A stretch of DNA of 64,000 bases, taken from NCBI RefSeq assembly GCF_012689525.1, contig NZ_CP051516.1, positions 3,224,001-3,288,000 of the forward strand, in the 5' to 3' direction. The notes under the pieces are model-generated. The model was given only the letters and a program-made list of their open reading frames with translations. It did not search any database and was not told the DNA's origin. This DNA comes from Paraburkholderia aromaticivorans. GTDB lineage: Bacteria; Pseudomonadota; Gammaproteobacteria; Burkholderiales; Burkholderiaceae. Of this stretch, positions 1 through 64,000 are shown piece after piece. Position numbers and translations under genes: made by a program. Each line of letters begins with the position of its first letter. Positions within the stretch are counted from its first letter, which is position 1.

Positions 1-1190
1 CTGTAGCGCACGCGCGTCGGAAAGATTTCCGATAGAAAGCACGGCAGCGTACCGTCGTTCATCGTCAACAACGCGCCGAAAGCAATCTGGATCATCACGA
101 TGGTCGCGAAGCTCGCGCCGACCAGGCCTTTGAAGAGCGGGACGGTCAACAGCGCGAACAGAATGGACGCGCCGATCAGCATCGTCTTGCGGCCCACCCG
201 ATCGGAGAGCTTGCCCATCAGAAAGATGAGCCCGATATAAGCAGCAAGCGAAATCGTCGCAACAATGAACGACTCGGTTTCACCCATGCCCATTTCCGTC
301 GACAGATACGTCGGCATGTAGCTGAGCACCAGATAGAACGCAACCGCGTTCAGGCACGTCACGCCGAAGGCGATCAGCATCTTGCCGCGGTGCACGCTCA
401 TCAGTTCCTTGATCGGTGCGCGCGGAACATGATGGGACGCTTCCAGCGCCTTGAATTTCGGCGTGTCTTCCAGACGCACGCGAATATAACGGCCGATCAG
501 TCCGAAGGGCGCGGCAAGCAGGAACGGCAGACGCCAGCCGAATGAATGAAGCTGTTCCGTCGTCAGCACGGCATGCAGCACGGCCACGAACACCGAGCCG
601 AACAGAAGTCCCGCCGCCGTGCTCGCCGGCACGATGCTGGTATAAACGCCGCGCTTGCCTTCAGGCGCGTATTCGGCGAGAAAGGCGGACGCGCCGGCAT
701 ATTCGCCGGAAGCCGAGAAACCCTGCACGACCCGAACCAGCAGTAGCAGAATCGGCGCGAGTACGCCAACCTGCGCATAAGTCGGCAAAAACGCAATGAC
801 GAAGGTCGAGCAGGACATGATCAAAATCGATAGGGAGAGCGCTGTCCTGCGGCCTATCTTGTCGCCGAAATGGCCCCACACGATGCCGCCGATCGGTCTG
901 ACGATAAACGAAATCGCGAACACGCCATAGGCGGCGAGCAGGCCGGTCGCTGAATCCGTCCGCGGAAAGAACACGACCGCGATGATCGTGGCGAGATAGC
1001 CGTACGACGCGTAATCGAACCACTCGACGAAGTTGCCGATAAAGCTGGCCGTCGCCGCGCGTTTGAGCAGCCGGCCATCGACGCGGGCGCGCCCCTGCTC
1101 CGCAGCGGCTGCGTGCATGAAAGCGCCGTCGTCCGGCGCGATCACGCCGGCACCCGCTGAACTGCCTGAAACAGCTTTTCTGGTACTCAT
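1..1190 (-). CDS. MFS transporter, MHS (metabolite:H+ symporter) type, 3' end cut by the window
   Basis: About 396 residues are present and the reading frame runs off the left edge, so the C-terminus is missing. The protein shows the MHS features FVEWFDY in the first helix and GHFGDKIGRR in the loop after helix 2, then repeated hydrophobic segments to the edge. The start is ATG at 1190 with GGAG seven bases upstream. It is the last gene of the creatinine/creatine cluster but has its own 300-bp upstream region carrying the same operator as the catabolic genes. This suggests co-regulation and a role in moving creatine, creatinine, sarcosine or a related compound. The substrate is inferred from context only. 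Confidence 0.85.
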   Translation of the reverse strand, partial: MSTRKAVSGSSAGAGVIAPDDGAFMHAAAAEQGRARVDGRLLKRAATASFIGNFVEWFDYASYGYLATIIAVVFFPRTDSATGLLAAYGVFAISFIVRPIGGIVWGHFGDKIGRRTALSLSILIMSCSTFVIAFLPTYAQVGVLAPILLLLVRVVQGFSASGEYAGASAFLAEYAPEGKRGVYTSIVPASTAAGLLFGSVFVAVLHAVLTTEQLHSFGWRLPFLLAAPFGLIGRYIRVRLEDTPKFKALEASHHVPRAPIKELMSVHRGKMLIAFGVTCLNAVAFYLVLSYMPTYLSTEMGMGETESFIVATISLAAYIGLIFLMGKLSDRVGRKTMLIGASILFALLTVPLFKGLVGASFATIVMIQIAFGALLTMNDGTLPCFLSEIFPTRVRY

Positions 1191-1335
1191 CTACGATCTC
1201 CAAACGTGAAACGTGGGACTGCCAGGTTGTGGCGACGACTCTTGCGGCCGTCTGTCCAGGATCCGCTCTGTTCGCGCGGGTGTGTGCCGTTTCGGCAAAT
1301 AGTAGAAGCTCGGTCAGGCGGAAGATTTTCGGTCG

Positions 1336-1361
1336 CGACGGAACACTTTCTGATTTCGACA
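1336..1361 (-). promoter_or_regulatory. Putative operator, copy A (upstream of the MFS gene)
   Basis: On the minus strand two half-sites, TGTCG (1357-1361) and CGTCG (1336-1340), are exactly 21 bp apart. The same arrangement precedes the creatinase gene (7056-7081) and the creatininase gene (3890-3915), and 17 of 26 positions are identical in all three. Two tandem half-sites at two helical turns suit an AraC-type dimer. The proximal half lies 146 bp upstream of the start codon. Binding by the regulator encoded at 7193-8203 is inferred. Confidence 0.6.
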
Positions 1362-1408
1362 TCGCGGGTTTACACAAGACCGGCTGCGAAACGAGCCGGA
1401 AAAAAGGC

Positions 1409-1468
1409 CAAAAAAAAGCCCGCGTCAGACCCGACGGCATTCGTCTGCCGTCGAGCCTCGACGCGGGC
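1409..1468 (-). terminator. Intrinsic terminator after the NCS1 permease gene
   Basis: On the minus strand a 9-bp stem (GCCCGCGTC, 1460-1468, with its complement at 1418-1426) encloses an inner 7-bp stem (1446-1452 with 1433-1439) and is followed by eight T. It lies 35 bp beyond the permease stop and separates the creatininase-permease unit from the MFS gene. Confidence 0.85.
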
Positions 1469-1502
1469 AACCTTGGAAGGTTCGGGTACTACAAGAGAGT
1501 GA

Positions 1503-2960
1503 TCAGTACGCTACATGCGCTACGGTGTCGGTTGTGGTCCGGAAGTGCGGACTGCGGCGAGCGAGCACGAAGTAGGTCAAGCCCGCGGAGATCAGCCCGA
1601 ACTCGAAACTCAGATCGCCCCAGCCGAGGTAATCGCGCATCAACGGACTGACAAAGGTCGGCGAATTCGAGAATACGAGTGACGCCCCGATACCCGCCAT
1701 CAGCGCAATCACGCCGGGCCAGAAGATGCCCGCGTCGTACCAGTAGGCGCCGCTGCCCCATTTCATCCACGCGTCGGCCTGATAGCGGCCGCGGCGCATG
1801 AAATAATCCACGACCACGATGGCCGCCCAGGGCGCCGTCCAATACACCATGTAGTTCAGGAACACCTGGTACATGTCGAAGAATTGGCCATAGAACACGG
1901 TCACCACGCGGAAGCAGAGCGTGAACAGCGCGATGATGGTCAGCGAGGTGATGCGGTTGATCGGAATGCGCAACGCCAGCAATCCGAGACCTGCCGTGTA
2001 GCCGTTCGGCACATTGGCCGCGATGCCGCCGAGAATGATCGAGAACAGCAGCGGGACGATGAACCACGTCGGCAGGAAGCGTCCCAATTGACTCACCGGA
2101 TCGTCGCCGAGCGAGCCACCCAGCGCCGTGGCGAACAGCACGCCGATCACTTCGCAGAACATCAGCGCCACGAACTGGCCGCCTCCCGCCGCGAGCACGA
2201 TCTTTTTCCAGCTCGTTTCAGCCGGGAAATAGCGACTGTAGTCGGAGGCGAAATTCGCCCAGCCGATCGGATAGGAGAACACGATGCCCATCGCGATGAG
2301 CCAGGTGCTGAACGAGCCGCCACCGTGGTTGATCGCCGACGCCATCGCGAAGCTCGTATGCGGCAGCACGAAAGCCGCAAGGCCGCCGAACAGCACCGCA
2401 AGCACCACCGCGATCCATTTCTCCGCGGCAATGATGGTCGCATGGCCGAAGATCGCGAGCAGAATCTCCGCGGCAAGAATGATCGCCAGCGAAATCCACA
2501 CGACTGCATGGCTGTGCAAGCCGCCCATCTTCAGCAAGTTTTCCAACGCCTGAGTCGCGACTACCGAGTTGATCGAAAACCAGCTCAGCGCCGAAACGAG
2601 ACTCACGGCCTTCGGCAGAAATGAACCGAGCTGGCCGAACGAACTGCGCGAGGTCATGATGCCGGACGTGCCGGTGCGAGGGCCCATGATCGTCGTCAGA
2701 CCCAGCACGAAGCAGCCCAGCAGATTGCCGACCGTGATGGCCGCGAGCGCCTGCCAGAGCGACAAACCTTGCGAAAGCGCGAGCGCGCCCGTCACGACCA
2801 CCACGTAATTGGTGTTGGCGCCGATCCACATCTTGAACAACTCGGCCGGCGTACCGTGCCGGTCCTTCAGCGGGATTGGATCGATTGCGTGCTGCTCGAT
2901 ACTCCAGGCCTTATCCGCGGCCACTTCAGTGTGCGAATCACGGCTTTCGTAGCTTCCCAT
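1503..2960 (-). CDS. NCS1-family nucleobase/hydantoin-type permease, probable creatinine uptake
   Basis: The product has 485 residues and about 12 hydrophobic segments, as usual for NCS1 transporters (codB/purine-cytosine permease family). The early TSGIMTSRSSFG stretch after a MGPRTG segment is typical of the family. The gene begins 25 bp after the creatininase stop on the same strand, so the two are very likely cotranscribed from the promoter with operator C. A strong terminator follows. Creatinine resembles the cyclic amides carried by NCS1 proteins, so creatinine uptake is a reasonable inference. Cytosine or another nucleobase cannot be excluded. Confidence 0.85.
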   Translation of the reverse strand: MGSYESRDSHTEVAADKAWSIEQHAIDPIPLKDRHGTPAELFKMWIGANTNYVVVVTGALALSQGLSLWQALAAITVGNLLGCFVLGLTTIMGPRTGTSGIMTSRSSFGQLGSFLPKAVSLVSALSWFSINSVVATQALENLLKMGGLHSHAVVWISLAIILAAEILLAIFGHATIIAAEKWIAVVLAVLFGGLAAFVLPHTSFAMASAINHGGGSFSTWLIAMGIVFSYPIGWANFASDYSRYFPAETSWKKIVLAAGGGQFVALMFCEVIGVLFATALGGSLGDDPVSQLGRFLPTWFIVPLLFSIILGGIAANVPNGYTAGLGLLALRIPINRITSLTIIALFTLCFRVVTVFYGQFFDMYQVFLNYMVYWTAPWAAIVVVDYFMRRGRYQADAWMKWGSGAYWYDAGIFWPGVIALMAGIGASLVFSNSPTFVSPLMRDYLGWGDLSFEFGLISAGLTYFVLARRSPHFRTTTDTVAHVAY

Positions 2961-2985
2961 TGCGTTCCCCTGATCGATGGTGGGT

Positions 2986-3783
2986 TCAGGCGTCCGTTGC
3001 TTTTGCGCGGGCCTCGTAGGCTTCGCCGAGGGCGTGCGAAATACCGTCGACGCAAACGTCGAACAGCAACGCGCCCTTCTCCGCCGATGCAGCCGCTGCC
3101 GACGACAGGCAACCGGACGGCGGCGTCCACTGCGGAACCGGCGGGAACAGGTCGTACGGCTCGAACGTGGCCGCCGCGTGCGTGGGTACGCACGACATGT
3201 CCACCAGATGCGGATGCAAATGCAGCATCAGCGAAGTCTCGAGTACGCCGCCATGCTCGACCGCCCAGCCGGGAAACCCTTCTGGATAAATGCGCGCGAT
3301 GGTGGCCTCGGTGACGAAGTCCCAGTACGACAGCATCACGACCTGAAAATCGTGAATGCCTTCCCAGCGCAATTCCCGAAGCGCGAGATCGATGCCTTCG
3401 ACCGCGAACATCGAATTTTCGAAATGCCCGTTGATCAGGCAGATCTTGCGCGCGCCGTGCCGCGCGAATTCCTTCAAAATGTCCTTCACTGTCGACGACA
3501 ACGTGTGGCCGTCGAGACTCGTCGTCCCGCACAGATGATTGCCGCCGCCGCTCTTCTGTTGCGACTTGTAGCCGTACGCAATGGCCGGCGCAACCAGCGC
3601 GCCGATCCGTTGCGCGACGCCGACGCCGATGGCGCTCGGCAGCAGCACGTCGGGATTCATCGACATATGCGGGCCATGCTGCTCCAAGGCGCCGATCGGA
3701 ATCAGAATGGGTTGCTTGTCCTGCTGCACGCGGCGTGCATATTCGGGCCACGCCAACTCGCCTATTACCACGCTCTTTTGCAT
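2986..3783 (-). CDS. crnA: Creatininase (creatinine amidohydrolase)
   Basis: The 265-residue protein hydrolyses creatinine to creatine (EC 3.5.2.10). It matches Pseudomonas putida creatininase closely as I remember it, and all metal ligands fall at the same numbers: Glu34, His36, Asp45, His120 and Glu122. This argues for true creatininase rather than one of the many creatininase-family amidases such as MftE. The start at 3783 is set by AGGAG about 8 bases upstream; an in-frame ATG 105 bases further upstream lies in the operator region and is unlikely. The gene is followed at 25 bp by the NCS1 permease gene. Confidence 0.95.
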   Translation of the reverse strand: MQKSVVIGELAWPEYARRVQQDKQPILIPIGALEQHGPHMSMNPDVLLPSAIGVGVAQRIGALVAPAIAYGYKSQQKSGGGNHLCGTTSLDGHTLSSTVKDILKEFARHGARKICLINGHFENSMFAVEGIDLALRELRWEGIHDFQVVMLSYWDFVTEATIARIYPEGFPGWAVEHGGVLETSLMLHLHPHLVDMSCVPTHAAATFEPYDLFPPVPQWTPPSGCLSSAAAASAEKGALLFDVCVDGISHALGEAYEARAKATDA

Positions 3784-3889
3784 CGAAGACGTCTCCTGGT
3801 TGTTATTCCGCTGGGGGTGACTCGCTTTGTCACTCCCGTAGACTCGAGACCATCGTATGGGCCTAATATTGTGGAAATGTTTTTGCACA

Positions 3890-3915
3890 CGACAAAACGC
3901 TTCCTGTTTTCGACA
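3890..3915 (-). promoter_or_regulatory. Putative operator, copy C (upstream of creatininase)
   Basis: On the minus strand perfect TGTCG half-sites lie at 3911-3915 and 3890-3894, 21 bp apart, 107 bp upstream of the creatininase start. The spacer shares AAA, AAG and T positions with copies A and B. An AT-rich stretch (3864-3885) between it and the gene could hold the -10 region. It shows that creatininase has its own promoter although glyA and the folB-like gene lie just upstream on the same strand. Confidence 0.6.
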
Positions 3916-3952
3916 TCCGCGTGTCGGTCATGTTATTCCCTGTCAGGTGAGA

Positions 3953-4393
3953 TCAGGCTAGCAGCGTGTGCGAAGCGCGTTCGGCGCTCATATTGCCGGA
4001 CCAGCGTAGATAGTCGAGCCGGCTCCAGTGCAAGCGCACGCCCACGCGCGCCGCCGCGCGAACAGCATGGGGTTTGTAAAGCGTTAGCACCGCGCTGTCG
4101 AGCACTGCAAAGTGCTCGAACGCCAACGCCAGTATGTCGGTTGCGAGCCGTTCCACGAGGTCGGTGTGCGCCTGAGCATCGAGATAGGCGCACAACATCC
4201 GGCACAACGCGTCGTAGTCGAGGCATGCATCGATATGCTCCGGCAGCGCCTCGGCCCGGCAATGCAGCACGGCATCGATCACGACGGGCTGCGGCGCACG
4301 CTCGTGGCCGTGAATGCCGACCCGCGTCTGTGCCTGCAGCGCTTCGATCACGACATCCCACTCGATCGCGGGAAGAGTTCGCATCGTATTCAT
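3953..4393 (-). CDS. FolB-like dihydroneopterin aldolase family protein
   Basis: The 146-residue product has the small T-fold layout of the dihydroneopterin aldolase/epimerase family: an N-terminal VVIEALQAQTRVGIHGHER strand pair, a central DYDALCRML segment, a VERLATDILALAF helix and a VLTLYKP strand. ATG at 4393 has GAGG eight bases upstream. It starts 28 bp after glyA and is probably in the creatinase-glyA unit. A second folate-type gene beside glyA in a creatine cluster suggests support for tetrahydrofolate needed when sarcosine oxidation releases one-carbon units. The exact reaction (aldolase, epimerase or other) cannot be told from sequence alone. Confidence 0.7.
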   Translation of the reverse strand: MNTMRTLPAIEWDVVIEALQAQTRVGIHGHERAPQPVVIDAVLHCRAEALPEHIDACLDYDALCRMLCAYLDAQAHTDLVERLATDILALAFEHFAVLDSAVLTLYKPHAVRAAARVGVRLHWSRLDYLRWSGNMSAERASHTLLA

Positions 4394-4421
4394 CGGAACC
4401 TCATCACGGTGAGGCGTGCGC

Positions 4422-5681
4422 TCAGAAGCCTGCGTACACGGGAAAGCGCGCGCATAGTTGCGAGACCTGCTCACGTACGTGGCTTTCCGTCTCTGCGTTA
4501 CCGAGGTGGTCGAGCACGTCGCAAATCAGCGTCGCCGTCAGTGCCGCTTCTGCTTCTCCGAAACCGCGCGTCGTGATCGCCGGTGTGCCGATTCGAATGC
4601 CGCTGGTCACGAACGGCGACTGCGGATCGTTCGGCACCGTGTTCTTGTTGACCGTGATATGCGCGCGACCCAGCGCGGCGTCGGCATCCTTGCCCGTGAT
4701 GCCCTTCGCGATCAGGCTCACCAGGAACAGGTGATCGTCTGTTCCGCCCGACACCACGTCATAGCCGCGTTCGTTGAATATGGTAACCATGGCGCGTGCA
4801 TTGGCGAGCGTCGCTTGCTGATAGGCCTTAAAGTCCGGCCCCGACGCTTCCTTGAACGCCACGGCCTTCGCCGCGATCACGTGCATCAGCGGGCCGCCCT
4901 GCGTGCCGGGAAACACCATCGAACTCAGCTTCTTTTCGATCGCCTCGTTGGCTTTGGCGAGGATCAGGCCGCCGCGCGGGCCGCGCAGCGTCTTGTGCGT
5001 GGTCGTCGTGACGATGTCCGCGAACGGCAACGGATTCGGATACAGGCCAGCCGCGACGAGTCCCGCCACATGCGCCATATCGACGAACAGAAGAGCGTTC
5101 ACGCGATCCGCTATTTCACGAAAACGTGCGAAGTCCAGCACGCGCGAATACGCGGAGAAACCCGCCACGATCATTTTCGGGCGATGTTCGAGTGCCAGTC
5201 GTTCGATTTCGTCATAGTCGATCAAACCGGTCCGCGGATCGACGCCGTACTGCACCGCGTTGTAGAGCTTGCCGGAGGACGACACTTTCGCGCCGTGCGT
5301 GAGGTGGCCGCCATGCGCGAGACTCATGCCGAGAATCGTGTCGCCGGGCGCGAGCAGCGCGAGATAGACCGCTGCGTTGGCCTGCGAACCGCTATGCGGC
5401 TGCACGTTCGCATAGTCGGCGCCGAAGAGTTGTTTCGCCCGCTCGATAGCCAACGACTCGACCACATCCACGTGTTCACAGCCGCCGTAATAGCGCTTGC
5501 CGGGATAGCCTTCCGCGTATTTGTTCGTGAGCACCGAACCCTGCGCTTCCATCACGCGCGGGCTCGTGTAGTTTTCCGATGCGATCAGTTCGATATGCGC
5601 TTCCTGACGCTGGCGCTCGCGGAGCATGGCGTCGGACAGGTCCGGATCGAACCCGGCGATGGTCTGTTCTTTTGAAAACAT
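4422..5681 (-). CDS. glyA: Serine hydroxymethyltransferase
   Basis: The 419-residue enzyme interconverts serine and glycine with transfer of the one-carbon unit to tetrahydrofolate. The PLP lysine is Lys230 in the TTTTHK motif, followed by the usual RGPRGG segment; length and N-terminal ELIASEN motif are standard. It lies 84 bp after the creatinase gene on the same strand. Being inside a creatine cluster, it is probably a catabolic paralogue, using 5,10-methylene-THF and glycine from sarcosine to make serine. That there is another housekeeping glyA elsewhere is assumed. Confidence 0.95.
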
Positions 5682-5765
5682 CGAGACGTCTCCTGCAACA
5701 TCATGTTTGTGCCTGCGGCCGCAGCCGCAGGATCAGATCGCGATTGGTCCGGTTCAGACTCTGAA

Positions 5766-6977
5766 TCAGGCCTTGATGATGTTGTGTTCCGGGCCGTACT
5801 TGAAACCGGTGATGTTGGTTGCGTTCTTCTCGCCGACCACGAGGATGTCGTGCTCGCGATAGCCGCCCGCACCGGGTAAACCTTGCGGCAACATGATCAT
5901 CGGTTCCATCGAAACCACCATGTTCGGTTCGAGAATCGTGTCGATGTCTTCACGCAGTTCAAGCCCTGCTTCGCGGCCGTAGTAATGCGAGAGCACGCCG
6001 AACGAATGGCCGTAGCCGAACGTGCGGTATTGCAGCAGGTTGTACTCCGCGTAGATCTTGTTCAACTCGTGGGCGATGTCGCTGCAGCGCGCGCCCGGCT
6101 TGATCAGCTTCAGGCCCGCTTCATGCACTTCGACGTTGACCTTCCACAAGCGCAGGTGCTCGTCGGAACAGTGATCGAAGAACATCGTGCGTTCGAGTGC
6201 GGTGTAATAGCCGGCGATCATCGAGAAGCAGTTCAGGCTCAAGATGTCGCCCTTTTGCACTTTGCGCGTGGTGACCGGATTGTGCGCACCGTCCGTGTTG
6301 ATGCCGGACTGGAACCACGTCCACGTGTCCATCAGTTCGGAATCGGGAAAACGTTTGGCGATTTCACGCACCATCGCTTGCGTCGAGGCCAGCGCCACTT
6401 CATGTTCGGGCACACCTTCATGCACCGCCGCCGCGAGCGCCGCGCCACCCACATCGCACACGTTCGCGCCGTGTTTGATGACTTCGATTTCCTCGGCGGA
6501 CTTGATCATGCGCATGCGCATGGTCTGCGCGCCGATGTCGACGAATTCCACCGACGGCAACGCCGCTTTGAGCTTCTCGAGCACATCTATCGGCACCTGA
6601 TCGAACTCGAGACCGACGCGTCCCTTGTTGTCGATCTCCTGCTGCACGCCGCGGAAGAAGTTGTCTCGCTGCCAGTCGGTATAGACCACGTTGTAGTCGC
6701 CGACCGTGCGACGCCACGGCTGGCCGCCGTCGATATTCGCCGAGATGGAGACCACTTTCTCCGGCGTGACGACGAGTCCGTATTTACGGCCGAACGAGCA
6801 GTACAGGAAGTCCGCGTAGTAGTTGATGTTGTGATACGACGTGAACAGCACGGCATCGATATTTTCATTCGCCATCAATGCGCGCAGCTTGCCCTGACGG
6901 TTCGCGTATTCCGCATCCGAGAAGGTGTGCTTTACCTTTTCGCCGTTCTCGATTCGAATCAGATTTTCCATTTTCAT
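5766..6977 (-). CDS. Creatinase (creatine amidinohydrolase)
   Basis: The 403-residue protein hydrolyses creatine to sarcosine and urea (EC 3.5.3.3). It has the length of P. putida creatinase and near-identical stretches, including FTSYHNINYY (46-55), MDTWTWFQSGIN (216-227) and the catalytic His232 in DGAHNPV. It has the pita-bread fold of M24 peptidases but needs no metal. The ATG at 6977 is preceded by AAGGAG; a longer upstream frame runs through the operator and is not used. It is the first gene of a unit continuing with glyA and the folB-like gene. Confidence 0.95.
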   Translation of the reverse strand: MKMENLIRIENGEKVKHTFSDAEYANRQGKLRALMANENIDAVLFTSYHNINYYADFLYCSFGRKYGLVVTPEKVVSISANIDGGQPWRRTVGDYNVVYTDWQRDNFFRGVQQEIDNKGRVGLEFDQVPIDVLEKLKAALPSVEFVDIGAQTMRMRMIKSAEEIEVIKHGANVCDVGGAALAAAVHEGVPEHEVALASTQAMVREIAKRFPDSELMDTWTWFQSGINTDGAHNPVTTRKVQKGDILSLNCFSMIAGYYTALERTMFFDHCSDEHLRLWKVNVEVHEAGLKLIKPGARCSDIAHELNKIYAEYNLLQYRTFGYGHSFGVLSHYYGREAGLELREDIDTILEPNMVVSMEPMIMLPQGLPGAGGYREHDILVVGEKNATNITGFKYGPEHNIIKA

Positions 6978-7055
6978 GCGCTCGCTCCTTGGTGAAAAAG
7001 GCCAGTAGGTGTGAGCGAATGGTAGGAGTTCGGTGGTTTCGAACGTTTTCCGAAG

Positions 7056-7081
7056 CGACACTATACTTTTCGATTTCGACA
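7056..7081 (-). promoter_or_regulatory. Putative operator, copy B (upstream of creatinase)
   Basis: On the minus strand two TGTCG half-sites (7077-7081 and 7056-7060) lie 21 bp apart, 79 bp upstream of the creatinase start. Similarity with copy A continues past the half-sites on both sides, with a shared TAAACCC block before and an ACCGA-CT-CTA block after. This suggests that a whole promoter module of about 65 bp was duplicated. Confidence 0.65.
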
Positions 7082-7192
7082 TCGAGGGTTTACCACTGCG
7101 ATGCGCTGGTGCCGTCGGATTGCCGTTTCGAACAGGCGCAGGTGCACGCGCACGGCGATGGCGCGCGGGCATCGGAACAGGGACGGTGTGCT

Positions 7193-8203
7193 TTAAAGCG
7201 CGTTCTGATAGCGCCGACGATCCGCCATGGGCGAGATCTGGAATTGCGCCTTGTAGCGCGTGGCGAAGTGCGTCATCGAAGTGAAGCCTGTGCGCGAGCA
7301 CACTTCCTCGAGAGGCTTGCCGGTGCGGTAGAGCAGTTGTCGCGCGCGCAGCAGACGAATCTCCAGGTAGGCTTGCGCCGGCGTCTTGCCGAGACGCTCA
7401 TTGAACCAGCGTTCGAGCTGGCGTTGCGAGACGTCCAGAAATGAAGCGACTTCCGCGACGGAAAGCGGCTCTTCGACGTTGCTCTCCATGATCTGCAGCG
7501 CCTCGTCGAGCTTCACATGTTCAGCGCCTATGTATTGCCGCAACGACGTGCGTTGCCGTTGCTCGTGACTGCGCCGCTCGGCCACCAGCAACTCGAGCAC
7601 GCGCGCGGCGAGCGAGCGGCTGCCCGGCGGCATGCCGAGCAGGTGCACCATCAGATCGAGCGGCGCGACGCCGCCGCTGCATGTATAGCGGTCCCGATCG
7701 ACTTCATAGAGACGGTTGGAAACGATCAGCTTTGGGAATTGCCCCAGCATGACGTCCTGATCTTCCCAGTGGATCGTGCACCGGTAGCCATTGAGCAAAC
7801 CCGCGCGGGCGAGGAAGTAGCTTCCAGTGTCGAGGCCGCCCAGCGCCGTGCCGCTGCGTGCATGCAGGCGGAGCCAATCGAGCACCGCACCGATGCCCTT
7901 GCGCGGGATCGGATTAGGACCCACGACGAACACCGCATCGAAAGAACCGGGATCGGCGATCGTTGCGTCGGGCAGCACCTTGATGCCGTCGCTCGATTGC
8001 GCGTACTCCTTGGCGATTCCGATGAGTTGATAGTCGTACACGCGGCGCCCGACGATCATGTTGGCGATTCGCAGAGGATCGACCGCCGCGCCGAGCGCGA
8101 TGAGGGAGAAATTGTCGAGCAGCAGGAACGCGTACTTTTTGACGCCCAGATCGTGCAGCCCACTCGGCTTGGGTTCTTCAGGCGTGGCCGCGGTGGTTGC
8201 CAT
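7193..8203 (-). CDS. GlxA-family (PfpI/DJ-1 plus AraC) transcriptional regulator, CahR-like
   Basis: The 336-residue protein has an N-terminal class I glutamine-amidotransferase-like domain (about 20-190) and a C-terminal AraC-type double HTH (about 225-330, with VAEVASFLDVSQRQLERWF and EEVCSRTGFTSMTHFATRY). The nucleophile elbow reads LDTGSYFLA, so the usual Cys is missing and the domain is probably a ligand sensor. GbdR, SouR and CahR of pseudomonads belong to this family, and CahR controls creatine use. It lies upstream of creatinase on the same strand with 215 bp between. Its likely targets are the three operator copies. It could sense creatine or sarcosine. Confidence 0.85.
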   Translation of the reverse strand: MATTAATPEEPKPSGLHDLGVKKYAFLLLDNFSLIALGAAVDPLRIANMIVGRRVYDYQLIGIAKEYAQSSDGIKVLPDATIADPGSFDAVFVVGPNPIPRKGIGAVLDWLRLHARSGTALGGLDTGSYFLARAGLLNGYRCTIHWEDQDVMLGQFPKLIVSNRLYEVDRDRYTCSGGVAPLDLMVHLLGMPPGSRSLAARVLELLVAERRSHEQRQRTSLRQYIGAEHVKLDEALQIMESNVEEPLSVAEVASFLDVSQRQLERWFNERLGKTPAQAYLEIRLLRARQLLYRTGKPLEEVCSRTGFTSMTHFATRYKAQFQISPMADRRRYQNAL

Positions 8204-8503
8204 AGACGGAGTTCGGATGGGACGACACGAGGAGAGATGCCAACTGATGCAAGCGTCATCATAACGGCGTTTTGTTCGGCTGCTGCAATGGGGCTTAGGG
8301 CTCGTCGCAGAGTCGGTACGGTCTCAGAATCTCTGGACGGTGGCGGCCGCAAACCATCAAGAATGAAAAGCGGGCGTTGCAGGTATCACGTTGCGTGCGA
8401 GAGGTCCGGGTCGGCGTGTTGTGCGGCTCGGGTGATGGGCGGTCTGATCGTGAGAGGCGCGACGAACGATCGCCGGCTTGTCGCAGTGGCGGCCCCGAAA
8501 ACG
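8204..8503. other. Intergenic stretch between the regulator and the island border
   Basis: No convincing gene is present. The first 60 bp must hold the promoter of the GlxA-type regulator. There is one CGACA at 8223-8227 but no partner 21 bp away, so the operator used by the catabolic genes is not repeated here. The rest is GC-rich spacer up to the old tRNA-Pro terminator. Confidence 0.5.
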
Positions 8504-8537
8504 AAAAAGCCGCGACGCCTTACGGCGTGCGGCTTTT
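8504..8537 (-). terminator. Stranded terminator of the original tRNA-Pro gene
   Basis: A 12-bp hairpin (AGCCGC-GACGCC paired with GGCGT-GCGGCT around TTA) is flanked by A5 on the left and T5 on the right, so it could work in both directions. On the minus strand it follows directly the leftover tRNA 3' end at 8543-8574. It was therefore the terminator of tRNA-Pro before the island separated the two by 21.8 kb. Confidence 0.8.
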
Positions 8538-8542
8538 TAATC

Positions 8543-8574
<32 letters not shown>

Positions 8575-8742
8575 ACACCTAATAAAATCAACAACTTACG
8601 CAATTCAAGTGTTACCGGCGAAGCAGTTCAGTGTAACAGTTAAGCTACCCTAGGGTGCAAAAGTCTAACCACCTGGTTCCGTTAGTGGCGGGTCGGGTCC
8701 CCACTTTGGATTAGCCGCTCTCGCGAATCATCTGTCTATCTC

Positions 8743-9948
8743 TCAGGTTCGGAAATCCAGCGTTTCAGTAAGCTTTGCTTCTATGCGCGGAATGAGCCGA
8801 TCACGGAGAGCCGACGGTGAACGCCTACCCATTCCTTCGTGAATGAGTTTGTCGCACATTCGCTGCTCGTCAGCGGAAAGCGAATTCCACCAGCTATCAC
8901 GGAAGTAGAGGTTTTCGAGATACTCAAATGCACAAACCGCGAGAGCGGTCGCCTTATCTTCGTTCGGCAGGTTCTCGAACGAATCAACAAACCGGCTCGA
9001 TGGGCCGTCAGGCTTTCCCCACCACCCAAACACGGCAACGGACACATTTCCAAGTACAGTCACGTTGAAAGCAATTTCATCGACACCCGCCTTAATTCCA
9101 ATGCTCTGAAGCGCATTGCCGCTGAAGTCGGACTCTGGGAGAAATGCTCCAGATGCGACGAATGGCAATACCGAATCAAGCGAAATTGCGTACGCTTTGA
9201 AGTTTGTCAACTCCCCCGATTTGTACGCATTATTGTACATAGCTTTCAGGCGAATAATATCTTCTATCGCCAGCTTAGCGCCCTCGTTATAGCCATAGAG
9301 CGTTTCTTGGACATAGACCTGCCGCTGAAAATCGAATCCCCTGTCGGTGTTATCCCGGCGCACAGGGTAGCTGGCCAAGTTGAACTGTTTCATCACGTAC
9401 TCGTAACCGATTGCGCGAAAGGAGAGTAGGAACGCGTTCATTCGATCAAGGGTGGCACCGGCCTGTTCCACCGGCTTGAACATCTGCGTATCGTGAGCGT
9501 TACAGAAACCAGGAAAAGTCGAAGCATCACGAAGCCCTATTCGAGCCGGAACAATCTTGCCGCCATTCTTCTCAATATTGTGCACACCCTTTTTGGGCGA
9601 AAGGACGTGATTGTTTTCTGCGATGGCCGCAAGTCCTCCTTTCCGCTGTACCGTGTGCGAATCAATTACCTTGGATGAGCAAGTCGAAGGCGAGGCCAAG
9701 GGATGCAAGCATGTATGACTGTCGCGAACCCAAGCGCTCTCAGCTTTCGCAACAAGCGACATCAGTGCGCCGAACGGAACCCGGCTCTCCGATTCACGGA
9801 TCCTATGACAGAATTTCCATTTTCTTCCCGAACCGCACCAGCAAGGTCCGTAGGCGTTAAGCGGCCGCGCAGTCGCGCCGAGTCCGTCAGATAAAAAACG
9901 GTCCGCCGCGACGCGCTGAAAATCCAGCTCCTCGGAATACGTTGACAC
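8743..9948 (-). CDS. SEC-C motif protein of unknown function
   Basis: The 401-residue protein has an N-terminal SEC-C zinc-binding motif, CWCGSGRKWKFCH (Cys36, Cys38, Cys47, His48). SEC-C is more often C-terminal, as in SecA. A second possible metal cluster follows: Cys80, His82, Cys90 and His98, with SHTVQRKGGL next to it. The remaining 300 residues are helical-looking without a motif I can name. The start is GTG at 9948 with no good ribosome-binding site, so it is uncertain. It is the left-most cargo gene and stands alone. Nuclease, toxin or defence roles are possible but unsupported. Confidence 0.75.
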   Translation of the reverse strand: MSTYSEELDFQRVAADRFLSDGLGATARPLNAYGPCWCGSGRKWKFCHRIRESESRVPFGALMSLVAKAESAWVRDSHTCLHPLASPSTCSSKVIDSHTVQRKGGLAAIAENNHVLSPKKGVHNIEKNGGKIVPARIGLRDASTFPGFCNAHDTQMFKPVEQAGATLDRMNAFLLSFRAIGYEYVMKQFNLASYPVRRDNTDRGFDFQRQVYVQETLYGYNEGAKLAIEDIIRLKAMYNNAYKSGELTNFKAYAISLDSVLPFVASGAFLPESDFSGNALQSIGIKAGVDEIAFNVTVLGNVSVAVFGWWGKPDGPSSRFVDSFENLPNEDKATALAVCAFEYLENLYFRDSWWNSLSADEQRMCDKLIHEGMGRRSPSALRDRLIPRIEAKLTETLDFRT

Positions 9949-10179
9949 GATGATGCAACCAAATGAGATGAAAAATCTGATTGAGCGTCCGCAGCCGCCC
10001 TCACCTCTATTCTAGCGCGAACGCGACCTATCAAACGTGATCGGCGCGACCACCCTTCCCAGCTCGATCAAAGAACCTGCGTTCTTATCGGCTTTGGTCG
10101 AACAGCGCCATTTTGGACTTCTTAAGCAAGCGTGAATGAATCTAGAACCTGAGCGGAAGAGAAAGCTGGCGGTGAGCTA

Positions 10180-11244
10180 AGCGCCTCATGAAAAGTATCT
10201 CTATACTGCCGGGCCGAGCAAGAACCGCGACATAGACGATGGCCGTATTGAAACCGCTGGAACTGACGAAGGAAGAACGTAGCGAGCTTGAGGTTCTGGC
10301 GAGAAGCCGCCGTGATTGGCGAACACGAGACAGGTCCCGGACGATTCTGATGTTTAGCGACGGCGTGCCCGCCAAGGAGATAGCCAGGCGGCAAGAGTTG
10401 ACGTTGGAGGCGGTGTACGAGAGGCGCTATCGTTGGTTGGAGAAAGGCATGGCGGGGCTGTCGGACGCGCCGCGTAGCGGTGCGCCGTCGAAGCTGTCGC
10501 CGCAGCAGGTTGAGCAGTTGAAGGTGTGGGCGACGCAGGAGGCGCTGACGGCACCCGAACTGCTGGCACGACTCGAAGAATAGTTCGGGATTCGGGTTCA
10601 TCGCAATACGCTGACAGGGGTTCTCAAGCGAGCGGGGCTGGTATAGAAGCGAACCCGGCATAGCTTAAAAAAAAGCGGGACGAACAGCGGTTCCGACAAG
10701 CCCAATCTGAAATTGGGGAGTTGGTCCAGCAAGCCCAGCGTGGCGAAATCGAACTCGCCTACGTAGACGAAGCTGGCTTCGCGCAAGCGCAGCCGAATCG
10801 AAGTGCCTGGACGCCAGTCGGGGAGCAACACATGATTGACGCCCGGCGCGGTAAGCGTCTGAACGTGGTCGGAGCTCTGCTGTCCTCGGGAGGGCTGTTT
10901 GCAGTGAAGCTGTGGGAGACGATGACCTCGATGCTGTTCGCCGGATTTCTCGGCCTGCTGGTCGAATACGTCGGCAAGCCGCTGACCGTGATTCTCGACA
11001 ATGCATCGGTCCACACGGCCCGCGCACTGCAGCCTTACCTCCGGCTGCTACACGCGAAAGGCTTGACGTTGTACTTCTTGCCACCGTACAGCCCGGAGCT
11101 CAATCGCATCGAGAAGCTCTGGCACAAGATGAAATACGAGTGGCTGGCCTTCAAGGCCCGCGACACCCGAACCCTTGAGGCTGATGTCGATGTAATCCTT
11201 CAGGGATTCGGGGCAGACTACAGATTCACTTTTTGTTGAGAGCT
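10180..11244 (+). mobile_element. IS630-family insertion sequence, degraded
   Basis: Imperfect inverted ends, AGCGCCTCATGAAAAGT at the left (from 10180) and AGCTCTCAACAAAAAGT as the complement of the right end (to 11244), are flanked by the dinucleotide TA on both sides (10178-10179 and 11245-11246). TA target duplication is the hallmark of IS630/Tc1-mariner elements. The 1,065-bp size and the DDE transposase inside agree. The ends match at roughly 60% of the first 30 positions. Confidence 0.8.
10239..11239 (+). pseudogene. IS630-family transposase, interrupted
   Basis: The N-terminal part (10239-10583) has the HTH segments typical of IS630 (VPAKEIARRQELTLEAVYER). It ends at TAG 10581-10583, the same frame meets a second TAG at 10644-10646, and coding then moves to the -1 frame at a run of eight A (10667-10674). 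The C-terminal part shows the DDE core: YVDEAGF, ILDNASVHT and PPYSPELNRIEKLWHKMK. Some IS630 elements use programmed -1 frameshifting on A runs, but the two stops upstream of the A run indicate an inactive gene. Confidence 0.85.
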
Positions 11245-11304
11245 TAGTGCCCTCTGGGAACTCGGCAGCCAGTTTATTCGGCCAACGACTTGCAATAATG
11301 ATCC

Positions 11305-11946
11305 TTATTTGAAAACATCAGGTGTTCGCTTCCAGACATCCCACGTCACAGTCGGATCATTGGGAAACGACGCCAGAATACGCTTTTCTCCGTTTGCCTT
11401 CTGGTTTGCATTTGATTTCCAAGCCGATTCGCCAAATCTACGAACTGCATTATACAGCGTGGCGGTCTGAAGCGGTGATACACCCAGGTCGACCATCGCG
11501 AAACGAAATATCTCGTCCGCGTCTTCTCGTTTCGTATTTTGCTCCCAGTACAAGTAATCGTGAATGATAGCAGCGTAAGCATAACGTCCGTCGGGACGAA
11601 GTAAGGAATAAAAAATCGGAGGAATGCTAGCTAAATCTGTAACAAAGCCCCGAGGCGCAATAACAGTTGGATAAGGATTTTCCGACTCTGTAGAAGGACG
11701 CCAGGTGATTGGGTCCAATAGCGCATACATTGGGTCGAGAAAACGCATTAACCTAAGTGGGCCTGACACGCCCTTTGTGGCCGTCTGCATCCAACAAAGC
11801 ATCCATGGGTCTCGCTCGGAGGCTAATGTTTCTTGACAGTTCGCGCTCGGAGACTCTGAGTTTTCCGCTCTCACGACCGCGAGCTGAGAAAGCGCAAAAA
11901 TCCCCATTGACATTCTGATGAAATCGCGCCGACTATACCAAGGCAT
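11305..11946 (-). CDS. DUF1353 protein with Tat-type signal
   Basis: The product is 213 residues from ATG 11946 (GGAG 9 bases upstream; another ATG 36 bases upstream is possible). The N-terminus MPWYSRRDFIRMSMGIFALS is a twin-arginine signal followed by a hydrophobic stretch and VRA, so periplasmic export is predicted. The DUF1353 core is clear: GFVTDLASIPP, the RPDGRYAYAAIIHDYLYW block and DEIFRFAMVDLGVS. Phage and island DUF1353 proteins usually lack the signal. It is divergent from the caspase-FGE gene (160 bp apart), and both genes are exported and AT-rich, so they may belong together. Confidence 0.8.
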   Translation of the reverse strand: MPWYSRRDFIRMSMGIFALSQLAVVRAENSESPSANCQETLASERDPWMLCWMQTATKGVSGPLRLMRFLDPMYALLDPITWRPSTESENPYPTVIAPRGFVTDLASIPPIFYSLLRPDGRYAYAAIIHDYLYWEQNTKREDADEIFRFAMVDLGVSPLQTATLYNAVRRFGESAWKSNANQKANGEKRILASFPNDPTVTWDVWKRTPDVFK

Positions 11947-12106
11947 AAGCTTCTCCAGACCGGGAAATACTTGCCATAACAATCATCTATCGTATGACTG
12001 GGAATACCGTTTGAGTCGCTGACAGAAGTAAGAAAAACCCCGGTATTCGAAAGCACAAAGTAAGCTTTAGGACCATAACTGCTGACTCCGTCTCTGAGGT
12101 CATGCC

Positions 12107-13873
12107 ATGCGGAAAATCTTGGTTCTGCTTCTTATTCTTTATATGCAAGGGTCTGTCGCAGCGTCAACTTTTCTTGACCCCACGAACCCAGCCCAGCCCT
12201 CAGTTGAAGTCAGTGGCACGGAAGTCCCCCTCTACGCGGCCAGTTACGCTCTGGTTATCGGCGTCGCGAACTATCGAGTTTGGCCCACGCTTCCCAACGC
12301 AACTAAGGACGCCAAACAGCTTTCAGATACGCTTCGAAACGAAGGCTTCAAGGTCATGCTCGTTCTCGACCCAACGGGTGACGAGTTGGCTCAGGCCCTA
12401 AAGATGTTTTTTGCCAGTTATGCGCAGAGCGAAAACAATCGCCTTTTTATTTACTATTCGGGACATGGATATTCAATAAACGATATTGGCTTTCTGGTAC
12501 CGACTGATGCTCCGGATCCTGCGAACCAGCAACTCTTTCTTCAGAAAGCTCAGTCGATGTCTGCATTAGTCCGCGACTCGGCTGATTACAAAGCTCGCCA
12601 CGCAATTTATGTTTTCGATAGTTGCTTTTCCGGAGCGATTTTTTCTTCTCGTACTATGTCGGCGTCCCTCTCTCTCGATCATGCCGACTTAGCTCGTTAT
12701 TACTCTGGTCCAGCGGCGTTCCCGGTGAGGCAGTTTATCAGCGCAGGAACTGAGAAACAGACGGTTCCCCAGATCAGTCAATTCACCCCGCTACTTATTC
12801 AAGCGATCAGCGGACAAATCGATGAGCTGAACCGAGGAGGCTACATTAGCGGCAGAGACCTAGGCCTCTGGCTTTCAAGGAAGCTCTCATTGTATGTCAC
12901 TGACGAAACACCTCAAAGCGGTACCATACGAGATTCACGTTTCGACAAAGGAGACATAGTCTTCAGAGTTCCTGACACGCCTCCTAGCCCTATTAACTCT
13001 TCAGTTCATATTGCTTCGGGCGCTTCCTCGAATTCACCAATACGTCCGCAAGTCTCATTGAGTTTGCCAACAGTCGCCACGCCTCAGGATTGCGCTGTCT
13101 GTCCAGCCATGATCGAGCTGCCCGGTGGTCCCCTTGTTATCGGGTCACCTCCGGAGCAAATTGGTCATACTGCAAGTGAATCTTTAATGAATGTCTCGCT
13201 ACGCCCGTTCCAAATATCGACGAAAAAAATTACCGTTTCTGAATTCCGACGTTTCACCAACGAAACGCGGTATCAGGCAAATACAAGTTGCAAGGGACAA
13301 AATTGGCAAGATCCCGGATTCAAGCAGACCGATGATGATCCAGTTGTCTGCGTCAGCCGAGAAGACGCTTTAGCCTATATAGGATGGCTTAACTCGAAAA
13401 GTCCTACATCACCTTCATACCGCCTTCTATCTAGTACTGAGTGGGAGTTTGCCGCCAAAGGTAGAAATCATAGCATTGTTACGGATATTCGCCCTTATCG
13501 AAAAGATGAAATTTGTGCATTCGAAAATATTCTGGACGAAAAAGGAGCCGAGACCTTTTGGGGTATTAACTTCCCATGCAACGACGGATTTAAGACAACG
13601 TCTCCAGTGGGTCATTTCAAACCAAACTCGTGGGGCCTCTACGACATCATGGGAAATACTCGTGAACTCTTGGCGGATTGTTCCGCATCAAACGAAACCT
13701 TACCTAACGACGGAGTTCCGTTTGTAAATAATTTCTGTGGCTCGACTTTGGTGGCAGGAGCAAGCTTCCAGACGGACGTTCTTGATACACGGACATCGGA
13801 ACGAAAATCGATTCCACAAGGATTGGGGGCATCCGATATCGGGTTCCGGATTGCGAGAGGAGTATCAAGATGA
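12107..13873 (+). CDS. Secreted caspase-like (C14) peptidase fused to an FGE-sulfatase domain
   Basis: The protein has 588 residues. A signal peptide (1-19, cut near VAAS) precedes a caspase domain (about 43-290) with both catalytic residues: His120 in YYSGHG and Cys173 in DSCFSG. After a Ser/Pro-rich linker (290-330), a formylglycine-generating-enzyme-like (SUMF1) domain covers about 332-585, with MIELPGGPLVIGS, SSTEWEFAAKG, LYDIMGNTREL and the terminal GFRIA. ATG 12107 has GAGG seven bases upstream. The stop overlaps the next gene by ATGA. Caspase-FGE fusions are known among prokaryotic caspase homologues; an exported version on an island has no function I can assign. Confidence 0.88.
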   Translation: MRKILVLLLILYMQGSVAASTFLDPTNPAQPSVEVSGTEVPLYAASYALVIGVANYRVWPTLPNATKDAKQLSDTLRNEGFKVMLVLDPTGDELAQALKMFFASYAQSENNRLFIYYSGHGYSINDIGFLVPTDAPDPANQQLFLQKAQSMSALVRDSADYKARHAIYVFDSCFSGAIFSSRTMSASLSLDHADLARYYSGPAAFPVRQFISAGTEKQTVPQISQFTPLLIQAISGQIDELNRGGYISGRDLGLWLSRKLSLYVTDETPQSGTIRDSRFDKGDIVFRVPDTPPSPINSSVHIASGASSNSPIRPQVSLSLPTVATPQDCAVCPAMIELPGGPLVIGSPPEQIGHTASESLMNVSLRPFQISTKKITVSEFRRFTNETRYQANTSCKGQNWQDPGFKQTDDDPVVCVSREDALAYIGWLNSKSPTSPSYRLLSSTEWEFAAKGRNHSIVTDIRPYRKDEICAFENILDEKGAETFWGINFPCNDGFKTTSPVGHFKPNSWGLYDIMGNTRELLADCSASNETLPNDGVPFVNNFCGSTLVAGASFQTDVLDTRTSERKSIPQGLGASDIGFRIARGVSR

Positions 13874-14334
13874 ATCAGTCCATGCGCCACTGGCCGTATT
13901 TACTGTTAATTATACTTTCTGGGTGCGGTTCATTAACGTCAGAAAGTTCGGTAGATGGAGATAGACTTTTTTTTCCAAAAATCACCGGCACAACGGTTTG
14001 CGTAGTTCAAAACCGACAGGTTGCGATACCCGACCTTAACGATGCAATAGTTGAAACTGTCAATGAATATGGTTTTCGGGCAAGGTCAATTGCCGACGAG
14101 GAAGATATTTCTTCGGATTGCTCGCTCGCCCTGATTTATTCGGCGGATCGCGAATGGGATATTGTGCACTATCTCCGAACCGCATCTTTTCGATTATTAA
14201 AAGACGGGATTACAGTGCGCTCCATCAACTACACAGGCAGCGATGGCCTGGTCCTAGATAAATATCAATCTACCAAAAAAAGAATTGCGCCCGCGATGCG
14301 TGCACTTTTTCATGACGTGAGTCCAACCATGTGA
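13870..14334 (+). CDS. Lipoprotein of unknown function, coupled to the caspase-FGE gene
   Basis: The product has 154 residues. A short hydrophobic N-terminus ends in the lipobox LSGC, giving a lipidated Cys19. The mature part has no family I recognise: it has a VCVVQN strand, ALIYSADREWD and a C-terminal helix. It overlaps the upstream gene by four bases (ATGA), which implies translational coupling. A membrane-anchored partner or substrate of the caspase is a natural guess. Base composition is AT-rich like the two preceding genes. Confidence 0.75.
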   Translation: MNQSMRHWPYLLLIILSGCGSLTSESSVDGDRLFFPKITGTTVCVVQNRQVAIPDLNDAIVETVNEYGFRARSIADEEDISSDCSLALIYSADREWDIVHYLRTASFRLLKDGITVRSINYTGSDGLVLDKYQSTKKRIAPAMRALFHDVSPTM

Positions 14335-15028
14335 ATTTCTAATTTTTTAGTCGGTTTTAATGATCGAAGCTATTAACATAAAACGGATTGCGTTTATCGA
14401 AACTATTCGGCTAGGCTCACGGCGTCGTACTTAGAGTTCCAAGCATTAGAAGAAGCCACAACAGTTAGTGGTTGAGGGGCTCAGATCCGGCTTCGCACTA
14501 GTTGTCCTTCGGCTTATTCAACTTCGCCGCCACTTTCGTGTCGACTATCGGCCACCAAAAGCGGCGCGTCGCCGGATGAGGTTGAGCGCTTATCTGCTGG
14601 CCAGGGAGACGCTCTGACGCACGTTTATTATATGCGAATAGGCCGCTGTCGCTGTTCCACCGGCATCTTCCTACTTCCGCTTGCGGGGTCAAGCGTTGGT
14701 TGCGGGGGCAATTTGCGTGGTTAGTTGCGGTTGGTTTACCCGTCCGTCTTTTTCTGGACGCGACTTTCATAGATGCCTGACCCGCAAGTTGCCCCCGCAA
14801 GTAAATTTGAAAATTTTTTAGCTAGTTTTTGGTCGAGCGCGCGCAATGCCCACGCTTTCAGGAGGGCGGGAAGGACCCTGCCTTTCATTACATGAGACTG
14901 CTTTGCATCCCGGCCGGAAGTGATTCACGTGAATCGAAGCCCTTCCCGGCATGGCCCTGTGGTAGCCTCGCGGCGTAACGCTGAACGTCGGTATCTAACA
15001 ACAAGCACGCGTCTTTCCTGGGGAACAA
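14335..15028. other. 694-bp gene-poor stretch with an inverted repeat
   Basis: There is no convincing coding sequence; a 100-residue minus-strand frame at 14498-14800 has no recognisable features. The stretch contains a nearly perfect 18-bp inverted repeat (14700-14717 and 14783-14800) and several related TTGCGG strings. Composition changes from AT-rich on the left to GC-rich on the right, which suggests a junction between cargo modules. Confidence 0.5.
14700..14800. repeat. 18-bp inverted repeat, 17 of 18 matched
   Basis: TTGCGGGGGCAATTTGCG at 14700-14717 matches the complement of 14783-14800 except for one T/C difference. The arms are 65 bp apart, too far for a simple terminator. They could be protein-binding arms, an old recombination site or the ends of a small lost element. 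Confidence 0.7.
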
Positions 15029-15520
15029 ATGGACATATCCGAGGGCATTCGGCGTTTGGGGATTGTCGTATTTGGCCTTGCCCTACTTATCCTGGCTGTG
15101 ACCGTGTTTTTCGCAGCTTCCGCAGCCATTGGCACTGACGTACCCGTCAATGAAATGGATGAGCCGCGACTGTACCAAGAGCAGACCGGACACGACGCAT
15201 GGGCGCAAGCGCAGACTGACTTGCACAACCTACCTCCGTCTGACAGGCTGTCGATGTACCAACGCCTATTCGGCGCCGGCAATCTGAAAATCAGCAATGA
15301 AAAAGATGTTGCCGGCTGGATGGTCGACGATGCGACAAGAAATATCTATTCGAAGATTTTGAGTGACTATTTCGCGGCACACCCGCACGCCAAAACGGTT
15401 CGTGTCCGCGATTGGCATGGGTTCCAAACAGCGTTGGTCATAGGACTAGTTATATCCGCCGCTGTAGCCGCGTTCGGTTGGATACTCCTAGGTTTCTCGG
15501 GGCGGACGTCAGAACCTTAA
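15029..15520 (+). CDS. Two-helix membrane protein of unknown function
   Basis: The product has 163 residues. Hydrophobic helices lie at about 10-32 and 131-155, with a hydrophilic region of about 95 residues between them and short tails. No family is recognised. ATG 15029 follows GGGGAACAA. The FRG-domain gene starts 36 bp after its stop on the same strand, so the two form a probable pair. A small membrane protein next to a possible effector is a layout seen in some immunity modules; here this is only context. Confidence 0.7.
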   Translation: MDISEGIRRLGIVVFGLALLILAVTVFFAASAAIGTDVPVNEMDEPRLYQEQTGHDAWAQAQTDLHNLPPSDRLSMYQRLFGAGNLKISNEKDVAGWMVDDATRNIYSKILSDYFAAHPHAKTVRVRDWHGFQTALVIGLVISAAVAAFGWILLGFSGRTSEP

Positions 15521-15556
15521 ACTCGCAGCAGTCGAATACGCCGGGGGCGGCATGTT

Positions 15557-16270
15557 ATGCAAACAGAAACGATAAAAACTCTCACGCAGTTCCTTGAACA
15601 GACCGAAATGCTCGATTTGGTCACCTACCACACGTTGTTCCGGGGACAATCCCACAAGAGGAATCTGTTGCCGGGCATCGCCAGGGCTGAGCCGACAAAG
15701 GACACAACAGAACAGGAACAAGCTTTGTTAAAGACACTAGAGCGAATGGGCGCGACTAAGTTTCAGCATCGGGACTTTGACACATTGGATTTACTGGTGC
15801 TCGCACAACACTTCGGCATGAAGACGCGGCTGCTAGATTGGACCAGCAACCCTCTCGCGGCCTTGTGGTTCGCGTGCTTCAATACGGGTGATCGTGACGG
15901 ATATGTCTATGCCTTAGAGGCGGATGCCCACCTAATGCCGGACGCGTCATCCATTGATCCCTTCAAGATATCCGCGACAAAGGTGATACAACCGCGCCTT
16001 GCCAATGAGCGGATCGTGGCACAACACGGCTGGTTCACTGTGCATCGATACTCGAAAGGCTCCATGCGCTTTGTCGCTCTCGAAAACAACGCGGAAACGA
16101 AGGACAATCTGTCCGAGTTCGTGATCCCGGCGAGCAGCAAGGCGGACGTTGTCCGCGAACTGGATCGCTGCGGCATAAACGAAAGCACATTATTTCCCGA
16201 TATTGTGGGACTGTGTCGATACCTGAACTGGAAACACGAGACTAATCCGAACAGTCTCCCGAGACTTTAA
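15557..16270 (+). CDS. FRG-domain protein
   Basis: The 237-residue protein carries the name-giving motif LFRGQS (27-32) and the second conserved block AQHFGMKTRLLDWTSNPLAA (83-102). It fills the whole domain and has no extra parts. FRG proteins are common on mobile elements and near defence genes; their biochemistry is not settled as far as I know. It is paired with the two-helix membrane protein upstream. Start ATG 15557; another ATG five bases upstream is out of frame. Confidence 0.85.
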   Translation: MQTETIKTLTQFLEQTEMLDLVTYHTLFRGQSHKRNLLPGIARAEPTKDTTEQEQALLKTLERMGATKFQHRDFDTLDLLVLAQHFGMKTRLLDWTSNPLAALWFACFNTGDRDGYVYALEADAHLMPDASSIDPFKISATKVIQPRLANERIVAQHGWFTVHRYSKGSMRFVALENNAETKDNLSEFVIPASSKADVVRELDRCGINESTLFPDIVGLCRYLNWKHETNPNSLPRL

Positions 16271-16394
16271 CGAGGCCAAGTGTGGTCACCCGATCCTAAT
16301 TTATACTCCCCCCTAAACCGGTACGTTGGGCAGAAATCCCACGAAAACAGTATCTACCCGGACCGTATCGAAGTTGAGGCAGGCTAGTCCTGAG

Positions 16395-16500
16395 ATATGA
16401 TTCGAGGCGGCGGACCCGCAAGGCTGTATCCGCCTCCGTCAGGGCGAAAACGGGAGGGGCTGCCGCTGCGGGGTTTTCAGGTTTTCCGACACAGCGATAA
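16395..16500 (+). other. Possible remnant of an Ash/Icd-like phage ORF
   Basis: In one plus-strand frame, positions 16440-16472 encode RQGENGRGCRC. I associate this motif with Ash/Icd-like ORFs of P4-type prophages. There is no good start and the frame continues as an antisense shadow of the gene at 16507-16833. It is listed as a hint of phage origin only. Confidence 0.3.
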
Positions 16501-16506
16501 CCGGCC

Positions 16507-16833
16507 TTACGCTATCGCCTCAGCAATCGTGGCTTGGGCAAGCATCATCCGGGCACGCACAGCCACCTCAATACCCACGGTTGCCTCTTGCAACCCGTCG
16601 AACGCATCGTCCTCGACCTCGAACCAGCCGGGCCGCCCTAGGGCACGCTCGAGGTCTGCAAGATGCCGCCGCGCGCGTGCGATGTTCTCGCGGATACATT
16701 CTGCAAAATGCTTTTCCGGGCCGCCCCGCTCCGGGTTGATATCCTCCGGCAAGGTCGGCCAAGCGGTTGCGGGGTCCAGCATCGTCCATACAGCCTCGTC
16801 GTATTGGGTGTTTGTATTCAATTGCACGCTCAT
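16507..16833 (-). CDS. Hypothetical protein, 108 residues
   Basis: The acidic, helical-looking protein has an EDINPERGGPEKHFAECIREN segment and two further helices. No family is recognised. ATG 16833 has only a weak GGA upstream. It lies 76 bp after the 280-residue gene on the same strand, at the downstream end of the minus-strand phage-tail cassette, so an accessory phage role is possible. Confidence 0.5.
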   Translation of the reverse strand: MSVQLNTNTQYDEAVWTMLDPATAWPTLPEDINPERGGPEKHFAECIRENIARARRHLADLERALGRPGWFEVEDDAFDGLQEATVGIEVAVRARMMLAQATIAEAIA

Positions 16834-16909
16834 TTTATTGCGTAGTCCTACTGTTTATCATTGGGTTTTTTGTGGGTGCCCGCCAATTGGCGGCTAGACT
16901 AGACAGCGG

Positions 16910-17752
16910 CTATGTAATGTCACGCGCTTGGCACTGTACGGGGCCAATACGCATGGCCGCTTGGGCCACCAAAGCCCCCGGCGCATCCGTGGGCGCTTGC
17001 GATAGCCTATGCACGGCGGGATGTGGCCTGGCGGGTCTGTCGATGGTCGCCCGCTTTTCCGCCTCGCCGGCGCTTGCAGCATGCCGTGCCCTCTCGTCGG
17101 CCTGAATAAACTCGCCTATTCCAATATTGCGGAGTTTGAGGACTGCGGCCAACGGTACGTCCACGCCCGCCACCCCAATGGTTAGCCGGAGCGAAAGATC
17201 GTGCCACGCGTTACCGGTGGGCACTCTGTCTCGCTGTCGGTACGCGAAGCTCCTCCCGTCCAATTCCACCCGGTCCGCATAGAATTTCGTCGTGATCGTC
17301 TGCGGCACTGTCACACCTCTGCGGAGGTTATCCCGAACGATTCGGACAATGTCGGTCCCCTTCGCCAAACCGGATACTTCATAGCCGCAACTGCTGAGGA
17401 TCGGCCGCACCATACGCAGTGCATTCGCGGACAGTGGCTTACTTAGGCGGGATGGTCGAAACGGCTTGTCCAACGCCAGTTCCATGGTAAGCCGCGCGGC
17501 GATATCGGCGGCCTTACCCTTCGCTATGCTTGGCGTCTTACACACCATCTCAGCAAGAGTTGTCGGCCAGTTCTTAGAACCATCTTCGAGATACACGGTT
17601 GTTTTAACCGTCACCGCGTGCCCAGAGGTGGCGGCATCGGCCGTAGCTTCGGCCCCCGCCTTGTCCACCCTTGCCCGTACAGCCATAGCCACTTGGTCGG
17701 GGTCGTTTTGAATTGCGCGCTGAATCTCAGCGGCAAGTGTTTGTTGATCCAA
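16910..17752 (-). CDS. Hypothetical protein, 280 residues
   Basis: The frame opens with TTG at 17752 directly after a stop codon, with AGGAAC upstream; a later start is possible. The N-terminal 130 residues contain an Ala-rich region and a KTTVYLEDG strand. The middle carries TITTKFYADRVELDGRSFAYRQRDRVPTGN. No family is recognised. It stands between the tail-fibre region and the 108-residue gene. Unannotated phage structural or moron function is possible. Confidence 0.5.
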   Translation of the reverse strand: MDQQTLAAEIQRAIQNDPDQVAMAVRARVDKAGAEATADAATSGHAVTVKTTVYLEDGSKNWPTTLAEMVCKTPSIAKGKAADIAARLTMELALDKPFRPSRLSKPLSANALRMVRPILSSCGYEVSGLAKGTDIVRIVRDNLRRGVTVPQTITTKFYADRVELDGRSFAYRQRDRVPTGNAWHDLSLRLTIGVAGVDVPLAAVLKLRNIGIGEFIQADERARHAASAGEAEKRATIDRPARPHPAVHRLSQAPTDAPGALVAQAAMRIGPVQCQARDIT

Positions 17753-17895
17753 TCATGTTCCTGTTTGTTGTGGAGTCGGGCTTCCCCCCATAAAAAGCGG
17801 GAAATTCCCAAGTTATTGAACACCTACTACTTGTTCATCGTGTCTGCTAAATTGGTGCGGTACATCAATCTGGAATCTCAATTTCCGGGAAGTCT

Positions 17896-18095
17896 ATGGA
17901 ACCTGACGATACCCCCGACACACCGGACCAAGCGCCGTCCAAATCCTAGACGACGGCACGCCGGACGATCCACGCCCGCTTGTTCGCTTCTGGCTAGATG
18001 CCGATGTGGCCGAGCGCCTCCGACGCGTGCCGGATTGGGAAAATAAGTTGCGCGAAGGCTTTACCGCTGCGGTCCGTTCTGGCCGGTTCCCTTGA
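17896..18095 (+). pseudogene. Possible frameshifted small gene with BrnA-like C-terminus
   Basis: ATG 17896 opens a frame (MEPDDTPDTPDQ) that stops at 17947-17949. In the frame two bases later, coding-like sequence continues to TGA 18095: DDGTPDDPRPLVRFWLDAD, then VAERLRRVPDWENKLREGF. The LDADVAERLR segment resembles the RHH C-terminus of BrnA-like antitoxins. Opposite direction to the surrounding minus-strand genes. A single frameshift would join the two parts. It may also be chance. Confidence 0.4.
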
Positions 18096-18097
18096 CG

Positions 18098-18117
18098 GTT
18101 AGGCCGCCACATGCTCG
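18098..18117. repeat. Direct repeat, copy 1, left side of the tail-fibre cassette
   Basis: Twenty bases match 19836-19855 at 19 positions. On the minus strand both copies encode EHVA(A/V) followed by a stop; copy 2 is the very end of the gp44-like hub gene. Copy 1 ends a nine-codon ORF (MVYIEHVAA, start 18127) preceded by AAGGAAGC. The tail-fibre gene and the 59-residue gene lie exactly between the copies. Confidence 0.7.
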
Positions 18118-18229
18118 ATGTAGACCATATTGTTTGATGCTTCCTTGTGATTGGTTAGTAGCCGCTGGGGCCGCCTACCTTACATAGGGTTGTGGCCTAG
18201 TGATGATTGGCCCACGGTTGCCGGGACAG

Positions 18230-18409
18230 TTACTCCGGGTCCGGTAGGCCCAGGGTTATCGTGCCCGCCGGAAGCTGGGTCCACCACGCCTTATATCGGG
18301 CATCGGTGGCTTCGATTTCGCTTTGGTACTCCACAATGTCGGACGGTTGCGCCGACGAAAATATCCCGGTAACGGTTGTTTCCGTAGCTTCTGAAAACTG
18401 AGCAATCAT
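18230..18409 (-). CDS. 59-residue phage tail-associated protein
   Basis: ATG 18409 lies nine bases after the tail-fibre stop, and the AAGGAA ribosome-binding site overlaps that stop, so translation is probably coupled. The product ends in YKAWWTQLPAGTITLGLPDPE-like sequence and contains IVEYQSEIEATD. Small proteins directly downstream of fibre genes often help fibre assembly; this one is shorter than classic Tfa proteins and the function is inferred from position only. Confidence 0.6.
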   Translation of the reverse strand: MIAQFSEATETTVTGIFSSAQPSDIVEYQSEIEATDARYKAWWTQLPAGTITLGLPDPE

Positions 18410-18418
18410 TTTGTTTCC

Positions 18419-19729
18419 TTAGAAATCGAACGAATTAACGGAAATCGTAAATCCCGGCGTGCCCGCGCTGTTCGTCGTTTGCTGGTAGATCGTCTGTGGT
18501 GCGGTGACAGCCACACGAAACGGAATCGCAATCGAAGTACCGGCCGCAATGTTGTACGTACAGTACTGGCCGCCCATGTTGTTAATGCCCGTTGACGCTA
18601 GGGTTTGCGACATGGCGGACGCCGCAGAATTGCCAATCTGATTAAAGCCACCGACAAAGCGTGCGTTAAGCGGAATGCTCGTAGAGGTTCGCGCGGTCGG
18701 GCCACCCACAAACGTAGACCCCGTTAAGACGTTGCCTCCCGCCCAGTCAACGCGACGATCGGTTTGAGCGAACGGCGCGAACTGTCCGACCGTCGCGCTG
18801 ATAGGCGCAATGCCGATAAGCTGGCTTGCCGTGTAGCCCGGCGGGAGCGTGCCTGTGTACACCTCTTGCGCTTTGGTAGCGGTGGCGTCCGTAGCAAACG
18901 CTTTCAGCGAAACACTGGGCCCGGTTGCCGCGTAAATAGCCGCAAACCCGCTTGCGGCGGGAGTCGTCCCGACAACGCCACCAATACCGCTAACGCTGAG
19001 ATTGACCGGTACGCTAACGCCGTTGAAAAGGAAGGACAGACCGCCTAGGGCAGTTTTGATCAGCAGTTCATCAGCCGTCCACGTGGCCGTCGTACCTTGT
19101 GCGGTAAGCAACGCCGCCAAGTTCCGCGCCGTGCCTGCAATCGCCGCAACTTGTCCGAACTGGACGGCGTGTTGACTTGCAATGGCCGGGGGAACTTGCA
19201 GCGCACCCTTGCTACAGTGGTAAAGAACCCACCCGACCAGCGTGCTGTTAAACCGGATTACCGCGATACCGTTCGCGGGCATTTCGCCACCTTGGAGCGC
19301 TGAACCGGCGAGGCCGTAAATCGGGTACGTGGTGGCGGAACCATCAAGCGCGAACGTACTAGCGCCCGTGTTGGCCGTCTTGACCTTGAACGCCCGCACC
19401 ATGCCGTCGCCCGGTGCGGCAATCGTTGGCGCATAGGTTGCCGCGTACGTGTTTGCCGTGCCTGTGTCCAACGCGTAGTTGGCCCCACCCCCCTGTGCAA
19501 TCGTCTGGATCGCGGTGTAAAGCTGGTTTGTGGTCGACTTCGAGAGCGGCAAGCCCGCGCCGGTAATGGCGTTCATCAATTCCAGCATTACCGAGTTAAA
19601 GAACTCCGCCGGGACGATGGTCGCGGGGACACCCGTAGCGGGGTTACCGTCTGTGAAGTATCCCACGGTTCCCAAGGCTGTAGACGCGGGCTTGGAAGTC
19701 GCGGCGGTAGATCCATCAATTTGATACAT
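18419..19729 (-). CDS. Phage tail fibre protein
   Basis: The 436-residue protein opens with MYQIDGSTAATSKPASTALG, then GYFTDGNPATGVPATIVPAEFFN, the N-terminal pattern of tail fibres of Mu-like and P2-like Burkholderia phages. The middle is Gly/Ala/Thr-rich and low in charge; the C-terminus (about 330-436) is strand-rich and would be the receptor-binding tip. It follows the gp44-like hub gene with a 107-bp gap. No sheath, tube, tape-measure or capsid gene is present in the island. Confidence 0.85.
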   Translation of the reverse strand: MYQIDGSTAATSKPASTALGTVGYFTDGNPATGVPATIVPAEFFNSVMLELMNAITGAGLPLSKSTTNQLYTAIQTIAQGGGANYALDTGTANTYAATYAPTIAAPGDGMVRAFKVKTANTGASTFALDGSATTYPIYGLAGSALQGGEMPANGIAVIRFNSTLVGWVLYHCSKGALQVPPAIASQHAVQFGQVAAIAGTARNLAALLTAQGTTATWTADELLIKTALGGLSFLFNGVSVPVNLSVSGIGGVVGTTPAASGFAAIYAATGPSVSLKAFATDATATKAQEVYTGTLPPGYTASQLIGIAPISATVGQFAPFAQTDRRVDWAGGNVLTGSTFVGGPTARTSTSIPLNARFVGGFNQIGNSAASAMSQTLASTGINNMGGQYCTYNIAAGTSIAIPFRVAVTAPQTIYQQTTNSAGTPGFTISVNSFDF

Positions 19730-19835
19730 TAGTTATCCTTAGTTAAAAATTTAAATCGCGGGCAACGAAAGGGGAAAACAAAAACCCTGTTCAGTGGCAG
19801 GGCTTGTCGGCTTGCGCAGCGCGGGCGAGAGTTTC

Positions 19836-19855
19836 GTTAGACCGCCACATGCTCG
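19836..19855. repeat. Direct repeat, copy 2, right side of the tail-fibre cassette
   Basis: This copy overlaps the stop codon of the hub gene and matches 18098-18117 at 19 of 20 positions, in the same orientation. Recombination between the two would remove about 1.74 kb containing the fibre gene and the 59-residue gene while leaving a complete hub gene. Confidence 0.7.
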
Positions 19856-20925
19856 TCTATGAATCCGTAATTCAACTGTGCCGGCTGAACGGCGAACGCG
19901 GACGGGTCCATAAGCGTTAGTTCCGCGCTTGTTCCCTCGCCGTCCATGACATACGAAACCTCGCCAATCGTCCATTTCAGGGGTTGGTTGTTCGCGTCGG
20001 CCGGCTTCAGCGTTGGCAAATAGACCGACGCCAGCTTATTGGGCGTCCACAATGCCGACGAGGAATCAAGCCAGCTATCTACGCGCACACGTGCCACCTT
20101 GGAGCGACCGGCGCGGCGGTTCATCTCCCAAGCAACGCGCTTCGACAACATGTCTTTGTATCCATTGGCCGCCTCCGCGATCACGAACTTTTTGCGGTTT
20201 CGTAGCACGGTGGCATCTGCGGCGACGGCAAACGAATTAGGAGCATCGAAACTGTTTCCGATACGGCTCATAGCGTTGAGCCATCCGATGTACGTTGAGT
20301 ACCGCTGATCCATCGAGTATTCGACAGAGCCGGCCGTAACGTTTTGCCCTTCAAATAATCCCGACGCGTGTTCCTCCGTGCCGACTCGAGACATCACTAA
20401 ATGCCCGCTCACGCCCTCATACGCCAGGAGGCCGCTGTACTTGCAAATCCGGTCGATAACCTCAAACGCAGTTTCGCCTAACATGATGTTGAATTGCGGG
20501 ACGGTAACGTCACTGGTTTCCGGCGGGTCCACGAGAATGTCGTACGCGCTCGCCAAGTTAGACGCAATCACGAACGCCGTGGCCGCGCTGATTTGACTCG
20601 TCTCCCACTCAGCGGAGCAATCCACCAAGTCTTGACATTTGCCCCGGCCGGTAACGCGGATCGAATGACCCTCCGGGCCGAAGCTGGGGACGTACTTGTC
20701 GACGTATCCCGTTAGGACGGTTTGGCTGCCGATCATGATTACGCACGGGTCGCCGGGGGTTACCACTACCGCCGGTGCCTCGCTAGGGAACAGTTCGGTT
20801 AGATCTAACTCGAAATCGCTTGGTAGCCGCTCGATCCCGCGCGTAATGCGAACCTCCGTCCAACCGGCGATTTCCTGGTTAATCAAAACCAGCTTTACCG
20901 TGGTGTCGGTTGTTGAGATTGTCAT
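19837..20925 (-). CDS. Mu gp44-like / GPD-type phage baseplate hub protein
   Basis: The 362-residue protein has the layout of the Mu gp44/P2 gpD tail-hub family: EIAGWTEVRITRGIERLPSDF near the N-terminus, then PGDPCVIMIGSQTVLTGYVDKYVP and the VTGRGKCQDLVDCSAEW block (about 93-109). A second beta domain follows, then the RAGRSKVARVRVDSW region. It overlaps the upstream gene by four bases (ATGA). In Mu this gene is followed by gp45-gp48; those are absent and the tail fibre follows directly. Confidence 0.85.
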   Translation of the reverse strand: MTISTTDTTVKLVLINQEIAGWTEVRITRGIERLPSDFELDLTELFPSEAPAVVVTPGDPCVIMIGSQTVLTGYVDKYVPSFGPEGHSIRVTGRGKCQDLVDCSAEWETSQISAATAFVIASNLASAYDILVDPPETSDVTVPQFNIMLGETAFEVIDRICKYSGLLAYEGVSGHLVMSRVGTEEHASGLFEGQNVTAGSVEYSMDQRYSTYIGWLNAMSRIGNSFDAPNSFAVAADATVLRNRKKFVIAEAANGYKDMLSKRVAWEMNRRAGRSKVARVRVDSWLDSSSALWTPNKLASVYLPTLKPADANNQPLKWTIGEVSYVMDGEGTSAELTLMDPSAFAVQPAQLNYGFIDEHVAV

Positions 20926-21617
20926 GTGGTCTCCGTTATTTGGTTTTCGAGTTTCGAGATGAATCGCTCAAGCTCGGACACTAACCGCTGTTGGACTGTT
21001 GCCCCCTCCTCCGATGCAAAGTGGAGACCGGGCACTTCGATTTCCTCCCGCTGCGGCGCGCTATCGACCGCATGACGAGCGAGCATCAGCGCGTTGTGAC
21101 TGGCGGAAATGAGCGTTGCCGGGTCGGTGGTCACGGGTAGCGGCTTCGGGATTGCCCACGGCTCTCCGCCCGCCACAATCTGGCCTGTTGGCAAAAAGCC
21201 TAGGTCGTGCTCGCCACGGGTAGCGCGGGCACTCAGATAGATCATTCGGGCAGTCCGGAATATCGCGCCCCATTGCGTAACGTCGGCCGTGGCGAATGCT
21301 TCTTCGCCGTGTTCCCGGCGGCGCATGGCGGCTAAACCAGCAAGCCGCTTGGACGCGTGTGAGCAAGACGAATACGTGGAAAGGGCCATTTGCAGCGCTC
21401 GGCCGTGTTCGCCCCGTCTGCACGCTAAAAGAAGCGATATGTGGAGGTCGATATCCGCCGTGCTACCTGCAAATCCCGGATGATTCGGCCCATAAACGTG
21501 GGCGATCAGTTCCGCCCGGAGTACCGCTGCGGACTTCTGGATTTTTCGGTAACTCGGTGAGTACCACAGCGGAATGTTCAGCCGCCTTGCTGCCTCTCGG
21601 AGAGAGTCCCAACTCAT
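20922..21617 (-). CDS. Hypothetical protein, 231 residues, tail cassette
   Basis: No family is recognised. It has several basic helices (AAMRRREHGEEAFATADVTQ, then MIYLSARATRGEHD), an acidic stretch EEIEVPGLHFASEEG and a C-terminal coiled-coil-like helix. It is tightly packed: it starts on the last base of the upstream stop (TAATG) and its own stop overlaps the hub gene start. The coupling says it works with the hub and the 262-residue protein. It does not look like Mu gp42, gp43 or gp45. Confidence 0.65.
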   Translation of the reverse strand: MSWDSLREAARRLNIPLWYSPSYRKIQKSAAVLRAELIAHVYGPNHPGFAGSTADIDLHISLLLACRRGEHGRALQMALSTYSSCSHASKRLAGLAAMRRREHGEEAFATADVTQWGAIFRTARMIYLSARATRGEHDLGFLPTGQIVAGGEPWAIPKPLPVTTDPATLISASHNALMLARHAVDSAPQREEIEVPGLHFASEEGATVQQRLVSELERFISKLENQITETT

Positions 21618-22405
21618 TACGCTCTCCGTGCTGCTGGCAAGCCCGGACGGCCTCCCGGCCCTTCGGACGACGACCGCAGGACTACCGTAGAAGTGGGCGG
21701 ATTCCGTGGCTGATACTCTTTTGTAGCAAGGGCGCGTTGCGCCTCTGCCAACGGTTCCAGCACCGGCTGAATTTCTTGGAGCAGAGCCGCGCCACGGTCT
21801 GACATTACGCCTAAGAGGTTAGGTGCAGCGTCGTAGGTCTGGTGGCCGGGAATCACAATCTGCGTCGCGTTGCGCGGATCGCTCACGTGGGCCATGGTGA
21901 GCCAGTCACGTGAACTGTCCGACGCCGACACAAACGCCGCCCAAAGCGCCCGCAAGTCGGCCAACTCAGCAGTTTTCTCAACGATCCTATCGGCCAGAGC
22001 CTCCTTAATGTCGTGAGCTAGCACATGACGTTCGGTCCGCAAGTTCTGCTTTGCCAATTCAAGTTCGGCATTCGCTTCTTCGCCGCGTTGATTGAAGATC
22101 GGAAGCCGCGAATCCAGCCTGTTACGGGCGTCGCGTTTTGCCGCGAATTGAGCGGAGAGCGTTGCAATCGTGTCCTCAATGGCCGCCGTGTCACCATCCG
22201 CGAGGGCTAAATCGGCCTCCGCTTGGGTGATGCGCTGCGAAAGATCGACCATTTCTGCGTTGGCCTGTGCGGCGTGTACGGGCAACTCCGCCACCGCCGT
22301 GTTAAGCCGGTTCAATTTGTCAGCCACCGCCTGGACTTCGGCAATTGCGGCGGAAAGCTCGGGCTGCGGTTCAGGGTAAATGATGGTTTGCTTTCTAGCT
22401 GTCAA
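21617..22405 (-). CDS. Coiled-coil protein, 262 residues, tail cassette
   Basis: Residues about 15-150 are a nearly continuous heptad-rich coiled coil, rich in Ala, Glu and Leu (AEVQAVADKLNRLNTAVAEL, DLSQRITQAEADLALADGDT). A Pro-rich, possibly disordered tail follows (QPRNPPTSTVVLRSSSEGPG). No catalytic motif is seen. A shortened tape-measure-like or scaffold role is conceivable, but at this size it would not span a normal tail. It is the second gene of the minus-strand unit that runs to the tail fibre. Confidence 0.65.
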   Translation of the reverse strand: MTARKQTIIYPEPQPELSAAIAEVQAVADKLNRLNTAVAELPVHAAQANAEMVDLSQRITQAEADLALADGDTAAIEDTIATLSAQFAAKRDARNRLDSRLPIFNQRGEEANAELELAKQNLRTERHVLAHDIKEALADRIVEKTAELADLRALWAAFVSASDSSRDWLTMAHVSDPRNATQIVIPGHQTYDAAPNLLGVMSDRGAALLQEIQPVLEPLAEAQRALATKEYQPRNPPTSTVVLRSSSEGPGGRPGLPAARRA

Positions 22406-22511
22406 AATATGTAGTCCTTATTAAATGAATGAAAAATATTTTAAAAAGATCGATTGAATTCGTCGGCTTGCCCACGTCGATCAACGGACGGACTGCCTGA
22501 TTTAGTGGCTC

Positions 22512-22712
22512 CTACCGGTGCGGATGCTGGGCCGCCGCCAAGTACCGGGACACGGCGCGGCGGATAAGTTCCGACACGTCTAAGTCTTCCTCTACCGCCT
22601 GTAGGCGTATGGCCTTCTGCATATCGGGCCGAACCTTGAACGTCATAACGCGCACCGCGCCGTCGTATGGCGCAGCGTTTCGCCGGGAGGCAATCCCGCC
22701 CACTGAACCCAT
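22512..22712 (-). CDS. Ribbon-helix-helix DNA-binding protein
   Basis: The 66-residue product begins at ATG 22712, set by GAGGG upstream; longer frames are not needed. The sequence RVMTFKVRPDMQKAIRLQAV followed by DLDVSELIRRAVSRYLAA is a typical Arc/CopG fold: one strand and two helices. It is the first gene ahead of the tail cassette and may control it. About 107 bp separate it from the coiled-coil gene. Confidence 0.75.
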   Translation of the reverse strand: MGSVGGIASRRNAAPYDGAVRVMTFKVRPDMQKAIRLQAVEEDLDVSELIRRAVSRYLAAAQHPHR

Positions 22713-23312
22713 AAGGTTCCCTCTTTGGTAATACCGCCAGTTAAATGAACTGGACCGGATGCCACACCATCGCGGCGTTACCGATCCATACACAAGCATA
22801 GGAACAACAAAAATGTTCCGTTTTTCATTGGTTTAGCTCCGTAGTTAGTGAAGAACTTTCCGCCATTGGAAAGCCCTTTACGAACCAGGTTCGCTGTCTC
22901 TTTCGTAGCTGCACATCGGACCGCGACGACCTCAACACCCGCCGCTACCGCTCACTACGTCTCGACCCTGACAAAGGGGCCGGGTCCGCGCCAAGTTGTT
23001 AAAGATCAAGTTCCTTCGTCCCGGTCGTCTTGCCGGAAGGGATGCCGCGCATCGGCGGATTGCGTCCGCCCGTCAATTACTGTCGGGCTACGTATTGCTG
23101 TGCCCTCACATAGATCAGGACTGTAGCGGAGCGCAAACCCTCTGCGCAAGTCTTTTTTATAAAAAACCCTGACATCGGGGGACGCAATAGCTTACTGTAG
23201 CCCTAGGCTGGCAAGCATCTCTCCCGCGAGCCCGAGGTTTTTTGTAAAATGTCCCTGCGTTTAGGGGTCAGCACGTAGACTGTGCCTCATTGGCAGATTG
23301 CGAGGGCGAACC
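22713..23312. other. 600-bp non-coding stretch between two divergent units
   Basis: It must contain the promoter of the RHH-tail unit (minus) and that of the recombinase-like gene (plus). AT-rich patches lie at 22785-22845 and 23150-23170 (TTTTTTATAAAAAA). No gene, tRNA or clear repeat is visible. Phage operators or an origin would be expected in such a position but none can be pointed to. Confidence 0.45.
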
Positions 23313-24263
23313 GTGAGTTCGATAACAACCACATACGGAAGGGACGGAAAACCCCGGTTTCGGGTCCGCGTCAAGTACAAGGGTGAAGTACGCTCAAAAA
23401 CGTTTCACACCAGCGAGGCGGACGCTCAAGCATGGGCCGATCAACAACTAGAAGAAATGAAAAGTACAGATATCGTTGTGGGTGCGCCGGCACCCCTCAC
23501 CATCGGTGTCCTGATCCAGGAATTTTTGAGAGACTTTCCGGAATACGACCGAGCCCTCGTCGACGCGGCCAACACACTTTCTCACCTGACACCGGACCGG
23601 GTTTCCGCCGAACTCGTACTGGCCACCTTTCCCGACATGGGACAAGAGGCGGTCTTTCTGGAATACGTCGTGGAGTGGGGCCGACACAATGGTGTGTTCG
23701 TGAAGCAAAACCCTGTAGCCGCCGCGCGTAGAGTGTTCGATAAACTACCCTATCGCCCCGTAGCAGATTTTGAAATGGAACTGTTTGTAGCCAAAGCACG
23801 AGCGAACGACGAACACGAATACCTTGCTGCTTTCCTGTCGTTGATTATGGACGGCGCGCTAAAGCAAGTTGAGGCGCTTCGTATCCGTCGCCAGCATATT
23901 GACCTGCACGAGGGGCAACTCAAATTCGACGGAAGATGCGTCCCATTGAATCCAGAAACAATCGCGCTGCTTAACGCTAGGATGGCGCTCGTGGATTCTG
24001 ATGAGTTGTTTAGTAATGTGACGGTAAAGCAGTCCAAAAGTCGTTTGTCCGACTACTGCAAATTTCTTGGGATCGACGAGGTGAAATTTCCCGATCTTCG
24101 TCGAGAAGGCGCGTACCGGCTCTGTTTGCGATACGGTTCCGCTCGCGCGTGGGCGATGCTCGGCAACCCGTCCACTGCTAATTCCGCGTGGATGATCGTT
24201 GCGGCGGAGCGGAACCGACGCCTTGTCGAGGCCTTAGGCCCTCTCCCGGACTTCTCTGTATAG
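23313..24263 (+). CDS. Degenerate tyrosine-recombinase-like protein
   Basis: The protein is 316 residues from GTG 23313 (GAGGG six bases upstream; a TTG at 23298 is also in frame). The N-terminus has the Arm-domain pattern of phage integrases (TYGRDGKPRFRVRVKYKGE, then a SEADAQAWADQQ helix). In the catalytic half the boxes are altered: MDGALKQVEALR has Lys-Gln where the catalytic Arg is expected, FPDLRREGAYRL has Pro in place of the His of HxxR, and no Tyr follows at the end (NPSTANSAWMIV). It probably binds DNA without cutting it, as an accessory or regulatory protein. Confidence 0.7.
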   Translation: MSSITTTYGRDGKPRFRVRVKYKGEVRSKTFHTSEADAQAWADQQLEEMKSTDIVVGAPAPLTIGVLIQEFLRDFPEYDRALVDAANTLSHLTPDRVSAELVLATFPDMGQEAVFLEYVVEWGRHNGVFVKQNPVAAARRVFDKLPYRPVADFEMELFVAKARANDEHEYLAAFLSLIMDGALKQVEALRIRRQHIDLHEGQLKFDGRCVPLNPETIALLNARMALVDSDELFSNVTVKQSKSRLSDYCKFLGIDEVKFPDLRREGAYRLCLRYGSARAWAMLGNPSTANSAWMIVAAERNRRLVEALGPLPDFSV

Positions 24264-24693
24264 CTGGGACTCGCTGCTCCTCAACAACCAAACTCCAAAA
24301 TCTGCACACCGGGAGCCAAACCGCCCCGCCAGATAAGGGCCTTGCATCGATTTTCCTAACATTTCACCTCTAATTCGCGCAGATCGGGCGTAGTCGACGT
24401 CGTGCGACATCCTTAGGGTTAGGAAGTATCCCGTGCGCGATTGGCAGCGACCAGCCGGTGAGGTACACCCACAAAATCGGCCGCCACGATGAGTTGGGAC
24501 GACTTGCCTCACCCGGTCGGCGCGCGGCCGTCGCAAGGGGCGTGGATCGGCCAGCAAGAGACAGTCGGGATGACAAAACGAATGACCGCATTTTGTCGGG
24601 ATTGCGACGGAACACAATTCGGAACGATTTCGTAACACCCAACCGCTTGTCCGCGAGATGCGTGGACCTGTTGCGTAGAGTTTATTTCGCGCT
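24264..24693. other. 430-bp region between convergent genes
   Basis: The recombinase-like gene (plus) and the beta-helix gene (minus) end towards each other. Open frames on both strands overlap here, but none has a credible start or composition. No terminator with a T-run is obvious. Confidence 0.4.
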
Positions 24694-26565
24694 TTACTTT
24701 GTAATTCCGGAGAGGCCGGCAATGATAAAAGAGCCCAATATCCACCCAGTCAATTTGTGAAAATAGAAATAGTAACGAACTGGCCCATGAATATCTATTT
24801 TATAATGCATTTCTCGGAGGCGTATTATCGGCAAAAACATATCGAAACTATATGCGAGGCCCCATTTGAAATGAAATCGTGCGGCCTCGGCGGTGGTGCG
24901 AAAAACGAGCGCTCCAACTACGACAAAAAGACCGGTCACTACGATTGCGCGCCCTGTAAAATAACCGAAACCGATGGTCCATTCCGATAGCCGCATGACC
25001 CAGCATTGAAAGATATCATCCGACGAACAAACCTGCTCCAACTCTTTGGTCTTTCCGGCATACCCGACCTCGACGGCCGCATCGTGCTCGTTCTGAGCTT
25101 CGAGCATAGAGGTTACTTCTCGATACGACTGAGGGGAAAAGTCGTCCTTAGTTGCTCTGCCTAACCAGTCAGGGAAAAAAATCTCTGGCGACTCGCTCTC
25201 CCAATTATTGGCATCGAAGTTTTTATGGCACAATAAATGTATAAAGTGACAAACGGCAGCGTCTATTTTGGAGAAAAGAGAATAATCAGTGTGCGGTAGC
25301 GCGCAATTTTGATTGTCTTTTTTGCAGGGTGGTGGCATCAGATAGTCGCCGTGAAATCCATCAATTGATACCCCAGAGAAAGAAATGCGTTTCGGCCAAT
25401 ATTCGTTATTTTGCGGCGCTCGAATATAGGAAATCTTGGCATTTGAAAAATCGAGCTGCGAGTTACCTTGCCAAGTTGTAATCATTTGCGATGCTTTGAA
25501 TGCGTATTTATTGTAGCCAAAGGAAAATTCGCCATTGATTGATGCTCCCGCAAGATCAAGCGAGCGTAGAGATGTGCCGCTGATACTTAAGGTTTCTTGA
25601 ATTGACGCCGACTCTAGCATTATCGAATCCGCCACGGCAGATCGATTAACGAGTAATCCGTGTCCCGCCCTTAGTTGAAACAGATTAATCGTCGCAAGAT
25701 GTTCCTGCTGCGCCCGAGGGCCCTCGGTATAAGCGGTAGTTGGTAAGCAGTTTGTGCACTCGTTGCTGGCGGTATTGCTAAGAGAGAATGTAGATTCAAT
25801 TATTCCAAACTGTCCATCAACCTCCGTTGCGGGCGCGTTCAGCTCCGTGCTTTTGACGCTTTCTATGTCGAGCATACCCTTGATACGCGAGTATGGAATA
25901 TAAATTCGATTATTTATATTTGCTCCGACGATAGTTAGGTTCCCGCCGATATCCAAAAATGACGCCTCGATCCCCCCAATGTTCACGATATTTTTTGGGG
26001 CATTAGCGGCATGTGCGTCGTCTTTGTCGTCCGATCCCAATATTAGTGAGCCATCGATTTTTGCGCGTCTTGCTTGGAATATTTCCCTTATTTGCGATCC
26101 AGAGAGCGATATGGTGCCCAATAATCTCGAATCATTCAATTCTATGCGGCCGTTAAACATGCAGTTGTTTAGAAAAACCGACGGCGCAATAGTGCGGTCG
26201 CTGAGATTTAGATCGCCAATAACAACGGCTCCATTGACACGTATTCCGGTCTGGGCAAGAATGTCGACAAAAGGTTTGCGCGTGAGAATAGTTGAAAGCA
26301 TGGAACCTCTAACTCGGGGTTTCATGGTTCGCAAGCTGTAATTTGCCGCGCCTGACGCGCACACGCTAGCCCACAGCTCCCGTTCAGATTTGGACCAAGT
26401 TGAGTCGCCGCCAGGGCATGTGACTTCGTCCTGAGACACACTCGCAAATACGACAGAAGGTTGGCTCAGAATAAATGCTGAAAAAAGGAGCGCGAGCCAT
26501 GCACGCGCCTGTCGATAGCCACTGGGCCTCGAGATCTCCGTGACTTCGCGGTGGTTACTGCACAT
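24694..26565 (-). CDS. Exported beta-helix (pentapeptide-like) protein with C-terminal membrane helices
   Basis: The protein has 623 residues. A signal-like hydrophobic segment (about 20-42) is followed by about 300 residues of short repeats resembling quadrilateral beta-helix coils: SVFLNNCMFNGRIELNDSRL, ISGTSLRSLDLAGASINGEF and similar. A Cys-containing globular part lies at about 400-520, and two hydrophobic helices at about 530-556 and 605-621. It is AT-rich compared with its neighbours and stands alone. Membrane-bound pentapeptide-like proteins are found widely; no role is established that I can name. Confidence 0.7.
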   Translation of the reverse strand: MCSNHREVTEISRPSGYRQARAWLALLFSAFILSQPSVVFASVSQDEVTCPGGDSTWSKSERELWASVCASGAANYSLRTMKPRVRGSMLSTILTRKPFVDILAQTGIRVNGAVVIGDLNLSDRTIAPSVFLNNCMFNGRIELNDSRLLGTISLSGSQIREIFQARRAKIDGSLILGSDDKDDAHAANAPKNIVNIGGIEASFLDIGGNLTIVGANINNRIYIPYSRIKGMLDIESVKSTELNAPATEVDGQFGIIESTFSLSNTASNECTNCLPTTAYTEGPRAQQEHLATINLFQLRAGHGLLVNRSAVADSIMLESASIQETLSISGTSLRSLDLAGASINGEFSFGYNKYAFKASQMITTWQGNSQLDFSNAKISYIRAPQNNEYWPKRISFSGVSIDGFHGDYLMPPPCKKDNQNCALPHTDYSLFSKIDAAVCHFIHLLCHKNFDANNWESESPEIFFPDWLGRATKDDFSPQSYREVTSMLEAQNEHDAAVEVGYAGKTKELEQVCSSDDIFQCWVMRLSEWTIGFGYFTGRAIVVTGLFVVVGALVFRTTAEAARFHFKWGLAYSFDMFLPIIRLREMHYKIDIHGPVRYYFYFHKLTGWILGSFIIAGLSGITK

Positions 26566-27053
26566 GGTCTAACGATGAAAGTAGTCGCAGTTGACACTAA
26601 ACAGACGCCGACGGCCCGCTCGAACTCCCTGCGTCGGGCGACGTCTTTGCCTTGTCGAGCCTACTTGCATCAAGCCCTCGTGAAAGTTCGCCGACGCACA
26701 TAAGACAATCTTAGGTGGATGATAAACGACTCAGCCCTCGGACTTGAATCCGTTCTACGTGTATAGGCGAGGCACACTTGGCCAATTGAAGTCGCCCAGG
26801 GCTCCTTGATTGCTGCTCTAAAGCGGCCCGCGCGCCAAAAGCGGCTCAGCGGCTGCAAGGGGTCGCTCAGCGTCATTCGATCGCACGCCTGGCGGTGCGT
26901 TTGGCGCGCGCAGTCTCCGTCCTTTCCACGCACCCGTGGGACAAATCTTCGATCGCTTAGGCGGAGGCGCGGGGACTCTGCATGTATCTAATTGGTTGCG
27001 AAAGCGGCATATCCTAGCGACAATCCACAAACGAAAATAAATATCGCCATGAT
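26566..27053. other. 488-bp divergent intergenic region
   Basis: It lies between the starts of the beta-helix gene (minus) and the HTH-ParA gene (plus), so it holds two promoters. No gene is supported; an 87-residue minus frame at 26670-26933 is Arg-rich and looks like a shadow. If the ParA protein has a centromere-like site it could be here, but no repeated motif is evident by eye. Confidence 0.4.
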
Positions 27054-28001
27054 ATGCACCCTAACGCCATTCTCCTCAAGCAAGCGCTGTCCGCCTTACA
27101 CATGACCAGCGCGGCTTTGGCGCAAGAGTTGACCCGAATGCGGGACGACGGCAAGGAAACAGGACAGGCGACTGTAAGCCGTTGGCTGACGGGTAATAGT
27201 CCCGTGGAGCCCGCCGTACTCTGTTGGCTAAGGGAGTTGTTACGTGCACAGTTCCGACAGCATGCCCGGAGTCCACTATCGTGGGGGAGCAAAAAATCCT
27301 TGCTCATCGGCGTAGGGAATTTCAAAGGAGGGGTGGGGACCTCAACCATCGCAGCGGCTCTAGCAATCATTGCTGGACGCGAACTTCGGCAACCTACGCA
27401 ACACGTTCGGGTCCAATCTCATGATGATGAGATAGCCGGAACCCTCAGGACCGTGGGAATCAGTTCTGAATGTGTTGGAGTCGGTGAACTAGGGGCGCGC
27501 GTGCCAAAACCTGGGGAAATTATGATCGTGGATATTCCTCGGAATGTTTCCGACGACTTCTTTACAGCAATGGCTGCGCAGCGCCCGAGCTTTGATTTAG
27601 TCGTCGTGCCGGCTGACTTTGGGTCGGGCGCTGAAATCAGCGGGACGGACAAATTCCTTAAACGCCTCCCAGATGTTAGCAAGGTGGTGTTTCTCCACTA
27701 CCCCCGTCACCGGGTCGACCTAAGATATGTCCCACTCGCAAGCAAACGTGGTTTCGATGTCTTTAGCGAACAGTTTGTGCCCTTCGCGTTACCTCGATCG
27801 TTGGATAACGAAATTTTCCCGGCTGGCTTGGTCGGTGAGTGGCAGAACGAGGATCAATTTTTCCTGTTCTGGGACCTCTTCGAAAACTTAGTTAGTCGGC
27901 TTGGCATGGAAATTCGGGAAATGGGCGCAGCCATACGCGCAATAGATGAAATGTCTTTAGAGGGATTACTAGGGGCGTCCGGACACCGACAGATGGCATA
28001 A
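27054..28001 (+). CDS. ParA-like ATPase with N-terminal HTH, without a ParB partner
   Basis: The protein has 315 residues. Residues 1-65 look like an XRE-type HTH (LHMTSAALAQELTRMRDD and TVSRWLTGNSPVEP). The deviant Walker A is KGGVGTST at 91-98, and a Walker B-like IMIVDIPRN follows. The C-terminal half keeps the ParA order but is divergent. ParA proteins with N-terminal DNA-binding domains act in partition and autoregulation. No ParB gene is next to it, so it may act in island maintenance, replication control or gene regulation. Confidence 0.75.
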   Translation: MHPNAILLKQALSALHMTSAALAQELTRMRDDGKETGQATVSRWLTGNSPVEPAVLCWLRELLRAQFRQHARSPLSWGSKKSLLIGVGNFKGGVGTSTIAAALAIIAGRELRQPTQHVRVQSHDDEIAGTLRTVGISSECVGVGELGARVPKPGEIMIVDIPRNVSDDFFTAMAAQRPSFDLVVVPADFGSGAEISGTDKFLKRLPDVSKVVFLHYPRHRVDLRYVPLASKRGFDVFSEQFVPFALPRSLDNEIFPAGLVGEWQNEDQFFLFWDLFENLVSRLGMEIREMGAAIRAIDEMSLEGLLGASGHRQMA

Positions 28002-28395
28002 ACGACAACGCCACGCGATCAAATGCGAAGATACACGTCGATTTCGCACGGCGGACTGACCGGCCCTTTCCAGTGGCACGTCGAACGAGTACATGCCGGA
28101 GTTTCTGATTCGGGCAAAGCCGGACCAATATGTTGATGTGGCTGTAAGTTTCGGCGTGGACGATTCCTTAGACGTGGCATCGCCAAATGTTGGACTCGTT
28201 ACTGACTCGCTGTTACTGGTTGACGCCGAGGTCAGCAAGCATGGGGGTGCGGCAGCTACAAGCGGCCCCCCCGCACGCATGACAGCACCAAGTCTCACAT
28301 TCGGGCCTTGCTGGAGTAGGAGGCGGCGCACGACGCCACGTGCCCGTAGCGCATGGCCAGCGTTCATCATTGGCAATCACAGAGAGACCTGAACA
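28002..28395. other. 394-bp stretch without a confident gene
   Basis: Open frames run on both strands (plus 28093-28392, minus 27969-28376), but neither has a good ribosome-binding site nor a recognisable fold. It ends in the leader of the BrnA/HicB-like gene (GAGAGACC, 28381-28388). Confidence 0.4.
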
Positions 28396-28746
28396 ATGCC
28401 CAAGCTCACGACCAAATCCGGCCTTCCGTTCATCCGAAACACGGATGAGGATGAGGCAGCGATTCAGCGCGGCATCGCCGCCGATCCAGACACGTACGAG
28501 GCAACCACCGAGGAAATTCGGGCTATGCGGCCGTTCCCCGAACTCCTAGCCGAACGCCGGACCGACTACCGGGTGGAATGGTCGTCCGAAGATAATCTGC
28601 ACGTCGGCCTGTGCGGCGGCTTCCCAACACTATCGTGGTTGGGAGACACACCAGAAGCGGCCATGGCGGGAATAAAGCAAGTTGTGGCGGGAGTCATTAC
28701 GGACATGCTCCACAACAAGGAACCGATTCCGCTAAACCGTGCATAA
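28396..28746 (+). CDS. BrnA/HicB-like antitoxin-type protein, orphan
   Basis: The protein has 116 residues. The N-terminal half (NTDEDEAAIQRGIAADPDTY then EEIRAMRPF) resembles the N-terminal part of BrnA antitoxins. The C-terminal half (YRVEWSSEDNLHVGLCGGFP, SWLGDTPEAAMAGIKQVV) resembles the HicB partial RNase-H fold. No HicA or BrnT toxin lies beside it: only 7 bp separate its stop from the convergent integrase stop. It may be a regulator or a solitary antitoxin. The start ATG 28396 follows a GAGAGACC leader. Confidence 0.65.
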   Translation: MPKLTTKSGLPFIRNTDEDEAAIQRGIAADPDTYEATTEEIRAMRPFPELLAERRTDYRVEWSSEDNLHVGLCGGFPTLSWLGDTPEAAMAGIKQVVAGVITDMLHNKEPIPLNRA

Positions 28747-28753
28747 GCTCCGG

Positions 28754-30283
28754 CTAAACTGAAAATAGCTTGGGAAAAGTTAGCCGGTTCAGCGCGGCTT
28801 GCATGACAGCGAATGGAACGTGCGTGTAGACTTTTTTGCCGGTCGATCCACCCACGGCATGGCCTGTGATCGCGTCTTGTGTCGCCTCGGCCACGTCTAG
28901 GGCATTCATGGCAGTGCGTATCCAATGGCGGAACTTGTGCGACCCATTCAGACCGCCGGAGGGTAAGCCCGCAGCCTCACGGAACTGGCGAAACCACTGC
29001 ACGGCTGTATCACCCGGCCCACGAGTGCGACCGGCCATCGATGGCAACACGGCAGCATCGACACGCTTACCATCCATAACCCCGGCCAGCCACGCGCTAA
29101 ACCATGCGTCGGCCAACAGGTGATTGGCTAGAGGCATGGTGCGCTCTGATTCCGCCGTCTTGACGCTTCCAGCCTCGGCGGTAATGCGGATAGCCGTAAA
29201 GCCGTCTTGCACATGGAAATCGCTCCGGCGTAATTGGGCAATCTCTCCGATACGTGCGCCGGTATGCTGAAGCATCAGCAGCAAAGCACGGCCGTCAGCG
29301 GGCTTCACGTCCTGCCATTCGGGCACATCATCCATTCGGCCAGAGAACAGCCCGTGCCCATACATAAGCTTTAGTTCCGCTGGCGTCCAAGGCTCCCGTT
29401 TCTCCGCCCCTATGGTCTTGTCGAAAGTCAGGTCTAACGGATTCCGCTCGATCAGATCATCTTTCACGGCGACATTGAGCAGCGCCGTAATACAGGCGGC
29501 GTGATTGCCGGCCGTCTTGCGCCCGAAACCCCGCGCGTCGCTGTCTAGCAGGAACAGCACAAATTCGGCTCCGTGGGCCTTCTTCAATTTGTCCAAGGGG
29601 ATCAGACCGACCGATTTTTCGAAGAGTTCTATAGCCTTTTCCGCGCGGCCTATAGCGTTCTCCTTTGGGGCGTTGCGTGCTATCCACGACGGCACAACGT
29701 CTCTTAAGAATTTCGACGACCCATTAGTTGCGGGCGCATCCTTACGGGACGCCGTGCCAATAACCGGCGTGGTCAATCCTGAATGACTTCCACCAAGTCG
29801 GCGCCGCGCTTCCTCCCGAGCCATGAGCCGCTTAGTCTCATCCCAAATTAGCTCTTCAAAGCGATCATGCTCCGCGATGTCCTGCTCTTCTGTTTGGTAG
29901 AAGAGCGCATCAGATTCCTCGTTGTGCTCACCCTGCGTCCGCTCGTGATCCTCCCCAAGCTCGGCAATAGCGGCTTTCTGCGCGGCGTCTAATGAAGCTC
30001 GGACACTCTCTGTCGCCTTGCTCGCCTCCGCCGACTGACGTGCATTCGCAAAGATCGTGTCGTACACCACGGCGTGCTCGCGGCATAGCGCGTCAGCCTT
30101 ACTTGGATCAGATGTACCAAGGGCTTTGACGATTTCTTTGCGGCCACCAAATTGGGCCTGAAGTTCAAGAGGGATTTTGCGGCGGAAGTAGTAGCAGTTG
30201 CCGCGCTTGGAACGGTAGTTGGTCATGGCTGTACGAAGAGTGCGGGTGGATGTTACACCGGCAACACCGACTTCGTAAGCCAT
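28754..30283 (-). CDS. int: Tyrosine-type site-specific integrase of the island
   Basis: The protein is up to 509 residues. The start is uncertain: ATG 30283 gives this length, ATG 30226 (MTNYRSKRGNCYYFRRKIP) gives 490. The N-terminus matches the SAM-like/Arm part of phage integrases and the middle is a long acidic region. The catalytic boxes are intact: Arg in HTGARIGEIAQLR, HKFRHW (HxxR), GHAVGG and the Tyr of KKVYTH. It lies 38 bp from the attachment repeat, the usual place for an integrase acting on a tRNA 3' end. Confidence 0.92.
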   Translation of the reverse strand: MAYEVGVAGVTSTRTLRTAMTNYRSKRGNCYYFRRKIPLELQAQFGGRKEIVKALGTSDPSKADALCREHAVVYDTIFANARQSAEASKATESVRASLDAAQKAAIAELGEDHERTQGEHNEESDALFYQTEEQDIAEHDRFEELIWDETKRLMAREEARRRLGGSHSGLTTPVIGTASRKDAPATNGSSKFLRDVVPSWIARNAPKENAIGRAEKAIELFEKSVGLIPLDKLKKAHGAEFVLFLLDSDARGFGRKTAGNHAACITALLNVAVKDDLIERNPLDLTFDKTIGAEKREPWTPAELKLMYGHGLFSGRMDDVPEWQDVKPADGRALLLMLQHTGARIGEIAQLRRSDFHVQDGFTAIRITAEAGSVKTAESERTMPLANHLLADAWFSAWLAGVMDGKRVDAAVLPSMAGRTRGPGDTAVQWFRQFREAAGLPSGGLNGSHKFRHWIRTAMNALDVAEATQDAITGHAVGGSTGKKVYTHVPFAVMQAALNRLTFPKLFSV

Positions 30284-30291
30284 TGATTTGG

Positions 30292-30312
30292 TTGATTAAC
30301 GAACGTAATCAA
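30292..30312. promoter_or_regulatory. Palindrome beside attR and the integrase start
   Basis: TTGATTA (30292-30298) and TAATCAA (30306-30312) form a perfect 7-bp inverted repeat around a 7-bp centre. It lies between the integrase start and the att repeat, so it could be an operator for int or an integrase/excisionase arm site. Confidence 0.5.
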
Positions 30313-30321
30313 CACGTTATA

Positions 30322-30399
<78 letters not shown>

Positions 30400-30462
30400 A
30401 TTAGCAAGAAATTATAACAGACACTTTATTCGATTAGAACCGCCTTCTGCTAACAAAGACGA

Positions 30463-30876
30463 CTAGTGCCCCAACAAATCGATTACGTGCAGCAATTCCT
30501 TACGCAACTGCTCGACGTCAACCGTGGCGGCGGCTGTGGTTGCCGCCGGCACCGCTGCGCCCTCCCCTTCCTCGACCAGATCGCCCGGCGCACCGTGCGC
30601 CCCGCCGCCATGTGAATCGAGCCGGTTGCGCGCGCCGTTGATCGTGAAGCCCTGCTCATACAACAGCTCACGAATCCGCCGGATCAATAAGACCTCGTGA
30701 TGCTGGTAGTAGCGGCGATTCCCGCGCCGCTTGACCGGCCTCAACTGCGTGAACTCCTGTTCCCAGTAGCGCAAGACATGCGGTTTCACGCCGCATAGTT
30801 CGCTGACCTCACCAATCGTGAAGTAGCGCTTCGCCGGAATCGGAGGCAAGACGACTTTCTCGATCGTCGCTGTCAT
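30463..30876 (-). CDS. MerR-family transcriptional regulator
   Basis: The 137-residue protein has an N-terminal winged HTH (KRYFTIGEVSELCGVKPHVL then RYWEQEFTQLRPVKRRGNRR, about 17-56) and a short C-terminal region without metal-binding cysteines. It follows ihfA by 46 bp. A MerR-type gene in this position after ihfA is standard in Betaproteobacteria. Target and signal are unknown; the missing cysteines speak against metal sensing. Confidence 0.88.
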   Translation of the reverse strand: MTATIEKVVLPPIPAKRYFTIGEVSELCGVKPHVLRYWEQEFTQLRPVKRRGNRRYYQHHEVLLIRRIRELLYEQGFTINGARNRLDSHGGGAHGAPGDLVEEGEGAAVPAATTAAATVDVEQLRKELLHVIDLLGH

Positions 30877-30922
30877 CGTCAGTTAGCCGTCGTGGTGGGT
30901 TGCGCAGGAACGCGCCAGTCGA

Positions 30923-31333
30923 TCAGCGCGTGAAGCTTGCTTCAGCGCCGTTCTCGACCAGTGCTTTCAGCTTTTGACTTGCATGGAACGTCACAACGCG
31001 GCGCGCGGCGATCGGGATCGCCTCGCCGGTCTTCGGGTTTCTGCCGGGACGCTGGGGTTTGTCGCGCAACTGGAAGTTGCCGAACCCCGACAGCTTCACG
31101 CTGTCGCCACTCTCCAGCGCGTCGCGGATCACCTCAAAAAACGCTTCGACCATGTCTTTCGCTTCCCGCTTGTTGAGCCCGACATTGTCGAACAGCAACT
31201 CAGCAAGTTCCGCCTTGGTAAGCGTCGGCGTCTCAGTGGAAACGACGGCGGGTGATGTCGGAATTTCGCGAATCATGGCGCTGCGTTGCGCCGTAAGAAG
31301 GGCTTCGAAATCACTCGAGTTCATTTCATTCAT
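30923..31333 (-). CDS. ihfA: Integration host factor subunit alpha
   Basis: The 136-residue protein has the usual HU/IHF fold: [20 protein letters not shown], then [20 protein letters not shown] and the Pro-containing arm [10 protein letters not shown]. An N-terminal extension of about 35 residues is common in Burkholderia. ATG 31333 is chosen (ATG 31354 and 31324 are alternatives). It binds and bends DNA together with IhfB. The gene follows pheT as in E. coli. IHF is often needed for integrase reactions such as that of the neighbouring island. Confidence 0.93.
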
Positions 31334-31402
31334 ATCTATCAAATGGCGCGCCAAGCAGAAAACAATGGATGCGGAAACAGCCGTGCAATTGTTAAATGCG
31401 GG

Positions 31403-33838
31403 TTATCCGCGCAACCGTGCGCCATATACTCGAGCCAGACGTTCCACCAGAGTTTGAATAGCCAGATCGACCGTTTCATCCTGAAGGGTCCCGCCAGTAT
31501 CTTGCAAGGTCACACGGAACGCAAGGCTTTTCTCGTGAGCGGCCAGACCACCGGAAGTGTTTGATTTTGGACGGAATTCGTCGAAAAGCGCAACCTTCTG
31601 AACAGTCTTGCAGGCGGGTTCGGACTGGGCCTTCTGAAGCTCGTCCAGCAGTGCCTGAACCTCGATTTTCTGATCGACGACTACGGCAATATCACGACGC
31701 ACCGGCTGAAATTTAGACACTTCAGACGGAATGGGCAATACGCGCTGCATTAATGCTTCCGCTTCGATTTCAAACAGAATCGGCGCATGCGGTAAATCAT
31801 ATTTTTGCATCCAGCGCGGATGCAATTCACCAATCCAGCCGACTGCGCGGCCATTCACTTCGATACGCGCGCTGCGTCCCGGATGCAGCGCCGGATGTTC
31901 CGCTTTGACGAACCGCGCAAGCGCCGGCGCCAGCACAGCTTCCAGGTCGCCCTTCACGTCGAAGTAGTCGACCGTGCGTGTTGTCGCGCCCCACTGCTCT
32001 TCGAGCGCGGGACCGTACGCGAGGCCGCCGATCATCTTCGGCTGCGCGAAGCCTTCGACCGTCAGCTCGCCGGCCTTGATCGACGGATCGTGCAGGAACA
32101 CGCGGCCGGCTTCGAACACGCGCACGCGATCCGCCGCACGGCGGTTCAGGTTGGTACGCAACACGTGGATCAGGCTGCCGAACAGCGTGGTGCGCATCAC
32201 CGACAACTGGCTTGCAATCGGATTCAGCAGACGTACGGGTTTGTCGTTGCCGGCGAAGTCCTGCTCCCACTCGGCATCGACGAAACTGAAGTTCACCGTT
32301 TCCGCGTAGTCGCGCGCCGCGAGCGCGTGACGGATCACGTGGATCGAACGCTGCGTTTCGTTAGTCGCGCGCATTTCGCTGGTCGCGACCGGCGGACGCG
32401 CCGGGATTTTTTCGAAGCCATAGATGCGCGCGACTTCTTCGATCAAATCTTCTTCGATTTCGATATCGAAACGATACGACGGCGGCATCACCGAGAACGT
32501 ATCTTCACTGCGCTCGAACGACAGGCCGAGGCGCGTGAAAATTTGCGCGATTTCATCCGCGTCGATCTTGATGCCGATGATGCGATTCGCACGCGAAACA
32601 CGCATCTTCACGGGCTCGCGCTTCGGCACGTTGACGATCTGATCGTCGACCGGACCGGCTTCGCCGCCGCAGATGTCGAGGATCAGTTGCGTGATGCGTT
32701 CGATATGGTCGACGGTGGTCGCATAGTCGACGCCGCGCTCGAAGCGATGGCCGGCATCGGTCGAGAAGTTGTACTTGCGTGAGCGGCCGCGAATGCTGTC
32801 GGGCCACCAGAAAGCGGCTTCGAGATAGATGTTGGTGGTGTCGAGCGTGACCGCCGTACTGTCGCCGCCCATGATGCCCGCAAGACTCTCGATGTGCTGC
32901 TCATCGGCGATCACGCCGACGGTTTCATCGAGCTCGACGGTGTTGCCGTTCAGCAGCTTGAGCGTTTCGCCCTTGCGGCCCCAGCGCACGTCCATGCCAC
33001 CGTGGATCTTGTCGAGATCGAACACGTGCGACGGACGGCCCAATTCGAGCATCACATAGTTCGAGATATCGACCAGCGCGGAGATGCTGCGCTGACCCGA
33101 ACGCTCCAGACGCTGCACCATCCAATGCGGCGACTTCGCGCGCGCATTCACGCCACGGATCACGCGGCCCGAGAAACGGCCGCACAGATCCGGCGCCGAG
33201 ATTTTGACGGGCAGCGTCTCGTTGAGCTTCACCTCAACCGGCTTGATTTCGAGCGGACGCAACGGCGCGCCGGTGATCGCCGACGTTTCGCGCGCCACGC
33301 CGAACACCGACAGGCAATCCGCCTTGTTCGGCGTCAGCTTGACCTCGAACACGGTGTCGTCGAGATTGAGCGTTTCGCGGATGTCCTGGCCGATCGGCGT
33401 ATCTTCCGGCAGGATCATCAGGCCGCTATGATCTTCCGAGAGCTTCAGTTCGCGTGCCGAGCACAGCATGCCCTGGCTTTCCACGCCGCGCAGCTTCGAG
33501 AGCTTGATCGCGAACGGCGCGGCGCCCTCTTCAGCGGGCGGCAGTTGCGCGCCGACCAGCGCGACCGGCACCTTGATGCCGGGCGCCACATTCGGCGCAC
33601 CGCACACAATGTTTAGCGTCGCGCCCGTGCCGGCGTCGACCTGACACACGTTGAGCTTGTCCGCGTCCGGGTGCTTGACGACTTCCAGCACCTGGCCGAC
33701 GACGATCTTCGAGGTCGGCGGCGCGGCCGGCCGCAGGTCTTCGACTTCGAGACCCGCCATCGTCAACGCGTGCGACAGTTCGTCGGTCGTCAGTTGCGGA
33801 TCGACAAAGGTTCTCAGCCAGGATTCCGGGAATTGCAT
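31403..33838 (-). CDS. pheT: Phenylalanine-tRNA ligase, beta subunit
   Basis: The 811-residue protein has the full set of domains: OB/EMAP-like tRNA-binding region (about 40-150, with [20 protein letters not shown]), B3/B4 editing domain, B5, catalytic-like core and the C-terminal anticodon-binding FDX-ACB domain (about 717-811). It pairs with PheS as an alpha2-beta2 enzyme charging tRNA-Phe. It starts 155 bp after pheS and is followed by ihfA. Confidence 0.97.
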
Positions 33839-33993
33839 GGTTCTGTGTACGTTCTGATCAGGTTAGGTCCACGTCCGGCAGTGCTTGGCGTGACTCGGTG
33901 TTCGCGAGAATCGCCAGTCACTGCCGGGGACGCTGTGGCGGCATGTACTGCGTGCTTTGCCGCACTCTATGCTTGTCGCGTTCGTACGCCGCT

Positions 33994-35007
33994 TCAGGCG
34001 AATTGACGCAGGAAACGCAGGTCGTTTTCGAAGAACAGACGCAGGTCTTGCACGCCATAACGCAACATGGTGAGTCGCTCGAGGCCGCTGCCGAAAGCAA
34101 AGCCGATGTAACGCTCCGGGTCGAAGCCCATGTTACGGATCACCGTGGGGTGAACCTGGCCCGAGCCCGAAATTTCGAGCCACTTGCCGGCGTTCTTGCC
34201 CGTTTCGAACAACATGTCGATCTCGGCCGACGGTTCGGTGAACGGAAAGTACGACGGACGGAAGCGCACGAGAATGTCGTCGCGCTCGAAGAATTTCTTG
34301 AGGAAGTCGGTGTAGACGCCCTTCAGATCCGCGAAGCTGATGTTCTCGTCGATCCACAGGCCTTCGACCTGGTTGAACATCGGCGAATGCGTCGCGTCGC
34401 TGTCCACACGGTACGTGCGGCCCGGCACGATCACCTTGATAGGCGGCGGGTTGGTGCGCGCGTAGCGAACCTGCATCGGGCTGGTGTGCGTGCGCAGCAG
34501 CAGTTGGCGTCCGTCGGCATCTTTACCGTCGACGTAGAAGGTGTCCTGCATGGAACGCGCCGGATGATTTTCCGGGCTGTTCAGCGAGGTGAAGTTGTAC
34601 CAGTCGGTTTCGATCTCGGGGCCGTCGGCCACGTCGAATCCGATCGTACGGAAAATCTGTTCGACGCGCTCCCACGTGCGCATCACCGGGTGCAGGCTGC
34701 CTGCGCCAGTGCCGCGACCAGGCAGCGTGACGTCGATGGCTTCCGCGGCGAGGCGCTGATTCAGCAGCACGTCGGCCAGCGCCTGACGGCGGGCCGTCAG
34801 CGCGGCTTCCACTTGTTGCTTGACGAGGTTGATCCGTGCGCCTTCGGCCTTGCGCGTTTCGGGATCGAGTTTGCCAAGGCCCTTCAATAGCTCGGTCAGC
34901 GCACCCGATTTGCCGAGAAAGCGTGCTTTCTCGTTCTCGAGGGTGGTGACGTCGGAGGCTTCTGCGAAGGCTTTTTGCGCGTCGGCGACAATCTGGTCCA
35001 GATCCAT
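33994..35007 (-). CDS. pheS: Phenylalanine-tRNA ligase, alpha subunit
   Basis: The 337-residue catalytic subunit has an N-terminal coiled coil (1-90) and a class II core with motif 2 ([11 protein letters not shown]) and the [14 protein letters not shown] stretch, ending in motif 3 ([17 protein letters not shown]). The start ATG 35007 (MDLDQIV) is used by related proteins; an upstream in-frame start adds 13 residues. A strong terminator-like hairpin lies 57 bp before the start. Confidence 0.96.
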
Positions 35008-35063
35008 TGATCCCATCATTTCAACGTCAGTGTTCAATCGAAGCAAAAACTGGTTCTACCAAC

Positions 35064-35095
35064 AAAAACGGGGCTCGGTGAGGAGCCCCGTTTTT
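35064..35095 (-). terminator. Terminator/attenuator between rplT and pheS
   Basis: AAAAACGGGGCTC and GAGCCCCGTTTTT form a perfect inverted repeat around CGGTGAG, giving T5 in either direction. On the minus strand it lies 72 bp after rplT and 57 bp before pheS. It could fully or partly stop transcription from the infC-rpmI-rplT genes. E. coli pheST is attenuated in the same place, but no Phe-rich leader peptide is visible here. Confidence 0.85.
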
Positions 35096-35166
35096 GCTGC
35101 AGCGTCACCGAGACTACCGGATCTTCGCTGCAACGAACCACGCAGTTTTAATTGCCAGAAGCGCAA

Positions 35167-35526
35167 TCAGGCTGCAACGGCGGCTTTCACCTGCTGAACG
35201 ATCGCAGCAAAAGCAGCCTTGTCGAACACAGCCATGTCGGCCAGCACCTTGCGGTCGAGTTCGATCGAAGCCTTCTTCAGGCCGTTGATGAACACGCTGT
35301 ACGTCATGTCGTGCTGACGCACCGCCGCGTTGATACGCGTGATCCACAATGCACGGAACACACGCTTCTTGTTGCGGCGATCGCGGTAGGCGTATTGGCC
35401 TGCACGCATGACCGCCTGCTTGGCGATGCGATAGACGTTATTGCGACGGCCGCGGTAACCCTTGGCCAGCTTGATGATCTTCTTGTGACGGGCCCGTGCG
35501 GTAACCCCACGTTTTACTCGAGGCAT
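35167..35526 (-). CDS. rplT: 50S ribosomal protein L20
   Basis: The 119-residue protein is standard: [35 protein letters not shown] and [19 protein letters not shown]. It binds 23S rRNA early in 50S assembly and often represses its own operon. It lies 29 bp after rpmI. Confidence 0.98.
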
Positions 35527-35555
35527 GTTTCGCTCCTATGAGTTTCGGTTAAGGG

Positions 35556-35753
35556 TTAAGCGAACGGCAGCATTGCGCGTACGGAGTTCATATCTGCATC
35601 ATGAACTGCCGTCGAACCGCGCAAATGGCGTTTGTTCTTGGTGGTTTTCTTGGTAAGAATGTGGCGCTTGAAGGCTTGACCGCGCTTGACGGTACCGCCC
35701 GGACGCACCACGAAGCGCTTTGCAGCACTCTTCTTGGTCTTCATCTTCGGCAT
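35556..35753 (-). CDS. rpmI: 50S ribosomal protein L35
   Basis: The 65-residue protein is complete: [20 protein letters not shown] to the end [18 protein letters not shown] 35753 is chosen; longer frames start in the infC-rpmI spacer. That 247-bp spacer may contain the regulatory structure for L20-type control, but no specific fold can be proved by eye. Confidence 0.97.
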
Positions 35754-36000
35754 GACAACTCCATTATTTGATGGATATGGGTGTGCGGTCGGCCAACTGG
35801 CCATTACCCGCCCTTCGAAACCCACTCCACTTGGTATGCAGACCGCCTGAATTGCCGGCAGCCGCTTTTCGGGAAGCGACGCGCATTGTACACACGTCGT
35901 TCCGAAACCTGCTGACACCGCGCCAGACACCCGGCGCCGCATCGTTCTAATCTTTCACAACCAGAGCGCGCGCCACACGGCGCGCCGCTGCTCTGACTGC

Positions 36001-36525
36001 TTACTTCTTTTTCTTCGGAGCGAGCACCATGATCATCTGGCGCCCTTCCATTTTCGGCATCTGCTCGACCTGACCGACTTCGTCGAGGTCCGTGCGCAGG
36101 CGCTCGAGCATGCGCATACCGATTTCCTGGTGAGCCATTTCGCGGCCACGGAAACGCAACGTGATTTTCGTCTTGTCGCCGTCGTCGAGGAAGCGGATGA
36201 GGTTGCGCAGCTTGACGTTGTAATCGCCGTCGTCCGTGCCCGGGCGGAATTTGACTTCCTTGACCTGGACGATCTTCTGCTTCAGTTTGGCCTCGTGTTG
36301 CTTCTTCGCTTCCGAGTACTTGAACTTGCCGTAGTCCATCAAGCGGCAAACCGGCGGAACCGCTTGCGGAGCGATTTCCACCAGATCCACGTCTTGCTGT
36401 TCCGACATGCGGAACGCATCAGCGAGTTTCACGATGCCGAGCGGTTCGTTCTCGACGCCGACCAGACGCACCTCAGGTGCCGTAATTTCACCGTTGATGC
36501 GGTGCGCAGACTTATCAGTAGCGAT
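36001..36525 (-). CDS. infC: Translation initiation factor IF-3, ATC start codon
   Basis: The 174-residue protein, complete at both ends, is obtained only if translation starts at ATC 36525, giving (M)[26 protein letters not shown] lies nine bases upstream. The first in-frame ATG would remove the conserved N-terminal RINGEI segment. Rare start codons (AUU in E. coli) let IF-3 limit its own synthesis by rejecting non-AUG starts, so the same autoregulation is expected here. It lies 49 bp after thrS. Confidence 0.95.
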
Positions 36526-36574
36526 GTTACGTTTCCTCTAAAATTTAAAAAAACGAGCCGGGCTGCCAAGTGGC

Positions 36575-38482
36575 TCAGTTGAACGACTGCACGTCCTGGC
36601 GCAGACGCTCAATGAAAGTGTCGGGAGGCATCACACCCAGATCGACACCACCACGGGCACGCACGGCTACCGTTTGGGCTTCACGCTCTTTGTCGCCGAC
36701 CACAAGCAGGTACGGCACCTTTTCCAGCGTGTGCTCGCGTATTTTATAGCTAATCTTCTCGTTGCGCAAATCAGCCTCTACTCTAACCCCTTGTTTTTGC
36801 AACGATTGAGCTAAAGATTTCGCATATTCGGCCTGACTTTCCGCGATATTCATCACCACGACCTGCATTGGCGCGAGCCATGCGGGCATTGCACCGGCAT
36901 GGTGCTCGATCAGAATGCCGAGGAAACGCTCCATTGATCCGACGATTGCCCGGTGCAGCATGATCGGGCGGCGGCGGCTGTTGTCTTCGGCGACGTATTC
37001 GGCGCCCAGACGCTCCGGCAGCACCATATCGAGCTGCAACGTGCCGCATTGCCACGAGCGACCAAGCGCGTCCTTGATGTGGTATTCGACCTTCGGGCCG
37101 TAGAACGCGCCTTCGCCCGCCAACTCTTCCCACGTCACGCCACAGGCCGTCAGCGCCTCGCGCAGGCCCTGCTCCGCGCGATCCCACGTCTCGTCCGTTC
37201 CGGCGCGCGCGTCCGGGCGCAGCGACAGCTTGATCTCGACGTTATCGAAGCCGAAATCCTTGTAGACGCTCATCGCCAGCGTGTTGAACGCGATCGATTC
37301 GCTGATGAACTGGTCTTCGGTACAGAAAATGTGCGCGTCGTCCTGCACGAAACCGCGCACGCGCATCAGGCCGTGCAACGCACCCGACGATTCATTGCGG
37401 TGGCACGAGCCGAATTCCGCGTAACGCAGCGGCAGATCGCGATACGAGCGCAGACCATGGTTGAACACCTGCACGTGACCCGGGCAGTTCATCGGCTTGA
37501 TCGCGTAGTCGCGCTTTTCCGATTCCGTCGTGAACATGTTTTCACGATAGTTCTGCCAGTGGCCCGACGCTTCCCAGAGCGAGCGGTCCATGATCATCGG
37601 CGTCTTGATTTCGAGGTAGCCCGCATCGTTCACGCGACGGCGCATGTACTGCTCGACCTGCTGCCACAGCGTCCAGCCGCGCGGATGCCAGAACACCATG
37701 CCCGGCGATTCGTCCTGCATGTGAAACAGATCGAGCTGCTTGCCGAGCTTGCGGTGGTCGCGCTTCTCCGCCTCTTCGAGCATATGCAGATACGCTTCCT
37801 GATCTTCCTTCTTCGTCCAGGCCGTACCGTAGATGCGCTGCAATTGTTCGTTCTTCGAATCGCCGCGCCAGTAGGCGCCCGCGAGCTTCATCAGCTTGAA
37901 TACTTTCAGCTTGCCGGTGGACGGCACGTGCGGACCACGGCACAGATCGGTGAAGCCGCCGTGCGAGTACAGCTTGATATCGTCGGTGGCGGGAATCGAT
38001 TCGATGATCTCGGCCTTGTACTTTTCGCCGATGCTCTTGAAGTAGTCCACCGCTTCGTCGCGCGACACCACACGGCGCGAAACCGGCTCGTCTTTCTTCA
38101 CGAGCTCCTGCATGCGCTTTTCGATCTTCTCGAGATCTTCCGGCGTGAAGGGACGGTTGTACGCGAAGTCGTAGTAAAAGCCATTGTCGATGACCGGGCC
38201 GATCGTGACCTGCGCTTCCGGATACAGATCCTTCACCGCGTACGCGAGCAAGTGCGCCGTGGAGTGACGGATGATATCGAGACCGTCTGCATCTTTCTCG
38301 GTGACGATGGCGAGCGCCACGTCGTGATCGATCAGCGCGGACGTATCGACCAACTCACCGTCGATCTTGCCGCCGAGCGCGGCTTTCGCGAGGCCGGGGC
38401 CGATCGAGGCGGCCACTTCGGCGACGGTCACCGGATGCTCGTACTGTCGAACAGAACCGTCAGGCAGACGTATCGAAACCAT
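36575..38482 (-). CDS. thrS: Threonine-tRNA ligase
   Basis: The 635-residue enzyme has TGS (1-60), the editing SAD domain (HHxxxH region near residues 72-76, [11 protein letters not shown]), the class II core with zinc ligands in [10 protein letters not shown] and the motif 2 [12 protein letters not shown], and the C-terminal anticodon-binding domain. ATG 38482 starts [10 protein letters not shown]; a longer frame upstream runs through the tRNA-Val terminator. It is the first gene of the thrS-infC-rpmI-rplT unit. Confidence 0.97.
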
Positions 38483-38535
38483 TGCGTTCTCCGTGGTGCC
38501 GACCGGCGGCGGCACATACAACCAGGTCAAAAAAG

Positions 38536-38573
38536 CCAAAAAAAATGCGGCCCCGCTTTCGAGGGGCCGCATT
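38536..38573 (-). terminator. Terminator after tRNA-Val
   Basis: On the minus strand AATGCGGCCCC and GGGGCCGCATT pair around TCGAAAGC (38544-38573), followed by T8. It ends the tRNA-Val transcript before thrS. Confidence 0.9.
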
Positions 38574-38735
38574 CACATTTCCTGCAAACTACATTGGCGA
38601 AAGTGGTCCTCGACTAGCGTCGCTCCGAAGTAGTTTCGGTCAACGTTCGCGGTGTCATAACCGTATTCGCCTTTTGCGCCAAAGGCGCTTACTGCAGCTT
38701 GCGAAACCCCGGCAAAACCGGAATTTCTCTTTCGT

Positions 38736-38812
38736 TGGTAGGCTCGATTGGACTCGAACCAACGACCCCCACCATGTCAAGGTGGTGCTCTAACCAGCTG
38801 AGCTACGAGCCT
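38736..38812 (-). tRNA. tRNA-Val (anticodon GAC)
   Basis: The 77-nt gene starts AGGCTCG and ends CGAGCCTACCA with encoded CCA. The anticodon arm CCACC-TTGACAT-GGTGG gives GAC at 38776-38778. The T-arm contains GGTTCGAGTCC. It lies between relA and thrS, all on the same strand. Confidence 0.97.
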
Positions 38813-38943
38813 GAAGAAACGAGATTATATGGAGCCCCACACCGCTTGGCAAGTACTTTTATGCACCGACTTTAAATTTCTACTCACGCGCTCACGCATG
38901 CCCAGCGGATACGTCGACTGGCCACGCGTGCGTCGCACACGCA

Positions 38944-41187
38944 TCAACTCTTGCGTGAAGCGCGGACCACGCCCGTGACTTCGCCGAGCAACGTGCACGC
39001 ACGCTGAATCTGCGCCGCGTTCGACACCTCGACGGTAAATTGCATGAACGCAGCGTTACGTCGCGTCTGCGTCTTCACACCGATTACGTTCATCTTCTCG
39101 CGCGCGAACACTTCGGAAATATCGCGCAGCAGACCCTGCCGATCCGTTGCATCGATCGAAAGATCGACGGGATAGACCGACTGGCCACGACCGCTCATCA
39201 CCTCCGCCGACCACGCCGTTTGCAACACGCGCTCGGGCGCCCGGTCGGCCATGCGAAGGAACGTCGGACAATCGCTGCGGTGAATCGACATGCCTTTGCC
39301 GCGCGTGACGAAGCCGCAGATATCGTCGGGCGGCGCGGGCCGGCAGCAGCGCGCAAGTTGCGTGAGCAACGCATCGACGCCGACCACCAGCACACCCGTG
39401 GACGCGCCACGCGCCACGCTCGCGCCGCTGCTGCGCTTCTCGAATTGCTCCGGCGCTTCGACCACCGGTTCCGGCGGCGGCGCATCGTGCAGCGCCTGCT
39501 CGACGAGCCGCAAGCTGAATTCTTCCTTGCCCACCACCGAAAACAGATCGTCGGTAGTCTTGAAGCCGAGCTTGGCCGCGAGTTGGTCCAGATTGACCGA
39601 CGTCTTGCCCTCGCGCTGCAAGGTCTTTTCGACCATCGCGCGGCCGCTCGCGATATGTTCCTGCACTTCGACCGCGTTGAACCACGCGCGCACCTTCTGC
39701 CGCGCGCGCGGACTTTGCAGATAGCCGAGTTGCGGGTTGAGCCAGTCGCGCGACGGACCGCCCTCCTTCACCGCGACGATCTCGATCGTCTGACCGTTTT
39801 GCAACGGCGTGTTCAACGGCACCATCGCGCCATCGACGCGCGCGCCGCGGCAACGGTGCCCCAGCTCGCTATGCAGGTGATACGCGAAATCGACAGGCGT
39901 GGCGCCGTGCGGCAACGGAATTACCCGCGCCTGCGGCGTCAGCACATAGATGTGGTCATCGTCGAGCGTGGCTTGGCGCAGTTGCTCCCACGGCTGCGCC
40001 GCGCGCTTCTCGCCGTGCTCGCCCTCGGAGACTTCGTCTTTCCACGCGAGCAATTGACGCAGCCACGCGATCTTCTCGTCGTACTTCTCGTTGGCCGCGA
40101 ACTGCCCGCTGTAGCCCCGCGTGCCGGCTTCCTTGTAGCGCCAATGCGCGGCTACGCCGTACTCGGCGAACTGATGCATTTCATGCGTACGGATCTGCAC
40201 TTCGAACGCGCGGCCGTCGTCGCCGATCACCACCGTGTGCAGCGACTTATAACCGTTCGGCTTCGGCCGCGAGATATAGTCGTCGAACTCTTTCGGCACC
40301 GGTTGCCACAGGTTGTGCACGATGCCGAGCACCGTGTAGCAATCCTTGATGTCCGGCACGATCACGCGAAACGCCCGCACGTCGTAGAGCTCGGCGAAAT
40401 CCAGCTCCTTGCCGCGCATCTTGCGCCAGATGCTGTAGATGTGTTTTGGCCGGCCGCTCACTTCCGCGCGAATATGCGCCGCAGCCAACTCCTTTTGCAG
40501 CCGTTCGATAGCCTCCGCGACATAGCTTTCGCGCTCGACGCGTTTCTCGTCGAGCAACTTGGCGATGCGCTTATACGTAACCGGCTCCTCGAAGCGCAGC
40601 GCGAGATCCTCGAGCTCCCACTTCAATTGCCAGATACCCAGACGGTTGGCGAGCGGCGCATAAATATCGAGCGTCTCGCGCGCCACATCCGGCGAAGGTG
40701 TGATTTTCGCCGCCGCGTAGTACCGCAGCGATTGCAGACGCGACGCGAGCCGGATCAGCACCACTCGAATATCTTGCGCGAAGGCGAGCAGCATCTTGCG
40801 CAGCGCCTCGACCTGCGCGCGGCGCGCGGCTTGCGCATCGCGCCCGGCTTCAGGCATGGCGTTCTGCGCGGCCCGCAAACTCACGGTACCGAGACGCAGC
40901 AACTTGCGCACGTCGCCGACCAGTTGCGCGACTTCTTCGCCGAAGTTGTCGGCGATCACGCGCTCCGGGTCTTGCAGATGCGGCGTCAACGCAAACAACG
41001 CCGCCGCCAGCACTGCCGGTGGATCGACGTTAAGCGTGCGCATGATCGACGCCGTACCCGCCGCGTGATCCGCCAGCATTTCGCCCGACGACAGCCGCAC
41101 CTCGCCCGCATGTTCGCGCACGAACGCCATCGCTTCATCGAAAGAAGGAAGGGGGTTCGGCGCGTTCTTAACGGTTTCGGTATTCAT
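38944..41187 (-). CDS. relA: RelA, (p)ppGpp synthetase
   Basis: The 747-residue protein starts at ATG 41187 (MNTETVKN). The HD hydrolase region (about 40-190) lacks the HD pair (AALFALTPHL where SpoT has HD), so it cannot degrade (p)ppGpp, as in E. coli RelA. The synthetase region is intact (DVRAFRVIVPDIKDCYTVLG, RPKPNGYKSLHTVV, EVQIRTHEMHQFAEYG). TGS, a Cys-rich zinc-finger region (ARCCRPAPPDDICGF) and the C-terminal ACT follow. It makes the alarmone in response to uncharged tRNA on the ribosome. Confidence 0.97.
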   Translation of the reverse strand: MNTETVKNAPNPLPSFDEAMAFVREHAGEVRLSSGEMLADHAAGTASIMRTLNVDPPAVLAAALFALTPHLQDPERVIADNFGEEVAQLVGDVRKLLRLGTVSLRAAQNAMPEAGRDAQAARRAQVEALRKMLLAFAQDIRVVLIRLASRLQSLRYYAAAKITPSPDVARETLDIYAPLANRLGIWQLKWELEDLALRFEEPVTYKRIAKLLDEKRVERESYVAEAIERLQKELAAAHIRAEVSGRPKHIYSIWRKMRGKELDFAELYDVRAFRVIVPDIKDCYTVLGIVHNLWQPVPKEFDDYISRPKPNGYKSLHTVVIGDDGRAFEVQIRTHEMHQFAEYGVAAHWRYKEAGTRGYSGQFAANEKYDEKIAWLRQLLAWKDEVSEGEHGEKRAAQPWEQLRQATLDDDHIYVLTPQARVIPLPHGATPVDFAYHLHSELGHRCRGARVDGAMVPLNTPLQNGQTIEIVAVKEGGPSRDWLNPQLGYLQSPRARQKVRAWFNAVEVQEHIASGRAMVEKTLQREGKTSVNLDQLAAKLGFKTTDDLFSVVGKEEFSLRLVEQALHDAPPPEPVVEAPEQFEKRSSGASVARGASTGVLVVGVDALLTQLARCCRPAPPDDICGFVTRGKGMSIHRSDCPTFLRMADRAPERVLQTAWSAEVMSGRGQSVYPVDLSIDATDRQGLLRDISEVFAREKMNVIGVKTQTRRNAAFMQFTVEVSNAAQIQRACTLLGEVTGVVRASRKS

Positions 41188-41245
41188 GGTGCGACGGCCC
41201 ACCGGGCCAGACGATTCAACGGAATTTCAACTACACCTGCCCGGC

Positions 41246-41599
41246 TTAAGCGCGCTGCGCAGCGACCACGCAGATTTCGACGAGGCACTTCGGATTGGCG
41301 AGCTTCGCTTCGACCGTAGCGCGCGGCGGCGTGGCTCCTTGCGCAACCCACTCGTCCCACACCGCGTTCATGCCGGCGAAATGCACCATGTCGGAGATGT
41401 AGATCTGCACCGACAGCAAGTGCGACTTGTCGCTGTTCACTTCGCCCAGCAGACGGTCGATGTGGCCGAGCACTTCGCGCGTCTGACCCGTGATGTCCTG
41501 ATCCGCGTCTTCGGCGATCTGGCCCGCGAGGTACACGGTGCCGTTGTGCACGGCGATTTCCGAGAGGCGCTTGCCGACGTGGTGACGAATGACTGCCAT
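41246..41599 (-). CDS. RidA/YjgF family deaminase
   Basis: The 117-residue protein has the size and fold of the YjgF/YER057c/UK114 family (VYLAGQIAEDADQDITGQTREVLGHID, WVAQGATPPRATVEAKLANP with the conserved Arg, and LVEICVVAA). RidA proteins hydrolyse reactive enamines and imines. Several subfamilies exist; this looks like an Rid4-7 or RutC-like member rather than archetypal RidA, so the substrate is open. It is followed upstream by an alpha/beta hydrolase gene on the same strand. Confidence 0.9.
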   Translation of the reverse strand: MAVIRHHVGKRLSEIAVHNGTVYLAGQIAEDADQDITGQTREVLGHIDRLLGEVNSDKSHLLSVQIYISDMVHFAGMNAVWDEWVAQGATPPRATVEAKLANPKCLVEICVVAAQRA

Positions 41600-41682
41600 G
41601 ACGAATCCTGAGTTGGTTTGAAAATTGATCGGAGATGCGTTCCGCGTGGCGCCCTACCGAGGACGCCACGCGGAACTTCATA

Positions 41683-42597
41683 TTATGACGCGTCAGCGGC
41701 CGGTCCGATAAAGAACTGCCTCGCGATGTCGATCTGATCAACCGACAGAAACGCCGGCGCGTGTCCGACACCGGCGATTTCCGCGCTCGACACCGCACGC
41801 CCGGTCTCGACCATCTTCGCCACGGTTTCACGCGAGAGCAGATCGGATAGCTCGCCGCGCACCACCAGTACCGGTCCTTTAAACGACGCCAGCGAATGCC
41901 ACAGCGCGGCCTCGCCGAGCTTGGCCGCTTCCTCGGTGGTCGCGGTAAAGGGCTGCGCGATACGCGGGTCGTAACGGAACAGCCACTTGCCGTCCTGTTC
42001 GTGCAGAAGCGGCGTGTTGATCTCGCGCCACTCGTCCGGCGTGAGCGGGCCAAAAGTTTGCGCGAGCAAGGCCGCGTAGTCGATACCTTGCTGCAGCGTT
42101 TCAAACTGCACGGGCTTGCCGAGATAATCGCCGATGCGCTGTACCGCAGCCGGCTCCAGATGCGGACCGACATCGTTCAGCAGCATCTTGCGGATCGGCG
42201 TTTCCGGCAGACCGGCAAGCCCAAGCCCGATCAGGCCGCCCATCGACGTGCCGAACCAGTCGACCGTCTCGACATTCAGGCGCGCGATTAGCGTGACCAT
42301 GTCGGCGACGTATTGCGGGATCGCATAGAAGTTGGGGTTGGCAAGCCACGATGACAAGCCCCGCCCCGCGACATCCGGACACACCACGCGGTAAGTGCCG
42401 GCGAATTCCTCCGCGAGGCGGTCGAAATCGCGCCCTGACCGGGTCAAGCCGTGCACGCACAGCAGTACGCGCGGATTGGTCGGGTCGCCCCACTCGGTGT
42501 AAGCGATACGGTGCAAGCCACCGGCGCTCGCGCACTGCACATAGCGTTGGCGCGGCGCGAGCCGCCCGGCGGTGGAAGCGAACGTGGTTGCGGTCAT
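41683..42597 (-). CDS. Alpha/beta hydrolase
   Basis: The 304-residue protein starts at ATG 42597 (AAGGAA upstream). The nucleophile elbow is FGTSMGG, an oxyanion strand LLCVHGLTRSGRDFD comes first, and the catalytic His is in GVGHAPAF near the C-terminus. The overall pattern resembles esterase/haloalkane-dehalogenase-like enzymes; the substrate is unknown. It is 83 bp upstream of the RidA gene. Confidence 0.85.
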   Translation of the reverse strand: MTATTFASTAGRLAPRQRYVQCASAGGLHRIAYTEWGDPTNPRVLLCVHGLTRSGRDFDRLAEEFAGTYRVVCPDVAGRGLSSWLANPNFYAIPQYVADMVTLIARLNVETVDWFGTSMGGLIGLGLAGLPETPIRKMLLNDVGPHLEPAAVQRIGDYLGKPVQFETLQQGIDYAALLAQTFGPLTPDEWREINTPLLHEQDGKWLFRYDPRIAQPFTATTEEAAKLGEAALWHSLASFKGPVLVVRGELSDLLSRETVAKMVETGRAVSSAEIAGVGHAPAFLSVDQIDIARQFFIGPAADAS

Positions 42598-42746
42598 CTG
42601 GGTTCCTTGCAAAAGCGCTGCGGGTTCGGCTTGGGCACAGCAGGGATCGATATGCGTTCAATCTTCAAACGATTGTAAACCGCTTTGCCGCACGGCAAGA
42701 GTCGGCCGGATGGCATAGGACGGCTCGGAACGAATGTCCTCAGCAG

Positions 42747-42778
42747 AAAACAAAACGGGCGAGACTCACGCCTCGCCC
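42747..42778 (-). terminator. Terminator of the sco operon
   Basis: On the minus strand GGGCGAG (42772-42778) pairs with CTCGCCC (42757-42763) around an 8-base loop, followed by GTTTTGTTTT. It lies about 107 bp after the scoB stop. Confidence 0.75.
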
Positions 42779-42885
42779 GCCTGGGAACCGCCTTGCGGCC
42801 GCCTGCCGCTCACACCAGCCGCATCCGGCCGCACAGCGGCCTCATACAAACTCAAACCGCTTCAGACGGCCTCGCCGCACATCAT

Positions 42886-43527
42886 TCAGCTGACCGCGCT
42901 CACATCGAGCGGCGCGCCCGTCTTCGCCTTGATTTCCTCGACGCTCACGCCCGGCGCCAGTTCGGTCACCTTCAGCCCGTTGTCCGTGACTTCGATCACA
43001 CCGAGGTCGGTGATGATCTGATCGACCACGCCTACGCCCGTGAGCGGCAGCGTGCATTCTTCGAGGATCTTGTGCTGGTCGCCCTTCGCGACGTGCTCCA
43101 TCAGCACGACCACGCGCTTGACGCCCGCGACCAGGTCCATCGCGCCGCCCATGCCCTTGATCATCTTGCCCGGGATCATCCAGTTGGCCAGATCGCCCTT
43201 CTTGCTGATCTGCATCGCGCCGAGAATCGCCAGATTGATGTGGCCGCCGCGAATCATCGCGAACGAATCCGCCGACGAAAAAATCGACGAGCCCGGCAGC
43301 GTGGTCACCGTCTGTTTGCCGGCGTTGATCAGGTCGGCGTCCACTTCCTCTTCGGTCGGCGACGGGCCGATGCCGAGCAGGCCGTTTTCCGACTGCAGCC
43401 ACACTTCGACGCCCGCCGGCACGTGATTGGCCACCAGCGTCGGCAGGCCGATGCCGAGGTTCACATAAAAACCGTCCTGCAATTCTTTCGCCGCGCGTGC
43501 GGCCATTTCGTCACGAGTCCATGCCAT
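42886..43527 (-). CDS. scoB: Succinyl-CoA:3-ketoacid CoA-transferase, subunit B
   Basis: The 213-residue beta subunit contains the active-site Glu segment [10 protein letters not shown] (about 46-55) and [15 protein letters not shown]. With ScoA it transfers CoA from succinyl-CoA to acetoacetate in ketone-body and poly-hydroxybutyrate turnover. It starts two bases after the scoA stop. Confidence 0.95.
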
Positions 43528-43529
43528 GA

Positions 43530-44234
43530 TCAGTCTCCTTTCGCGCGGACAATGCGTTGTTCAATGCGTTTTTCCGGATTCGCATTGAGCACAATGCGCT
43601 GCACGAAAATGCCAGGCGTATGGATCGCGTCCGGATCGAGTTCGCCCACTTCGACGATCTCTTCGACTTCCGCGACGGTAATCTTGCCGGCCATCGCGCA
43701 CATCGGGTTGAAGTTGCGCGCGGTGCGGCGGTAGATCAGGTTGCCTGATTTGTCGGCCTTCCACGCCTTCACCAAAGCGACGTCGGCCGTCAGCGAGTGT
43801 TCGAGCACGTAGTGGTTTTCGCCGAACTGGCGGGTTTCCTTGCCTTCGGCGATCAGCGTGCCGTAGCCGGTATTGGTGAAGAACGCCGGAATGCCCGAAC
43901 CGCCCGCGCGCAGCTTCTCGGCGAGCGTGCCTTGCGGCGTGAATTCGAGTTCGAGTTCGCCGGCCAGATACTGGCGTTCGAACTCTTTGTTCTCGCCGAC
44001 ATACGACGAGATCATCTTCTTGACCTGGCGCGTTTCAAGCAGCAGACCGAGGCCGAAACCGTCGACGCCCGCATTGTTGCTGATGCAGGTGATGCCCTGC
44101 ACCTTCGAATCGCGCAGTGCGCCGATCAGCGCCTCCGGAATGCCGCACAGCCCGAAGCCGCCGACGGCAAACGTCTGCCCGTCCTTGACGATGTCTTTCA
44201 GCGCCTCGGCGGCGCCTGGATAGACCTTGTTCAT
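43530..44234 (-). CDS. scoA: Succinyl-CoA:3-ketoacid CoA-transferase, subunit A
   Basis: The 234-residue alpha subunit has the glycine-rich [13 protein letters not shown] near the N-terminus (28-40), [15 protein letters not shown], and PTGYGT-type [12 protein letters not shown]. Length and order are standard. First gene of the scoAB unit, divergent from the PAS-LuxR regulator 244 bp away. Confidence 0.95.
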
Positions 44235-44478
44235 CAGTATGTCCCTTCCTTTATGGAAACCCGAATTCGGATCGTTGCGGCTGGTATGACGTTGCGCGGG
44301 CCTGAGCCCGATACGTCATTCTAGTCATCCCCGGCGGGCTGTGCGCCCAGGTTTCCCTGTGCGTCGGAGAGACGCCCGCCGCGGACGGCTTCGCCGCGTT
44401 GTCATGTGCTCGAAAGAGTACGCTGGGCTCGCCATGCGGCACAATACGCAAAAATACATAAGTACTTGCCGCCAATTC

Positions 44479-45024
44479 ATGCCCGCACTGGATTACCAAA
44501 CCGCGTTCCACCTCGCTCCGATCGGACTCGTGCTGTCGCGCGAACGGACTATCGAAGACTGTAATGACGAGCTCGCGTCGATTTTCGGCTGCACGCGCGC
44601 GTCGCTGCTCGGCCAATCGTTCCAGGTGCTGTATCCGTCGACGGATGAATTCGAGCGGATCGGCGCGCGGATTCCGCCGATCATGACCGCACACGGCAGC
44701 TACGCGGACGACCGCATCATGAAGCGGGCCAACGGGGAATTGTTCTGGTGCCACGTAACGGGCCGCGCGCAGGAACGCGCCGACCCGCATGCGGCGGGCG
44801 TCTGGACTTTCGAGGACTTGAGCGCGACACGGCGCGTGGCGGTCGAACTGACGCCGCGCGAACGCGAAATCGCCGCGCAACTGGTGACGGGAAAAACCAG
44901 CAAGCAGATCGGCCGGGTGCTGGATATCAGCCCGCGGACGGTCGATGTCTACCGGGCGCGGCTGATGCGCAAATACGATACGGGTAACGCGACGGAGTTG
45001 TTGCAGCGCCTGCTCGGGCATTAA
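44479..45024 (+). CDS. PAS-LuxR transcriptional regulator
   Basis: The 181-residue protein has a PAS-like sensor (about 5-125, APIGLVLSRERTIEDCNDEL, ASLLGQSFQVLYPSTDEF) and a C-terminal LuxR/FixJ HTH (LTPREREIAAQLVTGKTSKQ, ISPRTVDVYRARLMRKY). The frame is open further upstream to 44341; ATG 44479 fits related proteins, though no strong ribosome-binding site is seen. It is divergent from scoAB and may regulate it. Confidence 0.85.
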   Translation: MPALDYQTAFHLAPIGLVLSRERTIEDCNDELASIFGCTRASLLGQSFQVLYPSTDEFERIGARIPPIMTAHGSYADDRIMKRANGELFWCHVTGRAQERADPHAAGVWTFEDLSATRRVAVELTPREREIAAQLVTGKTSKQIGRVLDISPRTVDVYRARLMRKYDTGNATELLQRLLGH

Positions 45025-45160
45025 GCCGGCGAGCGCCGGGAGCGCGGCGGCGAGCGTTCGCGTGTCGCGGGTTCGCGCGACGCTGAGTCGAGCCTTCGGG
45101 AAGCAGCCTCAGAGGCAGGCGGCAATGCTAGCGAACGCCGCGGTTCACCGCGAAGGTCGG

Positions 45161-45595
45161 CTATTGCGCCACTTTGACCAGCGCGGCGCGCTCGATGGTT
45201 TCGCGCAGCAAGTCTGGTACCGGCACCGACTTGCCAGCCGCGTAATCGATCCAAACGCAGCGTGCGGCGCCGCGTGCATAGACCGTGTTCGGATCGTCCG
45301 CGCGCACCAGCTCGAAACCCGTGTCGAAGCTGCTGCGGCCGGGCGTGGCCACCGTCATCCGGCCGATCACGTCGCCAGGATAATGCAGTTGCTTGAGAAA
45401 CTCCATCGACGCATTGACGATCACCGGTCCTTGGCCGTCGGCGTTGTTACCGGCCAGGCCCAACTGTTCGAACCAGGAAATCCGCACCTGCTCCATGTAG
45501 CGGAAATAGACCGTGTTGTTCACATGGCCGAAGGCGTCCATGTCGCCCCAGCGGATCGGCATCGACATCTCGAAAACTGCGTGAAAATCGCTCAT
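45161..45595 (-). CDS. Acyl-CoA thioesterase (4-hydroxybenzoyl-CoA thioesterase fold)
   Basis: The 144-residue hot-dog protein has WGDMDAFGHVNNTVY (16-30) with the catalytic Asp and YFRYMEQVRISWFEQLG. It is probably a tetramer hydrolysing acyl-CoA esters, YbgC/FadM-like. Substrate unknown. Confidence 0.9.
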   Translation of the reverse strand: MSDFHAVFEMSMPIRWGDMDAFGHVNNTVYFRYMEQVRISWFEQLGLAGNNADGQGPVIVNASMEFLKQLHYPGDVIGRMTVATPGRSSFDTGFELVRADDPNTVYARGAARCVWIDYAAGKSVPVPDLLRETIERAALVKVAQ

Positions 45596-45781
45596 CGTAC
45601 TTCTTTATCGGCTTGAAACCAGGTTGAAGCCGGCGCGTGGACCGGCGTAGAGACAGACAGCAACATAGCGCGCGCTCTCAGGCGGCGGAAAGGCCGGAGC
45701 GCGTAAAACAGTTTCTTCGAACGGACGCTAATCCGGCGGGCGCGACCTGAAAACGCGAGCGGCGGCTGCGCCGTCTTTCGT

Positions 45782-46558
45782 TCAGGAGAGCCCGAAGCCG
45801 TCGTCGGCGGCAATCACCGAGCCGTTGATAAACTGCGATTCGTCCGCCGCCAGCAGCAGGAGGAGCCCGTCCAGATCGTCCGGTTTGCCGACGCGGTGAC
45901 GCGGCAGCATCGACACGAGCTTCTGCCCTTGCTCCGTCGACCAGTGATGGTGGTTGATCTCAGTGTCGATATAGCCGGGGCAGATCGCGTTCACGTTGAT
46001 GCCGTGCTTGCCCCACTCCAGCGCCATGGCTTTCGTCATATGCACGACAGCCGCCTTGCTGATCGAATACAGGCCGATCTGCGGCAGCACGCGCAAGCCG
46101 GCCATCGACGCGATATTGATGATCCGGTACGACGGTTTCTGCGCACTGTTGCCGCGCATGATCATGCGCTTGGCGACTTCCTGGGCGACGAAAAACGCGC
46201 CGCGCGTGTTGGTATCGAACACGTATTCGAAGTCGGCGGGCGTGACCTCCGTGAGCTTCTGCGTGGTCGATACGCCCGAATTGTTCACGAGGATGTCGAT
46301 CGTGCCAGCCTCGGTTTCCGCATGGGCGACGGCCGACTTGATGCTCTGGTAGTCAGTCACGTCGAGCGAAACGACGTGCGCCGCGCCGCCGGATGCCTCG
46401 ATCTCGGCGCGCAATTCTTTCAGACGCTCGGTCCGCCGGCTCGCTAGCACGACTTTGGCGCCCGCCTGCGACAACACTTGAGCAAAGCGCTTTCCCAACC
46501 CGCTCGAGGCGCCGGTGATCAGCGCAACCTTGCCTTCCAGATTGATCGAACGGCCCAT
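45782..46558 (-). CDS. Short-chain dehydrogenase/reductase
   Basis: The 258-residue protein starts at ATG 46558 (AAGGAA upstream). The nucleotide-binding TGASSGLG, NNSG (LVNNSGVSTTQKL), the catalytic Ser in INIASM and YSISK are all present. It resembles SDRs often found near acyl-CoA metabolism genes (FabG-like/hydroxyacyl-CoA type). Convergent or unlinked neighbours give no clear substrate. Confidence 0.9.
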   Translation of the reverse strand: MGRSINLEGKVALITGASSGLGKRFAQVLSQAGAKVVLASRRTERLKELRAEIEASGGAAHVVSLDVTDYQSIKSAVAHAETEAGTIDILVNNSGVSTTQKLTEVTPADFEYVFDTNTRGAFFVAQEVAKRMIMRGNSAQKPSYRIINIASMAGLRVLPQIGLYSISKAAVVHMTKAMALEWGKHGINVNAICPGYIDTEINHHHWSTEQGQKLVSMLPRHRVGKPDDLDGLLLLLAADESQFINGSVIAADDGFGLS

Positions 46559-46744
46559 TGTCGTTCCTTGTTCGGTTGTTGTTACAGCTGCGGTTGACGG
46601 GTGCGGTAAGACCGTCACTACGGGTCATACCGTATCACACAAATAGAACGATCGTGCTAATCTCTGCTCATCTGGTTGCAGTGCGAGTGTGCATCGCCCA
46701 CAATACGAACCCGAAAAAGCATTCTAACGGTAAGAGGAGCATCA

Positions 46745-48418
46745 ATGACCCCCGCAAGTCTCATTGAGCAATACGGTCCACGCGAGTCGATGGAATACGA
46801 CGTCGTGATCGTCGGTGGCGGCCCGGCTGGCCTGTCCGCAGCGATCCGCCTGAAGCAGCTGGCGGCCGAAAAAGGCGTCGAACTTGGCGTGTGCGTACTG
46901 GAAAAAGGCTCGGAGATCGGGGCTCATATCCTGTCGGGCGCCGTGATGGATCCGCGCGCGATCAACGAACTGATTCCGGACTGGAAGGAAAAAGGCGCGC
47001 CGCTGACGGTGGACGTGACCGAAGACAAATTCCTGTTCCTGACCGAAACCGGTTCGAAGAGCGTGCCGACCTGGGCGCTGCCGGACAACTTCAAGAATCA
47101 CGGCAATTACGTGATCAGCCTCGCGAATGTGACGCGCTGGCTGGGTCAGCAGGCCGAGGCGCTGGGCGTCGAGATCTTTCCGGGCTTTCCGGCTGCTGAA
47201 ATTCTGTACAACGATGACGGTTCAGTTAAAGGCGTCGCGACCGGCAACCTCGGCATCGGCAAGGACGGCGAGCCGACCGAGAACTTCCAGCTCGGCATGG
47301 AGTTGCACGCCAAGTACACGCTGTTCTGCGAAGGCGCGCGCGGTCACCTCGGCCGCCAGTTGAACGACAGGTTCAAGCTGCGCGAAGGCGCCGATCCGCA
47401 GGTCTACGGCATCGGCATCAAGGAACTGTGGGAAATCGATCCGTCGAAGCACAAGCCGGGTCTGGTCATGCACACGGCCGGCTGGCCTTTACAGAGCGAC
47501 ACGTACGGCGGCTCGTTCCTGTATCACATGGACAACAACCAGGTGGTGGTCGGCTTCGTGGTAGGCCTCGGTTACACGAATCCGTACCTCTCACCGTTCG
47601 AGGAATTCCAGCGTTACAAGACGCATCCGGCAATCCGTACGGTGCTCGAAGGCGGCAAGCGGGTGTCGTACGGCGCGCGTGCCATTACGGCGGGCGGGCT
47701 GATGTCGCTGCCGAAGCTGGTGTTCCCCGGCGGGGCGCTGGTCGGCGACGATGCAGGCTTCCTGAACGCGTCGCGGATCAAGGGTTCGCATGCGGCGATC
47801 AAGACCGGCATGCTGGCTGCAGAAGCGGCTTTTGAAGCCGTACAGGCAGGACGCACCAGCGATGAACTGACCGCTTATCCGGAGAGCTTCAAGACCTCGT
47901 GGCTGCACACGGAACTGCACCGTGCACGCAACTTCAAGCAGTGGATGAGCAAGGGCCTGTACCTCGGCACCCTGATGGTCGGCATCGAGCAGAAGCTGCT
48001 GGGCGGCAATGTGCCATGGACGCTGCATCACCAGCATTCAGATCACGAGATGCTCAAGCCCGCATCGCAATGCAAGCCGATCACGTATCCGAAGCCGGAT
48101 GGCAAGCTGACGTTCGACCGGTTGTCTTCAGTGTTCATCTCGAACACGAATCACGAGGAAAACCAGCCGGCTCACCTGACGCTGAAAGACCCGTCGGTGC
48201 CGGTGAACGTGAACTGGCAGACCTATGCCGGTCCGGAATCGCGTTATTGCCCGGCGGCGGTGTATGAGTTCGTGAAGAACGACGACGGCAGCGAACGCCT
48301 TGTGATCAACGCGCAGAACTGCGTGCACTGCAAGACGTGCGATATCAAGGACCCGACGCAGAACATCGTGTGGGTCACGCCTGAAGGTGGCGGCGGTCCG
48401 AACTATCCGAACATGTAA
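46745..48418 (+). CDS. Electron transfer flavoprotein-ubiquinone oxidoreductase
   Basis: The 557-residue protein has the FAD dinucleotide motif VIVGGGPAGLSAAIRL (about 22-37) and the C-terminal [4Fe-4S] cluster cysteines: CPAAVYEF, then CVHCKTC. It passes electrons from ETF (fatty acid, sarcosine and dimethylglycine oxidation) to ubiquinone at the inner membrane. ATG 46745 has AGAGGAGC upstream. Confidence 0.96.
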   Translation: MTPASLIEQYGPRESMEYDVVIVGGGPAGLSAAIRLKQLAAEKGVELGVCVLEKGSEIGAHILSGAVMDPRAINELIPDWKEKGAPLTVDVTEDKFLFLTETGSKSVPTWALPDNFKNHGNYVISLANVTRWLGQQAEALGVEIFPGFPAAEILYNDDGSVKGVATGNLGIGKDGEPTENFQLGMELHAKYTLFCEGARGHLGRQLNDRFKLREGADPQVYGIGIKELWEIDPSKHKPGLVMHTAGWPLQSDTYGGSFLYHMDNNQVVVGFVVGLGYTNPYLSPFEEFQRYKTHPAIRTVLEGGKRVSYGARAITAGGLMSLPKLVFPGGALVGDDAGFLNASRIKGSHAAIKTGMLAAEAAFEAVQAGRTSDELTAYPESFKTSWLHTELHRARNFKQWMSKGLYLGTLMVGIEQKLLGGNVPWTLHHQHSDHEMLKPASQCKPITYPKPDGKLTFDRLSSVFISNTNHEENQPAHLTLKDPSVPVNVNWQTYAGPESRYCPAAVYEFVKNDDGSERLVINAQNCVHCKTCDIKDPTQNIVWVTPEGGGGPNYPNM

Positions 48419-48433
48419 TCGAAGTTTCACTTG

Positions 48434-48474
48434 CCTTCGCAGCACCTGCATTCTGAATGCAGGCGCTGCGAAGG
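48434..48474. terminator. Long hairpin between convergent genes
   Basis: CCTTCGCAGC pairs with GCTGCGAAGG and CCTGCATT with AATGCAGG around CTG, with a single A/C mismatch, giving an 18-bp stem. There is no T-run on either side. It probably ends or stabilises transcripts of both the ETF-QO gene (plus) and the TPR gene (minus). Confidence 0.65.
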
Positions 48475-48482
48475 TAAGAAAC

Positions 48483-49961
48483 TCAACGCCGCCCCACCGC
48501 TTCAATCCGCTCCCGCACCCTCGCCACGACCGGCGCCCAGTCGCCGACGCGTGGCTGTCGAACCAGCTCAATCGAGTCGTACCAGGCCGTCTCCGGCGAT
48601 CCATCGCCCCAGAACCAGGCGGAGACGTGGTCGATCATCAAACAGGTCGGCACGCCGAGCGCCCCCGCCAGATGCGCGGGCCCGCTATCGATCGTGACCA
48701 CCAGATCCAGATTCGCCAGCAACGCCGCGACATCGTCGAAGCCCGACTGAAAATGATGCGTCAGATCGACGACGTCGAGACCTTTGGCACGCCACTGCGC
48801 GACCGTCTCTCCGCGCCCCGGCGACACAGCAAAATAGCTCGCGCCAGGGACGTTCAACAGCGGTTCGATTTGCTCGACCGGCACCGAACGCCGCATGTCG
48901 CGGATATGGTCCGGATTGCCGTTCCACACCAGACCGACCTTGCGATTGCCCCGCTTGCCGGCCGTATGCGCTTCGACTCGCTCACGCCATGTCTGCTCAA
49001 GCGCGGGATCAGCGCTCAAGTACGGCGCGCCCCAACCCGTTGCGTCGACAATACCGAGCCGCAGCGGCAGGCTCATCAGCCCGCAGTGAAAATCCGGCTG
49101 CGTCTCCAGACTCGTTTCGAGCGGTAAATCGGCGGGCAGCATTCGTTCGAATAGATGCCGCAAGGGTCCGTCGTGGCCGAAAATCACCCGGCCGCCCTCG
49201 TGTCGCGCCCGTTCGGCCAGCAGCGGCAACAAACGCACCGCCCAGAGGCAATCGCCATTGCCTTGCTCGCCGTACACCACCAGCGTTTTGCCGGCAAGCG
49301 ATTCGCCCTGCCAATGCGCGCTGATCGCCGCGAGCGCTTGCTGCGCGTTATTCAGTTCGCCGGCGGCAAACGCGATACGCGACTCGTAATGCGCCCAGCC
49401 CTCGGCAAAACGTCCACTGCGAATCTCGAGTTCCGACAGATCGAACAACGCATGGGCATTATCCGGCGAAAGTGTCAGTACTTGCCGCAGCAACCCCTCG
49501 GCCTCGGCGAACCGCGCCTGCTCCTTGATACACAGCGCCAGCTTGTGAAGCGCCACCGGATTGCCGGGCACGACGCGCACCGCTTCGCGCAACAGCGCCT
49601 CGGCCGCGGCGAAGTCGTCGCGCTGCTGGACGGCCGCCGCGCGCCAGATCAACGCGTTGGCGTCTTCGGCATGGCGCGCGAGCAGCAGGCCGGTGGCCGA
49701 GTCAACCAGCGCCCAGTCGCGCAACACGAACGCCGTTTGCGCAATCGTATGCAGCCGGGTGGGTTCGCAGGAAGGATCGAGTTGATAGGCGCGCACTAGT
49801 GCAGCAAGTGCCTCGCGCTGGCTCGCCTTGTCGCGGCCAGCGTGTTGCAGCAGTGCCTGGCCGAACGCCAGGCAGTCGCCGGCGGCGGCATCGGGCGCGG
49901 CGGCACGCGCACGCACGCCCGCGAGGTGGCTCGCAGACGGCCCGGAATTGAGATCGGTCAT
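48483..49961 (-). CDS. TPR protein with glycosyltransferase-like C-terminus
   Basis: The product is about 492 residues from ATG 49961; the frame extends further upstream. TPR-like helix pairs cover about 30-215 (AFVLRDWALVDSATGLLLAR, NAHALFDLSELEIRSGRFAE). The C-terminal half has a GT9/GT41-like fold with LVVYGEQGNGDCLW and VVTIDSGPAHLAGALGVPT. Such proteins occur in O-linked or flagellin glycosylation, but no partner is nearby. Confidence 0.8.
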   Translation of the reverse strand: MTDLNSGPSASHLAGVRARAAAPDAAAGDCLAFGQALLQHAGRDKASQREALAALVRAYQLDPSCEPTRLHTIAQTAFVLRDWALVDSATGLLLARHAEDANALIWRAAAVQQRDDFAAAEALLREAVRVVPGNPVALHKLALCIKEQARFAEAEGLLRQVLTLSPDNAHALFDLSELEIRSGRFAEGWAHYESRIAFAAGELNNAQQALAAISAHWQGESLAGKTLVVYGEQGNGDCLWAVRLLPLLAERARHEGGRVIFGHDGPLRHLFERMLPADLPLETSLETQPDFHCGLMSLPLRLGIVDATGWGAPYLSADPALEQTWRERVEAHTAGKRGNRKVGLVWNGNPDHIRDMRRSVPVEQIEPLLNVPGASYFAVSPGRGETVAQWRAKGLDVVDLTHHFQSGFDDVAALLANLDLVVTIDSGPAHLAGALGVPTCLMIDHVSAWFWGDGSPETAWYDSIELVRQPRVGDWAPVVARVRERIEAVGRR

Positions 49962-50014
49962 GGAGACGGCACTGCCCACGCAGAACGAATACAGAGGTGC
50001 TTGAAGCAGGCCCG

Positions 50015-51115
50015 TTAAGGCGCGCTCGCCGCGATCTTCGGCGTGCCGACGGCCACGTCGCCGCATTGCGCACGATGGCGCAGCGCATGGTCGATCAGCA
50101 CCAGCGCGAGCATGGATTCAGCGATCGGCGTGGCGCGAATGCCGACGCACGGGTCATGCCGTCCGAACGTTTCGACGATGACAGGCTGCCCCGCCTTGTC
50201 GATCGAGCGGCGCGGCGTGCGAATGCTCGAAGTCGGCTTGATCGCGATCGACACCGTAACGTCCTGTCCGGTGGAAATACCGCCGAGCACACCGCCCGCG
50301 TGATTGCCGACAAAGCCCTCCGGCGTCAATTCGTCGCCGTGCACCGAACCACGTTGCGCGACGCTGGCAAAGCCCGCGCCGATTTCCACGCCCTTCACCG
50401 CGTTGATGCCCATCATGGCGTGCGCAATGTCTGCGTCGAGGCGGTCGAACAGCGGCTCGCCGAGGCCGACCGGCACGCCGGACGCCACGACGTTGATGCG
50501 CGCGCCAATCGAGTCGCCTTCCTTGCGCAGCGCGTCCATGTACGCTTCGAGTTGCGGCACGATCTCCGCGTTAGGCGCGAAAAAGGGGTTCTCGCGCACC
50601 TGCGCCCAATCGACGAACGGCACGTCGATCTCGCCGAGCGCGGCCATATAGCCGCGAATCTCGGTGCCGAACTTCTCACGCAGCCACTTCTTGGCGACCG
50701 CGCCCGCCGCCACAGTCGGCGCCGTGAGGCGGGCTGACGAGCGGCCACCGCCGCGATAGTCGCGAATGCCGTATTTCTGCCAGTAGGTGTAGTCGGCATG
50801 GCCCGGACGGAACGTGTCGGCGATATTGCCGTAGTCCTTGCTGCGCTGGTCCGTGTTGCGGATCAGCAGCGCGATCGGCGCGCCGGTGGTCTGGCCTTCG
50901 AACACGCCCGACAGGATCTCGACCTTGTCTTCTTCCTGACGCTGTGTGACGTGGCGCGACGTGCCGGGCTTGCGGCGGTCGAGTTCAAACTGGATGTCGG
51001 CCTCGTTGAGCGCCATGCCCGGCGGGCAGCCGTCGATCACGCAGCCGATAGCGGGACCGTGCGATTCGCCGAAGGTCGTGACAGTGAAAAGCGTACCGAG
51101 CGTGTTGCCGGACAT
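50015..51115 (-). CDS. aroC: Chorismate synthase
   Basis: The 366-residue enzyme makes chorismate from EPSP using reduced FMN, the last common step of aromatic amino-acid synthesis. Signatures are [30 protein letters not shown] and the C-terminal [15 protein letters not shown]. The start ATG 51115 (MSGNTLG) fits the family; the longer open frame upstream is not used. Confidence 0.97.
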
Positions 51116-51378
51116 GGGCGTCGTCCAAAGAAATGCGGGGAAGGCACTATTATGCCAGTCCCATGCCGCCTGGACCGCGTCGCGCGGTCGTTTTGGCCGA
51201 TCGGCCAGGGTATGCATGCGCGGCCATTCCCCGGCAGATCACCTGGTTTGCTTCCATCTGCGTGGGCATCTTTTCGTTTTCCGTCGTGCCACTGGCGGCC
51301 TTCCACGCGCCAGTCTTGCCACTGGCGGGTTTCAGCGCGCAGCTCTTGCTACTGCCGGGCGTCAGCGCTCCAGCCGCG

Positions 51379-53316
51379 CTACTTGCGCGCCCCGCGCAGC
51401 TCGGTGACGATCTGCTGCAACTTCTCCGGCGTCGCCAGCTGCGGTTCAATCGGCTCGCCTACCGCCAGCGTCAGGCGGCTCATGACGCCCTTCTGGATCG
51501 GCCGCGGCCAGCGCGCGTCGCCCGCGCGCGAAAACACGCTGCCCCACAGGCCGCGCAGCGCCATGGGAATGACCGGCGCCGGCGTGCGCTGGATGATCTC
51601 GGTGACGCCATGACGGAACGGATTCATGTCGCCGGTTTTGGTCAGCTTGCCCTCCGGGAAGATGCACACCAGATCGCCTTCCGCAAGCGCCTGCGCGCAG
51701 CGCTCATAGGCGCGCGTCAGCAACTGCGCGTCCTGATGCGCCGGCGCGATCGGAATCGCCTTGGCGTGACGGAACACCCAGCCGGCAAACGGCGATTTAA
51801 AGATCTGGTGGTCCATCACGAAACGGATCGGTCGCGGGCTCTCGGCCATGATGACAATTGCGTCCACGAAACTCACGTGATTGCAAACCAGCACGGCCGC
51901 GCCCTCTTCCGGAATCCGCTCGGCATGCACGAGGCGAATCCGGTAGAACGTGTGCACCAGCACCCAGGCGATGAAGCGCAGCAGAAACTCCGGCACCAGC
52001 GAGTAGATGTAGGTCGCCACCACGATGTTGAGCAGCGCGGTGACGAGGAAAATCGCCGGAATGCTGAAGCCCGCCGAGGTCAGGGCGACGGCCATCAGCG
52101 ACGAGACGATCATGAACAGCGAGTTCAGGATATTGTTCGCCGCGATGATGCGCGCACGGTGGCTCGGCTGGCTGCGGCTCTGGATCAGCGCATACAACGG
52201 CACGCTGTAGAAGCCGCCGAACATGGCGAGCAGGAACAGATCGGCCAGCACGCGCCAGTGCGCGGGCCGCAGAATGAACTCGCCGACGCTCAGCAGATGT
52301 CCGGGTAGTGGCAGCGCGTGACTCGCGAAAAACAGGTCGATCGCGAACACGCTCATGCCGATCGAACCGAGCGGCACGAGGCCGATTTCGATACGCCGCT
52401 TCGAGAGCTTTTCGCACATCAGCGAGCCGAGGCCGATGCCGATCGAGAAGGTGCCGAGCAGCACGGTCACGACGTCCGGGTCGGCGGACAACACATTCTT
52501 CGCAAAGCTGAAAAACGACGACAGGAAGATCGCGCCGACAAACCAAAGCCAGGAAATCCCGAGCAGGCTCAGAAACACCGTGCGGTTCTCGCGCGCCAGC
52601 TTCAGGTTGCGCCACGTCTCACTGACCGGATTCCAGTTGATGCGCAGATCGGCTTGCGGCGCCGGCGTGGTCGGCACGAAGCTCGACACCACGCGCCCCA
52701 CCAGCGCGATCGCGACGCACGCGCAGGCCAGCACGACTGCCCCATGCTCGACGAAACCCGCGCCCGCCCCGCCGATGATCGTACCGAACAGGATCGCCAC
52801 GAAGGTGCCCATTTCGACCATGCCGTTGCCGCCGACCAGTTCCGCCTTCGACAGATGCTGCGGCAGGTACGAGTATTTGACCGGTCCGAATACGGTGGAG
52901 TGCACGCCCATCAGAAACGTGCACAGGTACAAAAGCGGTGCGCTATGCAGCCAGAAACCCGTGCCGCCGATCAGCATCACGACGATTTCGAAGCTCTTGA
53001 CGAAGCGCGTGAGCATTGCCTTGTCGTACTTGTCGGCAATCTGGCCGGAGGTGGCCGACAGCAGCACGAACGGCAGAATGAAGATGGCCGAGATCAGGAA
53101 CGCCGCCGTTTTCGGATCGACTCCGGAAAAGCGCGCCGCCTGATACGTGACAAGCGACGTAAAGCCGATCTTGAACACGTTGTCGTTCATCGCGCCGAGG
53201 AACTGGGTCCAGAAAAACGGCGCGAAACGGCGCTGGCTGAGCAGCCGGAACTGGGATTCGTGCGCCTCGTGTTGACGGGCGACGCGGCGGGCAGCAGGTA
53301 ACGGACGATCGCTCAT
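51379..53316 (-). CDS. LplT-like MFS transporter fused to a PlsC acyltransferase
   Basis: The 645-residue protein has an MFS half (about 25-435, FFWTQFLGAMNDNVFKIGF, GQIADKYDKAML) and a PlsC/LPLAT half (about 450-645). The acyltransferase motifs are NHVSFVDAIVI (box I, NHxxxxD rather than HxxxxD start) and FPEGKLTKTGD (box III). It corresponds to a lysophospholipid flippase-acyltransferase (LplT-Aas pair in E. coli as separate proteins). It would recycle lysophospholipids at the inner membrane. An Aas-type AMP-ligase part is absent. Confidence 0.9.
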   Translation of the reverse strand: MSDRPLPAARRVARQHEAHESQFRLLSQRRFAPFFWTQFLGAMNDNVFKIGFTSLVTYQAARFSGVDPKTAAFLISAIFILPFVLLSATSGQIADKYDKAMLTRFVKSFEIVVMLIGGTGFWLHSAPLLYLCTFLMGVHSTVFGPVKYSYLPQHLSKAELVGGNGMVEMGTFVAILFGTIIGGAGAGFVEHGAVVLACACVAIALVGRVVSSFVPTTPAPQADLRINWNPVSETWRNLKLARENRTVFLSLLGISWLWFVGAIFLSSFFSFAKNVLSADPDVVTVLLGTFSIGIGLGSLMCEKLSKRRIEIGLVPLGSIGMSVFAIDLFFASHALPLPGHLLSVGEFILRPAHWRVLADLFLLAMFGGFYSVPLYALIQSRSQPSHRARIIAANNILNSLFMIVSSLMAVALTSAGFSIPAIFLVTALLNIVVATYIYSLVPEFLLRFIAWVLVHTFYRIRLVHAERIPEEGAAVLVCNHVSFVDAIVIMAESPRPIRFVMDHQIFKSPFAGWVFRHAKAIPIAPAHQDAQLLTRAYERCAQALAEGDLVCIFPEGKLTKTGDMNPFRHGVTEIIQRTPAPVIPMALRGLWGSVFSRAGDARWPRPIQKGVMSRLTLAVGEPIEPQLATPEKLQQIVTELRGARK

Positions 53317-53510
53317 GAAGTTCCGGAATCAGGCTAAAAGAGCAAGAAAGGAGAAAGCGCCATGCGCGGCATCGCTTATGGGCGGATCACCGGGCGGCGC
53401 GCGGTGCCGGTCTGCAAAGCCATCACGCGCACTCGCACCAGCCTCGGCGTCGAGCCGGCCACGGAGTCGGATACAAGACTCGACATGAGGCCGAACCCAG
53501 CGCCGGACAC

Positions 53511-53537
53511 AAAAAAAGCGCACGCTTTCGCGCGCGC
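53511..53537 (-). terminator. Terminator of the CBS-domain gene
   Basis: On the minus strand GCGCGCGC and GCGTGCGC pair (one G-T) around GAAA, followed by T7. It lies 60 bp after the CBS gene stop. Confidence 0.85.
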
Positions 53538-53596
53538 CTTGACTGCCTCTTCGCGCTCACCGCAACGGCTAGCGCGTCGCAGTGAATCGCCGTGCA

Positions 53597-54058
53597 TTAA
53601 CGCGCCGGCTGCTGTTCCTGCTGTTCTTCCGGCCAGTCGCGGATATAGGCCTTGAGCATGCGGTTTTCGAAGCCCTGCTCTTCGACCACCGCCTTGGCGA
53701 CGTCGTAGAACGAGATCACGCCCATCAGCGTGCGGCTTTCCAGCACCGGCAGATAACGCACGTGATGCTCGAGCATCATGCGGCGGACTTCGTTGACGTC
53801 CGTTTCCGGCGTGCAGGTGAGCGGATGGTCGTCCATGACCTTGCGGATCGTTGACGTACCGACGCTGCCGCCGTTCTTGCTCAGCGTCAGCATGATTTCG
53901 CGGAATGTGAGCATGCCGACGAGGTCGCCGTACTCCATCACCACCAGCGAGCCGATGTCGTGCTCGGCCATGGCATTGACTGCGTCGTGCAGCGTGGTAT
54001 CCGGCGTGACCGTGAATAGGGTGTTGCCTTTGACTTTGAGGATGTCGCTGACTCGCAT
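53597..54058 (-). CDS. CBS-domain protein
   Basis: The 153-residue protein consists of two CBS repeats (about 8-60 and 75-130, TTLHDAVNAMAEHDIGSLVV, DVNEVRRMMLEHHVRYLPVL) and nothing else. Such proteins bind adenosine nucleotides and may regulate partner enzymes; no specific partner is evident. Divergent from the sulfhydrylase-like gene. Confidence 0.9.
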   Translation of the reverse strand: MRVSDILKVKGNTLFTVTPDTTLHDAVNAMAEHDIGSLVVMEYGDLVGMLTFREIMLTLSKNGGSVGTSTIRKVMDDHPLTCTPETDVNEVRRMMLEHHVRYLPVLESRTLMGVISFYDVAKAVVEEQGFENRMLKAYIRDWPEEQQEQQPAR

Positions 54059-54298
54059 GATCTGTCTCCCGTAGTGCCCGCTAAGCTAATAATGCATCGA
54101 TGTTTTTCGATCCTAGCGGAAAGACCCATAAAAGGAAAGCGGCCCGCCCACCAAGGCGCAGCGGGCGTTCGCAGGTTCGAAGCCGTGCTTCCGAGCGTAC
54201 GCGCATGGGGAAAACCGCGCTTGAAGCGCCGCATGCCGGTGATAGGATGGCCGCCACTTTCACCTTTCGCGAGGCCGTCCGTGGCCTCGCCGCCCAGC

Positions 54299-55651
54299 AT
54301 GTCCGCCAACCGTTTCGACACGCTTGCGCTGCACGCCGGCGCTGCTCCCGACCCGACAACCGGCGCGCGCGCCACGCCGATTTACCAGACCACCTCGTTT
54401 TCGTTCCGTGACTCGGACCACGCCGCGGCGCTCTTCAATATGGAGCGCGCCGGTCACGTCTATTCGCGCATCTCGAACCCGACCGTGGCCGTGTTCGAGG
54501 AACGCGTCGCCGCACTGGAAAACGGCGCGGGCGCGATCGGCACGGCGAGCGGCCAGGCGGCCTTGCATCTGGCCATCGTCACGCTGATGGGCGCGGGCTC
54601 GCATATCGTCGCCTCCAGCGCGCTGTACGGCGGCTCGCACAATCTGCTGCACTACACATTGCGGCGCTTCGGTATCGAGACGACCTTCGTCAAGCCCGGC
54701 GACCTCGACGCGTGGCGCGCCGCGCTGCGCCCGAACACGCGGTTGCTGTTCGGCGAGACGCTCGGCAATCCGGGCCTCGACGTGCTCGACATCGCCGCCG
54801 TGGCGCAGATCGCGCATGAGCACCGCGTGCCGCTGCTGGTCGACTCGACCTTCACCACGCCTTATCTGCTCAAACCGTTCGAACACGGCGCGGACTTCAT
54901 CTATCATTCGGCCACCAAATTTCTCGGCGGCCACGGCACGACGATTGGTGGCGTGCTGGTGGATGGCGGCACGTTCGACTTCGAAGCCTCCGGGCGCTTC
55001 CCTGAATTCACCGAGCCTTACGACGGCTTTCACGGCATGGTGTTCAGCGAGGAAAGCACTGTCGCGCCGTTCCTCCTGCGAGCGCGCCGCGAAGGCCTGC
55101 GCGACTTCGGCGCCTGCCTGCATCCGCAGGCCGCGTGGCAACTGCTGCAAGGCATCGAGACGCTGCCTTTGCGGATGGAGCGGCACGTAGCCAATACACG
55201 CCGCGTGGTCGAATTCCTCGCGGGTCAAGCCGCGGTCGAATCCGTCGCCTACCCGGAACTGCCGACCCACCCGGACCACGCGCTCGCCAGGCGTCTGCTG
55301 CCGCGCGGCGCCGGCGCGGTGTTCAGCTTCAATCTGCGTGGCGACCGCGCCGCCGGACGCAGCTTCATCGAGGCGCTCTCGCTGTTCTCGCATCTCGCGA
55401 ACGTGGGCGACGCGCGCTCGCTGGTGATCCATCCTGCATCGACCACACACTTTCGCATGGACGCTGCCGCGCTCGCCGCAGCCGGCATCGCCGAAGGCAC
55501 GATCCGCCTCTCGATCGGCCTCGAAGATCCCGACGATCTGATCGACGACCTCAAGCGCGCGCTGAAGGCCGCGCAGAAAGCGAGCGGTTCGAGCGCGCCG
55601 CATGGCGGCGCATCCGGCGCGGCCGCCCAAACTCGCCCGGAGTCCGCATGA
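54299..55651 (+). CDS. O-acetylhomoserine aminocarboxypropyltransferase-like PLP enzyme
   Basis: The 450-residue enzyme of the Cys/Met metabolism PLP family has the Lys in HSATKFLGGHGT, the N-terminal TLALHAGAAPDPTTGARATPIYQTTS, and IGLEDPDDLIDDL at the C-terminus. Length and insertions fit MetY-type sulfhydrylases better than MetB/MetC. The start ATG 54299 fits the family. It overlaps the next gene by four bases (ATGA). Confidence 0.88.
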   Translation: MSANRFDTLALHAGAAPDPTTGARATPIYQTTSFSFRDSDHAAALFNMERAGHVYSRISNPTVAVFEERVAALENGAGAIGTASGQAALHLAIVTLMGAGSHIVASSALYGGSHNLLHYTLRRFGIETTFVKPGDLDAWRAALRPNTRLLFGETLGNPGLDVLDIAAVAQIAHEHRVPLLVDSTFTTPYLLKPFEHGADFIYHSATKFLGGHGTTIGGVLVDGGTFDFEASGRFPEFTEPYDGFHGMVFSEESTVAPFLLRARREGLRDFGACLHPQAAWQLLQGIETLPLRMERHVANTRRVVEFLAGQAAVESVAYPELPTHPDHALARRLLPRGAGAVFSFNLRGDRAAGRSFIEALSLFSHLANVGDARSLVIHPASTTHFRMDAAALAAAGIAEGTIRLSIGLEDPDDLIDDLKRALKAAQKASGSSAPHGGASGAAAQTRPESA

Positions 55652-56481
55652 TCCTGACCGTTCAAGGCAAACCTGCCTACGCCTACACCGGCGGCAAAGC
55701 GTTTGATGCAAGCCTGCCGACCGCCGTATTCATCCACGGCGCCGAGCACGATCACAGCGTGTGGGCGTTGCAAACCCGCTACTTCGCGCATCACGGCTTT
55801 AGCGTGCTGGCCGTGGATCTGCCCGGTCACTGCCGCAGCGGCGGTCCGGCGCTGACCACCGTGCCGGCCATGGCCGACTGGCTGGCCGCGGTGCTCGACG
55901 CCGCCGGCGTGCAACGCGCCTTCGTGGCCGGTCACAGCATGGGCTCGCTGATCGCGCTCGACTTCGCCGGCCGCTATCCGGAGCGGGCAACACATCTCGC
56001 CCTGCTCGCCACGGCGATTCCGATGGCCGTCTCCGACGCGTTGCTCGACGCCGCCTTGCACCGTGAGCCCGAAGCAATCGGCATGGTCAATCAATGGTCG
56101 CATTCGACCTTCGCAGCCAAACCCTCCTGCCCCGGCCCCGGCTTCTGGCTGCACGGCATGAACCAGCGCTTGATGGAACGGGTCTCGGCAAACGGCGAGC
56201 CGAACCTGTTCCACACCGACTTCGCCGCCTGCAACAGCTACGCGGACGGCCTCGTGCGCGCCGCGCAGGTGCGCTGTGCCGCACGCCTGATCGTCGGCCG
56301 GCGCGATGCGATGACGCCGCCGCGCGCAGCCAAAGCGCTCGCCGCCGCGCTGGCGCAAGCCGGCGTACCGGTCGACACGGTCACGCTAGAAGCCGGCCAC
56401 GCGCTCATGTCCGAGCAACCCGACGCCACGCTCGACGCCCTCTTCGGCTTCGCTTGCCGAGCGCCTCGCGAGGTTCGATAG
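55648..56481 (+). CDS. Alpha/beta hydrolase, coupled to the MetY-like gene
   Basis: The 277-residue protein has the nucleophile elbow AGHSMGS, FIHGAEHDHSVW for the oxyanion region, and the catalytic His in EAGHALM near the C-terminus. It starts inside the stop of the MetY-like gene (ATGA), so the two are cotranslated. Substrate unknown; this pairing is common in Burkholderia as far as I recall. Confidence 0.85.
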   Translation: MILTVQGKPAYAYTGGKAFDASLPTAVFIHGAEHDHSVWALQTRYFAHHGFSVLAVDLPGHCRSGGPALTTVPAMADWLAAVLDAAGVQRAFVAGHSMGSLIALDFAGRYPERATHLALLATAIPMAVSDALLDAALHREPEAIGMVNQWSHSTFAAKPSCPGPGFWLHGMNQRLMERVSANGEPNLFHTDFAACNSYADGLVRAAQVRCAARLIVGRRDAMTPPRAAKALAAALAQAGVPVDTVTLEAGHALMSEQPDATLDALFGFACRAPREVR

Positions 56482-56659
56482 AGGTTGCGAGCCATCACGA
56501 TAACCGCGTGAGGAGCGCCGCGCCATCGGCCGAATGGCCAGGTTGCGCGCGTCGCCCGATAGCCGCACAATGGATCAAGCCTGTCCTGTTTCGAGCGCGT
56601 CTGTCCGGCGTATTGGCGCGCGCTGAAGCATCGGGAAGCGTCGCAATCCGGAGGCCGTG

Positions 56660-56980
56660 ATGGCTCAAACCGCGCACACCGATCACTTCGCGAGTTTCGC
56701 GGAGTTCTATCCGTACTACCTGAGCGAGCATCGCAACGCGGTCTCGCGGCGGCTGCATTTCGTGGGGTCGCTCGGCGTCATCGGCTGTCTCGCCATGGCG
56801 CTCGCCACCGGCGACTGGCTATGGCTGCCCGCCGCCGTGATCTGCGGATACGGCTTCGCCTGGGCGGGGCATTTCTTCTTCGAGAAGAACCGGCCGGCTA
56901 CCTTCCGGCATCCGCTTTACAGCCTGATGGGCGACTGGGTGATGTTCAAGGACATCTGCGTCGGCAAGATTTCGTTGTAG
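56660..56980 (+). CDS. DUF962 (Mpo1-like) membrane protein
   Basis: The 106-residue protein has the DUF962 pattern FAEFYPYYLSEHRNAVSRRL, HFVGS, GYGFAWAGHFFFEKNRPATF and SLMGDWVMFKD, with two hydrophobic hairpins. Yeast Mpo1 is a dioxygenase of 2-hydroxy fatty acids; the His residues are kept here. The start ATG 56660 follows GGAGG; a GTG three bases upstream is also possible. Confidence 0.88.
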   Translation: MAQTAHTDHFASFAEFYPYYLSEHRNAVSRRLHFVGSLGVIGCLAMALATGDWLWLPAAVICGYGFAWAGHFFFEKNRPATFRHPLYSLMGDWVMFKDICVGKISL

Positions 56981-57025
56981 CGATGCGGGTAGTGTCAGCG
57001 CCGACCACTACGCATTCCGCGCGAC

Positions 57026-59595
<2,570 letters not shown>

Positions 59596-59649
59596 CAAAC
59601 ACGCACCGCCCCGTCCGACACTTCCGCCCGAATCCGCTGACCGACCAAC

Positions 59650-61068
59650 ATGACCCAAACCGCTTTCCTCGCCGCCTGCCGCGACGCCATCGGCGCCGCG
59701 CAGGTGCTGACCGATCCGCACGACACCGCCCCGTACCTGACCGACTGGCGCCGCCGCTACACCGGCGCGGCGTGCGCGGTGCTCTGCCCGGCCACGCCTG
59801 ACGAAGTCGCGGCACTCGTCAAGCTCGCCGTCGAACATCGCATCGCGCTGGTTCCGCAAGGCGGCAACACGGGTCTCGCCGGGGGCGCCACGCCGGACGC
59901 AGGCGGCGCGCAGGCGGTCATCAGCTTGCGGCGTCTGAACCGGGTGCGCGACATCGATCCGCACAACAACACGATCACGGTCGAAGCCGGCGTGATTCTC
60001 GCCGAAGTGCAGAAGCACGCCGACGAGGCTGCCCGTCTGTTCCCCTTAAGCCTCGCCGCCGAAGGCAGCTGCACGATCGGCGGCAATCTCGCCACCAATG
60101 CGGGCGGCACCGGCGTGCTCCGCTACGGCAACGCACGGGAGTTGTGCCTCGGGCTCGAAGTGGTCACGGCGCAAGGCGAACTGTGGGACGGCCTGCGCGG
60201 ACTGCGCAAGGACAACACCGGCTACGATCTGCGCGACCTGTTCATCGGCGCGGAAGGCACGCTCGGCATCATCACCGCCGCCGTGCTCAAGTTGCATCCG
60301 AAACCGGCCGCGCGCGTCACGGCGCTCGCCGCGCTTGCGTCGCCGTATGCCGCGCTCGACTTTTTATCGCTCACGCAGCGCATCGCCGGGCCGCTGTTGA
60401 CCGGTTTCGAACTGATGTCGGATTTCTGCCTGCGGCTGGTCGGCCGGCATTTCGAGCAGATGCGCTATCCGTTTGCCGAGCCGCACGCGCAAGTCGTGCT
60501 GCTCGAACTGTCGGATAGCGAAAGCGAGGAACACGCGCGCGGACTGTTCGAGCGTTTGATGGAAACTGCGCTCGAAAACGGCCTGGTGCAAGACGCGGTG
60601 GTCGCGGAAAATCTCAGCCAGTCGCGGGCGTTCTGGAACCTGCGCGAACACATTCCGCTCGCTCAGGCCGAGGAAGGCCTGAACATCAAGCACGACATCG
60701 CGGTGCCGGTCTCGCGTGTCGGCCACTTCATCGAGGAAACCGACGCGGCGATCGCGCAGGCCGTGCCGGGCGCGCGCATGGTGACGTTCGGCCATCTCGG
60801 CGACGGCAATCTGCACTACAACGTGCAGGCGCCCGAGGGCGTCGACGCGAAAGCGTTCCTCACGCAGTACCAGAGCCCGATCAACCAGATCGTCTACGAC
60901 AGCGTGCACCGGCATCGCGGCAGCATCAGCGCGGAACACGGGCTCGGCCAGTTGAAGATCGACGAGGCGATGCGCTACAAGCAGGACGTCGAAGTGCAGT
61001 TGATGCGCGCCGTCAAACGTGCGCTCGATCCGCTGAATCTGATGAATCCGGGCAAGGTGCTACGCTAG
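59650..61068 (+). CDS. FAD-linked oxidase, GlcD/D-2-hydroxyglutarate dehydrogenase type
   Basis: The 472-residue protein has the FAD_binding_4 domain (PQGGNTGLAGGATPDAGG near 58-75, NAGGTGVLRYGN, GTLGIITAAVLKLHPKP) and the FAD-oxidase C domain (FGHLGDGNLHYNVQAP, SAEHGLGQLK). It oxidises a 2-hydroxy acid, perhaps D-2-hydroxyglutarate or D-lactate; the exact substrate is open. Confidence 0.9.
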   Translation: MTQTAFLAACRDAIGAAQVLTDPHDTAPYLTDWRRRYTGAACAVLCPATPDEVAALVKLAVEHRIALVPQGGNTGLAGGATPDAGGAQAVISLRRLNRVRDIDPHNNTITVEAGVILAEVQKHADEAARLFPLSLAAEGSCTIGGNLATNAGGTGVLRYGNARELCLGLEVVTAQGELWDGLRGLRKDNTGYDLRDLFIGAEGTLGIITAAVLKLHPKPAARVTALAALASPYAALDFLSLTQRIAGPLLTGFELMSDFCLRLVGRHFEQMRYPFAEPHAQVVLLELSDSESEEHARGLFERLMETALENGLVQDAVVAENLSQSRAFWNLREHIPLAQAEEGLNIKHDIAVPVSRVGHFIEETDAAIAQAVPGARMVTFGHLGDGNLHYNVQAPEGVDAKAFLTQYQSPINQIVYDSVHRHRGSISAEHGLGQLKIDEAMRYKQDVEVQLMRAVKRALDPLNLMNPGKVLR

Positions 61069-61118
61069 CGTCTGATGCTCCGCGCTCCCCTGCGGAGCCC
61101 CTTGCAGGAGTCGTGGTC

Positions 61119-61925
61119 GTGAAGATTCGAGTGCTGTCCGATCTGCATCTGGAGAACGACGAGCCCGAGCTGATCCCGCATGCGCAGGCGGATCTGATCG
61201 TGCTGGCCGGCGACATCCACAATCACGCGGCCGGACCGCGCTGGGCCGCGCAGACTTTCGACGGCGCCGTGCCGGTGGTCTACGTGCCCGGCAATCACGA
61301 GTACTACGACGGCGAGTTCAGCGCGCTTGACGCCGCGCTCTACGACGCGGCCGCGCAGGTCGACAACGTGCACGTGCTGAACAACGCTGCGCTGGTCGAC
61401 CCGCAAGGCCGGTGGCGCGTGCTCGGCACGACCTTGTGGACCGACTTCGCGTTGTACGGAAACGACCCGGACACGCTCGCCGATTCGATCGAGGCGTCGC
61501 GCAAGGTGATGCTCGATTTCCGCGGGCTGATCCAGATGAACTGGCCGCACGACACCCACGACGCAACGCGCGACTTCACGCCCGACGACTCGCTCGCGCT
61601 GCACCGGCAAGCGCGCGCCTGGCTCGAAGGCGAACTCGCCAGGCCGTTTGGCGGCAAGACGATCGTCGTCACGCATCACGCGCCGCATCGGTTGAGTCTG
61701 GCCGAGCGCTATGCGGAAGACCTCGTGTCGGCGGGCTTCGTCAATCACTTGCCGGACCTCGTCGGCCCGCCTGTCGCGCTGTGGATTCATGGGCATACGC
61801 ATACGCCGTTCGACTACAGCGTGAACGGCACGCGTGTGGTCTGCAATCCGCGCGGCTATCTCGACCGGCGCACTGGCCTGCTGGAAAATCCGCTTTTTGC
61901 GTGGGATAAGGTCGTCGAGATTTAG
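61119..61925 (+). CDS. Metallophosphoesterase
   Basis: The 268-residue protein has the five calcineurin-like motifs: LSDLHLENDE, AGDIHNH, PGNHEYYDGEF, VTHHAPH and HGHTHTPFD. GTG 61119 is favoured because AGGAG lies eight bases upstream; GTG 61113 is in frame but too close to it. Substrate unknown. Confidence 0.88.
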   Translation: MKIRVLSDLHLENDEPELIPHAQADLIVLAGDIHNHAAGPRWAAQTFDGAVPVVYVPGNHEYYDGEFSALDAALYDAAAQVDNVHVLNNAALVDPQGRWRVLGTTLWTDFALYGNDPDTLADSIEASRKVMLDFRGLIQMNWPHDTHDATRDFTPDDSLALHRQARAWLEGELARPFGGKTIVVTHHAPHRLSLAERYAEDLVSAGFVNHLPDLVGPPVALWIHGHTHTPFDYSVNGTRVVCNPRGYLDRRTGLLENPLFAWDKVVEI

Positions 61926-61934
61926 CGGCCACTT

Positions 61935-62045
61935 GAGGTGGCTTGGGTCGGGCCCGGCTTGGGTCGCTCGGGCCGGCTCGGGCCGACTCGGCTCGGCCGG
62001 GTCGCCCGCCTTGGGGCCGATCTGGGTAGCGGGCTCGCACGGCAG
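61935..62045. repeat. Low-complexity GGGTCG/CGGCTCGG tract
   Basis: Degenerate repeats of six to nine bases (GGGTCG, CGGGCCGGC, GACTCGGCTCGG) fill the start of the 200-bp gap between the phosphoesterase and SRAP genes. It looks like slippage-grown spacer DNA. Confidence 0.6.
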
Positions 62046-62128
62046 GCACTACGCTGTCGAGGTTGTCGAATCGCGGTTATCCAACGGCGGTTATCGAAAC
62101 CCAAGCCGGTCGTCTCCGGAGGTCGCTC

Positions 62129-62851
62129 ATGTGTGGTCGAATCAGCCAGTACCGCGATCCGCATTTCTACGCCGAGCACCTCGGTCTCGCCGATCCGCTC
62201 ATGCTCTTCGATGCCGCCGACCGCCGTCCCGGCTACAACCTCGCGCCCGGCACCCACCCGCTCGCCATCTACCCGGATCAAACGGTGCACGCGGTCCGCT
62301 GGGGTTATTGCCCGGACTGGGCACGCGAACAGCATCTGCCGCAGACGATCAATGCGCGCGCCGACGCCGCGCCGAACGGGCGCTACTTCAAGGACCTGTG
62401 GAAAACCGGACGGGTATTGGTGCCGGCGGACGGCTGGTTCGAGTGGCGCACGGAAACCGCGCCCGTGACCACCATCGCGGATAGCAAAGACAGACTAGAC
62501 GAGCCGCCAGGCCGCCAACCCTACTTCGTGCATCTGAAGAGCGACGCGCCCATGTATCTCGCAGCGCTCTCGAGCGTGCGCGGCACCGAACCGCAAACGG
62601 AAGGCATGGGGATGGTGATCGTGACGGCCATCGCCGACGCGGGTCTCGTCGACGTGCACGACCGCCGTCCGCTGGCATTCGCGCCGGACGCGGCGCGCCG
62701 CTGGCTGGACCCGACGCTCCCGCTCGACGAACTCGAGCAGTTGACGCGCAGCGCAGGCTTAGCCGCCGGGCGCTTTCGCTGGCATCGGGTGAGCCGCGAA
62801 GTGGACCGCACGCTCAACGACGAGCCGGGTCTGATCGCAGCAATGAACTGA
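62129..62851 (+). CDS. SRAP/YedK family abasic-site protein
   Basis: The 240-residue protein has Cys2 (MCGRISQ), which forms a thiazolidine link with abasic sites in single-stranded DNA. It also has the Asn in INARADAA, the Glu in DGWFEWR and the His in VDVHDRRP. GGAGG lies seven bases before ATG 62129. It is the HMCES/YedK family. There is a gap of about 200 bp after the phosphoesterase gene. Confidence 0.93.
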   Translation: MCGRISQYRDPHFYAEHLGLADPLMLFDAADRRPGYNLAPGTHPLAIYPDQTVHAVRWGYCPDWAREQHLPQTINARADAAPNGRYFKDLWKTGRVLVPADGWFEWRTETAPVTTIADSKDRLDEPPGRQPYFVHLKSDAPMYLAALSSVRGTEPQTEGMGMVIVTAIADAGLVDVHDRRPLAFAPDAARRWLDPTLPLDELEQLTRSAGLAAGRFRWHRVSREVDRTLNDEPGLIAAMN

Positions 62852-63032
62852 ATTTGAGCGCCGGACGTGAGCGCGGAAGATGGGTGAACCGCGACGCCCC
62901 AAGGCGGATGCGCCCGATCGCCGCACACTGAACTGAATGTCAGCGCCGGACATGAGGCCGGAACGTGGGCCAACAGCATCGCCCCAAGGACAGAAAAACA
63001 GGCTGCCCGCTAAAGAGGCGCCACGTCGAACT

Positions 63033-63191
63033 TCAACGATCGCGCCGCTGCCCCTGCAAATCCGGGCGCTCGACCTTGACCGGCACCAGTTGCGGCTGCT
63101 GTTCGCGCAGGCGGCGCAGCAAATCGCGCGATGCGGCGATCCCGATCAAGCCAAACATGACGGCCACGCCGATCATCAGATGCGTATCCAT
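63033..63191 (-). CDS. Small membrane protein, 52 residues
   Basis: ATG 63191 follows GAGGGACTC. One hydrophobic segment (MIGVAVMFGLIGIAASRDLL, 6-25) is followed by a basic tail (RRLREQQPQLVPVKVER). No family is recognised. A longer frame exists upstream but lacks hydrophobic continuity. Confidence 0.55.
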   Translation of the reverse strand: MDTHLMIGVAVMFGLIGIAASRDLLRRLREQQPQLVPVKVERPDLQGQRRDR

Positions 63192-63410
63192 GAGTCCCTC
63201 GTCCTTCTGTCGTTGCGATTTGTAGCGATTTGCCGAACGGCGGCGAACTGAGCGCGTCCGGTGCAATACCGCAGCGCATGAACGACACGTTAGCAAATCG
63301 ACCGCACGGCAGAAGTAAGGAAATGTTGCGACGCGGCACTTATGTAACAGGCGCTCCCGCCACCTCGCGGCCGACCGTCGACCATCGCCGAACGCCCGCG
63401 CGGCGCGGTG

Positions 63411-64000
63411 TCAAGCGCGCGCGAACTCGCGCAGTTCCTCCTGATCCGCAGCCAGCGTGGCGGGCAATTCGTCGCGCAGGAACTCGACCCACGTGCGGAT
63501 CTTGGCGTCCAGATACTGCCGGGACGGATACAACGCGTACAGATTCATTTCCTGCGACGTGTATTCCGGCAGCAGCCACACCAGTTCTCCACTTCGCAAA
63601 CCGCTGATTGCCGAGTAGATCGGAATCAGCCCGACGCCCATGCCGCTCGACACCGCCACCGCCATGGCTTCGGCGACGTTCACCTGGAAGGTGGTCGCGC
63701 CGAGAGCGATGGTTTCCTCGCCGTTCGGGCCGTCGAAAGTCCATTTGTCGGTGGGGAACACCGGCGTGACCATTTGCAGACACGCATGGCGCGCGAGGTC
63801 GGCCGGCGTTTGCGGCGCGCCGTGCCGCTCCAGATAAGCAGGCGACGCACACGCAATGCTGAACGCGCTGCCGAGCCGCTGCGACACCAGCCCCGAATCC
63901 GGCAGACTGGTAGCGAGCGTAAGCGACACGTCGAAACCTTCGTCGAGCAGATCGGGCATGCGCTGCGCAAGGGTCAATTCGATATGCACGTCCGGATAAC
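63411..64000 (-). CDS. LysR-family transcriptional regulator, 5' end cut by the window
   Basis: About 196 C-terminal residues are present; the HTH lies beyond the right edge. The substrate-binding domain shows LTLAQRMPDLLDEGFDVSL, SQRLGSAFSIACASPAYLER and GVGLIPIYSAISGLRSGELV, close to the CrgA/DsdC-like group of LysR proteins in Burkholderia. Confidence 0.88.
   Translation of the reverse strand, partial: YPDVHIELTLAQRMPDLLDEGFDVSLTLATSLPDSGLVSQRLGSAFSIACASPAYLERHGAPQTPADLARHACLQMVTPVFPTDKWTFDGPNGEETIALGATTFQVNVAEAMAVAVSSGMGVGLIPIYSAISGLRSGELVWLLPEYTSQEMNLYALYPSRQYLDAKIRTWVEFLRDELPATLAADQEELREFARA

Follow-up and report, generated by a model that had tools for sequence, protein, structure and literature searches.

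The window analysed here, a 64,000-nt stretch of the Paraburkholderia aromaticivorans genome (contig NZ_CP051516.1), contains a 21.8-kb element (8540-30353) that is bounded by 35-nt direct repeats and lies at tRNA-Pro(ggg). Within this element, an ORF encoding an orthocaspase fused to a PvdO/FGE-like domain is followed by a lipoprotein gene and faces a divergent DUF1353 gene (Table 1), which the initial annotation had read as a set of three exported proteins with a common job in the envelope.

Table 1. Features of the element and its cargo, in window coordinates
Feature	Coordinates	Strand	Evidence and remarks
att repeat, far end of element	8540..8574		35 nt, 97% identical to tRNA copy; repeat search
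DUF1353 gene; product predicted to be a Tat-type exported phospholipase A2 (H141, D142, D156)	11305..11982	-	PF07087; probable ATG start 11946
Caspase-FGE ORF; orthocaspase (C14, His120/Cys173) with C-terminal PvdO/FGE-like domain, 588 aa, predicted Sec-exported	12107..13873	+	PF00656, PF03781
Lipoprotein gene; 154 aa, Sbal_3080-like, PelC/CsgG/TolB-like model	13870..14334	+	start overlaps caspase stop
FRG-domain protein, candidate defence family PDC-S15	15557..16270	+	PF08867 3.1e-20; PADLOC PDLC04938 5.2e-88
Prophage tail remnant: tail-fibre-like ORF and GpP-type baseplate hub	18419..20925	-	phrog_1858, phrog_177, PF21683
Tyrosine integrase, adjoins tRNA	28754..30283	-	PF00589 5e-11, phrog_1 9.4e-23
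att repeat at 3' end of tRNA-Pro(ggg)	30319..30353		repeat search

The three genes have GC contents of 48.8, 48.8 and 45.2%; the element as a whole is at 54.4% and the window to its right at 62.9%. The AT-rich composition ascribed to the three genes is thus real, but the entire element has a higher AT content than its right-hand flank, and other element genes are low in GC too, e.g., 47.5% in the ORF at 24694-26565. This 623-aa ORF (minus strand) has a signal-like N-terminus by eye and matches nothing in Pfam, PHROG or the PDB sequences. Other occupants of the element include a weaker second integrase-like ORF (23298-24263; phrog_1 8.9e-10), an IS630-like transposase split over two frames into an HTH part and a DDE_3 part (10239-11239, between a SEC-C ORF and the DUF1353 gene), and, immediately upstream of the FRG gene, an ORF (15029-15520) for a small membrane-type protein whose PDGLE match falls below threshold. 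Beyond the baseplate hub and the tail-fibre-like ORF, Pfam and PHROG scans of ten element ORFs reveal no phage structural genes; PHROGs also give the DUF1353 family the label 'tail assembly chaperone'. The att-bounded setting, together with the finding that none of 143 other genomes of the genus contains a match to the whole caspase-FGE protein at E <= 1e-15, makes the gene set look like acquired cargo.

The caspase-FGE protein matches Peptidase_C14 over residues 47-177 (E 2.2e-17, 64 bits against a curated Pfam cut-off of 21.4) and FGE-sulfatase over residues 332-584 (E 8.5e-40, 137.4 bits against 23.3), which bears out the FGE-like domain first proposed for it. The catalytic dyad is intact as claimed, with His120 within SGHG and Cys173 within DSCFSG, and both residues are invariant in an eight-row caspase alignment (A4). 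The N-terminus, MRKILVLLLILYMQGSVAAS, reaches a top mean hydropathy of 3.28 over 10 residues, and hydrophobic N-terminal segments are visible by eye in the relatives P0003-P0008. The best PDB sequence relative is PvdO (5hha, 4.3e-27), and the MALT1 paracaspase is another (1.3e-11); PvdO shares the FGE-like domain, which in the window protein is instead fused to a caspase and scores 126.8 bits against a PvdO equivalog cut-off of 500. Human FGE carries a catalytic cysteine pair at its C-terminal side; the final Cys of the window protein is residue 544 of 588. A search that scored 8,000 candidates gave 1,506 proteins at E <= 1e-3; the closest of these are 46-50% identical across 94-95% of the query, and the FGE part alone is matched in 8 of the 143 other genomes of the genus. 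A diversity-generating retroelement was considered and rejected, since the 3' end of the FGE region has no repeat copy in window 7000-31000.

The divergent gene encodes a clear member of the DUF1353 family (E 2.3e-23, 82 bits against a cut-off of 22.5), and the 160 bp originally given as its distance from the caspase start agrees when counted from the probable ATG (Met13), the distance from an alternative TTG being 124 bp. A 2024 study demonstrated phospholipase A2 activity for TtaP, a DUF1353 protein (PMC11525133), and the two proteins share a Pfam family and a catalytic His/Asp/Asp arrangement with common spacing (15 residues), such that H141, D142 and D156 correspond to TtaP H70, D71 and D85 as described there. 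These three residues are invariant in 85 aligned long-form DUF1353 proteins, and the phospholipases A2 4aup and 8k1w come first in the fold list, which may point to a group XIV phospholipase A2 core fold. A PDB sequence search with the DUF1353 profile returns no match (best E 0.67). The window protein quite probably has phospholipase activity. It differs from TtaP, described as a 125-aa protein lacking an overt export signal (PMC11525133), in being longer, in carrying a twin-arginine motif (SRRDFI) and conserved N- and C-terminal additions, and in adjoining a caspase gene. According to that paper, DUF1353 is in rare cases fused to 'several different protease domains'; the word 'caspase' is absent from the one DUF1353 paper searched for it.

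The lipoprotein gene is tied to the caspase gene by position, as its start codon and the caspase stop codon share the ATGA of a 4-bp overlap, just as first noted. Its product scores 66.5 bits against the Sbal_3080 family NF040519, below the curated cut-off of 80, and its lipobox Cys19 is invariant in a 14-row alignment. By tblastn and by the caspase profile, none of the 14 loci with a lipoprotein homologue, drawn from 13 other genomes, has a caspase within 1.5 kb, and on this count the lipoprotein was rejected as a conserved partner; at the window locus only, it may serve as an anchor or sensor at the outer membrane. A conserved set of three genes is therefore not supported, whereas the link between caspase and DUF1353 recurs, as described below.

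We collected loci with DUF1353 as the sole criterion. The sources were 72,556 plasmids, IMG/VR and four genome sets that overlap: 300 genomes of the order, 378 of the phylum, 146 of one genus (judged to be Bradyrhizobium) and 209 of the order to which that genus belongs. These sources yield 16 long-form DUF1353 genes besides that of the window, and we find that a caspase gene immediately adjoins 8 of them (L061, L071, L072, L073, L168, L169, L171 and the first gene of L172). The caspases at all eight loci are also C14 proteins by Pfam, independent of a caspase profile whose 54 training sequences include four of these loci. At L076, an exported trypsin-like protease replaces the caspase (3964-5715, 12 bp before a Tat-DUF1353 gene; PF13365 4e-19). 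The long-form loci without a caspase are L066, L074, L075, L080, L170, the second gene of L172 and L173, where one flank of L080 is cut by a contig end and the frame of L173 is broken; L173 and the second L172 gene were scored as misses. Not counted among the 16 are a second record of the L071 plasmid (L079), a repeat of the L061 contig (L081) and L160, which equals L076, nor matches to the DUF1353 core only (L065/L067, L069, L070, L077 and L078), of which L067, L069, L070 and L077 have no caspase by profile. The plasmid set contributes 17 records with a DUF1353 match, of which six (five plasmids) are long forms; two of the other 11 were examined.

As a control, we scanned 78 IMG/VR loci (L082-L159), the remainder of the best 80 of 562 confirmed matches and including some near-duplicates, and the caspase profile detects no caspase beside DUF1353 at any of them. 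The control ORFs are mostly of the short phage type (median 130 aa, range 117-228), although five (L082, L083, L085, L096 and L101) extend into the C-terminal portion of the long-form model while lacking its N-terminal helix. The contrast of 8/16 with 0/78 gives a Fisher p of 1.2e-7, a value that ignores relatedness and takes phage contigs as an imperfect control. Recounting the five C-terminal-reaching controls as long forms gives 8/21 versus 0/73 (p 2e-6, relatedness again ignored), and if the similar pairs L072, L073 and L171 are treated as one, the count becomes 6/14 (p 4e-6, other relatedness ignored). Caspase genes number 13-21 in each of six Bradyrhizobium-type genomes, so that a gene would be expected to adjoin one by chance in about 0.44% of cases if there is one gene per 1.08 kb; in this genus, four of eight long DUF1353 genes do so (binomial p 3e-8, relatedness ignored). 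The 10.8-Mb window genome contains one DUF1353 gene and two C14 genes, and the former adjoins one of the latter. The converse association is weak: most caspases in Bradyrhizobium-type genomes lack an adjoining DUF1353 gene, and none is present in the fetched flanks of the caspase relatives L022 and L062, which indicates that the pairing is a property of long DUF1353 genes and not of caspases generally. Taken together, the 8/16 versus 0/78 contrast, the chance expectation of about 0.4%, the trypsin replacement and the matching compartments detailed below argue that caspase and DUF1353 very probably form a real recurrent gene pair.

These counts bear on two other explanations of the locus. Chance proximity of unrelated cargo genes would fit an element that is a mixture with IS and prophage remnants and a lipoprotein link that is not conserved, but recurrence at half of the other loci with matched compartments makes it highly improbable. 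A second explanation is that the genes are a phage-encoded set, left by a prophage and used for envelope remodelling, lysis timing or superinfection exclusion, with the phospholipase a cousin of phage DUF1353. The att-bounded element with tail genes is compatible with this, as are the frequent occurrence of short DUF1353 proteins in phages, one family of which bears the PHROGs name quoted above, and the match of the lipoprotein to a PHROG of unknown function. Of the eight pairs outside the window, however, seven lie on plasmids or bacterial genome contigs and one on an IMG/VR contig, the 78 IMG/VR controls are devoid of caspases, and just 11 of 50,697 phage records match the caspase-FGE query, solely through the FGE part; viral scans with the caspase, the caspase alignment or the lipoprotein as queries return no relatives. 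We consider a phage function unlikely.

Several collected loci carry other genes that merit description. At L061, a CotH-kinase-domain protein (4595-6052) is encoded upstream of the pair, with lipase/hydrolase-like ORFs farther upstream by eye. The DUF1353 protein at L172 (17305-18402), beside a signal-less caspase, has a long N-terminal addition that by eye has the look of an effector-associated domain. At L062, on a Rhizobium lusitanum plasmid, an ORF annotated as a GH25 lysozyme (9771-11855) lies near another caspase gene and matches the caspase profile (44.6 bits), a possible lysozyme-caspase fusion. The contig with the end-placed DUF1353 gene of L080 also has an OLD-type ATPase and ORFs resembling Zot and secretin, which by eye recall a filamentous phage, and an ORF at L066 (4291-5055) shows an HExxH-like motif by eye and no Pfam match.

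The predicted compartments of the two partners agree in all nine caspase-DUF1353 pairs, five of which are exported and four not. In the export-type pairs (window, L061, L071, L168 and L169), a Tat motif is present in DUF1353 and a hydrophobic export segment in the caspase, the segment following an internal start at L061 and L168; at L072, L073, L171 and L172, neither partner has such a feature, with the starts at L172 uncertain. For the window, the signal peptide claimed for the caspase and the twin-arginine signal claimed for DUF1353 are both supported by the residues present, and with the lipobox, export of all three proteins holds as a prediction. The caspases differ in what else they carry: FGE in the window, OmpA at L168, a sub-threshold Y_Y_Y match at L061 and, by eye, a long propeller-like N-terminus at L071 and membrane helices at L072 and L073. 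Across the pairs, the effector is thus constant while the extra domains of the protease vary, and the partners seem to switch compartment jointly.

Tat export followed by type II secretion is a known route for some phospholipases. The export-type N-termini of both proteins would also suit a secreted weapon, in which phospholipase and caspase leave the cell together to hit competitors or hosts and the caspase matures the enzyme outside. A phage-lysozyme-domain ORF near L072, an annotated alpha/beta hydrolase near L071 and the resemblance of the lipoprotein model to the outer-membrane export lipoproteins PelC and CsgG point the same way. Four of the nine pairs look signal-less, however, which better fits self-directed action; secretion genes were not noticed beside the pair, and defence genes adjoin several loci. 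L066 adjoins a full Gabija pair (GajA 2.7e-235, GajB 9.6e-188), L170 lies near an HsdR-like type I restriction protein, L075 near SIR2, L074 near an Abi protein and the window pair near the FRG protein, in a scan of selected neighbours rather than a systematic survey. At the core-only locus L077, the adjoining ATPase gives no PADLOC match. We regard secretion as a weapon as rather unlikely.

We favor a protease-phospholipase pair that would act outside the cytoplasm, with the caspase cutting and activating DUF1353 and cell suicide the likely result, a reading to which the sequences lend roughly even odds. The Sec-exported caspase would sense a trigger, probably via its C-terminal FGE/C-type-lectin-like domain, and would then cut the Tat-exported phospholipase A2, releasing it from an N-terminal restraint made up of a Trp/Met helix (residues 59-67) and a flexible linker containing K70. 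Once freed, the enzyme would hydrolyse envelope phospholipids and permeabilise the cell, and the purpose would most likely be suicide in response to phage or some other invader. The sequences themselves show the genes and their domains, N-termini of export type, the catalytic residues, the recurrent pairing and the agreement of predicted compartments; we infer that the caspase and DUF1353 interact, that cleavage activates, where the cut falls, what triggers it and that it serves defence. Cleavage activation is the leading mechanism, about as apt to be right as wrong, and anti-phage suicide the leading role, at somewhat less than an even chance. Membership of DUF1353 in a phospholipase A2 family turns 'self-killing from the periplasm', one of several jobs the initial annotation had suggested, into a specific and testable mechanism.

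K70 is a candidate activation cut judged from residue conservation. The linker that joins the Trp/Met helix to the phospholipase core is variable and of low confidence; within it, position 70 is Lys or Arg in 72 of 82 long DUF1353 sequences, although positions 80, 195, 200, 201 and 218 are no less basic. The basic residue is shifted one column earlier in L073 and L171 and is absent from the caspase-less L066. Trypsins cleave after basic residues, and the trypsin-paired L076 protein has Glu at position 70 and Arg two residues before it. Orthocaspases have the same preference (PMC6426788). Conserved basic residues besides position 70 are also compatible with the caspase restraining or removing the phospholipase, or with both being housekeeping envelope enzymes, in a scheme of lipid homeostasis rather than killing; in line with this, no envelope difference was seen on deletion of TtaP, for which cell-associated roles are discussed (PMC11525133). 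The patchy, often mobile distribution of the pair and the trypsin swap at L076 would instead typify conflict systems, and we judge homeostasis to be improbable. Extended to all pairs, the suicide reading becomes a tentative model that we think rather less likely than not: a periplasmic caspase would activate a periplasmic phospholipase A2 as an immune or suicide system and enzymatic counterpart of gasdermins, with a cytosolic rhizobial branch, a trypsin-driven branch and swappable domains (FGE, OmpA, propeller-like, membrane) as sensors.

Parts of this arrangement have precedents. Metacaspase-FGE fusions have been on record since 2012 (33 of 671 sequences; PMC3501461) and have the identical two-domain fusion, while a partner phospholipase or DUF1353 is not mentioned in the accessible portion of that paper. 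Canu (K. aerogenes CanABC, PMC12799240) is, by analogy, the closest tested precedent for a caspase activating a partner enzyme: its caspase switches on a pro-nuclease and protects against phage T4. Both systems encode a caspase-family, MALT1-like protease with a cell-damaging enzyme, near transposases and defence genes; the Canu effector is an MBL-type pro-nuclease, for which the neighbouring window ORFs scanned give no Pfam match, in place of a DUF1353 phospholipase, and both window proteins are predicted to be exported. Neither 'phospholipase' nor 'periplasm' occurs in the text of PMC12799240 as available. The CARD-NLR and bacterial gasdermin systems (PMC13236601) likewise place a protease beside a membrane-attacking effector, but there the protease is trypsin-like and comes with an NLR-type ATPase that is not seen in the window, gasdermin is absent from the Pfam matches of the window ORFs scanned, and the periplasm would be the site of action of the window pair. 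Some CARD-NLR systems employ phospholipases in place of gasdermins (PMC13236601), so the idea of a protease plus a phospholipase is not new, although DUF1353 is not named in that paper.

The present proposal joins two separate recent findings, DUF1353 as a phospholipase A2 (2024) and bacterial caspases activating cell-damaging enzymes (2025), in a small pair for which the catalytic mutants are clear and direct tests are feasible. The periplasm as a site is not mentioned in the accessible parts of the caspase and gasdermin defence literature (PMC12799240, PMC13236601). If the proposal is true, bacteria would possess a caspase-controlled membrane-lysing enzyme alongside gasdermins, and the caspase-phospholipase pair would resemble the gasdermin-protease and caspase-nuclease systems with a different effector and with one version extracytoplasmic.
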